Of a stretch of DNA of 64,000 nt, positions 1 to 64,000 are shown in pieces. The position numbers and the translations under genes were made by a program. Source of the DNA: Chamaelirium japonicum (taxonomy: Eukaryota > Streptophyta > Magnoliopsida > Liliales > Melanthiaceae); the NCBI GenBank assembly GCA_947650365.1, contig CANTAL010000002.1, positions 999,501 through 1,063,500 on the forward strand, in the 5' to 3' direction. Numbering within the stretch: position 1 is the first letter of the stretch; each line of letters starts with the position of its first letter. A model generated the notes under the pieces. The model was not told the DNA's origin. It saw only the letters and a list, made by a program, of their open reading frames with translations, and did no database searches.

Positions 1-740
1 GTGTGTAGTAAGAAGGAATCTAAATTCCAAAACTCCACAAAAGAGAGAGAAGAAAAGAGAAGAGCACGGAGAGATAAATGAAGAAAGAAGAGAGGAAAAG
101 TCTTGCTTCAGTCTATTGGCTACGGGTATAGGTATGATGTAAGAAATAATCTAAATTCCAAAACTCTACTTTTCAATATTTATACGACCCCTTTAGGGTA
201 GGGCATGTTTGACGGCTCTCTCTTTCTCCCATCTTACAACACTTTATCAGTACGAACATGTCGAGCCCAGCCGACCAGTTATAAGAAAACGGGGAGAGAA
301 ACTAAGACAAAAAAGAGATAAAAGAACACAGAGATAAACAATTAGAGAAGAGAGAAGAAGTCCTGCTCCAGTCTATTGGCCACGAGTATAAGTGTGAAGT
401 AAGAAGGAATCTAAATTTTAAAACTCTACTTTTCAATAAGATAATTAAATCTCTTTGTTCTCTTCTTTCTTCTCCCATGGATTAGGATTTTCCATAGATT
501 GCTTAGGCCCTAAGTAAGCTTCCCTATAAATAATATACGACCCCTTTAGATGTGGCACGTTTGATGACTCTCTCTTTCTCTCATCTTACAACACGTTATC
601 AGCATGAATATGTCGAGCCCAGCCAACCAATCACAAGAAAATGAAGAGAGAAACGAAGACAGAAGAGAAAGAAGAAGAAAGAAGAGAATAGAGATATAAA
701 TGAAGATAGAATAGAGAAGAAGTTCTGCTCTTGTCCATTG
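1..740 (+). repeat. Array modules, forward orientation
   Basis: Two to three copies of the basic module in the orientation where the primer-site-like motif reads CGTTATCAGCACGA on the plus strand (here slightly diverged near 245-260 and 595-610). Each runs: a GACCCCTTTAGGGTGGGG-like stretch, a pyrimidine patch, the primer-site-like motif, GAGCCCAGCCGACCAG, a long GA-rich tract, GTCCATTGGCCACGGGTATA, then GTAAGAAGGAATCTAAATTC. The copy near 430-600 also carries the promoter-like part of the LTR-like module. No gene is visible. Confidence 0.8.
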
Positions 741-826
741 CCATCTAATCGAATGATCTCATAACAGTTGTATTGTTTTAAACTTTTTTACAGACAAATA
801 TAAATTATTTTTATTACAAAAAATTC
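741..826 (-). repeat. Reverse fragment: LTR-like start and end of Z block
   Basis: The segment reads ATGATCTCATAACAGTTGTA on the plus strand and continues into AT-rich sequence ending near AAAAAATTC. It is the reverse complement of the junction between the AT-rich Z block and the first bases of the LTR-like module, seen forward at 1800-1880. Both edges are abrupt, so this is a rearrangement scar. Confidence 0.7.
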
Positions 827-967
827 ATTGGCAATCTTTTGAGAGAAGAAGAGAGAAGAGAACGGTGAGATAAACGAAGAGAGAAGAAAGAAGAAGTCCT
901 GCTCCAGTCCATTCGCCACGGGTATAGGTGTGAAGTAAGAAGGAATCTAAATTCCAAAACTCTACTT
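827..967 (+). repeat. GA-rich leader sub-repeat
   Basis: One forward copy of the roughly 130-bp leader sub-repeat: GA tract, GTCCATTCGCCACGGGTATA, GTAAGAAGGAATCTAAATTC, AAAACTCTACTTCTC. It leads directly into the AT-rich Z block, the usual order in this array. Confidence 0.75.
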
Positions 968-1848
968 CTCAATAGTTTCATCCCAAAGTTATTATAATTA
1001 TCATAGTAATGTTACTATAATTTTTTTAATTAAATTAATTATTTATTTACTTATTAAATAATTTAATAATTTAAACAATTTATTAATTAAGTTTTTGGTA
1101 AAATAATTAATTTATATAATTATTTAATTATTTAGTTATTTAATTAAATTTATTATGTTATTTATTTATTTATTATTATATTATTAAATAATGATTTAAT
1201 TATATAATTAATTTTTTAATTCATTTTATTAGTTATTTCTATAATTATTATTTTATTTTTAAATAATTAAATTATTAGTCAATAATTTAAATATTTAAAA
1301 AAAATTTAGGTAAGAAATATATTAAAACGATAATTTACTTAAAGGAATAAATAATTTAATTATTAAATTATTTTATAGTTAAATAAATAATATTGTCAAT
1401 TAATTATTATTTAATTAAATATTCAAAAAATTATTTTATTAAATTATAAAATATTAATTAAAGTAAAAAAAATTAATTATTTAATTAAGTAATAAAATAA
1501 AATAATAATTTAATAACTATTAACTTATTATTTAAATAATTAGGTAATTATATGAATATATAAATAATAAAATATTTTTTTAAATAACTTAATTTTTTAT
1601 AATAATCAAATAAATATTTATTTATTTTAATATTTAAATAATAAATAAAATATTTAAATAATTTAATTTTTTAATTTTTTAGATAATTAAATATTTATTT
1701 AATTATTTAATTATTTAACTATTTAATTTATTAAACTAATTAAATTAATTAAATAATAAAAAGTAAAGAAGGAAGATGAGGCACACCTGAATTTTTTGCT
1801 TTAGAAATAATTTATATTTTTCTTTAAAAAAATTTAAAACAGTACAAC
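968..1848 (+). repeat. AT-rich Z block, full length
   Basis: About 0.9 kb of almost pure A and T made of TTAAT/AATTA runs. It starts with CTCAATAGTTTCATC and ends with a conserved non-AT tail (GGAAGTAAAGAAGG near 1765, GAATTTTTTGCTTTA, then ACAGTACAAC) immediately before the LTR-like module. The same start and tail recur at 29491, 43769 and 49220, so the block is a defined repeat part and not random AT drift. No coding potential. Confidence 0.8.
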
Positions 1849-2230
1849 TATTATGAGATCGTTCGATCAGATGGCTATCCATCATCGGATCTCTTCCATG
1901 GATTAGGGTTTCCCATATATTGCTTAGGCCCTAAGTAAGGTTAACCTATAAAAATTATACGACCCCTTTGGGGTGGGGTACGTTTGACGGCTCTACTCCA
2001 CTTCTTAATAATATAATTAAATCTCTTCATTCTCTTTCCTATTCTCTCACTGATTAAGGTTTCCCATAGATTGCTTAGGCTCTAAGTAAGCTTACCCTAT
2101 AAATAATATATGATTCCTTTAGGGTGGGGCACGTTTGACGGCTCTCTCTTTCTCCCATCTCATAATAAGTTATCAGCACGAATATATCGAGCCCAGCCGA
2201 CCAGTTGTAAGAAAACGGAAAGAGAAACGA
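1849..2230 (+). repeat. Two LTR-like modules in tandem, first truncated
   Basis: A first LTR-like module starts at 1849 (TATTATGAGATCG), has TTAGGGTTT at 1903-1911 and a TATA-like stretch near 1947, and breaks off near 1997. After a linker (CTCCACTTCTTAATAATATA) a second partial module repeats the promoter-like part and ends with CATCTCATAATA near 2169, followed by AGTTATCAGCACGA. A short GA-rich leader follows up to the flip at about 2231. Confidence 0.7.
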
Positions 2231-2843
2231 AGACAGAAGTAGAGTTTCGGAATTTAAATTCTTTCTTACTTTATACTTATACCCATGGTTAATGGACTTG
2301 AGCAGGGCTTCTTCTCTCTTATATCTTCGTTTATCTCTTCGTTCTCTTCCCACTCTTATGTCTTCGTTTCTCTCTCAGTTTTCTTATGACTAGTCAGTTA
2401 GGCTCGACATGTTCGTCCTGATAACATATTATGAGATGGGAGAAAAGGAGAGCCATCAAACGTGCCCTACCCTAAAGGGGTCGTATATTATTTAGAGGGT
2501 AAGCTTACTTAGGGCCTAAGACATCTATAGGAAACCCTAATCAATAGAAGAAGAGATAAAAGAATGAAGAGATTTAATTGTATTATTGAGAAGTAGAGTT
2601 TGAAATTTAGATTCCTTCTTACTTCACACCTATACCCATGGCTGATGGACTGGAGCATAAATTTTTCTCTCTTCTCTATTTATTTATCTCTCCGTTCTCT
2701 TCTCTCTTCTTCTCTCTCTTCTGTCTTTGTTTCTATCTCCGTTTTCTTGTGACTGGTCGGTTAGGCTCGATATGTTCGTGTTGATAACGTGTTTTGTTAT
2801 AGGAGAAAAAGAGAGCCGCCAAATATGCCCTAAAACTCCACTT
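2231..2843 (-). repeat. Array modules, reverse orientation
   Basis: Orientation flips at the junction GACAGAAGTAGAGTTT. From here the modules read as reverse complements: TTAGATTCC, TACCCATGG, CT-rich tract, GACTGGTCGG, GCTCGAYATGTTCG, a TGATAACRTGTT-type motif and CCCTAAAGGGGTCG. The last module stops inside its GTGCCCC stretch near 2830 and joins directly to AAAACTCCACTTCTC, a second rearrangement point. Confidence 0.75.
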
Positions 2844-3185
2844 CTCAATAGTATCATCTCAATATTATTATGATTATCAAAGTAATATTACTATAATTTT
2901 TTTAATTAAATTAATTAATTAATTAATTATTTAATTATTAAAATAATTTAATAATTAATTTTTTAGTAAATTAATTAATTAATTTAATTAATTTAATTAT
3001 CTAGTTATTTAATTAAATTTATTATTTTATTTATTTATTATTATTAATATATTTAATAATTAAATTTGATAACTATTTAATTATTTAAATTATTAAATAA
3101 AGAAATAAAGATTTAAAATATTTAAATAATTTTAAAAAATATTTAATTAATATTTAAAAAATATTTAATTTTAAAACATTATAAC
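2844..3185 (+). repeat. AT-rich Z block, internally shortened
   Basis: It starts with the conserved CTCAATAGTATCATCTCAA and runs through AT-rich sequence to TTAAAACATTATAAC just before the LTR-like module. It is about 340 bp against about 880 bp for full copies, and lacks the GGAAGTAAAGAAGG tail, so an internal deletion is likely. Confidence 0.75.
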
Positions 3186-3353
3186 AGTTATAAGATCGTT
3201 CGATCGGATAGCTGTCCACCATCGGATCTCTCCCTTGGATTAGTGTTTCTCTTAGTTTGCTTAGGCACTAAGTAAGCTTACCCTATAAATAATATACGAC
3301 TCCTTTAGGGTTGGGCACGTTTGACGGCTCCCTCTTTCTCCTATTTCATAATA
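3186..3353 (+). repeat. LTR-like module, complete
   Basis: Single full-length LTR-like module of about 168 bp. It starts with AGTTATAAGATCG (consensus TGTTATGAGATCG) and ends with CATAATA. Inside are GATTAGTGTTTCTC (diverged telo-box-like site), CCCTATAAATAATATACGAC and a pyrimidine patch. It is followed immediately by CGTTATCAGCACGA. It matches the copies at 33488, 40187 and (reverse) 57052 in length and order of parts. Confidence 0.7.
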
Positions 3354-4556
3354 CGTTATCAGCACGAACTTATCGAGCCCAGCCGACCAGTCGTAAGAAA
3401 ACGGAGAAAGAAACAAAGACAAAAGGGAGAGAAGAAGAGAGAAGAGAACGGAGAGATAAACGAAGAGAGAAGAGATAAGAAGTCCTGCTCTAGTCTATTG
3501 GCTATGGGTATAGATGTAAATTAAAATAACTAATTAATTATTTAATAAATAATTAGGGCTGACCAGTCGTTCGATCGGATGGCTGTCCACCGTTGAATCT
3601 CTCCCATAGATTAGGATTTCCAATAGATTGCTTAGACCCTAAGTAAGATTTCCCTATAAATAATATATGACCCCTTTAGGGTGGGGTACATTTGACGGCT
3701 CTCTCTTTCTCCCATCTCACAACACGTTATCAGCACGAATATATCGAGCCCAACCGACCAGTTACAAGAAAACGGAGAGAGAAACGAAGACAGAAAATAA
3801 AGAAGAAGAGAGAAAAGAACGAAGAGATAAACGAAAAGAGAAAAAGTCCTACTCCAGTCTATTGGCAATGGGTATAGGTGTGAAGTAAAAAGGAATCTAA
3901 ATTACAAAACTCCACTTCTCAATATTAATAGTACCCCTTTAGGGTGGGGCACGTTTGATGGCTCTTTATTTCTCTTATCTCACAACATGTTATCTTCATG
4001 AATATATTGAGCCCAGCCAATTAGTCATAAGAAAACGGAGAGAGAAACGAAGACAAAAGAGAAAGAAGAAGAGAAAAGAGAACGGAGAGATAAACAAAGT
4101 GAGAAGAGGAAAGAAGTCCTATTCCAGTCCATTGGCCACGGGTTTAGGTGTGAAGTAAGAAGGAATCTAAATTCCAAAACTCCACTGCTTAATATTTATA
4201 CGATCCCTTTAGGATGGAGCATGTTTGATGGGTCTCTTTTTCTCTCATCTTACAATATATTATCAGCATGAACATATCGAAGACAGATGAGAAAGAAGAA
4301 GAGAGAAAAGAACAGAAAGATAAACGATGAGATATAAGAGAAGAAGTCCTGCTCTAGTCCATTGGCCATGGATATAGGTATGAAGTAAGATAGAATCTAA
4401 ATTCCAAAACTCTATAGAAGAGAGAGAAGAAGAGAGAAGAAGAGAGAAGAGAATGGAGAGATAAATAAAGAGAGAAAAGAGAAGAAGTCATGCTCTAGTC
4501 GATTGGCCACGGGTATAGGTGTGAAGTAAGACGAAATCTAAATTCTAAAACTCTAC
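3354..4556 (+). repeat. Array modules, forward orientation
   Basis: Primer-site-like motif and GA-rich leader, then three or more forward modules. A short internal break near 3535-3560 joins AT-rich sequence to GACCAGTCGTTCGATCGGAT, that is, leader sequence to the LTR-like module beyond its first bases. The part from 3958 is the first copy of a tandem duplication (see 7019). Confidence 0.75.
3958..4556 (+). repeat. Direct duplication, copy 1
   Basis: This segment is repeated at 7019-7648 with shared rare variants: GGCTCTTTATTTCTCTTATC, ATGTTATCTTCATGAATAT, AACAAAGTGAGAAGAGG, CACGGGTTTAGG and CTCCACTGCTTAATATT. Copy 1 lacks about 55 bp near 4280 (between AACATATCGA and AGACAGATGA) that copy 2 retains. 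Variants shared only by these two copies show a recent common origin. Confidence 0.85.
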
Positions 4557-5540
4557 TTCTGTCTTCGTTTATCTCTCCGTTTTCTTGCGACTGGTCTGCT
4601 AGGCTCGATATATTTGTGCAGATAATGTGTTGTGAAATAGAAGAAAGCGAGAGTCGTCAAACGTACCCCACCCTAAAGAGGTCGTATATTATTTATAGGG
4701 TAAGCTTACTTAGGGCCTAAGTAATCTATAGAAAACCCTAATCAATAGAAGAAGAGACCAGAGAACGGAGAGATTTAATTATATTATTAAGAAATAGAGT
4801 TTTAGAATTTATATTTCTTTTTACTTCATATCTATACTCGTGGCCAATGAACTACATTACGACTTTTTCTCTTTTTGTTTATCTCTCTATTCTTTTCTCT
4901 GTTCTTCTCTCTCTTTTGTCTTCGTTTCTCTCTATTTTCTTGTGACTAGTCGGCTGGGCTCAACATGTTTGTGCTGATAACGTATTGTGAGATGAGAAAA
5001 AGAGACAGACGTCAAATGTGCCCCACACTAAAAGGGTCATATAAATATTTAGAAGTGGTGTTTTGGAATTTAGATTCCTTCTTACTTCACACCTATACCC
5101 GTGGCCAATGGACTAAAGCAAGAATTCTTCTCTCTTCTCTCATCGTTTATCTCTCTCTTCTCTTCTCTCTTCTTCTATCTCTGCTATCTTCGGTTCTCTT
5201 TCCGTTTTATTATGACTGGTCAATTGGGCTCGATATATTCGTGCTGATAATGTGCTGTGCGATGAGAGAAAGAGAGAGTCATCAAACGTGCCCCACTTTA
5301 AAGGGGTCGTATAGTATTTATAGGGTAAGATTACTTAGGACCTAAATAATCTATCAAAAACCCTAATCCATGAGAGAAGGAAGAAGAGAACGAAGAGATT
5401 TAATTATATTAATTAGAAGTGGAGTTTTAGAATTTAGATTTCTTCTAACTTCACACGTATACCCATAGCGAATGGATTAGAGTAGGGCTTCTTCTCTCTA
5501 CTCTCTTCGTTTATCTCTCCGTTCTCTTCTCTATTCTTCT
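4557..5540 (-). repeat. Array modules, reverse orientation
   Basis: Reverse modules beginning at the flip CTACTTCTGTCTTCG. The stretch from 4557 matches 41770 onward through unusual variants such as ATATATTTGTGCAGATAATG and the CATTACGAC near 4853 (42065 in the other copy). It is part of a partial higher-order repeat copy. Confidence 0.75.
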
Positions 5541-6540
5541 CTCTTCTCACTACATGTTATCAGCACAAACATGTCGAGCCCAGTTGACCAGTCACAAGAA
5601 AACAGTATCAGAAACAAAGACAGAAAAGAAAGAATAAAAGAAAAAAGTACAGAGAGATAAATAAAGAGAAAAGAAAATAAATAAAATATTTTTCATACTC
5701 ATAAATTTATATAAATTATTTAAATATTTAAATAATAACATTGAGATGATACTATTTAAATATTTAAAGAAACGATATATTTTATAATATTTAAGAAAAT
5801 ATTAATTAAAATAAATAAAATAAATAAGCAATCTCCTATCTCATAACACGTTCTCAGCACGAACATGTTGAGCCCAGCGGATCAGTCACAAGAAAACAGA
5901 GAGAGAAACAAAGACAGAAGAGAGAGAAGTAGAGAGAAGAGAATAGAGAGATAAATAAAAAGAGAAGAGAGAAAAAGTCCTACTCCAGTCCATTCGCCAC
6001 AGTTATAGGTGTGAAGTAAGAAGAAATCTAAATTCCAACACTCCACATCTCAATAATATAATTAGATCTTTCCGTTATCTTCTCTCTTCTCCCATGTGTT
6101 AGGGTTTCCTATAGATTGCTTAGGCCCTAAGTAAGCTTACTCGATAAATAATATATGACCCCTTTAGGGTGGGACACGTTTGACGGCTCTCTCTTTCTCC
6201 CATGTCACAACATATTATCAACACAAACATGTCGAGCCCAGTCGACCAGTCATAAGAAAATGGAGAGAAAATAAAGATAAAAGAGAGAGCAGAAGAAATA
6301 AGGGAACGAAGAGATAAACAAAGAGAATAGAGAAAAAGTCCTACTCCAATCCATTGGCCACAGATATATGTGTGAAATAAGAAGGAATCTAAATTTCAAA
6401 ACTCCACAGAAGAGAGAGAATAAGAGAGAAAAGAACAGAGAAATAAATGAAGAGAAAAGAGAAAAGAAGTCCTACTCAAGTCCATTGGCCATGGGTATAG
6501 GTGTGAAAAAAGAAGGAATCTAAATTTCAAAACTCTACTT
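5541..6540 (+). repeat. Forward modules with K linker
   Basis: Forward module, then the K linker (5681-5834), then further forward modules with a promoter-like LTR fragment near 6100-6210 (GTGTTAGGGTTTCC, then TATGACCCCTTTAGGG). The order module, K, module, Z is the same as at 28500-29490 and 42780-43769. Confidence 0.75.
5681..5834 (+). repeat. K linker
   Basis: AT-rich linker beginning ATAAAATATTTTTCATACTC and ending AAATAAGCAATC. Related copies lie at 28610, 42905, 48696 and 54835, and reversed at 20447. It serves as a landmark for the higher-order repeat. Confidence 0.8.
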
Positions 6541-7018
6541 CTCAATAGTATCATCTTAACGTTATTATGATTATCATAATAATATTATAATAACTTTTTT
6601 AATTAAATTAATTATTTATTTAAATAATAAATAATTTAATAATTTAAAATTTAATAAATAATTTTTTTAGTAAAATAATTAATTAATTTACTTATTTAAA
6701 TATTTAATTAAATTAAATATTTTATTTATTTATTTATTATTATAATATTAAATAATTAAACAAGGTAACTATTTATTATTTTAAATTATTAAATAAATAA
6801 ATAATAATTAAATTATATATTTAATTAATAATTTTTTTATTAGTTATTTTATAAAATTTTATTTTATTTTTAAATAATTAAATAATTAGTTAATTATTGA
6901 AATATTTAAAAATTTATTTAGTGAAGAAATATATTAAATAGATTATTTACTAAAACAAATAAATAATTTAATTATTAAATAATTTTATAGTTAAATAAAA
7001 AATAATAAAGTAAATTTT
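6541..7018 (+). repeat. AT-rich Z block, truncated at tandem-duplication joint
   Basis: It starts with CTCAATAGTATCATCTTAAC and runs as AT-rich sequence, but stops abruptly at about 7018 without the usual GGAAGTAAAGAAGG tail and LTR-like module. The next base resumes the sequence seen at 3958. The abrupt stop is the head-to-tail joint of a roughly 3.06-kb duplication. Confidence 0.8.
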
Positions 7019-7648
7019 TATGGCTCTTTATTTCTCTTATCTCACAACATGTTATCTTCATGAATATGTCTAGCCCAGCCGATTAGTCATAAGAAAACGG
7101 AGAGAGAAACGAAGACAAAAGAGAGAGAAGAAGAGAAAAGAGAACGGAGAAATAAACAAAGTGAGAAGAGGAAAGAAGTCCTATTCCAGTCCATTGGCCA
7201 CGGGTTTAGGTGTGAAGTAAGAAGGAATCTAAATTCCAAAACTCCACTGCTTAATATTTATACGATCCCTTTAGGACGGATCATGTTTGATGGGTCTCTT
7301 TTTCTCTCATCTTACAATATATTATCAGCATGAACATGTCGAGCCTAGCCAATCAGTCACAACAAAATAGAGAGAGAAACAAAGACAGATGAGAGAGAAA
7401 AAGAGAGAAAAGAACGGAAAGATAAACGATGAGATATAAGAGAAGAAGTCCTGCTCTAGTCCATTGGCCATGGATATAGGTATGAAGTAAGATAGAATCT
7501 AAATTCCAAAACTCTACAAAAGAGAGAGAAGAAGAGAGAAGAGAACGGAGAGATAAATAAAGAGAGAAAAGAGAAGAAGTCATGCTCTAGTCGATTGGCC
7601 ACGGGTATAGGTGTAAAGTAAGACGGAATCTAAATTCCAAAACTCTAC
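7019..7648 (+). repeat. Direct duplication, copy 2
   Basis: Second copy of 3958-4556. It keeps the roughly 55-bp piece missing from copy 1, so it is closer to the parental form there. The offset between copies is 3061-3062 bp at the start. Confidence 0.85.
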
Positions 7649-8527
7649 TTCTATCTTTGTTTCTCTCTCTATTTTCTTATGACTGGTCGGCTGGGCTTGA
7701 TATGTTCGTACTGATAACATGTTATGAGATGGAAGAAAAAGAGAGCCGTCAAACGAGCCCTACCCTAAAGGGGTCATATATTATTTATAGGGTAAATTAT
7801 GAGATAGAAGAAAGAGAGAGCCGTGAAATATGCCTCAACCTAAAGGGGTGGTATATTATTTATAGGGTAAGCTTACTTAGGACCTAAGCAATCTATAGGA
7901 AATCCTAATATATGAGAGAAGAAAGAAGAGAATGGAGAGATTTAATTATATTATTGAGAAGTAGAGTTTTGGAATTTAGATTCTTTCTTACTTCACACCA
8001 ATACCCATGGCCAATGAACTGGAGTAGGACTTGTTCTCTCTTCTCTCTTCGTTTACCTCTCTATTCTCTTCCCTCTTCTTCTCTCTCTTTTGTCTTCGTT
8101 TCTCTCTCTATTTTCTTATGACTGGTTGGCTGGGCTTGATATGTTCGTGCTAATAACGTATTGTGAGATAAGATAAAGAAAGAGTCGTCAAACTTTCTCC
8201 ACCCTAAAGGGGTTGTTTATTATTTATAGGGTAAACTTAGTTAGGGCCTAAGCAATCTATGGGAAACCCTAATCCATAGGTGAAGAGAGAAGAGAACGGA
8301 GATAGAAGAGAATGAATAGATTAAATTATATTATTAAGAAGTAGAGTTTTGGAATTTAGATTTCTTCTTACTTTGCATATATACCCGTGGCCAATGGACT
8401 GGAGCAAGACTTCTTCTCTCTTCTATGTTTATTTATCTCTTCGTTATCTTCTTTCTTCTTCTATGGAGTTTTGGAATTTAGATTCCTTCTTACTTCACAC
8501 CTATACCCATGGCCAATGGACTGGAGC
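7649..8527 (-). repeat. Array modules, reverse orientation, interrupted by retrotransposon
   Basis: Reverse modules with GTCAAACGAGCCCTACCCTA, TAGGGTAAGCTTACTTAGGA and repeated copies of TTTTGGAATTTAGATTCC. A partial duplication near 7790-7870 repeats the TTATTTATAGGGTAA part. The last module breaks at GGACTGGAGC where the retrotransposon begins and resumes at 20303. Confidence 0.8.
8523..8527. repeat. Target site duplication, left copy
   Basis: GGAGC directly before the 5' LTR. It is identical to 20303-20307. The flanking sequence across both copies matches other array modules (GGACTGGAGCAGGACTTC). Confidence 0.95.
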
Positions 8528-8529
8528 TG

Positions 8530-8546
8530 TAACACCTGTGGTGTTA
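8530..8546. promoter_or_regulatory. Terminal palindrome in LTR
   Basis: TAACACCTGTGGTGTTA is a perfect 17-bp inverted repeat two bases inside the LTR end. It is also present in the 3' LTR at 16516-16532. It may matter for integrase end recognition or for RNA folding; this is inference. Confidence 0.6.
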
Positions 8547-9479
8547 AATTTGAGAATAATAAAAGTTCACCTTGGGTATTTTCGTCATTCTTAGTCAGAC
8601 TTTTTCTTTGGGCTTTTTTAGGAAGAATAAGTCGTAAACCCATGAAATATTTTACGTTCACTTTTGCTATGGCTTCGAACAGGTCGCAATGGCGCATCCC
8701 GTGCAGTAATCGGGTGTATGCACAGCTAGTTTCGGCAGTTCAGTAGTTATACCCTAGAATATCGATAAATTAACTAACATTTGATATTGTTTGATTTACC
8801 ACGGAAGTTCGGGTAATCGGATCGCAGCAAGGCTGGATAAGTTGGGTGGGGATCTGAGAGACCTTTTCAACGAGCCTGAGCTGGGGTCGATCCGATGCCT
8901 GGGTGATGAGTAATTGCTATTTTAAATTTTTAAGTATTTCTTTCTTTTCAAGAGATCCATAAGTCAGAAAATTGTGTATCAAGCGCCGACTCGTTCATGT
9001 TGACGAGAGCTTTCCAATGAATCCTCTTAGGCCCAATTCTGATATCCTATTTATAAGTTACGACTAATTATCCTTTTCAGCCCAGTAGGTACTCGAATCG
9101 CACCCGGGTTCCTACCGAGCCCACTTCAGGGTGCGGGACCGAGCCTGACCAACCCAAGGACCTAACTTCTAACATCCTAGATGGCTTTAAGGCTCATAAT
9201 TATCCCTCCCCAAGGTTTTAAATGTTAAAATTCAGATTGGGAGGATCAAGCAAGATTTGGAGTAATAAGCCCAACATCTTCCGTTCCTTTATTCATTCCT
9301 CTTTATTTGGAATTAAGAAGTTAACGAGCCGATCTCTAAACTCTCTTTAATTACCACCATAACAATCTTTATGAAGAACCGACCTAAAGAGAGAAAGAGA
9401 ATGGCCAGCCGAGAGAGAGAACGGCTGAACCGAGAGAGAAAGAACGGCAAATTAAGAGAGGGAGAAGGAAGGTAATAAT

Positions 9480-9575
9480 TCTTATATTTAGAGAGAGAGA
9501 GAAAGAGAAAGAGAAAGGGAGAGAGAGAGCAGAGAGATCGAGGGAGAGGACTAGAGAGAGAGGAGCAACCCAGTC
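9480..9575 (+). repeat. GA-rich microsatellite in LTR
   Basis: Degenerate GAGAGA/AAAGAG tract followed by GAGGGAGAGGACTAGAGAGA. A matching copy lies near 17491-17586 in the 3' LTR. Confidence 0.8.
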
Positions 9576-9659
9576 GCCCTCTGAGCTCCGCCCCCGACTT
9601 CGGTGAGCTACGCAGGTCAGCCATCCCCTTTCCTCCTCTCCTCCTTTGTGCCCAACACC

Positions 9660-9990
9660 TGACCTCCATCTCCTACCTTAGCCGCGGCCCACTCGGGTGA
9701 ACGCCACCGCGACCCCATCTCCGGTCCTCGTCGGGAGGACAAAACCCCAGGCTCGACCGGCGATCGCCGGAGCAAAACCAAACCCAAACCCAAAACCCGC
9801 GGAACCCTCCGGCCAAAGCCTTCTCGGGCTTCGATGGAACGCATGTTACCTTCTCCCGCGTCTTCCCCGCGGGGGAGACCGGCCGGGAACCGCCGGCGCC
9901 ACCCCAAGCCACCGGAGCCGAGCACCCCGCGGCCATGCATGGCTTCCCTTCCTCTTCCACGAGTTGGGTGGGGATCCCATAATGGTCACA
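9660..9990. other. GC-rich stretch of the LTR
   Basis: Strongly GC-rich, with CpG-dense runs such as CGGCCGGGAACCGCCGGCGC, in sharp contrast to the AT-rich array around the element. Frames of 83-107 codons are open on both strands at once, which is typical of GC-rich DNA and not evidence for a protein. It could be part of U3, but no promoter motif could be fixed here. The same stretch is at 17671-18001. Confidence 0.6.
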
Positions 9991-10199
9991 AGCGGACTCT
10001 AACGAATCCGAAGGTGTCGGGGTGTCTGGGAGACCACAATCCCATGTCCGAGCGGCATGGAGTGGTCGAGAAAATGGTGCCGTAGTGATGGGTTCACAGT
10101 GAACCCATTCCTCTGTTTTCCTTTGTTGAAGAAGAAGAGGACAAGGGTGGCATTTCTTGAATTGTTATTAACCCAAACTTAACCCATTAATAACTCAAC

Positions 10200-10340
10200 C
10201 CTGAATCCAGACCCGACCCGACTGCACAGCAACCCGACCCACCTTAAGTGCACAGTAGACCCGATCCGAACAGCAGACCAGACCCGACCCGCAGACCCAA
10301 CCTGATAACACAGACCCGATCCAGCAGTGAACCGGTCTGG
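10200..10340 (+). repeat. Degenerate CAGACCCGACCCG minisatellite
   Basis: Repeated CAGACCCGACCCG-like words separated by AGCAGACC and AACCCGACCC. A copy lies at 18211-18351 in the 3' LTR, where 10224 G is A (18235). Confidence 0.65.
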
Positions 10341-11228
10341 TTCACCTGAACCAGACCCTTAAACCGACCAGAAATTGGTTTAGCCGCCATTTCTTCGTCC
10401 GATCTCGGAATCGAACGAAACCAGCGGCATTACGACCGGCTCGGAAAATCCTACCTGTTGGCCATATTTAGGTACAGTAATAATACTGTATAGTATCCCC
10501 TTTTATCCATGAACCCGATCTAGTCGGTGCACTGTGGCTTGACCGCCAATTCTCCGTCCGATCTCGGAATTGGACGAAACTAGTGGTATCGTGCTCAGAT
10601 CATCGATGCCGATATATTAAACCTAGTTTGGGACCCTAGAGACCCCTTTACCCTATTGAACCGATCATAGACCGGTTTTCACCGGTTCGACCCTAAAACC
10701 TCCGACCAAAGTCGGATTCGAGCGAGACCGGATCCCATGGGTCCCTCATCCCTAAACCAAGATTTTTAGAACCCTATTTTAAGTAATTCATAGATGTAAC
10801 AACTTATATATTTTAAATCATGGTGGTCAGTTCCTCCTTCGACGGTACACCGGACCGATATGCGTAAGGAGCGTGGACTACCGAGCTATTCTCCAGGTGA
10901 ACATGATTAATTCTATTCTAGTTAGAGTAGATGGTAGTCGTATCTGTAAAATAATAAATAAAACCGTATGTGGCATAGTATGTCCAATGCATGCAGGCGG
11001 GAAACCGGTACTGCATGTGGGAGGTGGGCATACTATCCCTTACCTCTGAATAGTCATGCATGTAATATTTTGATAGCTGTAACGGTGATTGACTCAACCT
11101 AGATTCACACTAGGATGCATGCAAACAAGTAGATACTTGTACTGATTATTTATTAATATTATGTTGAATGACTGTGTTTGGTGACCATGGGTCGCATGGT
11201 GCAGTCCAGTTGCTATTGAGCAACGAAG

Positions 11229-11276
11229 ACTGGTGGTCTCGGTGGAGAGACCGGTGGTCTCATTGGAGAGACTGGT
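11229..11276 (+). repeat. Short tandem repeat in LTR
   Basis: About 2.3 copies of a 21-bp unit beginning ACTGGTGGTCTCGGTGGAGA. Matching copy at 19240-19287. Confidence 0.75.
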
Positions 11277-12293
11277 GATTTTACTTCCTCAGTTGAGGTT
11301 CCCTTTCCAGAGGGAAGACTCACTACTCACGGGCATGGGTAGGGGACCCGAGTGCACAGGATGGGAGGTGAACCACTGCCTGTGCATAATCCGAATCAAG
11401 TAGGTAGGGTCACAGGGTTGGGCAGGCGGTAAAGCCCCTAGTGGCCTAGTAGTCCACCCCTGGGTAATGACCCCGAAGAAGCAAGTTGGGCGGGAGTGCC
11501 CCGTGGTGAAAGACCAAGCCCCCTTATGGCCATATGGGTATTTCTGGCTCTCCAAGGACACTTGGACCCAGGTTTCTGTTGGCAGACTCAGTTAGAAAAC
11601 TGCCGGTTCACTTTAGGAGTAGGTAGAACTAACCTTCGATAATTAGTTACATACTTTTGATCTGGATGATTATTTGTCTTATATATACTAGTTGTAGTTG
11701 TAATATAGTAGAATTGCCATGTGTAACTAGTTCATTTCACTTACTTGCAATATATGTATGTGTATGTTGTCGCCCTCGTAGACTTCTAGAAGGGCAGGGT
11801 ATGACTATGGTTTACCCTAGCTAGTTTAGGGTTAACTGTTCACTGAGTTTACCTAGTAAACTCACCCCGTTGTTGCACACTCTTTTCAGGTACCGTAGAT
11901 CCTTCTCTGACGCTTCCTTGAGGATCTTAAATAACTATCGAGAGAGGACACTAGAGCTATTAGCTAGTTTTTATTACTTCCAGTTGGTTATGTAATAATT
12001 ATGGAACTATGTTTTAGATGCTCTGAATAATACCAGAATCAGTAATGTTTTTCTTGGTAAGCTTCTTCTCAAAGCTTCATGCCCGGTAGGCCTTTCCTCA
12101 AGGCCAAGCTATTGGTAGGCTTCTCCTCAAAGCCATCCCCTATCAACTAGTAAATAGTTAATGATAAATTAGTAATAAATAATTAAATAATAAAATCAAC
12201 CTCGCAACCTTATAATATTGACTTACCCTTATAACCCCATCACCCCCGGGTTTGACTGGTTTACCCTTGTAGTCGGATCCGGGGCGTGACAGC

Positions 12294-12311
12294 TGGTATC
12301 AGAGCTTAGGG
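12294..12311 (+). promoter_or_regulatory. Primer binding site, initiator-Met tRNA
   Basis: TGGTATCAGAGCTTAGGG begins two bases after the 5' LTR. TGGTATCAGAGC is complementary to the 3' end of plant initiator-methionine tRNA (established for many plant LTR elements) and would prime minus-strand synthesis. Confidence 0.9.
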
Positions 12312-13090
12312 ATATGATCCTAGGGTTTTCTCTAGGTTGTCAGTCATTGTGTTAGGATTTATTGTAAGTGTTTCTAGTATATATCGGTTCTATCCTTAAG
12401 GTTTAGCTTTGAGGATTTTATTACTTTTCTACCCTATTGAAGGAGATGCCTTTCAGTAGAAACAGTTAAGAGGGACACTTCTTAACTTGGTAAAGTTAGT
12501 AATTGAATCCCCAATCTTGTAGTGGTGTTAGATAGTTGTAATCTCCGGCCAGTTTCTCTTTAAGGTGTGTAGCTTGCAGCCTTTTACCTTGTTTATTTGG
12601 TAAATTCTCTAACTTAGGATCTAACCTAAGAATCTCATTATTGGTAAGGTATAAGATTTACCATGATAAGAACCTCTTGCACTAGGCACACTTTCTTTAC
12701 CTTTTGTTTATAATTTTTATCGGTGGATACTTTTGGGATTGCAGTATAGAATATCACATTAGATGATGTGATCGTTGAGAGGTATAATCATTAAGTTATT
12801 TCTCGTCTCTTTTAAGATTATAGTTTAGTATTGTAGTGTGTTTATGCTTATAGAGGATACTTTGTTCTGCAGGTATGTATTTCTCATAGATTATATAGTT
12901 CTAAGATTAGTAGTTCTGGGTCTTAGGAGAGAATTCTATTATAGGCTAGACATAAGGATATTAGAGCTTTTAGATCTGCCATAGAAGTTACCATAGACCC
13001 ATTCCTCGTAGTATAGCTTTACCTTGCATAGTTTAGTAGTTCGTACTTCTGGCAGTTCATATAGCTTGGATAGACATACGTTAATAACTA
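12312..13090 (+). other. Leader without recognisable gag
   Basis: About 780 bp between PBS and protease. No open frame of useful length and no zinc-knuckle (CX2CX4HX4C) pattern can be read. Autonomous chromoviruses carry a gag of several hundred codons here, so it has been deleted or replaced. The sequence is AT-leaning with scattered TTTAG/TTAGG words. Confidence 0.7.
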
Positions 13091-16000
13091 TTGCATATTA
13101 CCTTAAGTGTTGTAACTGTGTTTACTACCCTTGCACAAGTCTTGTTCGACACTGGATCGACGCACTCTTACATAGTCCCCATATTTGTGGCTACCTTGGG
13201 GCTACAGTCAGAGCCCTTGGTTATGTCCTATCGGTCGTCTAACCACTTGGGGCTAGCACCGATGTGGACCGAGTATGTAAGAGATGTGTGCTTTCCATTG
13301 GAGGCAATGAACTCGTGGCCGACTTGATCATCCTTGACTTAGAAGGGTTGGATGTGCTAGTTGGGATGGACTGGATGGCGGCATACCATGCTTCACTAGA
13401 CTGCTACTCCAAGAAGATCATCTTTCGTCCACCTGGCAATACGGAGTTCTTCTTTGCGGGAGCTAAGCTGGCTATTTTATATCCGACGCCCCGGCAAGGG
13501 TCCTATCTTAGCCTCCTAGCGCAGTTGGCCAACGAGATTAAGGGCGGGAATCCATTGGAGCGCTCCCCAATAGTTTGAGACTTTCCTGATGTATTCCCTG
13601 ACCAGCTCCTATGCCTTCCTCCTATTCGAGAGGTAGAGTTCAGCATCCAACTAGTTCCAGGGATGGCATCAATCTCAGTGGCCCCGTATCGGATGGCACC
13701 AGCGGAGCTACGGGAGTTAAGTACTCAGCTAGAACAATTGCGGAGTCTCGGGTATATTCGCCCCAGTGTCTCTCTATGGGGTGCCCCTGTTTTGTTTGCC
13801 CAGAAGAAGGATAGTTCAAAGCGGCTCTGCATCGATTATAGGAAACTTAATGCAGTTACTGTAAAGAACCGATATCCTCTTCCGAGGATCGAGGATCTAT
13901 TTGATCAGCTGAAGGGTGCTCAGTTCTTCTCTAAGATTGATTTGAGGACTGGGTACCATCAGCTCAGAGTGAAGGATGATGATATCCAGAAGACAGCATT
14001 CCGGACGAGGTACGGGCACTACGAGTTTCTAGTGATGCCGTTCGGTCTGACGAATGCCCTAGCAGCTTTTATGGACTTGATGAATCGGGTCTTCAGGCCT
14101 TACCTTGACCGGTTCATCATGGTCTTCATTGATGATGTATTGATCTTCTCAAAGTCAAAAGAGGAGCATGCAGAGCATCTGAGGATTGCCCTACAGACAT
14201 TGCGAGATCACCAGCTCTATGCCAAACTCAGCAAGTGTGAGGTTTGGATGAGAGAAGTGAAGTTCTTAGGGCATGTGGTTTCAGAATGAGGCATCTCGGT
14301 GGACCCAGCAAAAATCGAGGCAGTACTGAGTTGGGAGTCACCGAGGAATGTTTTTGAGATCCGGAGTTTCCTGGGTCTAGCGGGATACTACCGGAGGTTC
14401 GTAGAGGGTTTCTCGAGACTGGCATTGCCTCTGACTCGGTTGACAAAGAAGGGGGTGAAGTTTGAGTGGTCGGATGCTTGCGAGCAGTCCTTCCAGGAGC
14501 TAAAGCGACGACTCACCACTGCCCCTGTTCTTACAGTGCCAATTGGTGGGAAGGGATACGTGGTCTATACAGATGCGTCTCAGTCTGGACTTGGAGGTGT
14601 ATTGATGCAAGATGGAAAAGTAGTAGCCTATGCATCGAGACAGTTGAAGCCTCATGAACAAAACTACCCGACCCATGACCTGGAGCTTGCAGCGGTGGTG
14701 TTCGTGCTTAAGATTTGGCGGCACTACCTGTACGGAGAAGACTTTGAGATGTATTGTGATCATAAGAGTCTGAGGTATATATGTACCCAGAAGGACCTGA
14801 ATCTCCGACAGAGGAGGTGGATTGAGGTTTTGAAGGACTTCAACTACAACTTCTTTTATCACCCTGGGAAGGCTAATGTAGTGGCAGATGCGCTCAGCAG
14901 GAAGTTCAAGAGCAAGATGTCTCGACTGATTGCAGATAGACAGAGTTTTATTGTAGCAGTTGAAGGGTATGACCTGTTGGTGCGAGAGGATCCCGCTAGT
15001 ACTCGATTATTCAGTGTGCGGGTGCAGCCTACGTTGGTCAAACAAGTGATAGCCTCCCAGGCAGATGATGAGGAGTTGGAGGAGATGCGTTCTCGACTGA
15101 TAAAGGGAGAGACAGTAGAGGACTGGTCGCTTGATTCTGATGGCGGACTGAGGTATAAGAGGAGGCTATGTCTACCGAAGAACTTGGAGATTCGAGAGGA
15201 GGTTCTAACAGCGGCGCATCGCTCTCGATACATGGTACACCCTGGCAGTACCAAAATGTACCGAGACTTGAAGAGCCAATTCTGGTGGAATGGCATGAAG
15301 AGAGATGTAGCTGAGTTTGTGGCCAAGTGTCTGACCTGTCAGCAGGTTAAGGCAGAACACCAGAAGCCTGCGGGACCCCTTCATCCCCTTCCTGTCGCAG
15401 AGTGGAAGTGGGAGCACATCACGATGGACTTCGTCTCGGGGTTGCCACTAACCAGGAGCAAGCATGATTCAGTATAGGTGATTGTGGATAGACTGACCAA
15501 GTCTGCCCACTTCCTTCCAGTCCGAACGACTTCCTCTTTATCGGAACTGAGCAGAATCTACATTGCAGAGATAGTCAGATTGCATGGGATTCCAGTGACC
15601 ATTGTCTCTGATCGAGATCAAAGGTTTGTCTCAAGGTTCTGGAAGAGTTTGCAGACCGCGTTGGGGACATAGCTCAGCTTTAGCACAACCTTCCATCCCC
15701 AAATAGACGGTCAATCAGAGCGGATCATCCAGATATTGGAAGACATGCTTCGGGCATGTTCTATAGACTTCGGAGGTAGCTGGGATGAGCACTTGCCCTT
15801 GGTGGAGTTCTCGTACAACAATAGCTATCAGGCGAGCATTGGCATGGCTCCCTATGAGGCTCTGTATGGAAGGCCTTGTCGATCCCCCATATGTTGGGCA
15901 GAGGTCGGAGAGCGTAGTCTTCTGGGACCAGACTTAGTGCAGGAGACTACAGAGAAGATACAGGTTATCAGAGAAAGGCTCCGCACAGCTCAAAGCAGAC

Positions 16001-16460
16001 AGAAGAGTTATGCGGATATTCGTAGACGGCCCCTTGAGTTTGAGGTCGGTGACCATGTCTTTCTGCGAGTTTCCCCCAAGTGTGGCGTCTTTCGGTTCGG
16101 AAAGAAGGGAAAACTAGCACCGAGGTTTACGGGACCGTTCGAGATTCTAGATCGAGTCGGAGAGGTGGCGTATCGTTTGGCTTTGCCACCACGGCTCTCA
16201 GCAGTGCATTCCACGTGTCGATGCTCCGGAGGTACATGCCAGACCCGACACATGTACTAGATTGGCAAGACTTGGAGCTAAATGTCGATGCCACTTTTGA
16301 GGAGCGGCCGATCCGTGTTTTAGCTTCCGAAGATAGGGTGCTTCGCACCAAGACCATCAAGATGGTCAAGATTTTGTGGAGTCATCGAGGTGAGGACGAG
16401 GCCACTTGGGAAGTGGAGTCCGATATGTTACGATTGTACCCTGATCTCTTTGATGTTTGA
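13091..16460 (+). pseudogene. Ty3/gypsy pol, disrupted
   Basis: Read through in three frames. Protease: frame 2, DTG active-site triad at 13148-13156 within VLFDTGSTHSYIV. A frameshift near 13236 moves to frame 1 (VADLIILDLEGLDVLVGMDW). RT: 13663-14289 with [32 protein letters not shown] and FIDD (the two Asp at 14131-14136). RNase H: TDAS with Asp at 14572, [16 protein letters not shown]. Integrase: zinc-binding His/Cys (His near 15217 and 15238, Cys 15328 and 15337), core Asp 15427, Asp 15610 and Glu 15718. In-frame stops lie at 13576, 14287, 15475 and 15670. A second frameshift near 16205 moves to frame 3, where SMLRRYMPDP leads to a chromodomain-like end (VKILWSHRGEDEATWEVE). The product cannot be made intact. 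It is on the same strand as the LTRs. Confidence 0.93.
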
Positions 16461-16498
16461 TTTCTGATTCTAACTAATTTTCGAGGACGAAAATTTCT

Positions 16499-16513
16499 TT
16501 AAGGTGTGTAGGT
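16499..16513 (+). promoter_or_regulatory. Polypurine tract, degenerate
   Basis: TTAAGGTGTGTAGGT directly precedes the 3' LTR, the position where plus-strand priming starts. Relatives usually have a more continuous purine run; here it is interrupted by T. The preceding TTCGAGGACGAAAATTT is typical of the family's 3' end. Confidence 0.65.
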
Positions 16514-19500
16514 TGTAACACCTGTGGTGTTAAATTTGAGAATAATAAAAGTTCACCTTGGGTATTTTCGTCATTCTTAGTCAGACTTTTTCTTTGGGCT
16601 TTTTTAGGAAGAATAAGTCGTAAACCCATGAAATATTTTACGTTCACTTTTGCTATGGCTTCGAACAGGTCGCAATGGCGCATCCCGTGCAGTAATCGGG
16701 TGTATGCACAGCTAGTTTCGGCAGTTCAGTAGTTATACCCTAGAATATCGATAAATTAACTAACATTTGATATTGTTTGATTTACCACGGAAGTTCGGGT
16801 AATCGGATCGCAACAAGGCTGGATAAGTTGGGTGGGGATCTGAGAGACCTTTTCAACGAGCCTGAGCTGGGGTCGATCCGATGCCTGGGTGATGAGTAAT
16901 TGCTATTTTAAATTTTTAAGTATTTCTTTCTTTTCAAGAGATCCATGAGTCAGAAAATTGTGTATCAAGCGCCGACTCGTTCATGTTGACGAGAGCTTTC
17001 CAATGAATCCTCTTAGGCCCAATTCTGATATCCTATTTATAAGTTACGACTAATTATCCTTTTCAGCCCAGTAGGTACTCGAATCGCACCCGGGTTCCTA
17101 CCGAGCCCACTTCAGGGTGCGGGACCGAGCCTGACCAACCCAAGGACCTAACTTCTAACATCCTAGATGGCTTTAAGGCTCATAATTATCCCTCCCCAAG
17201 GTTTTAAATGTTAAAATTCAGATTGGGAGGATCAAGCAAGATTTGGAGTAATAAGCCCAACATCTTCCGTTCCTTTATTCATTCCTCTTTATTTGGAATT
17301 AAGAAGTTAACGAGCCGATCTCTAAACTCTCTTTAATTATCACCATAACAACTCTCTTTAATTACCACCATAACAATCTTTATGAAGAACCGACCTAAAG
17401 AGAGAAAGAGAATGGCCAGCCGAGAGAGAGAACGGCTGAACCGAGAGAGAAAGAACGGCAAATTAAGAGAGGGAGAAGGAAGGTAATAATTCTTATATTT
17501 AGAGAGAGAGAGAAAGAGAAAGAGAAAGGGAGAGAGAGAGCAGAGAGATCGAGGGAGAGGACTAGAGAGAGAGGAGCAACCCAGTCGCCCTCTGAGCTCC
17601 GCCCCCGACTTCGGTGAGCTACGCAGGTCAGCCATCCCCTTTCCTCCTCTCCTCCTTTGTGCCCAACACCTGACCTCCATCTCCTACCTTAGCCGCGGCC
17701 CACTCGGGTGAACGCCACCGCGACCCCATCTCCGGTCCTCGTCGGGAGGACAAAACCCCAGGCTCGACCGGCGATCGCCGGAGCAAAACCAAACCCAAAC
17801 CCAAAACCCGCGGAACCCTCCGGCCAAAGCCTTCTCGGGCTTCGATGGAACGCATGTTACCTTCTCCCGCGTCTTCCCCGCGGGGGAGACCGGCCGGGAA
17901 CCGCCGGCGCCACCCCAAGCCACCGGAGCCGAGCACCCCGCGGCCATGCATGGCTTCCCTTCCTCTTCCACGAGTTGGGTGGGGATCCCATAATGGTCAC
18001 AAGCGGACTCTAACGAATCCGAAGGTGTCGGGGTGTCTGGGAGACCACAATCCCATGTCCGAGCGGCATGGAGTGGTCGAGAAAATGGTGCCGTAGTGAT
18101 GGGTTCACAGTGAACCCATTCCTCTGTTTTCCTTTGTTGAAGAAGAAGAGGACAAGGGTGGCATTTCTTGAATTGTTATTAACCCAAACTTAACCCATTA
18201 ATAACTCAACCCTGAATCCAGACCCGACCCGACTACACAGCAACCCGACCCACCTTAAGTGCACAGTAGACCCGATCCGAACAGCAGACCAGACCCGACC
18301 CGCAGACCCAACCTGATAACACAGACCCGATCCAGCAGTGAACCGGTCTGGTTCACCTGAACCAGACCCTTAAACCGACCAGAAATTGGTTTAGCCGCCA
18401 TTTCTTCGTCCGATCTCGGAATCGAACGAAACCAGCGGCATTACGACCGGCTCGGAAAATCCTACCTGTTGGCCATATTTAGGTACAGTAATAATACTGT
18501 ATAGTATCCCCTTTTATCCATGAACCCGATCTAGTCGGTGCACTGTGGCTTGACCGCCAATTCTCCGTCCGATCTCGGAATTGGACGAAACCAGTGGTAT
18601 CGTGCTCAGATCATCGATGCCGATATATTAAACCTAGTTTGGGACCCTAGAGACCCCTTTACCCTATTGAACCGATCATAGACCGGTTTTCACCGGTTCG
18701 ACCCTAAAACCTCCGACCAAAGTCGGATTCGAGCGAGACCGGATCCCATGGGTCCCTCATCCCTAAACCAAGATTTTTAGAACCCTATTTTAAGTAATTC
18801 ATAGATGTAACAACTTATATATTTTAAATCATGGTGGTCAGTTCCTCCTTCGACGGTACACCGGACCGATATGCGTAAGGAGCGTGGACTACCGAGCTAT
18901 TCTCCAGGTGAACATGATTAATTCTATTCTAGTTAGAGTAGATGGTAGTCGTATCTGTAAAATAATAAATAAAACCGTATGTGGCATAGTATGTCCAATG
19001 CATGCAGGCGGGAAACCGGTACTGCATGTGGGAGGTGGGCATACTATCCCTTACCTCTGAATAGTCATGCATGTAATATTTTGATAGCTGTAACGGTGAT
19101 TGACTCAACCTAGATTCACACTAGGATGCATGCAAACAAGTAGATACTTGTACTGATTATTTATTAATATTATGTTGAATGACTGTGTTTGGTGACCATG
19201 GGTCGCATGGTGCAGTCCAGTTGCTATTGAGCAACGAAGACTGGTGGTCTCGGTGGAGAGACCGGTGGTCTCATTGGAGAGACTGGTGATTTTACTTCCT
19301 CAGTTGAGGTTCTCTTTCCAGAGGGAAGACTCACTACTCACGGGCATGGGTAGGGGACCCGAGTGCACAGGATGGGAGGTGAACCACTGCCTGTGCATAA
19401 TCCGAATCAAGTAGGTAGGGTCACAGGGTTGGGCAGGCGGTAAAGCCCCTAGTGGCCTAGTAGTCCACCCCTGGGTAATGACCCCGAAGAAGCAAGTTGG

Positions 19501-20302
19501 GCGGGAGTGCCCCGTGGTGAAAGACCAAGCCCCCTTATGGCCATATGGGTATTTCTGGCTCTCCAAGGACACTTGGACCCAGGTTTCTGTTGGCAGACTC
19601 AGTTAGAAAACTGCCGGTTCACTTTAGGAGTAGGTAGAACTAACCTTCGATAATTAGTTACATACTTTTGATCTGGATGATTATTTGTCTTATATATACT
19701 AGTTGTAGTTGTAATATAGTAGAATTGCCATGTGTAACTAGTTCATTTCACTTACTTGCAATATATGTATGTGTATGTTGTCGCCCTCGTAGACTTCTAG
19801 AAGGGCAGGGTATGACTATGGTTTACCCTAGCTAGTTTAGGGTTAACTGTTCACTGAGTTTACCTAGTAAACTCACCCCGTTGTTGCACACTCTTTTCAG
19901 GTACCGTAGATCCTTCTCTGACGCTTCCTTGAGGATCTTAAATAACTATCGAGAGAGGACACTAGAGCTATTAGCTAGTTTTTATTACTTCCAGTTGGTT
20001 ATGTAATAATTATGGAACTATGTTTTAGATGCTCTGAATAATACCAGAATCAGTAATGTTTTTCTTGGTAAGCTTCTTCTCAAAGCTTCATGCCCGGTAG
20101 GCCTTTCCTCAAGGCCAAGCTATTGGTAGGCTTCTCCTCAAAGCCATCCCCTATCAACTAGTAAATAGTTAATGATAAATTAGTAATAAATAATTAAATA
20201 ATAAAATCAACCTCGCAACCTTATAATATTGACTTACCCTTATAACCCCATCACCCCCGGGTTTGACTGGTTTACCCTTGTAGTCGGATCCGGGGCGTGA
20301 CA
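16514..20302 (+). repeat. 3' LTR
   Basis: 3789 bp, TGTAACACC to GGCGTGACA. It is 25 bp longer than the 5' LTR because of one tandem duplication (17326-17375). Five substitutions separate the two LTRs on reading by eye, about 0.13 percent. Confidence 0.95.
17326..17375 (+). repeat. 25-bp tandem duplication unique to 3' LTR
   Basis: Units at 17326-17350 and 17351-17375 read ACTCTCTTTAATTAT/CCACC-type sequence and differ at one base (T in the first, C in the second). The 5' LTR has a single unit at 9337-9361 with C. Confidence 0.9.
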
Positions 20303-20307
20303 GGAGC
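20303..20307. repeat. Target site duplication, right copy
   Basis: GGAGC directly after the 3' LTR, matching 8523-8527. The array resumes with AGAACTTCTTCTCTC. Confidence 0.95.
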
Positions 20308-20446
20308 AGAACTTCTTCTCTCTTCGTTTATCTCTCCGTTCTCTTCTTTCTTCTCTCTCTTCTGTCTTCGTTTCTCTATCAGTTTTCTTATGACTGGTCG
20401 ACTGGGCTCGATATGTTCGTGCTGATAATGTATTGTGAGATAGGAG
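20308..20446 (-). repeat. Array module, reverse, continuation after retrotransposon
   Basis: CT-rich tract, then CTTATGACTGGTCGACTGG, GCTCGATATGTTCGTGCTGA and TAATGTATTGTGAGATAGGA. It continues the module interrupted at 8527. Confidence 0.8.
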
Positions 20447-20574
20447 ATTGCTTTTTTTTTTTTTTTTTCAATTAATATTTCTTTAAATATTATAAAGTAT
20501 ATAATTTCTTTAAATATTTAAATAGTCCCATCTTAATGTTATTTTTTAAATATTTAATTATAATACATTACAAC
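20447..20574 (-). repeat. K linker, reversed, joined to Z end
   Basis: Reverse complement of the K linker (compare 28640-28780), starting AGATTGC followed by a run of 17 T, then AATTAATATTTCTTTAAATA. It merges into TACATTACAAC, the usual end of the AT-rich Z block. K and Z share AAACATTAC-like sequence at this point, which could have guided the join. Confidence 0.7.
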
Positions 20575-20690
20575 TGATATAAGATCATTCGATCGGATGG
20601 CTGTCCATCGTCGAATCTCTCCTATGGATTAGGGTTTCCCATAGATTGCTTAGGCTCTAAGTAAGCTTACCCTATAAATATTTAACTATA
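20575..20690 (+). repeat. LTR-like module, 3' truncated
   Basis: It starts TGATATAAGATCATTCGATC, contains GATTAGGGTTTCCC and CCCTATAAATA, then breaks into ATTTAACTATATTTAATTAA. The same unusual joint is present at 57995-58040 and, reversed, near 39380-39420. Confidence 0.75.
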
Positions 20691-20757
20691 TTTAATTAAT
20701 TATCGTCACGGGTATAGTTGTGAAGTAAGAAGGAATTTAAATTCCAAAACTCTACTT

Positions 20758-20898
20758 CTCAACAGTATCATTTCAACGCTATTATGATTATCATAGTAAT
20801 GTTACTATAATTTTTTTAATTCAATTAATCATTTAAAATAAAGAGAGTTTTGGAATTTACTATAATAATGGTAATAACGTTAAGATGATACTATTGAG
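20758..20898. repeat. W foldback element
   Basis: A 141-bp segment whose two ends are about 42-bp inverted copies: left CTCAACAGTATCATTTCAAC, right ending GATGATACTATTGAG. The interior is AT-rich with GAGAGTTTTGGAATTTAC. A second full copy is at 59449-59592, and right-half copies are near 28000, 47980 and 54118. It resembles a small foldback or MITE, but no clear target duplication is visible. Confidence 0.65.
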
Positions 20899-23800
20899 AA
20901 GTGGAGGTTTGTAATTTAGATTCCTTCTTACTTCACACCTATAATCGTGGCCAATGGACTAGAGCAGGACTTATTCTCTTTTATCTTTTCATTTATTTAT
21001 CCGTTCTCTTCTCTCTTCCTCTCTCTCTTCTGTCTTCGTTTTTCTCTCTGTTTTCTTGTGACTGGTCAGGTGGGCTTGACATGTTCGTACTAATAACGTG
21101 TTGTGAGATGGGAGAAAGAGAGCTGTCAAAAGTGCCCCACCCTAAAGGGGTTGTATAAATATTGAGAAGTAAAGTTTTGGAATTTAGATTTCTTCTTACT
21201 TCATACCTATACCCATGGCCAATGGACTAGAGCAGGACTTCTTCTTTCTTCTCTTTTTGTTTATCTCTCCATTCTCTTCTCTCTCTTCTATCTTCATTTC
21301 TCTCTCTGCTTTCTTGTGACTGGTCGGCTAGGATAGACATGTTCGTGCTGATAACGTATTGTGAGATAGGAGAAATAAAGAGATATCAAATATGCCCCGC
21401 ACGAAAGGGGTCATATAAATATTAAGAAGTAGAGTTTTGTAATTTTGATTCCTTCTTACTTCATGTCTATACCTGTGGCCAATGGACGAGAGCTGGATTT
21501 CTTCTCTCTTCTCTCTTTATTTATTTCTTCGTTCTCTTCTCTCTTCTTATCTTTCTTCTGTTTTTGTTTCTCTTTCCATTTTCTTGTGACTGGTCGGCTG
21601 AGCTCAACATGTTCGTGCTGATAACATGTTGTGAGATAGGACAAAGAGATGGGAGAGATCCGACAGGTCGTATAAATAATATATAAACATGGAAGAGATT
21701 CGACGGGTCGTATAAATATTGAAAAGTAGAGATGAGATAAGAAGTCCTGCTCCAATCCATTAGCCACGGATATAGGTGCGAAGTAAGAAGGAATCTAAAT
21801 TCCCAAACTCCACAGAAGAGAGAGAAAAAGAGATAAGAGAACGGAGAGATAAATGAATACAGAAAAGAAAGAAGAAGAGAGAAGAGAACAGAGAGATAAA
21901 CGAAGAGAGAAGAGAGAAGAAGTCCTGCTTCAATCCATTGGCAACGGGTATAGGTGTAAAGTAAGAAGGAATCTAAATTCTAAAACTCCACAAAAGAAAG
22001 AGAAGAAGAGAGAAGAGAACAGAGAGATATATAAAGAGAGAATAAAGAAGAAGTCCTGCTCCAATCAATTGGCCATGGGTATAAGTATGAAGTATGTAAG
22101 AATCTAAATTCTAAAACTCCACTTCTGTCTTCGTTTCTCTCTCCGTTTTCTTGTGACTGGTCGGTTGGGCTCGATATTATCGTGCTGATAATGTGTTATG
22201 TGATGGAAGAAAGAGAGAGCCGTCAAATGTGCCTTACCCTAATGGGGTCGTATAAATATTGAGAAGTGGAGTTTTGGAATTTAGATTCGTTCTTACTTCA
22301 TATCTCTACTCGTGGGTAGTGGACTGGAGTAGGACTTCTTATCTCTTATCTCTTTATATCTTTTTATTCTCTCCTTTTTTCTTCTCTCTTTTTATTCTTT
22401 ATTTCTTTCTCTATTTTCTTGTGACTGGTCGGTTGGGATCGACATGTTCATGCTTATAATGTGTTGTGAGAAGAGAAAAGAAGAGAGAAGAGAATTAAGA
22501 GATAAATGAAGAGAGAAAAGAGAAGATGTCTTGCTCCAGTCCACTCACCATGGGTATTGGTGTGAAGTAAAAAGGAATCTAAATTCCAAAACTCCACTAT
22601 TTAATAATATAATTAAATCTCTCCGTTCTCTTCTCTCTTCTCCTATGGATTAGGGTTTCCCATAGATTGCTTAGGCCCTAAGTAAGTTTACCCTATAAAT
22701 AATATATAACCCCTTTAGGGTGGGGTACGTTTGACGACTCTCCCTTTCTCCCATCTCATAATACGTTATCAGCTCGACCATGTCGAGCCCAGCTGACCAG
22801 TTACAAGAAAATGGACAGAAAAACAAAGACAGAAGTGGAGTTTTGGAATTTAGATTCCTTCTTACTTCACACCTATACCCATCGCCAATAGACTGGATCA
22901 GGACTTCTTCTTACTTCTCTCTTCATTTATCTCTTTATTCTCTTCTCTCTTATTCTCTCTTCTCTATCTTCATTTCTCTCTCCGTTTTCTTGCGACTAGT
23001 CGGTTGGGCTTGACATGTTCGTACTGATAACGTGTTAAAAGATGGGAGAAAGAGAGAGCCGTCAAACATGTCCAACCCTAAAGGGGTCATATATTATTTA
23101 TAGGATAAGCTTACTTAGGGCCTAAACAATCTATTAGAAACCTAAAAAGATTTAAAAATAGTATCATCTCAATGTCTAAATATATTAAATAGTTATTTAA
23201 ATTAATAAATCTGGACAGGAACAAGACTTAAATAATTTAAAAACCAAATTAAATATCTCAATGTATATTAACTAATTATTTATGATATTTAAATAATTAA
23301 ATAGAACAAACTTATATTTAATACTATAAATGAAGACAGAATTAAGAGGAGAACGAAGAGATAAACAAAGATAGAAGACAGAATAAGTCTTGCTCCAGTC
23401 TATTGGCCACGAGTATAGGTGTGAAGTAAGAAGGAATCTAAATTCCAAAACTCTATAGAAAAGAGAAAAGAAGAGAGAAGAGAATAGAGTGATAAATAAA
23501 GACAGAAGATAGAAGAAGTCCTGCTTCAGTCCATTGGTCACGGGTATAGGTGTGAAGTAAGAAGGAATCTAAATTCTAAAACTCCACTTATGTCTTTGTT
23601 TCTCTCTCCATTTTCTTACGACTGGTCGGTTGGGCTCGATATGTTTGTACTGATAACGTGTTGTGAGATGGGAGAAAGTGAGGCGTCGAATGTTCCCCAC
23701 CCTAACGGGGTCGTATAAATATTAAAAAGTTGACTTTTAGAATTTAGATTCCTTCTTACTTCACATCTATACCCGTGGCTAATGGACTGGGGCAGGACTC

Positions 23801-26434
23801 TTCTCTCTCTTTTCTCTCAGTTCTATTCCCTCTTCTCCTATGGATTTGGGTTACCCATAGATTGCTTAGGCCCTAGGTAAGCTTACCCTATAAATAATAT
23901 AAGACCCCTTTAAGGTAGGGCATATTTGACGATACTCTCTTTCTCCCATCTCACAATAAGTTATAGCACGAACATATCGAGCCCAGTCAACCAGTCACAA
24001 GAAAACGGAGGGAGAGACGAAGACAGAAGAGAGAAAAGAAAAGAGAAGAGAATGGAGAGATAAACAAAGAAAGGAGAGAGAATAAGTCCTGCTTCAGTCC
24101 ATTCATCATGGGTATAGGTGTGAAGTAAGAAGGAATCTAAATTCCAAAACTCTACTACTTAATAGTATCATCTCAATGTTAATATGATTATCATAGTAAA
24201 TTTTAAAACTTTCTTTGTTTCAATTAAATGATTAATTTAATTAAAAAAATTATAGTAACATTATCAGCACAAAAAGAGAAGAAGTCCTGCTCAAGTCCAT
24301 TAGCCACAGGTATAGATATGAAGTAAGATGGAATCTAAATTCCCAAAATCCACTTCTCAATATTTATACGACCCCTTTAGGGTAGGGCACGTCTAACGGC
24401 TCTCTCTTTCTTCTATCTCATAACACATTATCAGTGCAAACATGTCAAGCCTAGCCTACCATTCACAAGAAAATAGAGAGAGAAACGAAGACAGAAAAAA
24501 GAGAAGAAGAGAGAAAATAAAACGAAGAGAGAAACAAAGATAAAAGAGAGAGAAGAAGTCCTATTCCAGTCCTTTAGCCACGGGTATAGGAGTGAAGTAA
24601 GAAGGAATCTAAATTCTAAAACTCAACTTCTCAATATTTATACGACCCCTTCAGGGTAGGGCATATTTGATGGCTCTTTCATTCTCCTATCTCACAACAC
24701 GTTATCAGTACGAACATGTCAAGCCCAGCCGACCAGTCATAAGAAAACAAAGAGAAAAACGAAGATAGAAGAGAGAGAAAAAGAGAAAAGAGAACAGATA
24801 GATAAATGAAAGGAGAAGAGAGAAGAAGTCTTGCTCTAGTCTATTGGCCACAGGTATAGGTGTGAAGTATAAAGGAATCTAAATTCCCAAACTCTACTTC
24901 TCAATAATATAATTAATTTTCTCCATTCTCTTCTCTCTTCTCCCATGGATTAGGGTTTCCCATAGATTGCTTAGGCCCTAGGTATGTTTACCCTATAAAT
25001 AATAAATAATATCTGATCCCTTTAGGGTGGGTTATGTTTGACGACTCTTCCTTTCTCCTATCTCACTACACATTTTCAGCACAAACATATTGAGCCCAGC
25101 CGACCAGTCGTAAGAAAATAGAGAGAGAACGAAGACAGAAGTAGAGTTTTGGAATTTAGATTCATTCTTACTTCATACCTAAACCCATGGCCATGGACTG
25201 GAGTAGGACTACTTCTCTCTTTTCTCTTGATTTATCTCTCCGTTTTTTTCTCTCTTCTTCTTTCTCTTCTGTCTTTGTTTCTTTCTCCATTTTCTTGTAA
25301 CTGGTCGGCTGGACTCGACATGTTCGTGCTTATAACGTGTTGTGAGATAGGAAAAAGAGAGAACCGTTACACGTGCCCCTCCCTAAAAGGCTCGTATAAA
25401 TATTAAGAAGTAAAGTTTTGGAATTTAGATTCCTTCTTACTTCACACCTATACCTATGGCTAATGAACTGAAGCAGGACTTCTTCTCTCTTCTTTCTTCA
25501 TTTATCTTTCTGTTCTCTTCTCTCTTTTTCCCTCTCTTCTATCTTTGTTACTTTCTCTGTTTTCTTGTGACTGGTCGGTTGGGCTCGATATGTTCATGCT
25601 GATAACATATTGTGAGAAGAGAGAAGAGAACCTAAATAAAATATTTAAATCTCTCTAGTTTTAATAATTAAATAGAAGTCTGTCCTCATTTTCTCTCTCT
25701 TCTGTGGAATTTTGGAATTTAGATTTCTTATTACATCACACCTAATCCTGTGCCCAATGGACTGGAGCAGGACTTTTTCTCTCTTCTCTATTCGTTTATC
25801 TTTTAGTTCTCTTCTCTCTTCTTCTCCTTTCTCTTCTCTCTCTTTTTTGGAGTTTTGGAATTTAGATTCTTTCTTACTTCATATTTATACCCGTGGCCAA
25901 TGGACTAGAGCAGGACTTCTTATCCCCTTCTCTCTTCATTTATCTCTCTGTTCTCTTCTCTCTTCTACCTAAATAATTTAATTAAATAATATAATTATTT
26001 AATTAAGAGAGAAATAAAGACAGAAGAGAGAGAAGAAGAGAGAAGAGAAAGGAGAGATAAACAACAAGACTTCTTCTCTCTTCTTTTTTTTATTTATCTC
26101 TATGTTTTCTTCTCTATTCTTCTCTCTCTTCTCTGTTCTCTTCTCTCTTCTTCTCTCTCATCTGTGAAGTTTTGGAATTTAGATTCCTTCTTACTTCACA
26201 CCTATACCCGTGGCCAATGGACTGGAGCAGGACTTCTTCTCCCCTTCTCTCTTCGTTTATCTCTCCGTTCTCTTATCTCTTCTACCTAAATAATTTAATT
26301 AAATAATATAATTATTTAATTAAGTGAGAAACAAAGACAAAAGAGAGAAGAAGAGAGATGAGAATAGTCCATTGGCCATGGGTATAAGTGTGAAGTAATA
26401 AGGAATCTAAATTTCAAAACTCCATAAAAAAGAG
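20899..26434. repeat. Array modules, mixed orientation
   Basis: About 5.5 kb of modules with frequent flips. Reverse: about 20899-21726, 22120-22465, 22830-23140, 23589-23810 and 25141-25960. Forward: about 21727-22119, 22466-22829, 23330-23588 and 23811-25140. Truncated LTR-like promoter parts lie near 22650-22770, 23840-23960 and 24950-25060. A Z/W-left fragment is at 24163-24263, a reversed L linker at about 25628-25690 and J2 AT palindromes at 25968-26011 and 26285-26325. No gene is visible. Confidence 0.75.
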
Positions 26435-28609
26435 AGAAGATAAAGATAGGCTTCTATTTAATTATTAAAACTATTGAGATTTATATTATTTTATTTAGCT
26501 TCTCTTCTCTCTTCTTACAACACGTTATCAGCACGAACATGTCGAGCCCAACCGACTAGTCAGAAGAAAATAGAGAAAGAAATAAAGACAGAAGAGTGAG
26601 AAAAAGATAGAAAAGAACGGAGAGATAAACGAAGAGAGAAGAGATAAGATGTCCTGCTCCAGTCCATTCACCACGGGTATAGGTGTGAAATAAAATGGAC
26701 TCTAAATTTCAAAACTCAACTTCTCTATATTTATATGACCCCTTTAGGGTGTGGTACGTATGACGGCTCTCTCTTTCTCCCATCTCATAACACGTTATAA
26801 ACAAGAACATATCGTACCCAGTCGACCAATCACAAGAAAATGGAGAGAGAAACGAAGACATAAGAAAGAGAAGAGAGAAGAGGACAGAGAGATAAAAGAA
26901 GAGAGAAGAAAGAAGAAGTCATGCTCAAGTCCATTGGCCACGGGTATTGGTGTGAAATAAGAAGGAATCTAAATTCAAAAACTCCATAGAAGAAAGTGAA
27001 GAAGAGAGAAGAGAACGGAGAGATAATTAAAGATAGAAGAGAGAAGAAGTCCTACTCCTATCCATTGGCTATGGGTATAGGTATGAAGTAAGAAGGAATC
27101 TAAATTCCAAAACTTTACTTCTGTCTTTATTTCTCTCTTCGTTTACTACAACTGGTTAGCTAGGCTCGAAATATTCATGCTGATAACTTATTGTGAGATA
27201 AGAGAAAGAGAGAGTTGTCAAACGTGCCCCATCCTAAAGGGGTCATAAATTATTTATTATTTATAAGGTAAGCATATTTAGGGCCTAAATAATCTATAGG
27301 AATCCCTAATCCATGGAAAAAAGAGAAGAAAATGGCGAGTGTAAATTATATTATTGAGAAGTAGAGTTTTGAAATTTAGATTACTTCTTCTCTCTTCTGT
27401 CTTCTTTTATCTCTTTATTCTCTTCTTTCTTGTTCTCTCTCTTCTATTTTTGTTTCTCTCTCTGTTTTCTTGTGATTGGTCAGCTGGGCTATATATGTTC
27501 ATACTGATAACGTACTGTGATATAGAAGAAAAAAGGAGCCGTCAAATATGCCCCACCCTAAAGGGGTCATATAAATATTGAGAAGTTAAGTTTTGGAATT
27601 TATATTCCTTCTTACTTCACACCTATACCCATGGCCAATGGCCTAGAGTAGGACTTCTTCTTTCTTCGTTTATTTTTTCGTTCACTTCTCTAATTTTCTC
27701 TCTCTCTCTCTCTCTTCTATCTTCGTTTCTCTCTCCGTTTTCTTCTCTCTTTTTCTCTCTCTTCTATCTTCGTTTCTTTCTTCATTTTCTTGTGAATGGT
27801 AGGCTGGGCTCGATATATTCGTGTTGATAATATATTATGAGGTAGAAGAAAGGGAGATCTATAAAATGTGCCCCACCCTAAAGGTGCCATATAAATATTG
27901 AGAAGTGGAGTTTTGTAATTTAGATTCCTTCTTACTTCATATCTATACCCGTGGCTAATGGACTGTAGTAGGACTTCTTCTCTTTTCGTGCTGATAATAT
28001 TACTAAATTTTTTTAATTAAAATAATCATTTAATTAAAATGAAGAGAGTTTTGGAATTTACTATGATAATCATAATAACATTGAGATGATACTATTGAGA
28101 AATAGAGTTTTAGAATTTAGATTTCTTCTTTTTGTTTCTCTCTCCGTTTTCTTATGACTGGTCGGCTGGGCTCGACATGTTCGTGCTGATAACGTATTAT
28201 GAGATGGGAGAAAAAGAAAGTCGTCAAACATGCCCCACCCTAAAGGGGTTGTATATTATTTATAGGGTATGCTTACTTAGGGCCTAAGTAATCTATGGGA
28301 AACCCTAATCCATAGGAGAAGATAGAAGAGATCGGAGAGATTTAATTATATTATTGAGAAGTGGAGTTTTGGATTTTAAATTCCTTCTTACTTCACACCT
28401 ATACCCTTGGCGAATGGACTAGAGTAAGACTTCTCTTTTGTCTCTTCATTTATCTCTCCATTCTCTTCTCTCTTCTCACAATACGTTATCAGTACGAACA
28501 TATCGAGCCCAGCCGACCATTCACAAGAAAACGGTGCGAGAAACGAAGAAAGAAGAGAGGGAAGAAGAAAGAAGAGAACGGAGAGATAAATAAAGAAAGA
28601 AGAAGAGAA

Positions 28610-28780
28610 ATAAAATATTTTTTATGCTCATAAATTTATATTAATTATTTAATAATTATGTAATGTTTTATAATTAAATATTTAAATAATAACATTGAGA
28701 TAATACGATTTGAATATTTAAAGAAATAATATACTTTATAATATTTAAAGAAATATTAATTAAAATAAATAAGCAATCTT
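28610..28780 (+). repeat. K linker
   Basis: AT-rich linker from TAAAATATTTTTTATGCTCA to AAATAAGCAATC. It lies 2.2 kb after the L linker in this higher-order copy. Confidence 0.75.
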
Positions 28781-29490
28781 TTATCTCACAACATATTATC
28801 AGCACGAACATGTCAAACCCAGCAGACCAGTTACAAAAAAATAAAGAGAGAAATGAAGACAGAAATGAGAGAAGGAGAGAGAAGAGAACGGAGAGATAAA
28901 CGAAGTGAGAAGAGAGAAGAAGTCATGCTCCAGTCCATTCGACACGAGTATAGGTGTAAAGTAAGAAGGAATCTAAATTCCAAAACTTCACTTCTCAATA
29001 ATATAATTAAATCTCTCCATTCTCTTCTCTCTTCTCCTATGGATTCGGGTTTCCTATAGATTGCTTAGGCTTTAAGTAAACTTACGCTATAAATAATAAA
29101 CGACCCCTTTAGGGTGCGGCACATATGACGGCTCTCTCTTTCTCCCATCACACAATATGTTATCAGTACGAACATATCGAGCCAAGCTGACCAGTTACAA
29201 AAAAACAGAGAGAAAAACGAAGACAAAAGAGAGAGAAGAAGAGAACGAAGAGAACAAAGAGATAAATGAAGAGAGAAAAGATAAGAAGTCCTACTCCAGT
29301 CCATTTGCCATGGGTATAGGTGTGAAGTAAGGAGGAATCTAAATTCCAAAACTCCACAGAAGAGAGAAAATATGAAAGAAGAGAATAGAGCGACAAATAA
29401 AAAGAGAAGAGAGAAGTAGTCTTGCTCAAGCCCATTGGCCACGGGTATAGGTGTGAAGTAAGAAGGAATCTAAATTACAAAACTCCACTT

Positions 29491-30197
29491 CTCAATAGTA
29501 TCATCTCAACATTATTATGATTATCATAGTAATATTACTATACTTTTTTTAATTAAATTAATCATTTATTTAATTATTAAATAATTTAAATAATTTAATA
29601 ATTTAAATAATTTAATAATTAAGTTTTTAGTAAAATAATTAATTTTTTAAGTTATTTAATTATTTTAATTATTTATTATTATTATATTATTAAATTATTA
29701 AATTATATACTGATTTAAATATTTAAATTATTAAATAAAGAAATATTAATTTAATTATATTATATATTAATTTATTTATTTTATAAGTTATTTCTTAAAT
29801 TATTATTTTATTTTTAATTAATTAAATAATAAGTCACTTATTGAAATATTTAAAAACTTAATTAGTGAAGAAATATATTAAATATATTATTTACTAATAT
29901 GAAAAAATAATTTAATTATTAAATAATTTTATAGTTAAATAAATAATTAAAAAAAATTATTATACAATTAAATAATTATTTTATTAAATTATAAAATATT
30001 AATTGAAATTAATAAAAAATTAATTATTTAATTAAGTAATAAAAATAAAAAATAATTCTATAACTTTTTACTAATTATTTAAATAATTAGTTAATTATTT
30101 TAATAATAGGAAGTAAAGAAGGAAGATGAGGTAATCCAAATTTTTTATTTTAAAAATAATTTATATTTTTCTTCAAAAAAATTTAAAACATTATAAC
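29491..30197 (+). repeat. AT-rich Z block
   Basis: From CTCAATAGTATCATCTCAAC to TTTAAAACATTATAAC, with the GGAAGTAAAGAAGG tail near 30110. It is followed by the LTR-like module. Confidence 0.8.
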
Positions 30198-30423
30198 TGT
30201 TATGAGATCGTTCGATAGGATGGCTATCCACCGTTTGATCTCTCCCTTGGATTATGATTTTCTATATATTGCTTAGACCCTAAGTAAGCTTACCCTATAA
30301 ATAATATACGACCACTTTTCCATAGATTGCTTAGGCCTTAAGTAAGCTTACTCTATAAAGAATATACGATCCTTTTAGGGTGGGGCACATTTGACGGCTC
30401 TCTTTTTTTCCCATTTCACAATA
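30198..30423 (+). repeat. LTR-like module with 59-bp internal duplication
   Basis: 226 bp from TGTTATGAGATCG to TTTCACAATA. The part CATAGATTGCTTAGG through TATACGA is present twice, giving two TATAAATA/TATAAAGA-type sites. The same 226-bp form is at 44663-44888 and 50119-50344; other complete modules are 167-168 bp. Confidence 0.8.
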
Positions 30424-31682
30424 CGTTATCAACTCAAACATATCAAGCCTAGCTGACCAGTCATAAGAAAACGAAGAGAGAAATGAAGACAAAAGAGAGA
30501 TAAGAAGAAAGAAGAGAACGGAGAGATAAACGAAAAGAGAAAACAGAAGAAGTCCTACTCTAGTCCATTGGCCACGAGTATAGGTCTGAAGTAAGAAGGA
30601 ATCTAAATTCCAAAACTCCACTTCTCAATAGTATTATCTCAATATTATTTTAATTATCATAGTAATATTACTATAATTTTTTAAATAAATTATTTATTTA
30701 TTTAATTATTAAAAAGGTGTGAAGTAAGAAGGAATCTAAATTCCAAAACTCCTTTTCTTAATATTTATATGACTCCTTTAGGGTGGGGCATGTTTGATGG
30801 CTCTCTCTTTCTCCCATCTCATAATATATTATCAGCACGAACATGTCAAGCCCAGCCAACCAATCACAAGAAAACAGAGAGAGAAACGAAGACAGAAAAG
30901 AGAGAAGAAGAGAGAAGAGAACGAAGATATAAAAGAAGATGGAAGAGAGGAGAAGTTCTGCTCCAGTCCATTGGCCACGGGTATAGGTGTTAAGTAAGAA
31001 GAAATCTAAATTCCAAGACTCCACAAAAGAGAGAGAAGAAGAGGGAAGAGAACAAAGAGATAAATAAAGAAAGAAGAGAGAAGAAGTCCTTCTCTAGTCT
31101 ATTGGCCATGGGTATAGGTGTGAAGTAAGAAGGAATCTAAATTCCAAAACTCTACTTCTGTCTTCGTTTATGTCTCCGTTCTCTTCTCTCTTCTTTTCTC
31201 TTTTCTTTTCTCTTTTCTGTGTAGTTTTGGAATTTAGATTCCTTCTTAATTCACATATATACCCATGGCGAATGGACTGGAGCAGTACTTCTTCTCTTTT
31301 CATTTATGTATGCATTCTCTTCTCTCTTCTTCTCTCTTTTCTATCTTTGTTTCTTTCTTAATTAAATAATTATATTATTTAATTAAATTATTTATGTAGA
31401 AGAGAAAAAAGAATGGAAAGATAAACGAAGAGAGAAGGGGAGAAGAAGTCCTACTCCAGTCCATTCTCCATGGGTATAGGTGTAAATTAAAAAAGAATCT
31501 AAATTCCAAAACTCCACAGAAGAGAGAGAAGAAGGGAGAAGAGAACGGAGATGAGAGAGAAGAATAGAGAAGAGTGCATAGAGATAAACAAAGCGAGAGA
31601 ATAGGAGAAGTCCTGCTCCATTCCATTAGCCACGGGTATAGGTGTGAAATAATAAGGAATCTAAATTCCAAAACAACATAGA

Positions 31683-31965
31683 AGAGAGAGAAGACAAGGA
31701 TTGGCTTCTTTTTAATTATTCAAACTAAAGAGATTTATATTATTTTATTTAGATTCTCTTTTATCTTTTTATAGCATGTTATCAGTATAAATATGTCAAG
31801 CCCAACCGACTAGTCACAAAAAAACAAAGAGTGAAACAAAGACAGAAGAGTGATAAAAAGAGCAAAGAACGGAGAGATAAACGAAGAGAAAAAATAGAAG
31901 AAGTCCTACTCCAGTCCATTAGCCATGGGTATAGGTGTGAAGTAAGAAGAAATCTAAATTCCAAA
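31683..31965 (+). repeat. Start of a further higher-order copy, truncated
   Basis: The L linker (GATTGGCTTCTTTTTAATTA...ATTTAGATTCTC) and first forward module match 26435 and 46382, but the sequence breaks near 31965 at CTCTATACCTATAACC and continues with unrelated module order. Confidence 0.7.
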
Positions 31966-32776
31966 ACTCTATACCTATAACCTTGGCTAATTGACTGGAG
32001 CAGGACTTCTTCTTTTCTCTCTCTTTTCTCCTATGGATTTGGGTTTCCCAATTAACTGGAGCGGGACTTCTTCTCTTTTCTCCCATGAATATATGACCCT
32101 TTTAGGGTGGGGCATGTTTGACGGCACTTTCTTTCTCCCATATCATAACACGTTATCGGCACGAACATATTGAGCTGAGCCGACCAGCCATAAGAAAATG
32201 GAAAGAGAAATGAAGACAGAAGTAGAGTTTTGGAATTTATATTCTTTCTTACTTCACACCTATACCCGTGACCAATAGACTGGAGCACGACTTCTTCTCT
32301 CTTTTCTATTCATTTATCTCTCTATTATCTTCTTTCTCCTGTCTTTGTTTCTTTCTCTGTTTTCTTGTGACTGGTCGACTGGGCTTAACATGTTTGTGCT
32401 GATAACGTATTATGAGATTAAATAAGTATAATAAATAAAGAGATGGTAGAGATCCGATGGGTCGTATAAATATTGAGAAGTGCAGTTTTAGAATTTAGCT
32501 TTCTTCTTACTTCTTACATGTATCAATGGCTAATGGATTAGAGCAAGAGTTCTATTTTCTTCTCTCTTTGTTTATCTCTCCGTTCTCTTCTCTCTTCTTT
32601 AAAGAATATACGACCCCTTTAGGGTGGGGCACGTTTGACGGCTCTCTCTTTCTCCCATCTCACAACACGTTATCAATACAAACATATCGAAGAGAAAAGA
32701 GAGAAGAAGTTCTGTAATCAATTAACTATTTATTTAATTAGATTCCAAGGAGCTTGATATATTCGTATTGATAATG

Positions 32777-32942
32777 TATTTTGAAATGGGAAAAATAAAG
32801 CCGTCAAACATGCCCCACCCTAAAGGAGTCATATATTATTTATAGGATAAGCTTACTTAGGGCCTAAGCAATCTATAGGAAACCCTAATCCATGGGAGAG
32901 ATCCGATGGAGGGCAGTCATCCGATCGAACGATCTCATAATA
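32777..32942 (-). repeat. LTR-like module, reverse
   Basis: 166 bp reading TATTTTGAAATGGG at the left and CGATCTCATAATA at the right on the plus strand. It contains GAAACCCTAATCC and TATTATTTATAGG. It is flanked by TTGTAATGTTTTAAA, the reversed Z end. Confidence 0.75.
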
Positions 32943-33487
32943 GTTGTAATGTTTTAAATTTTTTTTTAAAAAATAATTATTATTTTTAAAGCAAAAAATT
33001 TGTTTATTTAAATTAATTATTTTACTAAAAACTTAATTTATAATTTTTTTAAATTATTAAATAATTTAAACAAAGACAAATAAGAGAGAAGACAGAAGAA
33101 GTCCTGCTCCAGTCCATTCACCACGAGTATAAGTGTGAAGTAAAAAGGAATCTAAATTCAAAAACTCCACTTCTCAATAGTATCATCTCAACATTACTAT
33201 GATTATCATAGTAAATTCTCTTCTCTTTTTGTTTTAATATAACGATTAATTTAATTAAAAAAATTATAGTAACAATACACCACTTAATTATCATAGTAAA
33301 AAAATAATATAAGAAGAGAGAAGATAATTAAATATTTATTTAATTATTTAATTATTTAACTATTTAATTGATTAAATAATTAAATTAATTAAATAATAGT
33401 AAGTAAAAAAAGAAGATGAGCCACACTCGAATTTTTTGCTTTAAAAATATTTTCATTTTTCTTTAAAAAAATATAAAACATTACAAC

Positions 33488-33654
33488 TATTTTGAGATCG
33501 TTCGATCAGATGGCTGTCAACATCGGATCTCTCCCATGGATTAGGCTTTCTCGTAGATTGCTTAGGCCCTAAGTAAGCTTACCCTATAAATAATATACGA
33601 TACCTTTAGGATGGGGCACGCTTGACTACCCTCTTTTTCTCCCATCTTACAACA
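33488..33654 (+). repeat. LTR-like module, complete
   Basis: 167 bp from TATTTTGAGATCG to CATCTTACAACA. It contains ATTAGGCTTTCTC (diverged telo-box-like), CCCTATAAATAATATACGA and a pyrimidine patch. CGTTATCAGCATGAATATG follows at once. It is preceded by ACATTACAAC of the Z tail. Confidence 0.75.
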
Positions 33655-33670
33655 CGTTATCAGCATGAAT
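33655..33670 (+). promoter_or_regulatory. Primer-site-like motif (representative)
   Basis: CGTTATCAGCATGAAT sits directly at the end of the LTR-like module. The consensus CGTTATCAGCACGA recurs dozens of times on each strand across the array, always at this place. It resembles the anticodon arm of cytoplasmic tRNA-Ile in reverse complement (recalled sequence), so internal tRNA priming is possible. Confidence 0.4.
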
Positions 33671-36600
33671 ATGTCGAGCCCAGCCGACCAGTCGCAAAAA
33701 AATGGAGAGAGAAACAAAGACAGAAGAGAGTGAAGAGAACAGGAAGATAAACAAAGGTAGAAGAGAGAAGAAGTCCCGCTCCAGTCCATTGGCCATGGGT
33801 ATAGGTGTGAAGTTAGAAGGAATCTAAATTTGATAACTTTACTTTTGTCTCCGTTTTCTTTTGACTGGTCGGCTAGGCTCGAAATATTCATGCTGATAAC
33901 ATGTTATGAAATGGGAGAAAGAGAGAAGTAAATGAAGAGATAAACGAAGATAGAAGAGAGAAGAAGTCCTGCTCTCTCTAGTTTAAAATAATTTTCTATC
34001 TTTTTTCTATCAATACTTATTTATTTTATTTTATACTATAAAATAAAAAGAGAGAAACAAAGATAATGGGGAGAGAAACAGGGAAAAAAACAAAAGATAA
34101 CATGTTATGAGATGGGAGAAAGAGAGAACTGTCAAACGTGCCCTACCCTAAAGGGGTGGTATATTATTTATAGGGTAAGTGTTATGAGATGGGAGAAAGA
34201 AAGAGCCATCAAACGTACCCTATGCTAAAGGGATCGAATATTATTTATAGGGTAAGCTTACTTAGGGCCTAAGAAATCTATGAGAAACACTAATCCATGG
34301 GAGAAGAGAGTAAAGAATGGAGAGATTTAATTATATTTTTGAGAAGTAGAGTTTTGGAATTTAGATTCCTTCTTAATTAAACTAGACATGTTATAAGCAT
34401 GAACATATCGAGCCCAGCCGACCAGTCGTAAGAAAATAAAGAGAGAAACGAAGATAGATGTAGAGTTTTGGAATTTATATTCCATCTTACTTCACACCTA
34501 TATCCATGGCCAATAGATTAGAGCATGACTTCTTCTTTTTTCATTTATCTCTCCGTTCTCTTCTCTCTTCTTCTCTCTCTTCTGTCTTCGTTTCTCTCTT
34601 CATTTTCTTACGACTGGTCGGCTCGGCTCGACATGTTCGTGCATATAATATGTTATGATATGGAAGAAAAAAAGAGCCGTCAAACATACCCCACCCTAAA
34701 GTGGTCGTGTATTACTTATAGGGTACGCTTACTTAAGGCATAAGCAATTTATGGGAAACCCTACTCCATAGGAGAAGAGAAAAAAGAACAGCGATGTATA
34801 ATTATATTATTGAGAAATAGAGTTTTGGAATTCAGATTCCTTCTAACTTCAAACCTATACCCGTGGTCAATGGACTGGAGCAGGACTTCTTCTCTCTTTG
34901 TTTACCTCTCTATCTATTTTCTTGAGACTGGTCGGCTGTGCTCGACATGTTCGTATAAATAACGTGTTATGAAATGGGAGAAAGAGCTGTCAAGCGTGCC
35001 CCACCATAAAGGGATCGTATAAATATTGAGAAGTGGAGTTTTGGAATTTAGATTCCTTTTTAATTCAAACCTATAGTCGTGGCCAATGGACTAGAGCTGG
35101 ACTTGTTCTCTCTTTTATCTTTGTTTATCTCTTAATTCTCTTATCTCTTCTTCTCACTCTTCTGTCTTCGTTTATCTCTCTATTTTCTTGCGACTGGTCG
35201 GCTGGACTCGACATGTTCGTACTGATAACGTGTTATGAGATAGGATAAAGAGAGAGTCGTTAAACATGCCCTACCCTAAAGGGGTCATATATTATTTATA
35301 GGGTAAGCTTACTTAGGGCTTAACCAATCTATGGGAAACCCTAATCCATAGGAGAAGAGATAAGAAAACAGAGAGATTTAATTAAATTATTGAGAAGTGT
35401 AGTTTTGGAATTTAGATTCATTCTTACCTCACACATATCCCATGGCGAATGGACTGAAGTAGGACTTTTCTCTCTCTTTTTTTTGTTTATCTCTCTATTC
35501 TATTCTCACTTGTCATAACATATTATTAGCACGAACATATCGAGCCCAGCCGACCAGTCATAAGAAAATAGAGAGAGAAACAAAGACAGAAGTGAGAGAA
35601 GAAGAGAGAAGAGAACAGAGAGATAAACAAAAAGAGAAGAGAGAAGATTTCCTGCTCCAGTCTATTAGCCACAGGTATAGGTGTGAAGTAAGAATGAATC
35701 TAAATTCTGAAACTCTATAAAAGAGAAAGAAGAAGAGAGAAGAGAACAGAGAGATAAATGATGTGAGAAGAAAGAAAAAGTCTTGCTCCAATCCATTGGC
35801 CACGGCTACAAGTGTGAAGTCAGAAGGAATCTAAATTCCAAAACTCCATTTCTATCTTCGTTTCTCTCTCTGTTTTCTTGTGACTGGTCGGTTGGGCTCG
35901 ATATTTTCGTATTGATAACATGTTCTGAGATGGGAGAAAGAGAGAGCTATCAAACATGCCCCTCCCTAAAGGGGTCGTATATTATTTATAAGAAAAGATT
36001 AATTAGGGCCAAAGCAATCTATGGAAAATCCAAATCCATGGGAGAGATCTGACGGTGGATATCCATCCTTCTTATCGCACACCTAAACCTATGGCCAATG
36101 GACTTGAGCATGAATTTTTCTCTTTTTTCTTTTCTCTTTTCTCTCTTTGTTTATCTTTTTGTTCTCTTCTCTCTTCTTCTCTCTCTGATGACTTTGTTTC
36201 TCTCTCCATTTTCTTGCGACTGGTCGACAGGGCATAATATATTCGTGCTGATAACATGTTATGAGATGGGAGAAAAAAAGAGAAGAGAACGGAAAGATAA
36301 ACGAAGAGAGAAGAGAGAAGAAGTCTTACTTAATTCTATTGGCCATGGGTATAGATGTGAAGTAAGAAAGATGGCTGTCCATCGTCGGATCTCTCCCATG
36401 GATTAGGATTTTGTATAGATTGCTTAGGCCCTAAGAAAGCTTATCAGTATGAACATATCAAGCCTAGACGACCAGTCACAAGAAAATGGAGAGAGAAACG
36501 AAGACAGAAGTGGAGTTTAGAAATTTAGATTCCTTTTTACTTCACACCTATACCCGTGGCCAAAGAACTAGAGTAGGACTTCTTCTCTCTTCTCTCTTCA

Positions 36601-39600
36601 TTTATCTCTTCGTTCTCTTCTATCTTATTATCTCTCTTCTTTGGAAATTTGGAATTTAGATTCCTTCTTACTTTACAGCTATACCCATGGCCAATGGACT
36701 GAAATAGGACTTCTTCTCTCTTCTCTCTTTGTTTATCTCTCTGTTATTTCTCTCTCTCTATTATCATTTCTCTCTCCGTTTTCTTGTGACTGGTCGGTTG
36801 GGCTCAACATGTTCGTATTGATAATGTCTTGTGAGAAGAGAGAAGAGAACTAAGAGATAAACAAAGAGACAAGAGAGACAAAGTCCAATTCTAGTCCATT
36901 CGCCATGGGTATAGATGTGAAGTAAGAAGGAATCTAAATTCCAAAACTCCACTTCTTAATAATATAATTAAATCTCTCTGTTCTCTTCTCTCTTCTTCTA
37001 TGAATTAGGGTTTCCCATAGATTGTATAGGATCTAAGTAAGCTTACTCTATAAATAATATACGACCTTTTTAGGGTGCGACACGTTTGATGGCTCTCTCT
37101 TTCTCCCATATCATAATACTTTATCAACACAAATATGTCGAGTCCAGCCGACCAATCGCAAGAAAACAGTGAGAGAAATAAAGAAAGAAGTGGAGTTTTG
37201 GAATTTAGATTCCTTCTTACTTCACACCTATACCCGTGGCTAATGGACTGGAGCAGGACATCTTCTCTCTTCTCCCTTTATTTATCTCTCTATTCTTTTC
37301 TCGCTTCTTATCTCTCTTTTGTCCTCGTTAAACTCTATTTCTTCTCTTTATAAATAGATAGAGAGATGAAGATAGAAGAGAAAGAAGAAGAGAGAAGAGA
37401 ACATAGAGATAAATAAAGAGAGAAGAAAGAAGAAGTCCTGCTCCAGTCCATTGGCCACGAGTATAGGTGTGAAGCTTTCTTTTCTCTCTTTATTTATCTC
37501 TCCGTTCTCTTCTCGCTTCTTATGTCTCTTCTGTCTTCGTTAGACTCCTCTTCTTCTCTTAAATGGATAGAGAAATATAGACAGAAGTGAGAAAAGAAGA
37601 GAAAAGGAACGAAAAGATAAATGAAGAGAGAAGAGAGAAAAAGTCGTACTCCAGTCTATTGGTCACGGGTATAGATGTGAAGTAAGATGGAATCTAAATT
37701 CCAAAACTCCACTTCTATCTTCGTTTCTCTTTCTGTTTTCTTACGACTGGTCAGCTGGGCTTGATATGTTCGTGCTGATAACGTGTTATTAGATGGGAGA
37801 AAGGAAGAGCCGTCAAATGTGCCCCACCCTAAAGGGTTCATATATTATTTATAGGGTAAGCTTACTTAGGTCCTAAGCAATCTATATGAAACCCTAATCC
37901 ATGGGAGAAGAGAGAAGAGAATGGAGAGATTTAATTATATTATTTAGAAGTGGTGTTTTGGAATTTAGATTCCATCTTACTTCACACCTTTACCCAAGGC
38001 AAATGGACTAGAGCAGTACTTCTTCTCTATTCTTTCTTTATTTATCTCTCTCTTCTTTTCTCTCTTCTTCTTTTTTCTCACAACTCGTTATCAGCACATA
38101 CATATCGAGCCCAGCCGACTAGTCACAAGAAACCGGAAAAAGAAACAAAGACAGAAGAGAGAGAAGAAGAGAGAAGAGAATAGAGAGATAAATAATTTAA
38201 ATAATATATTTAAATAATTTAGTTAAATTCTAAATAGTGGTCAGCTGGACTCGACATATTCATGCTGATAACATGTTATGAGAAAAAAGAAGAAGAAAGA
38301 AGAGAATGGAGAGAAAATCAAAGAAAGAAGAGAGAAGAAGTCTTGCTCCAGTTCATTATCCATGGGTATAGGTGTTAAGTAAGAAGAAATCTAAATTACA
38401 AAACTCTACTTCTTAATAATATAATTGAATCTCTCTGTTCTCTTCTCGCTTCTCCCATGGATTAGGGTATCTCTTAATATTGGAACTTAGGGCCTAAGCA
38501 ATTCGGGTATGCCACTTCTTACTATCGAGCCCAGCCGACCAGTCGTATCTATCTCTTCTGTCTTCGTTTATCTCTTCGTTCTATTCTCTCTTTTTCTCTC
38601 TCTTCTATGGAGTTTTGGAATTTAGATTACTTCTTACTTCATACTTGTACCCATAGCGAATAGATTGGAGAAATACTTCTTTTCTCTTCTCTCTTTGGAG
38701 AGATAAGAGAAAAGAAGAAAGAAAAGAACAGAGAGATAAATGAAGAGAGAAGAGAGAAGTCCTGCTCCAGTCCATTGACCACGGATATAAGTGTGAAGTA
38801 AGAAGGAATCTAAATTCCAAAACTCCTCTTCTGTCTTTATTTCTCTCTCTATTTTTTTGTGACTGGTCGGCTGGGCTAAATATTATTGTGCTGATAATAT
38901 GTTGTGAGATGGGAGAAAGAGAGAGCCATTAAACATGCCCTACTCTAAAGGAGTTATATATTATTTATAGGGTAAGTGTTGTGAGATGAGAGAAAGAGAG
39001 AGCCGTTAAATATGCCCCACATTAAAGTGGTCGTTTATTATTTATAGGGTAAGCTTACTTATAGCCTAAGCAATCTATGGGAAACCCTAATCCATGGGAG
39101 AAGAGAGAAGAGAACGACGATATTTTATTATATTATACGACCCCTTTAGGGTGAAACAAGTTTGATGGCTCTCTCTTTCACCCATCTCACAACACCTTAA
39201 TTAGTAAACTTAATTATTAAATTATTTAAATTATTTAATAAATAAATAAATATTTAATTTAATTAAAAAATTTATAGTAACATTACTATGATAATTATAT
39301 TAACGTTGAGATGATACTATTGAGAAGTGGAGTTTTAGAATTTAAATTCCGTCTTACTTCATACCTATACCCGTGGCGATAATCAATATATATAATTAAA
39401 TATTTATAAGGTAAGCTTACTAATTAAGAGAATTGATTTAATAATTATTTAAATAAATGAATAATATGACCCCTTTAGGGTGGGGCACGATAGATCGGAT
39501 AGATGTCCACCATCGAATCTCTTCCATGGATTAGGGTTTTCTATAGATTGCTTAGGCCCTAAGTAAGCTTACCCTATAAATAATATACGATTCCTTTAGG

Positions 39601-39734
39601 GTGGGGCACGTTTGATGGCTCTCTCTTTGTTACATCTTACAACACATTATCAGTATGAACATGTCGAGCCCAACCGACCAGTCACAAAAAAACGGAGAGA
39701 GAAACGAAGACAGAAGAGAGAGAAGAAGATATAG

Positions 39735-40186
39735 TTCAAAAAATAATAATTTAAATAAATTACAATATAATTAAATAATTAAAAAAAAATATTAATTTAT
39801 AAAATATTGATTGAAATAAATAAAAAAATTAATTATTTAATTAACTAATAAAATAAAATAATAATTTAATAACTATTTACTTATTATTTAAATAATAAGG
39901 TAATTATTTGAATATATAAATAATAAAATGTTTTTTTAAATAACTTATTTTTTTTAAATAATAAAATTAATATTATTTATTTTATTATTTAAATAATAAA
40001 TAAATTATTTAAATAATTTAAATATGTAGTTATATAGATAATTAAATATTTATTTAATTATTTAATTTATTAAAAAAATTAAATTAATTAAATAATAGGA
40101 AGTAAAGAAGGAAGATGATGCATACCCGAATTTTTTGCTTTAAAAAGAATTTATATTTTTCTTTAAAAAATTAAAAATATTACAAC
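39735..40186 (+). repeat. AT-rich Z block, left part missing
   Basis: AT-rich sequence entered abruptly from a GA tract (GAAGAAGATATAGTTC) and ending with GGAAGTAAAGAAGG, GAATTTTTTGCTTTA and ATTACAAC. It is paired with the reversed block 57220-57680, which has the same abrupt entry. Confidence 0.8.
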
Positions 40187-40353
40187 TGTTTTGAGATCGT
40201 TCAATCGGATGGCTGTCCACTGTCGGATCTCTCCCATGGATTAGGATTTCCTTTAGATTGTATAGGCTCTAAGTAAGCTTACCCTATAAATAATATATGA
40301 CCCCTTTTGGGTGAGCACATTTGATTGCTTTCATTTTCTTTCATCTTACAACA
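40187..40353 (+). repeat. LTR-like module, complete
   Basis: 167 bp from TGTTTTGAGATCG to CATCTTACAACA, with GATTAGGATTTCC and CCCTATAAATAATATATGAC. CGTTATCAGCATGAACATG follows directly. Mirror partner at 57052-57219. Confidence 0.8.
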
Positions 40354-42904
40354 CGTTATCAGCATGAACATGTCGAGCCCAACCGACCAGTCATAAGAAA
40401 ACAGAGAGAAACAAAGACAGAAGAGAGAGAAGAAAAAAGAAGAGAACGGAGAGATAAATAAAAAGAGAAGAGAGAAGAAGTCCTACTCTAGTCCATTCAC
40501 CACTGGTATAAGTATAAAGTAAGAAAGAATCTAAATTCCAAAACTCTACTTCTTAATATTTATATAACCCCTTTAGGGTGGGGTACGTTTGACGGCTCAC
40601 TTTTTCTTCATCACAAAACACGTTATTAGCACGAACATACCGAGCCCAACCGACCAGTTACAAGAAAATAGAGAGAGAAAGGAAGACAGTAGAGAGATAA
40701 AAGATGGGGAAATAAATGAAGAGAGAAGATAGAAGAAGTCCTGTTCTAATCCATTGCCCACGGGTATAGGTGTGAAGTAAGAAGAAATCTAATTAGCGTA
40801 GGGCACGTTTGATGACTCTCTCTTTCTCCCATCTTACAACTTGTTATCAGCACGAATATGTCGAGCCCAGCTGACCAATCATAAGAAAACAGAGAGAGAA
40901 ACGAAGACAGAAAAGAGAGAAGAAGAAAAAAGAAAATAGAGAGATAAACGAATAGAGCAGAGAGAAGAAGTCCTGCTCCAGTCTATTCGCCATGGGTATA
41001 TGTATGAAATAAGAAGGAATCTAAATTCCAAAACTCCACTTCTCACTAATATAATTAAATCTATCCGTTCTCTTCTCTCTTTCCCATGGATTTGGGTTTT
41101 TCATAGATTGCTTAGGCCCTAAGTAAGCTTACCCTATAAATAAAATACGACCCCTTTAGGGTGGGGCATGTTTGACGGCTCTCTCTTTCTCCCATCTAAT
41201 AACATGTTATCAGCACGAACATATCTTGCCCAATCGACCAGTCACAAGAAAACAAAGAGAGAAACGAAGAGAAAAGAGAGAGAAAAGAACAAAGAATTAA
41301 TTATGTAAATAGTCTCTTCTCACACGGGTATATGTGTGAAGTAAGAAGGAATCTAAATTCCAAATCTCCACAAAAGAGAGAGAAGAAAAGAGAAGAAAAT
41401 GAAGAGATAAATAAAGAGACAAAAGAGAAGAAGTCTTACTCCAGTCTATTGGCCACGGGTATAGTTGTTAAGTAAAAAAGAATCTAAATTCCAAAACTCC
41501 ACTTTTCAATATTTATACAACTCTTTTAGGGTGGGGTACGTTTGACGGCTCTCTTTTTCTCCCATCTCATAACACTTTATCAACACGAACATGTCGAGCC
41601 CCGCCGACCAGTCATAAGAAAACGGTGAGAGAAACGAAGACAAAAGAGAAAAAAGAAGAGAGAAGAGAACAGAGATATAAACAAAGAGAGAAGAGAGAAG
41701 AAGTCCTTCTCCAGTCTATTTGCCACGGGTATAGGTGTGAAGTAAGAAGAAATCTAAATTCTAAAACTCTACTTCTGTCTTCATTTCTCTCTTCATTTTC
41801 TTACGACTGGTCGGCTGGGCTCGATATATTTGTGCAGATAATGTGTTATGAAATAGGAGAAAGTGAGAGTCATCAAACGAACCCCACCCTAAAGAGGTCG
41901 TATATTATTTATAGGGTAAGCTTACTTAGGGCCTAAGCAATCTATAGGAAATCCTAATCCATGGGAGAAGGGATAAAAGAACGGAGAGATTTAATTATAT
42001 TATTGAGAAATGGAGTTTTAGAATTTAGATTCCTTCTTACTTCATATTTATACCCGTGGCCAATAGACTTCATTACGATTTCTTCTCTCTTCTCTCTTCG
42101 TTTATCTCTATGTTCTTTTCTCTATTCTTCTCTCTCTTTTGTCTTCGTTTCTCTCTCTGTTTTCTTGTGACTGGTCGGCTGGGCTCAATATGTTTGTGCT
42201 GATAACGTGTTGTAAGATGGGAAAAAGAAAGAGACGTCAAACATGCCCCACCCTAAAGGGGTCATATAAATATTTAGTAGTAGTGTTTTGAAATTTAGAT
42301 TCCTTCTTACTTCACCCCTATAATCATGGCCAATGGACTGAAGCAGGAATTCTTCACTCTTCTCTCTTCGTTTATCTCTCTTTTCTCTTCTCTCTTCTTC
42401 TCTATCTTGTATCTTCGGTTCTCTCTCCGTTTTCTTGTGACTGGTCGATTGGGCTCGATATGCTCGTGTTGATAACGTATTGTCCGATGAGAAAAAGAGA
42501 GAGTCGTCAAATATGCCCCACCTTAAAGGGGTCGTATAGTATTTATAGGGTAAGATTACTTAGGACCAAAACAATTTATCGAAAACCCTAATCCATGGGA
42601 GAAGAGAGAAGAGAACAAAGAGATTTAATTATATTAATTAGAAGTTGAGTTTTAGAATTTAGATTTCTTCTTACTTCACACCTATACCCATAGCGAATGG
42701 ACTGGAGTGGGACTTCTTCTCTCTTCTCTCTTCATTTATCTCTCCGTTCTCTTCTCTATTCTTCTCTCTTCTCACTACATGTTATCAGCACAAACATGTC
42801 GAGCCCAGTTGACCAGTTACAAGAAAACGGTGTAAGAAACAAAGACAGAAAAGAAAGAATAAGAGAAAGGAGAACGGAGAGATAAATGAAGAGAAAAGAA
42901 GATA

Positions 42905-43060
42905 AATAAAATATTTTTCATACTCATAAATTTATATAAATTATTTAAATATTTAAATAATAATATTGAGATAATACTATTTAAATATTTAAAGAAATAA
43001 TATATTTTATAATATTTAAGAAAATATTAATTAAAATAAATAAAATAAATAAGCAATCTT
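42905..43060 (+). repeat. K linker
   Basis: Starts near TAAAATATTTTTCATACTCA and ends AATAAGCAATC. It lies 5.79 kb before the K linker at 48696. Confidence 0.75.
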
Positions 43061-43768
43061 CTATCTCATAACAAGTTCTCAGCATGAATATGTCGAGCCC
43101 AGCGGACCAGATACAAGAAAATAGAGAGAGAAACGAAGACAAAAGAGAGAGAAGTAGAGAGAAGAGAATGGAGAGACAAATAAAAAGAAAAGAGAGAAGA
43201 AGTCCTACTCTAGTTTATTCGCCACGGTTATAGGTATAAAGTAAGAAGAAATCTAAATTCCAACAATCCATATCTCAATAATATAATTAGATCTCTCTAT
43301 TATCTTTTCTCTTCTCCCATGTGTTAGGGTTTCCTATAGATTGCTTAGGCCCTTAGTAATCTTACCCTATAAATAATATATAACCCCTTTAGGGTGGGGC
43401 ACATTTGACGGTTCTCTCTTTCTTTCATCTCACAATATATTATCAACACGAACATGTCGAGCCCAGCCGACCAGTAATAAGAAAATAGAGAGAAAAACGA
43501 AGACAAAAGAGAGAGCAGAAGAGAGAAGAGAACGAAAAGATAAACGAGGAGAGAAGAGAGAAAAAGTCCAACTCCAATCCATTGGCCACAGGTATATATG
43601 TGAAATAAGAAGGAATCTAAATTCCAAAACTCCACAGAAGAGAGAGAAGAAGAGAGAAAAGAACGAAAAGATAAATGAAGAGAAAAGAGAGAAGAAGTCC
43701 TACTCAAGTCCATTGGCCATGGGTATAGGTGTAAAAAAAGAAGGAATCTAAATTTCAAAACTCTACTT

Positions 43769-44662
43769 CTCAATAGTATCATCTTAACGTTATTATGATT
43801 ATCATAATAATGTTACAATAACTTTTTTAACTAAATTAATTAATTATTTAAATATTAAATATTTTAATAATTTAAAATTTTTAATAAATAATTTTTTAGT
43901 AAAATAATTAATTTATTGACTTATTTAAATATTTAATTTAATTTATTATTTTATTTATTTATTTATTATTATATTATTAAATCATGAAACAATGTAACTA
44001 TTTATTTATTTAAATTATTAAATAAATAAATAATAATTAAATTATATATTTAATTAATTATTTTTTTATATGTTATTTTATAAAATTTTATTTTATTTTT
44101 AAATAATTAAATAATTATTTAATTATTGAAATATTTAAAAACTAATTTAGTGAAAAAATATATTAAATAGATTATTTACTAAAACAAATAAATAATTTAA
44201 TTATTAAATAATTTATAGTTAAATAAATAATAATAAAGTAAATTTTTATGTAATTAAATAATTAAATAATTATTTTATTAAATTATAAAATATTAATTAC
44301 AATTAAATAAAAAATTAATTATTTATTTAATTAATAAAATAAAAAAATAATTTAATAAATATATACTAATTATTTAACTTGTTAGTTAATTATTTGAATA
44401 TATAAATAATAATTTTTTTAATTAAATAAATAAATTTTTAAATAAAAAAATAAATACTTATTTATTTTAATATTTGAAATATAAATAAATAATTTAGTTA
44501 TTTAATTATATATATAATTAAAAAAAAATTTAATTATTTAATTTATTAAACTAATTAAATTAATTAAATAATAGGAAGTAATAAAGGAAGATGAGTCATA
44601 CCCGAATTTTTTACTTTAAAAATAATTTATATTTTTTTTATAAAAATTTAAGACATTACAAC
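43769..44662 (+). repeat. AT-rich Z block, full length
   Basis: From CTCAATAGTATCATCTTAAC to GACATTACAAC, about 0.9 kb of AT-rich sequence with the GGAAGTAATAAAGG tail near 44575. No coding potential. Confidence 0.8.
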
Positions 44663-44888
44663 TGTTATGAGATCGTTCGATGGGAAGGCTATATATCGTC
44701 GGATCTCTCCCATGGATTAGGGTTTCCTATAGATTGCTTAGGCCTTAAGTAAACTTATACTATAAATAATATACGACCCCTTTCCCATAGATTGCTTAGG
44801 CCCTAAGTAGGCTTACCCTATAAATAATATACGTCCCCTTTAGGGTGGGGCTCGTTTGACGGCTCTCTCTTTCTCCCATCTAACAATA
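44663..44888 (+). repeat. LTR-like module with 59-bp internal duplication
   Basis: 226 bp, TGTTATGAGATCG to CATCTAACAATA. Two copies of CATAGATTGCTTAGGCC...ATAATATACG lie in tandem. There is one GATTAGGGTTTCC upstream of both. Confidence 0.8.
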
Positions 44889-47800
44889 TATTATCAGCAC
44901 GAATATGTCGAGCCCAGCCGACCAGTCACAAAAAAACGGAGAAAGAAATAAAGGTAGAAGAGAGAGAAGAGAAAAGAGAATGAAGAGATAAACGAAGAAA
45001 GAAGAGAGAAGAAGTCCTACTCCAGTTTTTTAGCCACGGGTCTAGGTATGAAATAAGAAGGATTCTAAAGTCCAAAACTCTACATCTCTATAATATAATT
45101 AAATCTTTCCATTTTTTTCTTTCCCTCATCTCACAACACGTTATCAGCACGAAAATTTCGAGCCCAATCAACCAGTCACAAGAAATCGGAGAGAGAAACG
45201 AAGACAAAAGAGAGAGAAGAAGAAAGAAGAGAATGGAGAGATAAAGAAAGATAAAAGAGAGAAGAAGTCCTACTCTAGTCCATTGGCCATAGCTACATAT
45301 GTGAAGTAAGAAGGAATCTAAATTCTAAAACTGCACTTCTAAATAGTCTCATCTCAACGTTATTATGACTATCATAGTAATGTTACTATAATTTTTTAAT
45401 TAAATTAATTATTTATTTAATTATTAAATAGGTATGAAGTAAGAAGGAATCTAAATTCCAAAACTTTAATTCTCAATATTTATACGACCCCTTTAGGGTG
45501 GGGCATGTTTGATGGTTCTCTCTTTATCCCATCTCACAATATGTTATTAGCACGGATATGTCATGCCCTGCTAACTAGTCGTAAGAAAACAAAGAGAGAA
45601 ATGAAGACAGAAGAGAGAGAAGAAACGAGAAAAGAACTAAGAGATAAACAAAGATCGAAGGAGAAGAAGTCCTGCTCCAATCCATTGGCCACGGGTATAG
45701 GTGTGAAGTAAGAAGGAATCTAAATTCCAAAACACTACAGAAGAGAGAAAAAGAGTAAAGATAACGGAAAGATAAATTAAGAGAGAATAAGTCTTGCTCC
45801 AGTCCATTATCCACGGGTATAGGTGTGAAGTAAGAAGGAATCTAAATTCCAAAACTCTACTTCTGTCATCGTTTATCTCTCCGTTCTCTTCTCTCTTCTT
45901 CTCTCTCTTCTGTGTAGTTTTGGAATTTAGATTCCTTCTTACATCACACCTATACCTGTGGCAAATGGACTGGAGTAGGACTTTTACTATCTTCTCTCTT
46001 TTGTTATCTCTTCGTTATCTTCTTTCTTCTTCTCTCTCTTTTGTCTTCATTTCTCTCTTAATTAAATAATTATATTATTTATTTAAATTATTTAGGTAGA
46101 AGAGAGAAGAGAACAGAGAGTTAAACCAAGAGAGAAGGGGAGAAGAAGTCATGCTCCAGTCCACTGGCCACGGGTATAGGTGTGAAGTAAGAAGGAATCT
46201 AAATTCCAAAACTCCATAGACGAATAAAAATAAGAGAGAAGAGAACAGAAAAGAGAGAAGAATAGAGAAGAGAACGTAGAGATAAACGAAAAGAGAAGAG
46301 AGAAAATTCCTACTCCAGTCCATTGGCCACGGGTATAAGTGTAAAGTAAAAGGGAATCTAAATTCCAAAACTCCATAAAAGATAGAGTAGATAAGGGCAG
46401 ACTTCTATTTATTTATTAAAACTATAGGGATATATAATATTTTATTTAGGTCCCTTCTCTCTTCTAACAACACGTTCTCAGCTTGAACATGTCTAGTCTA
46501 ACCGACTAGTCATAAGAAAACAAAGAGAGAAATAAAGACAGAAGAAAGAGAAAAAAAGAGAAAAGAATGGAGAGATAAACAAAGAGAGAAGAGATAAGAA
46601 GTCCTGCTCTAGTCCATTCGCCACGGGTATAGGTTTGAAGTAAGAAGGAATCTAAATTCTAAAAATCCACTTCTTAATATTTATACGACCCCTTAAGGGT
46701 ACGGCACGTGTGACGGTTCTCTCTTTCTCCTATCTCACAATATGTTATTAGTACGAATATATCATGCCCAGCAGACCAATTAAAAGAAAACGGAGAGAAA
46801 AATAAAAACAGAAGAGAGGGAAGAAGAAAGAAGAGGACGGAAAAATAAACGAAGAAAAAAGAAGTCATGCCCAAGTCTATTGACCACAGGTATAGGTGTG
46901 AAGTAAGAAGGAATCTAAATTTAAAAACTCCATAGAAAAGAGAGAAGAAGAGAAAAGAGAATGGAGAGATAAATGAAATAAGAAGAAAGAAGAAGTCATA
47001 CTCCAAGTCATTGGCTATGGGTATAGGTGTGAAGTAAGAAGGAATCTAAATTCCAAAACTTCACTTTTGTCTTTGTTTCTCAATCCATTTTCTTACGACT
47101 GGTCAGTTGGGCTCAACATATTCGTGCTGATAACGTGTTGTGAGATGAGAGAAAGGGAGAGCCATCAATCGTGCCCCACCCTAAAGGGGTCATAAATTAT
47201 TTATTATTTATAGGGTAAGCATACTTTAGGCCTAAGCAATCTATGGTAAACCCTAATCCATGGGAGAAGAGAGAAGAGAATAGCAAAAGTAAATTATATT
47301 ATTGAGAAGTGGAGTTCTGGAATTTAGATTACTTCTTACTTCATACTTAAACCCGTAGTTAATGGACTGGAGCAGGACTTCTTCTCTCTTCTATCTTCAT
47401 TTATCTCTCCGTTCTCTTCTCTCTTATTCTCTTTTCTGACTTTGTTTCTCTCTCCGTTTTCTTATAACTAGTCAGCTAGGCTCGACATATTCTTGCTGAT
47501 AATGTATTATGAGATGGGAGAATAAGAAAGCCATCAAATATGCCCCACCCTAAAGGGGTCGTATAAATATTAAAATATTAAATTTTGGAATTTAGATTCC
47601 TCTTACTTCACACCTATACCCATGGCTAATGGCCTGGAGCAGGACTTCTTCTCTCTTCATTTAAACTTTCATTCTTTTCTCTCTTTTTCTCACTCTTCTA
47701 TTGTCGTTTCTCTCTCCGTTTTCTCTTCTCTCTTTTTCTCTCTCTTCTGTCTTTATTTCTCTCTCTGTTTTCTTGTGACTGGTAGGCTAGGCTTGATATG

Positions 47801-49219
47801 TTCGTGTTGATAATGTGTTGTGAGGTGGAAGAAAGAGAGATCCATCAAATATGCCCCTTCCTAAAGGTGTCATTTAAATATTGAGAAGTAAAGTTTTGTA
47901 ATTTAGATTCTTTCTTACTTCACACCTATACCTGTGGCTAATAGACTGGAGCAGGACTTCTTTCCTTTTCATACTGATAATGTAACTATAATTTTTTAAA
48001 TTAAATTAATTGTTTAATTAAAATGAAGAGAGTTTTGGAATTTACTATGATAATAATAATAAAATTTAGATGGTACTATTGAGACGTGGAGTTTTGGAAT
48101 TTAGATTTCTTCTAACATTACACCTATACCCTTGGCGAATAGACTAGAGCAGGACTTCTTATCTTTTCTCTCTTCATTTATCTCTCTATTCTCTTCTCTT
48201 TTATTCTCTCCCTTTTGTCTTTGTTTCTCTTTCCATTTTCTTATGACTCCTCGGCTGGGCTCGACATGTTCGTGTTAATAACATATTGTGAGATGGGAGA
48301 AAGAGAGAGCCGCCAAATATGCCCCACCCTAAAGGGGTTATATATTGTTTATAGGGTAAGCTTACTTAGGGCCTAAGCAATCTATAGGAAACCCTAATCC
48401 ATAGGAGAAGAGAGAAGAGAATGAAGAGATTTAATTATATTATTGAGAAATAGAGTTTTGGAATTTAGATTCCTTCTTACTTTACACCTATACCCTTGGC
48501 GAATGGACTGGAGTAAGACTTCTCTCTTCTCTCATCATTTATCATTCTGTTATATTCTCTCTTCTCACAACACATTATCATCATGAAAATATCGAGCCCA
48601 GCCGACCAGTTATAAGAAAACGATACGAGAAACGAAGACAAAAGAGAGAAGAAGAGAGAAGAGAACAGAGAGATAAAAAAAGAAGAAGAAGAGAAATAAA
48701 ATATTTTTCATGCTCATAAATTTATATAAATTATTTAAGAATTATGTAATGTTTTATAATTTAATATTTAAATAATAACGTTGAGATGATACAATTTAAA
48801 TATTTAAAGAAACAATATACTTTATAATATTTAAAGAAATATTAATTGAAATAAATAAAATAAATAAGTAATCTTCCATCTCACAATACGTTATCAGTCC
48901 AAACATATCGAGCCCAGCAGACCAGTCTCAAAAAAACATAAAAAAAAACAAAAACAAAAGAGATTGAAGGAGTGAGAAAATAACGGAGAGATAAACAAAG
49001 AGAGAAGAGAGAAGAAGTCCTGCTTTAGTCCATTCGCCACTGGTATAGGCGTGAAGTAAGAAGGAATCTAAATTCCATAACCCCACAGAAGATAGAGAAT
49101 AAAAGAGAAGAGAACGGAGCGATAAATAAAGAGAAAATAAAGAAGAAGTCTTGCTCAAGACCATTCGCCAGGGGTATTGGTGTGAACTAAGAAGGAATCT
49201 AAATTCCAAAACTCCACTT

Positions 49220-50118
49220 CTCAATAGTATTATCTCAACGTTATTATGATTATCATAGTAATATAACTAAATTTTTTTTAATTAAATTAATTATTTATTT
49301 AATTATTAAATAATTTAATAATTTAAATAATTTAATAATTAATTTCTTAGTAAAAATTTAATTTTTAACTTATTTAATTATTTAATTAATTTATTTATTA
49401 TTATATTACTAAATAATTAAATTACATAACGATTTAATTATTTAAATTACTAAAGAAAGAAATATTGATTTAATAATATAATTAATTAATTTATTAATTT
49501 TATAAGTTATTTTTTAAAATATTATTTTATTTTTAAATAATGAAATAATTAGTTAATTATTTCAATATTTAAAAACTTATTTAGTAAATAAATATATTAA
49601 ATAGAATATTTACTAAAAAAAAAAATTTAATTATTAAATAATTTATTATTAAATAAATAATAATAAAATAAATTATTATATCATTAGATAATTAAATAAT
49701 TAATTTATTAAATTTTGAAATATTAATTGAAATTAAAAAAAAAATTTATTTAATTAAGTAATCAAATTAAAAAATAATTTAATAACTATTTACTTATTAT
49801 TTATATAATTAGTTAATTATTTGAATATATAAATAGTAAAATATTTTTTAAAAAATCATAATATATTTTAAAATAATTAAATAAATATTTTTTTATTTTA
49901 ATATTTAAATAATAAATAAATTATTTAAATAATTTAGTTATATAATTATAAAAATAATTAAATATTTATTTAATTATTTAATTATTTAATAATTTAATTT
50001 ATTAAACAAATTAAATTAATTAAATATTAGGAAGTAAAGAAGTAAGATGAGGTAACCCGAATTTTTTATCTTAAAAATAATTTATATTTTTCTTTAAAAA
50101 AATTTAAAACATTATAAC
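49220..50118 (+). repeat. AT-rich Z block, full length
   Basis: From CTCAATAGTATTATCTCAAC to ACATTATAAC, with the GGAAGTAAAGAAG tail near 50030. Offset from K is 0.52 kb against about 0.87 kb in the other copies, so one module is missing between them. Confidence 0.8.
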
Positions 50119-50344
50119 TGTTATAAGATCGTTCGATGGGATGGCTATCCACCGTCGGATCTTTCCCATGGATTATGGTTTCCCATAGATTGTTTAGGCC
50201 CTAAGTAAGCTTACCCAATAAATAATATACGACCCTTTTCCTATAGATTGCTTAGGCCCTAAGTAAGCTTACCCAATAAATAATATACGACCTATTTAGG
50301 GTGGGGCATGTTTGACGACTCTCTTTTTTTCCCATCTAACTACA
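50119..50344 (+). repeat. LTR-like module with 59-bp internal duplication
   Basis: 226 bp, TGTTATAAGATCG to CTAACTACA, same doubled TATA-containing segment as at 30198 and 44663. CGTTATCAGCACGAACATA follows. Confidence 0.8.
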
Positions 50345-51499
50345 CGTTATCAGCACGAACATATAGAGCCCAGCCAACCAGTCATAAGAAAACAGAGAGA
50401 GAAATGAAGACAGAAGAGAGAGAAGAGAATGAAAAGATAAACGAAGAGAGAAGAAAGAAGAAGTCCTACTCCAGTCCATTGCCACGGGTATAGGTATGAA
50501 GTAAGAAAGAATCTAATTTCCAAAACTCCACTTCTCAATAATATAATTAAATCTCTTTATTCTCTTCTTTCTCCTACCTCACAACACGTTATTAGTACGA
50601 AAATATCGAGCCCAGCCGACCAGTCATAAGTAAATAGAGAGAGAAATGAAGATCGAAGAGAGAGAAGAAGAAAGAAGAGAACGGAGAGATAAACAAAGAG
50701 AGAAGAGAGAAGAAGTCATGCTCTAGTCCATTAGCCATGGGTATAGGTGTAAAGTAAGAAGGAATCTAAATTCCAAAACTCCACTAAAAAGAGATGATAA
50801 AAAAGAAAAGAACAGAGAGATAAATAAAGAGAGAAGAGAGAAGAAGTCCTGCTCCAGTTCATTGTCCACGGGTATAGGTGTGAAGTAAGAAGGAATCTAA
50901 ATTCCAAAACTCCACTTCTATCGTCGTTTATCTCTCCGTTATCTTTTCTCTTCTTCTCTCTCTTTTGTGTAATTTTAGAATTTTTATTCATTCTTACTTC
51001 AAACCTATATCCATGGCGAATAGACTAGAGCATGACTTCTTCTGTCTACTCTCTTTATTTATCTCTCTGTTCTCTTCTCTCTTCTTCTCTCTCTTCTGTC
51101 TTAGTTTCTCTCTCAATTAAATAATTATATTATTTAATTAAATTATTTAGGAAGAAGTGAGAAGAGAATAGAGAGATAAATGAAGAGAGAAAGGGAGAAG
51201 AAATCTTGCTCCAGTCCATTGGCCACGGGTATAGGTGTGAAGTAAGAAGGAATCAAAATTCTAAAACTCCACTTCTATGTTCGTTTATCTCTCTGTTGTC
51301 TTATTTATTCTTCTTTTTTTTATGTAATATTAGAATTTAGATTTCTTCTTACTTCACACCTATACCCATGGTGAATGGACTAGAGTGGTTCTTCTTCTCT
51401 CTTCTCTCTTTATTTATCACTCTGTTCTCTTCTCTCCTTTCTATCTTAGTTTCTCTCTCAATTAAATAATTATATTATTTAATTAAATTATTTAGGTAG

Positions 51500-51990
51500 A
51501 AGATAGAAGAGAATTGAGAGATAAACAAAGTGAGAAGAGAGACGAAGTCTTACTCCAGTCCATTGGCCATGGGTATAGGTGTAAAGTAAGATTGAATCTA
51601 AATTCCAAAACTCCATAAAAAAGAGAGGAGAAAAGAGAAGATAACGGAGAGATAAACGAAGAGAGAAGAGAGAAGTAGTCGGGCTCCAGTTTATTATCCA
51701 TGGGTATAGGTGTAAAGTAAGAAGGAATCTAAATTCGAAAACTCTATAAAAAAAAGAGGAGAAAAGAGAAGAAAATTGAGAGATAAACAAAGAGAGAAGA
51801 GAGAAGAAGTCCTACTCCAATCCATTGGCCATGGGTATAGGTGTAAAGTAAAAAGGAATCTAAATTTTAAAACTTCATAGAAAAGAGAGGAGAAAAGTGA
51901 AGAGAACGAAGAGATAAATAAAGAGAGAAGAGAGAAGAAGTCCTTCTCCAGTCCATTGTCCATGGGTATAGGTGTGAAGTAAGAATGAAT
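51500..51990 (+). repeat. Regular 130-bp tandem sub-repeat
   Basis: Four consecutive units. The word GGGTATAGGT starts at 51571, 51702, 51833 and 51963, a spacing of 131, 131 and 130 bp. Each unit is a GA-rich tract, CCATTGGCCATGGGTATAGG, then GTAAGAAGGAATCTAAATTC. This shows the leader itself is a tandem monomer. Confidence 0.9.
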
Positions 51991-52542
51991 CTAAATTCCA
52001 AAACTCCACTTCTATGTTCGTTTATCTTTCCGTTTTCTTTTTTCTTCTTCTCTCTCTTCTGTATAGTTTTAGAATTTAGATTCCTTCTGACTTCATACCT
52101 ATACCCAAGGCGAATGGACTGGAGTAGGACTTCTTCTCTCTTCTCTCCTTATTTATCTCTCTGTTCTCTTCTTTTTTCTTCTCTCTCTTCTATCTTAGTT
52201 TCTGTCTCAATTAAATAATCATATTATTTAATTAAATTATTTAGGTAGAAGAGAGAAAAGAACGGAGAGATAAACGAAGAGAGAAAGGGAGAAGAAGTCT
52301 TGCTCTAGTTCATTGGCCACGGGTATAGGTATGAAGTAAGAAATAATCTAAATTATAAAACTCCACAGAAGAGAGAGAAGAAGAAAGAAGAGAATGGAGA
52401 AGAGAGGGAAGAATCAAGATGAGAACATATAGATAAAGAAAGAGAGAAGAGAGAAGAAGTCATGCTCTAGTCTATTGGCCACGGGTATAGGTGTGAATTA
52501 ATAAGGAATCTTAATTCCAAAACTTTACAGAAGAAAGAAAAG

Positions 52543-55319
52543 ATAAGGATATACTTCTATTTAATTATTAAAACTATAGAGATTTATATTATTTTATTTA
52601 GGTTCTCTTCTTTCTTCCCACAACACGTTACCAGCACGAACATATCAAGCCCAACTAACTAGTCACAAGAAAACGGAGAGAGAAACAAAAACAAAAGAGA
52701 GAGAAAAAGTGAGAAGAGAATGAAGAGATAAACGAAGAGAGAAGAAAGAAGAAGTTCGGCTCCAATCCATTGGCCACGGGTATATATGTAAAGTAAGAAG
52801 TAATTTAAATTCCAAAACTCCACTTCACAGTATTTATACGACCTCTTTAGGGTGGGGCACATGTGACAGCTTTCTCCCATCTCACAACAGATTATCAGTA
52901 CGAACATGTCGAGCCCAGCCGACCAGTTATAAGAAAATAGATAGAGAAATAAAGACCGAAGAGAGAGAAGAAGAGAGAAGAGAATGGAGAGATAAACAAT
53001 AAAAGAAGAGAGAAGAAGTCCTACTCCAGTCCATTAGCCATGGGTATAGGTGTGAAGTAAGAAGTAATCTAAATTCAAAAACTCAACAGAAGAGAGAGAA
53101 GAATAAAGAAGAGAACGGAGAGATAAAGAAAGAAAGAGAGAGAAGAAGTCCTGCTCTAGTTCATTGGCCATGGATATGGTGTGAAGTAAAAAGGAATCTA
53201 AATTCAAAAACTTTACTTATGTCTTCGTTTCTCTCTCTGTTTTCTCACGACTGGTCAGCTGAGCTCGACATGTTCGTGCAGATAACGTGTTGTGAGATAG
53301 GAGAAAGAGAGAGCCGTCAAATATGACCAACCATAAAGGGGTCGTATATTATTTATTATTTATAAAGTAATCTTACTTAGGGTCTAAGCGGTCTATGGGA
53401 ATCCCTAATCTATGAGAGAAGAGAGAAGAGAATAGAGAGATTTAATTATATTATTGAGAAATAGAGTTTTGGAATTTAGGTTATTTCTTACTTCACACCT
53501 AGACCCATGGCCAATGGACTCGAGTAGGACTTCTCTCTTCTCTCTTTGTTTATCTCTCCGTTCTCTTCTCTCTTGTTCTCTCTCTTCTAATTTCGTTTTT
53601 CTCTCCGTTTTCTTGTGACTGATCGGCTGGGCTCGATATGTTCGCACTGATAACGTGTTGTGAGATAGGAGAAAGAGAGAGCCGTCAAATATGCACCACC
53701 CTAAAGGGGTCGTATAAATATTGAGAAGTTGAGTTTTGGAATTTAGATTCCTTCTAAGTACTCCATTCCTATACTCGTGGCTAATGGACTGGAGCAGGAC
53801 TTCTTCTCTCTTCGTTTATTTATTCATTCTCTTCTCTCTTCTTCTCTCTCTGCTGTCTTCGTTTCTCACTTTATTTTCTCTTTTTTTTTCTTCTCTCTCT
53901 TCTGTCTTCATTTCTTTTACTTGACTGGTAGGCTGGGCTTGACATGTTCGAACTGATAACGTATTGTGAGGTGGAAGAAAAAGAGAGCCGTCAAACGTGC
54001 TCTACCCTAAAAGGGTTATATAAATATTGAGAAGTGAAGTTTTGTAATTTAGATTCCTTCTTACTTCATACTTGTACCCATGGCCAATGGACTGGAGCAT
54101 GACTTCTTCTTTTTTTGTGTTGATAATGTTACTATAAGTTTTTTAATTAAATAATTATTTAATTAAAATGAAGAGAGTTTTGGAATTTACTATGATAATC
54201 ATAATAACATTGAGATGATACTATTGATAAGTGAAGTTTAAGAATTTAGATTCCTTCTTACTTTACACTTATACCCATGGCGAATGGACTGGAGCAGGAC
54301 TTCTTTTATCTTCTCTCTTTGTTTATCTCTCTATTATCTTCTCTTTTCTTCTCTCTCTTCGATCTTCGTTTCTCTCTTTATTTTCTTGCGACTGGTCGCT
54401 GGGCACGACATGTTCGTGCTGATAATGAATTGTGAGATAGGAGAAAGAGAGAGCCATCAAACATGCCCCACCCTAAAGGGGTCGTATATTATTTATAGGG
54501 TAAGCTTACTTAGGACCTATAGAATCTATGGGAAATCCTAATCCAAGGGAGAAGAGAGAAGAGAACGGAGATATTTAATTATATTATTGAGAAGTGGAGT
54601 TTTGAAATTTTGATTCCTTTTTACTTCACTCCTATACCCTTGCGATTGGACTGAAGTAAGACTTATTCTCTCTTTTCTCTTTATTTATCTCTTCATTTTC
54701 TTCTCTCTTCTCACAACACGTTATCAGCACGAACATATCGAGCCCAACCGACCAGTCCCAAGAAAACGAAATAAGAAACGAAGACAAAAGAGAGAGAAGA
54801 GAACAAAAAGATAAATGAAGAGAAAAGAAGAGAAATAAAATATTTTTCATACTCATAAATTTATATAAATTATTTAATAAATATAAAATATTTTATAATT
54901 AAATATTTAAATATTAACATTGAGATAATACTATTTAAATATTTAAAAAATGATATACTTTATAATATTTAATAAAATATTAATTGATATAAATAAAATA
55001 AATATATAATCTCCCATCTCACAACACGTTATCAGTACGAAAATGTCGAGCCCAATGAACGAGTCATAAAAAAAAGATAGAGAAATGAAGATAGAAGAGA
55101 GAGAAGGAGAGAGAAGAGAACGGAGAGATAAATGAAGAGATAAGATAGAAGAAGTCTTGCTCCAGTCCATTCACCATAGGTATAGGTGTGAAGTAAGATG
55201 GAATCAAAATTCCAAAACTCCACTTCTTAATGAATTTTTTGCTATAAAAATAATTTATAATTTTCTTTAAAAAAGTTTAAAACAATACAACTATTATAAG
55301 ATCGTTCGATCGGATGGCA
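52543..55319. repeat. Higher-order repeat, 5' part of copy C
   Basis: L (52543), forward modules, reverse modules (from 53215), truncated W (about 54118-54225), K (54835-55010) and a forward module. It is cut at about 55235-55319, where a Z tail and the first 30 bases of an LTR-like module (TATTATAAGATCG) join to GGCAATGGACTGGAGCAGG of a reverse module. Confidence 0.8.
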
Positions 55320-57051
55320 ATGGACTGGAGCAGGACTTCTTCTATCTTCTATCTTCGTTTATATCTCTGTTCTCTTCTCTCTTCTGTCCTCGTTTCTCTC
55401 TCTATTATCTTATGATTGGTCGACTGGGTTAGACATATTCGTGCTGATAATATGTTATAAGATGAGAGAAAGAGAGAGTCGTCAAACGTGCCCCATCTAA
55501 AGGGGTCATATATTATTTATAGGGTAAACTTACATAGGGCCTAAGAAATCTATGGGAAATCCTAATCCATGGGAGAAGAAAGAAGAGAACAAAGAGATTT
55601 AATTATATTATTGAGAAGTGGAGTTTTGGAATTTAGATTCCTTCTTACTTCACAACTATATCCGTAGCTAATAGACTAGAGCAAGACTTCTTCTCTCTCC
55701 TCTCATTGTTTATCTCTCTGTTCTCTTCTCTCTTCTTCTCTCTCTTTTGTCTTTGTTTCTCTCTCCATTTTCTTATGACTGGTCGGCTGGGCTCGACATG
55801 TTCGTACTGATAAAGTATTATGAGATAGGAGAAAGAGATCGAGAGTCGTCAAATATGCCCTACCCTAAATGGGTCGTATAAATATTAAAAAGTGGAATTT
55901 TGGAATTTAGATTCTTTTTTACTTCGTACCTATACCCGTGGCCAATGGACTGGAACAGGACTTCTTCTCTCTTCTCTCTTCATTTATCTCTCTGTTCTCT
56001 TCTCTTTTCTTCTCTCTCTTTTATGGAGTTTTGGAATTTAGATTCCATCTTACTTCACACCTATACCCGTGTGATAAGAGACTATTTAAATAATTAATTC
56101 TTAGTTCTTTTCTCTCTCTCTCTTCTGTCTTTGTTTCTCTCTCTGTTTTCTTATGACTGGTCGGTAGGGCTAGACATGTTTGTGCTGATAATATTTTGTG
56201 AGATGGGAGAAAGAGAGAGCCGCCAAACGTACCCTACCCTAAAGGGGTCGTATTTTATTTATAGGGTAAGCTTACTTAGGGCCTAAGCAATCTATGGTAA
56301 ACCCTAATCCATAGAAAAAAAGAGAAGAGAACGAAGAGCTTTTATTATTTTATTGAGAAGTGGAGTTTTGGAATTTAGATTCCTTCTTACTACACACCTA
56401 TACCAATGGCGAATACACTGGAGCAGGACTTCTTCTCTCTTCTCTATTCGTTTATCTCTCTGTTTTCTTCTCTCTTCTTCTCTCTCTTCCGTCTTGGTTT
56501 CTCTCTCTGTTTTTGTATGACTAGTCGGTTGGGCTCGATATATTCGTGCTAATAATATGTTGTGAGATAGGAGAAAAAGAGAGCCATCAAACATGCCCCA
56601 CCCTAATTAGATTTCTTCTTACTTTATACCTATACCCGTGGCCAATAGGTTGGAGTAGGATTTCTTCTATCTTTTCTCTTCGTTTATCTCCCCGTTCTCT
56701 TCTCTCTTCTTTTCTCTCTTCTGTCTTCCTTTCTCTCTCTGTTTTCTTATGATTGGTCGGCTAGGATCGATATGTTTGTGTTGATAACATATTATGTGAT
56801 AAAGAAAACGAGAGCCGTCAAACGTGCCCAACCCTAAAGGGGTTATATAAATATTGTGAAGTAGAGTTTTGAAATTTAGATTCTTTCTTAGTTTATACTT
56901 ATACCCGGGGTGAATGGACTGGAGCAGGACTACTTCTCTCTTCATTTATCTCCCCATTTTCTTCTTTTTTCTTTTCTCTCTTCTGTCTCCGTTTCTCTCT
57001 CCGTTTTCTTGTGACTGGTCGGCTGGGCTCGACATGTTCATGCTGATAACG

Positions 57052-57219
57052 TGTTGTGAGATGGGAGAAAGAGAGAGCCATCAAATGTTCTCCACCCTAA
57101 AGGAGTCGTATATTATTTATAGGATAAGCTTACTTAGGGCCTAAGTAATCTAAAAGAAACCCTAATCCATGGGAGAGATCCGATGGTGGACAACCATCCG
57201 ATCGAACGATCTTATAACA
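57052..57219 (-). repeat. LTR-like module, complete, reverse
   Basis: 168 bp, starting TGTTGTGAGATGGG and ending CGATCTTATAACA on the plus strand, so both ends show the inverted TGTT/AACA termini. It contains GAAACCCTAATCC and TATTATTTATAGG. It is preceded by CATGCTGATAACG, the reversed primer-site-like motif. Confidence 0.8.
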
Positions 57220-57680
57220 GTTGTAATATTTTAAACTTTTTAAAGAAAAATATAAATTATTTTTAAAGGAAAAAATTCAGGTGTGCCTCATCTTTCTTTT
57301 TTACTTCCTATTATTTAATTAATTTAATTAGTTTAATAAATTAAATAGTTAAATAATTAAATAAATATTTAATTATCTATATAACTAAATATTTAAATAA
57401 TTTATTTATTATTTAAATTTTAAAATAAATAAATATTAATTTAATTATTTTAAAAAATTAAGTTATTTAAAAAAATATTTAATTATTTATATATTCAAAA
57501 AATTAATTTATTATTAAAATAATAAAAAAATAGTTATTGAATTATTATTTTATTTTATTACTTAATTAAATAATTAATTTTTTTTTATTTATTTTAATTA
57601 ATATTTCATAATTTAATAAAAAATAATAATAATTTAATTACATAACAAATTTATTAAAATTATAATTTTTTTAACTATAT
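57220..57680 (-). repeat. AT-rich Z block, reverse
   Basis: Starts GTTGTAATATTTTAAAC, passes the reversed tail (GTGCCTCATCTTTC, TTTACTTCC) and ends at AACTATATCTTCTTC. Mirror partner of 39735-40186. Confidence 0.8.
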
Positions 57681-59448
57681 CTTCTTCTCTCTCTTCTGTC
57701 TTCGTTTCTCTCTCCGTTTTCTTGTGACTGGTCGGTTAGGCTCGACATGTTCGCGCTGATAATGCGTTATGAGATGGAAGAAAGAGAGAGCTGTCAAACG
57801 TGCCCCACCCTAAAGGGCTCGTATATTATTTATAGGGTAAGCTTACTTAGGGCCTAAGCAATCTATGGAAAACCCTAATCCATGGGAGAGATCCGACGGT
57901 GGACAGCCATCCGATCAAACGTGCCCCACCCTAAAGGGGTCGTATTAATCATTTATTTAAATAATTATTAAATTAATTCTTTTAATTAGTAAACTTACCT
58001 TATAAATATTTAATTATATATAATTGATTATCGCCATGGGTAAAGGTGTGAAGTAAGAAGGAATCTAAATTCTAAAACTCCACTTCTCAATAGTATTATC
58101 TCAATATTATTATGATTATAATTGTAATATTATAATAATTTTTTTAATTAAATTAATTAATTTTTTTATTATTAGATAATTTAAATGATTTAATAATTAA
58201 GTTTAGTAATTAACGTGTTGTGAGATGGAAGAAAGAGAGAGCCGTCAAACTTCTCTCTTCACCCATGGATTAGGATTTCCCATAGATTGTTTAGGCCCTA
58301 AGTAAGCTTACCCTATAAATAATATACGACCCCTTTAGGGTGGGGAACATTTACGGCTCTCTCTTTCGCTCATCTCATAACACTTACCCTATATATAATA
58401 TATGACCCCTTTAGGGTGGGGCACATTTGACGGCTCTCTCTTTCTCCCATCTCACAACACATTATCAGCATAAACATATCGAGCCCAGCCGACCAGTCGC
58501 AAGAAAACAGAGAGGGAAACAAAGACAGAAGAGGAGTTTTGGAATTTAAATTCTTTCTTACTTCACACCTATACCATGGTTAATGGACTGGAGTAGGACT
58601 TCTTCTCCACAGAAAAGAGAGAAGAAGAGAGAAGAGAACGAAGATATAAACAAAGACAGAAGAAAGAGATACGACTGGTCGGTTAGGCTCGATAGTAAGA
58701 AGTGGCACACCCGAATTGCTTAGGCCCTAAGTTCAAATATTAAAAGATACACCGTCGAATCTCTCCCATAGATTAAGGTTTCCCATAGATTACTTAGGCC
58801 CTAAGTAAGCTTACACTATAAATAATATACGACCCCTTTAGCGTGGGGTATGTTTAACGGCTCTCTCTTTCTTCCATCTCACAACACGTTATCAGCATGA
58901 ACATGTCGAGCCCACAAACAAGTCGCAAGAAAACGGAGAGAGAAACAAAGACAAAAAAGATAGAAGAAGAGAGAAGAGAATAGAGAGATAAACGAAGATA
59001 GAAGAGAGAAGAAGTCCTACTCTAGTCGATTGGCCATGGGTATAGTTGTGAAGTAAGAAGAAATCTAAATTCCAAAATTCAACTTCTCAATAATATAATT
59101 AAATCTCTCCATTCTCTTCTCTCTTCTCCAATGGATTAGGGTTTCCTATAGATTGCTTAGGCACAAAGTAAGTGTACCCTTTAAATAATATACGACCTCT
59201 TTAGGGTGGGCATAGTTTATGGCTCTCTCTTTCTCCCATCTCACAATACGTTATCAGCACGAATATGTCAAGCCCAGCTGACCAGTCATAAGAAAACGGA
59301 GAGAGAAACAAAGATAGAAGAGAGAGAAGATGAGAGATGAGAATGGAGAGATAAACAAAAAGAGAAGAGAGAAAAAGTAATGCTCCAGTCCATTCACCAT
59401 GGGTATAGATATGAAGTAAGAAGGAATCTAAATTTTAAAACATCACTT

Positions 59449-59592
59449 CTCAATAGTATCTTCTCAACGTTATTATGATTATCATAGTAATGTTATTATA
59501 ATTTTTTTAATTAAATTAATTGCTTGATTAAAACGACGAGAGAAGGGAATTTACTATGATAATCGTAATAACATTGAGATGATACTATTGAG
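59449..59592. repeat. W foldback element
   Basis: 144 bp with inverted ends CTCAATAGTATCTTCTCAAC and GAGATGATACTATTGAG (right arm). The centre is AT-rich with AAAACGACGAGAGAAGGGAA. Same architecture as 20758-20898. Confidence 0.7.
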
Positions 59593-62500
59593 AAAACTTC
59601 AATTCTCATTAATATAATTAAATCTCTCCGTTCTCTTCTATTTTCTCCCATGGATTAGGTTTTTCCATGGATTACTTAGGCCCTAAGTAAGCTTACCTTA
59701 TAATTAATATACTATCCTTTTAGGGTGGGGCACGTTTGATGACTCTCTCTTTCTCCCATCTTATAATACGTTATCAGCACGAACATGTTGAGCCCAACTG
59801 ACCCATCACAAGAAAATAGATAGAAAAACGAAGACAGAAGTGGAGTTTTGAAATTTAGATTCCTCCTTACTTCACACCTATACCCATGGACAATTGACTG
59901 GAGCAGGACTTCTTCTCTCTTCTCTCTTTATTTATCTGTCCATTCTCTTCTCTCTTCTTCTCTCTCTTTTGTCTTCGTTAAACTCCACTTCTTTTCTCAA
60001 TAAACGAAGACAGAAGAGAGAGAAGAAGAGAGAAAAGAACGGAGAGGTAAACGAAGAGAGAAGAGAAGAAGTCCTGCTCCAGTCTATTGGCTATGGGTAT
60101 AGGTGTGAAGTTCTCTCTTCTATCTTCGTTTATCTCTTCATTCTCTTTTCTCTTCTTTTGTCTTCGTTTATCTTTCTATTTTTCTTATTACTAGTCGACT
60201 GGGCTTGACGTGTTCGTGCTGATAATGTATTATGAGATGGGAGAAAGTGAGAGCCGTCAAATGTGCCTTACCCTAAAGGGGTCGTATATTATTTATAGGG
60301 TAAACTTACTTAGGGCCTTAGTAATCTATAAGAAACCCTAATCCATGGGAGAAGAGAGAAGAGAATGGAGAGATTTAATTATATTATTGAGAAGTGGAGT
60401 ATTGGAATTTAGATTCTTTTTTACATAACACCTATACCCATGAATAATAGACTGGAGGAGGACTTCTTCTCTCTTCTTTCTTCGTTTATCTCTCCATTCT
60501 CTTATCTCTTCTTCTCTTTACTCACAACACATTATCAGCATGAACATGTCGAGTCTAGCAGACCACCATTTAGAATTTATCTAAATTATTTAAATATATT
60601 ATTTAAATTATTTATCTCACTATTCTCTTATCTCTTTTTCTCTTTCTTCTGTTTTTATTTCTCTTTCCGGTTTCTGGTGACTGGTCGGCTGGGCTCGATA
60701 TGTTCGTGCTGACAAAAAGTTGTGAGAAAAAATAAGAAGAGAGAAGAGAAGGAAGAGATAAACAAAGAAAGAAGAGAGAAGAAGTACTGCTCCAGTCCAT
60801 TCACCACGTGTATAGGTGTGAAGTAAGAAGGAATCTATATTCCAAAACTCTACTTTTAAATAATATAATTAAATCTCTCTATTCTTTTCTCTCTTCTCCC
60901 ATGGATTAAGGTTTCCTTTAAAATACTTAGACCTAAGTAAGCTTACCCTATAAATAATATACGACCCCTTTAGGGTGGGGCATATTTTACGGCTCTTCCT
61001 TTCTTCTATCTCATAACATATTATCAGCGCGAACATGTCATGCTCAGCTGACCAGTCGCAAGAAAAGAGAAAGAGAAACAAAGATAGAAGTGGAGTTTTG
61101 GAATTTAAATTCCTTCTTACTTTACACCTATACCCGTGGCCAATAGCCTAGAGCAGGACTTTTTCACTCTTCTCTTTGTTTATCTCTCCGTTCTCTTTTC
61201 TCCTTTCCACACTTCTGTCTATGTTTCTCTATCTGTTTATTGAGAGAAGAAGAGGAGTTTAACGAAAACAAAAGAGAGATAAGAATCGAGAAGAGAACGG
61301 AGAGAAAAATAAAGAGAAAAGAGAGAACTTCACTCCTATACCCGTGGCCAATGGACTGGAGCAGAACTTCTTCTCTCTTCTCTCTTCGTTTACCTCTGTG
61401 TTTTTTTCTCTCTTTTTCTTTCTCTTCTGTCTTCGTTTCTCTATCCGTTTATATAGAGAAGAAGTGGAGTTTAACGAAGGCAGAAGAGAGATAAGAAGCG
61501 AGAAGAGAACAAAGAGATAAATGAAAAGAGAATATGTCCTGCTCCAGTCTATTGGCCAAGGGTATAAGTGTGAAGTAAGAGGAATCTAAATACCAAAACT
61601 CCACTTCTGTCTTCGTTTCTCTTACTGTTTTCTTACGACTGGTCAGCTGGGCTCGATATATACGTACTGATAACATGTTGTGAGATGGGAGAAAGAGAAA
61701 GTCATCAAACGTGCCCCACCATAAAGGGGTCGTATATTATTTATAGGGAAAGCTTATTTAGGGCCTAAGCAATCTATGGGAAACCCTAATCCATAGACGA
61801 AAAGAAAAGGGAACTAAGAGATTTAATTATATTATTGAGAAGTGGAGTTTTGGAATTTAGATTCTTTCTTACTTCACACATATACCCATGGCGAATGGAC
61901 TGGAACATGATTTCTTCTTTCTTCTCTCTTTATTTGTCTCTCCGTTCTCTTCTCTTTTCTCACAACACGTTATCAACAAGAACATGTTGAGCCCAACCGA
62001 CCAGTCACAAGAAAACGGAAAGATAAATATTGATAGAAGAGAAAGAAGATAACAGAGAGATAAACAAAGAGAGAAGAAGTCTTGCTCCAATCCATTGGCC
62101 ACGCGTATAGCTGTAAAGTAAGAAGGAATCTAAATTCTAAAGCTCCATATAAAAGAGATAAGAAGAGAAAAGAGAACAGAGAGATAAATGAAGAGAGAAG
62201 AGAGAAGAAGTCATACTCTAGTCCATTGGCCATGGGTATAGGTATGACGTAAGAAGGAATCTAAATTCCTAGACTCCACTTCTATCTTCCTTTCTCTCTC
62301 CGTTTTCTTGTGACTGGTCGTCTGGGCTTGACATGTTCGTACTGATAACGTATTATGAGATAGGAGAAAGTGAGAGTCATCAAACATGCCCCACCCTAAA
62401 AGGGTCGTATATTATTTATAGGGTAAGCTTACATAGGGCCTAAGTAATCTATAGGAAATCCTAACTATGGGAGAGATCTGACGGTGGATAGTCATCCTTC

Positions 62501-64000
62501 TTACTTCACACCTATACCCATGGCCAATAGAATGGAGCAAGACTTCTTATCTCTTTTCTCTTCGTTTATCTCTTCATTCACTTCTTTCTTTTTCTCCCAT
62601 TTTACAATATGTTATCAGCACGAACATGTCGTGCCCAACCGACCAGTCACAAGAAAATAGAAAGAAAAACAAAGACAGCAGAGAGAAAAGAAGAGAGAAG
62701 AGAACGAAGAGGTAAACGAAGAGATAAATGATAAGAAGTCCTGCTCAAGTCTATTGGCCATGGGTTTAGGTGTGCAGTAAGAAGGATGGCTATCCACCAT
62801 CGGATCTCTCCTATGGATTTGGGCTTCCCATAGATTTCTTTGGCCCTAAGTAAGCTTACCCTAAAAATAATATACGACGCCTTTAGGAAGGGGCATGTTT
62901 GACGGCTCTCTCTTTCTCCCATCTCATAACATGTTATCAGCACGAAAATATAGAGCCCAGCCGACCACTCACAAGAAAACGGAGAGAGAAATGAAGATAG
63001 AAATGGAGTTTTGGAATTTAGATTCCTTCTTATTTCACACCTATACCCGTGGCTAATGGATTGGAGTAGGACTTCTTCTCTCTTCTTACTTCATTTATCT
63101 CTCCGTTCTCTTCTCTCTTCTTCACTCTCTTCTATGGAGTTTCAAAATTTAGATTCATTCTTACTTTACACCTATACCTATGGCCAATGGACTAGAGCTG
63201 GACTTCTTTTCTTTTCTCTCTTTGTTTATTTCTCCATTCTTTTCTCTCTTCTTCTCTCACTTCTGTCTTTGTTTCTCTCTCTGTTTTCTTATGACTGGTC
63301 GGCTGGGCTCGACATATTCATGCTGATAATATGTTATGATAAGTGAGAATAGAACGGAGAGATAAACGGAGAGAGAAGAAAGAAGAAGTCCTGCTTCAGT
63401 CCATTCGCCACGGGTATAGGTATGAAGTAAGAAGATATCTAAATTCCAAAACTCAACTTCCCAATAATATAATTAAATCTCTCATTTCTCTTCTCCCTTC
63501 TCCCATGGATTAGGGTTTCCTATAAATTACTTAGGCCCTAATTAAGTTTACCCTATAAATAATATATGACCCCTTTAGGGTAGGGCATGTTTGATGACTC
63601 TTTTTTTGTCCCATCTCATAATACGTTATCAGTACGAACATGTCGAGCCCAGCCGACCAGTCGCAAGAAAACAAAGAGAAAAACAAAGACAGAATAGAGA
63701 GAAGAAGAAAGAAGAGAACGGAGAGATAAACAAAGATAGAAGAGAGAAGAAGTCCTGCTCCAGTCCATTGGCCACGGGTATAGATTTGAAGTAAGAAAGA
63801 ATCTAAAGTCTAAATCTCCACTTCTTAATATTTATACGACCCCTTTATGGTGGGGCATATTTAATGGCTCTCTGTTTCTCCCATCTCACAACACGTTATC
63901 TATATGAACATGTCGAGCCCAGTCGACCTATCATAAAAAAATAGAGAAAGAAATGAAGACAGAAGAGAGAGAAGAATAAAGAAAAGAATAGAGAGATAAA

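Follow-up and report, generated by a model that had tools for sequence, protein, structure and literature searches.

Organization of the locus

The window, the whole stretch of 64,000 bases of Chamaelirium japonicum DNA that was analysed, contains 52,224 bases (52.2 kb) of a complex satellite array, with at least five self-matches at every array base. A Ty3/gypsy element of 11.8 kb (8528-20302) interrupts the array, and all four open frames of at least 150 aa in the window lie within this insert. The CpG depletion values of the array (0.67) and the gypsy insert (0.73) are so close that they were left unused as evidence. Bacterial and archaeal genome contigs scanned with the RNase H-integrase region of the gypsy insert gave 25 pattern matches, none of which was confirmed; the scanned viral contigs gave no place. 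The main features are as follows.

1..8522, no strand assigned: complex satellite array, left part (self-matches)
3186..3353, plus strand: complete LTR module (BLAST, block parse)
3354..3367, plus strand: primer binding site, exact CGTTATCAGCACGA
20308..64000, no strand assigned: complex satellite array, right part (self-matches)
32777..32942, minus strand: complete LTR module (BLAST, block parse)
33415..33487, plus strand: AT-rich block Z, abutting the LTR start; no polypurine tract
33488..33654, plus strand: complete LTR module of 167 bp, TATTTTGAG...CTTACAACA in this copy (BLAST, block parse)
33655..33668, plus strand: primer binding site CGTTATCAGCATGA, one mismatch to CGTTATCAGCACGA
33669..33772, plus strand: purine-rich leader after the primer site, opening with a TCGAGCCCAGCCGACCAGTCG stretch
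33773..33845, plus strand: block K, array-specific
40187..40353, plus strand: complete LTR module (BLAST, block parse)
57052..57219, minus strand: complete LTR module (BLAST, block parse)

The block parse of the 52.2 kb placed five complete copies of the 166-168 bp module at 3187-3351, 33490-33654, and 40187-40353 on the plus strand and at 32779-32940 and 57052-57219 on the minus strand, which agree within 2 bases with those that a first-pass annotation had located. Its description of the module also stood: a TG...CA unit, whose termini TGTTATGAGA and TCTCACAACA are complementary at 9 of 10 bases, and which holds TATAAATA and TTAGGGTTT. BLAST gave one more full-length match, at 58218-58383 (77%); its left end is an inverted right end, which makes it a chimera. 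The 33488 copy has 101 BLAST matches in the window, itself included; starts fall at module base 43 in 33 of them and at base 107 in 19. Since few start at base 1-3 (10/101), most module copies are 5'-truncated.

The junctions of the module are regular on the right. Among 105 intact right ends, counted wherever the module's last third extends to its end, 97 pass without a gap into the CGTTATCAGCACGA block, as first described. The other eight lead into an inner LTR part (four), AT-rich sequence (two), or a degenerate or cut site (two). On the left, an AT-rich block precedes all 12 LTR starts in the window; seven truncated LTR starts follow block K (five) or the last third of the LTR (two). No polypurine tract was found before the array LTR starts in the window, complete or truncated, and the run just before the module (AACATTACAAC) is indeed not such a tract. 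Some stretches, such as 3186-3725, have the order LTR, primer site, leader, K, and LTR part. Block orientation is balanced in the array (55 vs 56), and a single check at 34080-34320 found no inverted repeat.

Primer binding site

The motif CGTTATCAGCACGA is complementary at 14 of 14 positions to the anticodon arm (TCGTGCTAATAACG) of a tRNA-Ile(AAT) gene of the host genome, when A34 is read as inosine. This editing is taken from Neumann et al. 2019 (PMC6317226), which, in the part that bears on it, gives the Bianca primer as an edited 1/2tRNA-Ile. A total of 117 array copies, anchored on the leader without use of the motif itself, differ from CGTTATCAGCACGA at a mean of 2.1 of 14 bases; for 2,000 letter shuffles of the motif, the mean was 10.5 differences and the lowest value 5.4. 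Opposite A34, 102 copies have C, 10 have T, and 5 have A, as expected if the primer pairs via inosine. The string CA-CGTTATCAGCACGA followed by a non-A base has 972 exact copies genome-wide (reversed control, 0). In the window the non-A form is absent and the A form occurs seven times, so the genome-wide count mostly leaves the array out. Selection on the array primer site was not seen: the consensus base is kept at 85% of its positions, against 83% for the 12 bases that end the LTR. A tRNA-iMet primer was ruled out for the module; the corresponding site, TGGTATCAGAGC, belongs after the 5' LTR of the gypsy insert.

Dispersed relatives and the LTR nature of the module

A search of the host genome (1.52 Gb) identified dispersed relatives that share both module ends, and both ends of the 33488 module match their LTR ends. 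These ends are sharp outside the array, rather than lying inside longer conserved sequence. The primer site follows immediately after dispersed 5' LTRs, and a polypurine tract, most commonly CATCCAAGGGGGAG, stands right before dispersed 3' LTRs. In the L032-type, 31 LTRs were found at 30 loci: the primer site follows 13, the tract precedes 17, and one of the 31 has neither and is solo-like. Dispersed copies other than L102, the closest copy, carry perfect 5-bp target duplications (CTATT, ACTAT, CTCTC) and imperfect ones (TCTCC/TCTCT, GGGAG/GGAAG, ATGCA/ATGTA, ATTTT/ATTTG); TATAT is also perfect, but lies within a TA run. Five bp is the commonest duplication length for plant LTR elements according to the relevant part of Neumann et al. 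2019 (PMC6317226). The first-pass annotation had called the module LTR-like, and had proposed looking for dispersed copies with 4-6 bp target duplications and for a polypurine tract before the 3' copy. Both are present in the related elements, and the module is a true LTR. Among 20 of the loci with CA-CGTTATCAGCACGA and a non-A base, a full-length module match is confined to the duplicated pair L012 and L013; L025 matches it in part, and the remaining 17 have no module match. These 17 appear to be other LTR families sharing the primer site.

The closest dispersed LTR, L102 on C6, consists of a polypurine tract, a 167-bp LTR, and an unrelated flank. It shares 84% mean identity with 11 array copies and groups with them at 99/96, while L106, L105, and L107 diverge stepwise below this group (93/96, 98/90, 99/92, then 99/96). 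The array copies form a single clade excluding L102 in 40% of 200 bootstrap trees. With the L102 LTR as query, 35 of 39 other scored matches start exactly at TG, outside the preceding tract; judged by place, they look like array copies. A decayed copia RT region lies directly upstream of L102. This remnant scores 23.1 bits, below the Pfam cut-off of 31.6, and has 60% identity over 166 aa to the element at L043. Neither a 5' LTR partner nor a target duplication of L102 was found.

The coding relatives differ in completeness. L043 has the same primer site with a different LTR family, and carries copia gag, RVT_2, and an integrase before the RT. L074 has a related LTR and decayed copia genes, with gag, integrase-side, and RT pieces. 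L102, with the array-type LTR, has RT-side remnants only. A related subfamily also includes an internally deleted copy of 1.13 kb, which retains RT/RNase H end pieces. Judged from these sequences, the source of the module would be a Ty1/copia element of the Bianca primer type; the lineage name follows the primer type.

Array-specific blocks and the extent of the satellite

Compared with 60 dispersed loci, which partly overlap one another, the leader alone gave no match, and neither did blocks K, J, and Z. An apparent likeness of the leader start to dispersed leaders, based on inspection by eye and on block matches that took in the primer site, was dropped on this result. Weak matches of Z in L108 are AT-rich. 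From its position after the primer site, we infer that the leader is part of the element. With leader, K, J, and Z unmatched, the greater part of the array unit lacks a proven source. A 30-base core of block K has 16,438 exact copies genome-wide, and is absent from the first 116 Mb of C1.

The complex satellite occupies outer chromosome regions, with both orientations mixed. By rough extrapolation, it perhaps totals about 45 Mb, or about 3% of the genome. Seven other best-match loci of the 33488 module match all of 31988-35155 (3,168 bases) at 97.5-99.3% identity, which overstates the average likeness, as these loci were chosen for high identity. For the next-best places within the window, the match spans about 500 bases, at 82.6-85.5%. 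The composite units are long, with 18.8 kb spacing on C1, where a block lies at 116-118 Mb. The array thus consists of long runs of related units that have higher-order units in common, as in a satellite; the earlier view that the element had turned into satellite was right, on a scale far beyond the window.

Origin of the array

These analyses suggest, with a probability of about 0.85, that a Ty1/copia family primed by half tRNA-Ile(IAU) has this module as its LTR, and that the 5' end of one of its elements founded the complex satellite. In the live element, the half tRNA-Ile(IAU) would pair with CGTTATCAGCACGA just after the 5' LTR, plus strands would begin at CATCCAAGGGGGAG, and integration would give a 5-bp duplication. 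The present array would be dead material. The 5' end of the element (LTR and primer site, with the leader by position), together with an AT-rich left flank and K, would have undergone duplication and truncation, and some copies inversion. Amplification of long composite units and their exchange among chromosomes would have followed, giving a satellite of tens of megabases. On dispersed copies, the LTR ends, the primer site, the polypurine tract, and the target duplications are all seen, as are coding relatives; the abundance and the long shared units are likewise observed. A single 5' end presumably founded the array, and its amplification presumably proceeded by DNA recombination (unequal exchange and segmental duplication).

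The first-pass annotation had derived the array from a TRIM-like family. Its LTR origin and satellite conversion held, and its TRIM ancestry was not supported. In the refined form of that idea, the array descends directly from a small non-autonomous derivative of the copia family, which had an LTR, primer site, leader, K, polypurine tract, and second LTR, and lost its 3' end as the array grew. The module length is within the TRIM range (LTRs of about 100-250 bp), the array has no coding sequence, and tandemly arrayed TRIMs are described as common in plants in the part of PMC4717578 that treats them. The unmatched leader and K might come from the interior of a small element yet unseen. The 1.13 kb copy of the related subfamily suggests that a small non-autonomous intermediate may have existed, though that copy keeps RT/RNase H pieces. 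However, all 12 LTR starts in the window lack a preceding polypurine tract, a decayed RT region lies upstream of L102, and copia proteins are encoded by elements that share the primer site. Moreover, a small dispersed element might be expected in the first 116 Mb of C1, and the K core is missing there. The structure of a TRIM (two LTRs, a short non-coding interior, primer site, and polypurine tract) was not found in the window or at L102. Because the array LTR starts in the window lack the tract and L102 has its decayed RT region, TRIM ancestry is not the best reading; this form of it is unlikely, and a miniature non-coding element was probably not the source of the array.

Less likely again is that the founding units were chimeric cDNAs. 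Array-LTR transcripts would have been primed by half tRNA-Ile at the primer sites of the array, and template switching would have produced the truncations at bases 43 and 107 and the tail-to-tail joints before insertion in outer regions. If so, the satellite would have spread partly by reverse transcription, beyond DNA exchange alone. It is slightly more doubtful still that the array grew as tandem retrotransposons with common LTRs (LTR-internal-LTR-internal, in the style of TA-TRIM or Cassandra) and was later scrambled. Stretches such as 3186-3725 could be read in this way, but their second LTR starts at module base 11, 21, 43, or 107, or at base 12 in two others, with neither TG nor tract, and the equal block orientations are unlike those of head-to-tail arrays. 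The reverse order, in which an existing satellite supplied the sequence that a retrotransposon captured as its LTR, is very improbable. The relationship of LTR and array leaves the direction open in principle, but in the tree with the dispersed LTRs the array copies and L102 branch late as a group, and the array copies have a primer site, which is needed only by an LTR element.

Relationship to known systems

Comparison with published systems is based on the relevant parts of each source. Bianca elements (REXdb; Neumann et al. 2019, PMC6317226) share with the module the half tRNA-Ile site with A34 edited to inosine, copia domains in its relatives, and the 5-bp target duplications of its dispersed relatives. 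In contrast to Bianca elements, the array copies are immobile 5'-end pieces, named for the lineage by primer type. Satellites derived from LTR segments are a known class (review PMC12628747, citing Macas 2009, Sharma 2013, and Vondrak 2020). Compared with those in the review, the LTR and primer site stay joined here, with array-specific blocks, mixed orientation, and long composite units. Tandemly arrayed TRIMs (PMC4717578) and Cassandra arrays (PMC7215508) also have short LTRs and lack coding sequence, but are LTR-internal-LTR tandems sharing LTRs, unlike this array. Cassandra itself, which has 5S sequence in its LTR and the primer site TGGTATCAGAGC (PMC7215508), was rejected; the array has a different primer site, and no Rfam family reached the cut-off in the window. 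The tandem LTR retrotransposons of rice and other plants (PMC11899658) are likewise repeated LTR elements at one site, but are copies with shared internal LTRs, whereas 5'-end pieces are repeated here. Searches of open-access literature gave no title on such a satellite.

The array is a further case of the known class of LTR-derived satellites. A very abundant genome repeat is tied to a definite type of retrotransposon, whose 5' end and primer site are kept. Because C opposite inosine prevails (102/117), the 117 leader-anchored primer sites in the window may be read as a fossil record of edited half-tRNA priming. A dispersed relative is now available for testing the origin of an LTR-derived satellite and its exchange among chromosomes.

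Organization of the array

The assembly comprises 1.52 Gb in 3,253 contigs, and the window covers C14:999501-1063500. Self-similar array makes up 52,224 bases of the 64-kb window, with at least five self-matches at every array base. Two features fill the window (positions within it):

8528-20302: Ty3/gypsy element with RT, RNase H and integrase zinc-binding domains
Remainder of the window, outside 8528-20302: complex satellite array, mixed strands, defined by self-matching

The two 3.8 kb LTRs of the gypsy element differ by five mismatches and one gap; its target duplication (5 bp) is GGAGC, and its primer site is of the iMet type. It is a very recent insertion into an old array. The five complete LTR modules (166-168 bp, TG...CA) recorded in the first-pass annotation are the complete modules of our block parse. 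A sixth full-length BLAST match, 58218-58383, is a chimera and was rejected as a module. BLAST with the module gave 101 matches in the window; most are truncated, with module bases 43 (33 matches) and 107 (19 matches) as frequent truncation points. A 75-77-bp repeat recurs at 34103-34256, 7722-7870, 38900-39053 and 58383-58460; here the LTR right end is fused to LTR base 91-92 (CTTACCCTATAAATAAT), and the TATA-to-end part is duplicated. Multi-kb duplication inside the array is shown by a 2.6 kb repeat (41638-44250 and 4421-7022, 91% identity) and an inverted repeat (60306-63974 and 38501-34886, 84%).

Analysis of the block joints in the window showed that 97 of 105 intact LTR right ends lead into the primer-site block, CGTTATCAGCACGA. 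Blocks of the LTR 5' part number 19. Twelve reach the LTR start, all preceded by the AT-rich block Z; the other seven are truncated and follow block K (5) or the last third of the LTR (2). No polypurine tract precedes the LTR start anywhere in the window. Therefore, the array holds the LTR and primer site of an element's 5' end, and the purine-rich leader probably has the same source. Neither the leader alone nor block K had a match in 60 dispersed loci. Other joints among the array blocks were K-J (36), J-M (37) and K-E (32). Tail-to-tail joints also recur, from K to an inverted primer-site block (21) and from the primer-site block to an inverted K (12); block orientations are balanced (55 vs 56).

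Dispersed relatives of the module

A search designed to leave the array out (CA-CGTTATCAGCACGA followed by any base but A) identified 972 exact places genome-wide and none for the reversed pattern; the window has no copy of this form, whereas seven are followed by A. Among 20 loci fetched, the whole array module was matched by just two, L012 and L013, which form a duplicated pair of 4.1 kb, and part of it by L025. In locus L039, a segmental duplication of 4.1 kb, of which 1.8 kb could be aligned here at 97%, includes an LTR relative of the module and its primer site, twice. Searching for the unedited form of the site led to L030 and L032, both full-length relatives, and to L029 and L033, which had no match to the module. 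Alignments of the full-length relatives to the module begin at its base 3, run through to its end and show 67-70% identity; the left flanks are unrelated.

A search with the L032-type LTR yielded 1,595 candidates; 40 of them were scored, and the 30 loci fetched contain 31 LTRs. The primer site follows 13 (degenerate in L062); 17 have a polypurine tract before them, most commonly CATCCAAGGGGGAG, and no primer site after (tracts degenerate in L060 and L067). The remaining one, L056, has neither and is flanked by ATGCA/ATGTA. Pairing by contig, strand and duplication joined two LTRs on contig C5, 9.9 kb apart with perfect duplication CTATT, and two on C11 with perfect duplication ACTAT; the C11 pair probably contains an insert, since its LTRs are 30 kb apart. 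The dispersed copies for which the first-pass annotation had suggested a search are thus represented by relatives with 5-bp target duplications and a polypurine tract before the LTR.

The closest dispersed copy and the probable source of the LTR

A pattern of the tract end plus the start of an array-type LTR (up to two mismatches) was found at 18 places (control 0), six of which were fetched. At locus L102 (contig C6), the tract is followed by a 167-bp LTR that ends in CATCTCACAACA, beyond which the sequence is unrelated. A tree built from 49 LTRs places L102 with the 11 array copies (support 99/96), and L107 (99/92), L105 (98/90) and L106 (93/96) stand next to this group. L103 and L104, whose right ends could not be set, were omitted, as were L013, L062 and other partial LTRs. 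L102 may fall within the array clade or next to it; the array copies without it are recovered as a single clade in 40% of 200 bootstrap replicates. Mean identity is 84% between L102 and the array copies, and 82% among the latter. With the L102 LTR as query, 40 of 3,110 candidates were scored; the query lacked the last six LTR bases, so these matches describe the left end only. Of the other 39 matches, 35 start exactly at the TG of the LTR and not in the preceding tract, and four start at base 18 (3) or 19 (1); by place, the 39 look like array copies.

The first-pass annotation derived the array from a small, non-coding TRIM-like retrotransposon. This ancestry was not borne out: L102 is immediately preceded by a decayed copia RT region that is 60% identical over 166 aa to coding locus L043 (E 6e-68; Pfam RVT_2 below cut-off). 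The array LTR therefore very probably came from a coding copia family. Locus L065 contains a 1.13 kb LTR-to-LTR copy that is an internal deletion rather than a classical TRIM; the sequence between its LTRs corresponds to the RT/RNase H end of the polyprotein encoded by L043, the RNase H part being judged by position.

L043 encodes copia gag, zinc knuckle, gag_pre-integrase, integrase and RT, and L074, with an L032-type LTR, retains decayed pieces along the same polyprotein. The L022/L043 element has duplication CTCTC and identical 157-bp LTRs (0/157 differences); the L009/L041 element has TATAT, within a TA run, and one LTR mismatch in 155. Both are young copia elements carrying the half-tRNA-Ile primer site, and their near-identical LTR pairs show that this primer type was recently in use in this genome. 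Target duplications are imperfect in L014/L042 and L074.

The primer site

Among 117 leader-anchored copies, the mean difference from CGTTATCAGCACGA is 2.1 of 14 bases; the best of 2,000 letter shuffles of CGTTATCAGCACGA gave 5.4. On the opposite strand, CGTTATCAGCACGA reads TCGTGCTGATAACG. Genome-wide, the pattern TCGTGCTAATAACG occurs at 1,345 places (control 1). Ten were fetched: five array, four dispersed primer sites, and one gene:

L031:1467-1542: tRNA-Ile(AAT) gene, in which TCGTGCTAATAACG is the anticodon arm with loop

The paired bases are presumably tRNA positions 27-40, by our own count. The arm differs from the complement of the primer site only at the first anticodon base, A34, and opposite A34, 102 of the 117 array copies have C, 10 have T and 5 have A. 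According to Neumann et al. 2019 (PMC6317226), A34 of tRNA-Ile undergoes editing to inosine, a base able to pair with C, and the edited half tRNA-Ile primes Bianca elements of Ty1/copia. Consensus bases are kept at 85% in the primer site vs 83% in the adjoining LTR end; with the primer site no better preserved than its neighbour, the array copies are fossils.

Abundance and chromosomal location

A 30-base core of block K has 16,438 exact copies genome-wide (control 0) and 19 in the window's 52 kb. With the window taken as typical, this extrapolates to about 45 Mb of array (37-59 Mb given the small count), 3% of the assembly. Different contigs have long units in common: seven other loci, picked for likeness by their top matches to the 33488 module, align at 97.5-99.3% over the full 3,168 bases surrounding it. 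The next-best places within the window reach 82.6-85.5% over roughly 500 bases. An 18.77 kb spacing recurs on C1 among the K-core places listed, as expected of a tandem higher-order unit, judged from places and not sequence. At C1:116352318-116397261, some 21 Mb short of the end of the contig, the pattern of places occurs three times at this spacing. Lags of about 160, 338 and 498 kb appear among the places listed on C2, likewise from positions and not sequence.

C1 is 137.28 Mb long and has its first K core at 116.28 Mb. Sampling of C3 found array in 8 of 20 stretches of 800 bases:

C3, 0.1, 0.3, 0.5, 0.9, 1.1, 97.0, 99.2 and 99.4 Mb of 100.1: array stretches

The sampled stretches at 0.7, 1.3-3, 50, 98-99, 99.6 and 99.8 Mb had none. 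Elsewhere, placed best matches fall within the initial 3 Mb of C2-C7 and, on C12, about 1 Mb before its end; many sit on small contigs. An outer position is only a tendency and not a rule, since on other contigs the distance of matches from the end is 10-13 Mb (C2 and C5), 14 Mb (C10) or 19-21 Mb (C1). C3 starts with CCCTAAA telomere, which like the kinds of element present fits a plant, and ends with a few TTTAGGG units. Among seven contig ends read, none carried array; the starts of C1 and C2 were N, and the remaining ends were neither telomere nor N.

Origin and relation to known satellites

These analyses show that an LTR family with a half-tRNA-Ile primer site exists, and that the satellite contains its LTR and primer site. 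An element probably inserted in or beside AT-rich DNA. Composite units were probably made by duplication with inversion, and would have spread through unequal exchange and segmental duplication. Published accounts describe LTR-derived satellites as a known class (PMC12628747), as well as TRIM arrays (PMC4717578), Cassandra arrays (PMC7215508), tandem LTR elements (PMC11899658) and, in Vaccinium, satellites resembling parts of LTR elements (PMC7290377). A search of open papers found no description of the C. japonicum array. The array belongs to the known class of LTR-derived satellites, and is unusual in its size, mixed orientation and retained primer site.
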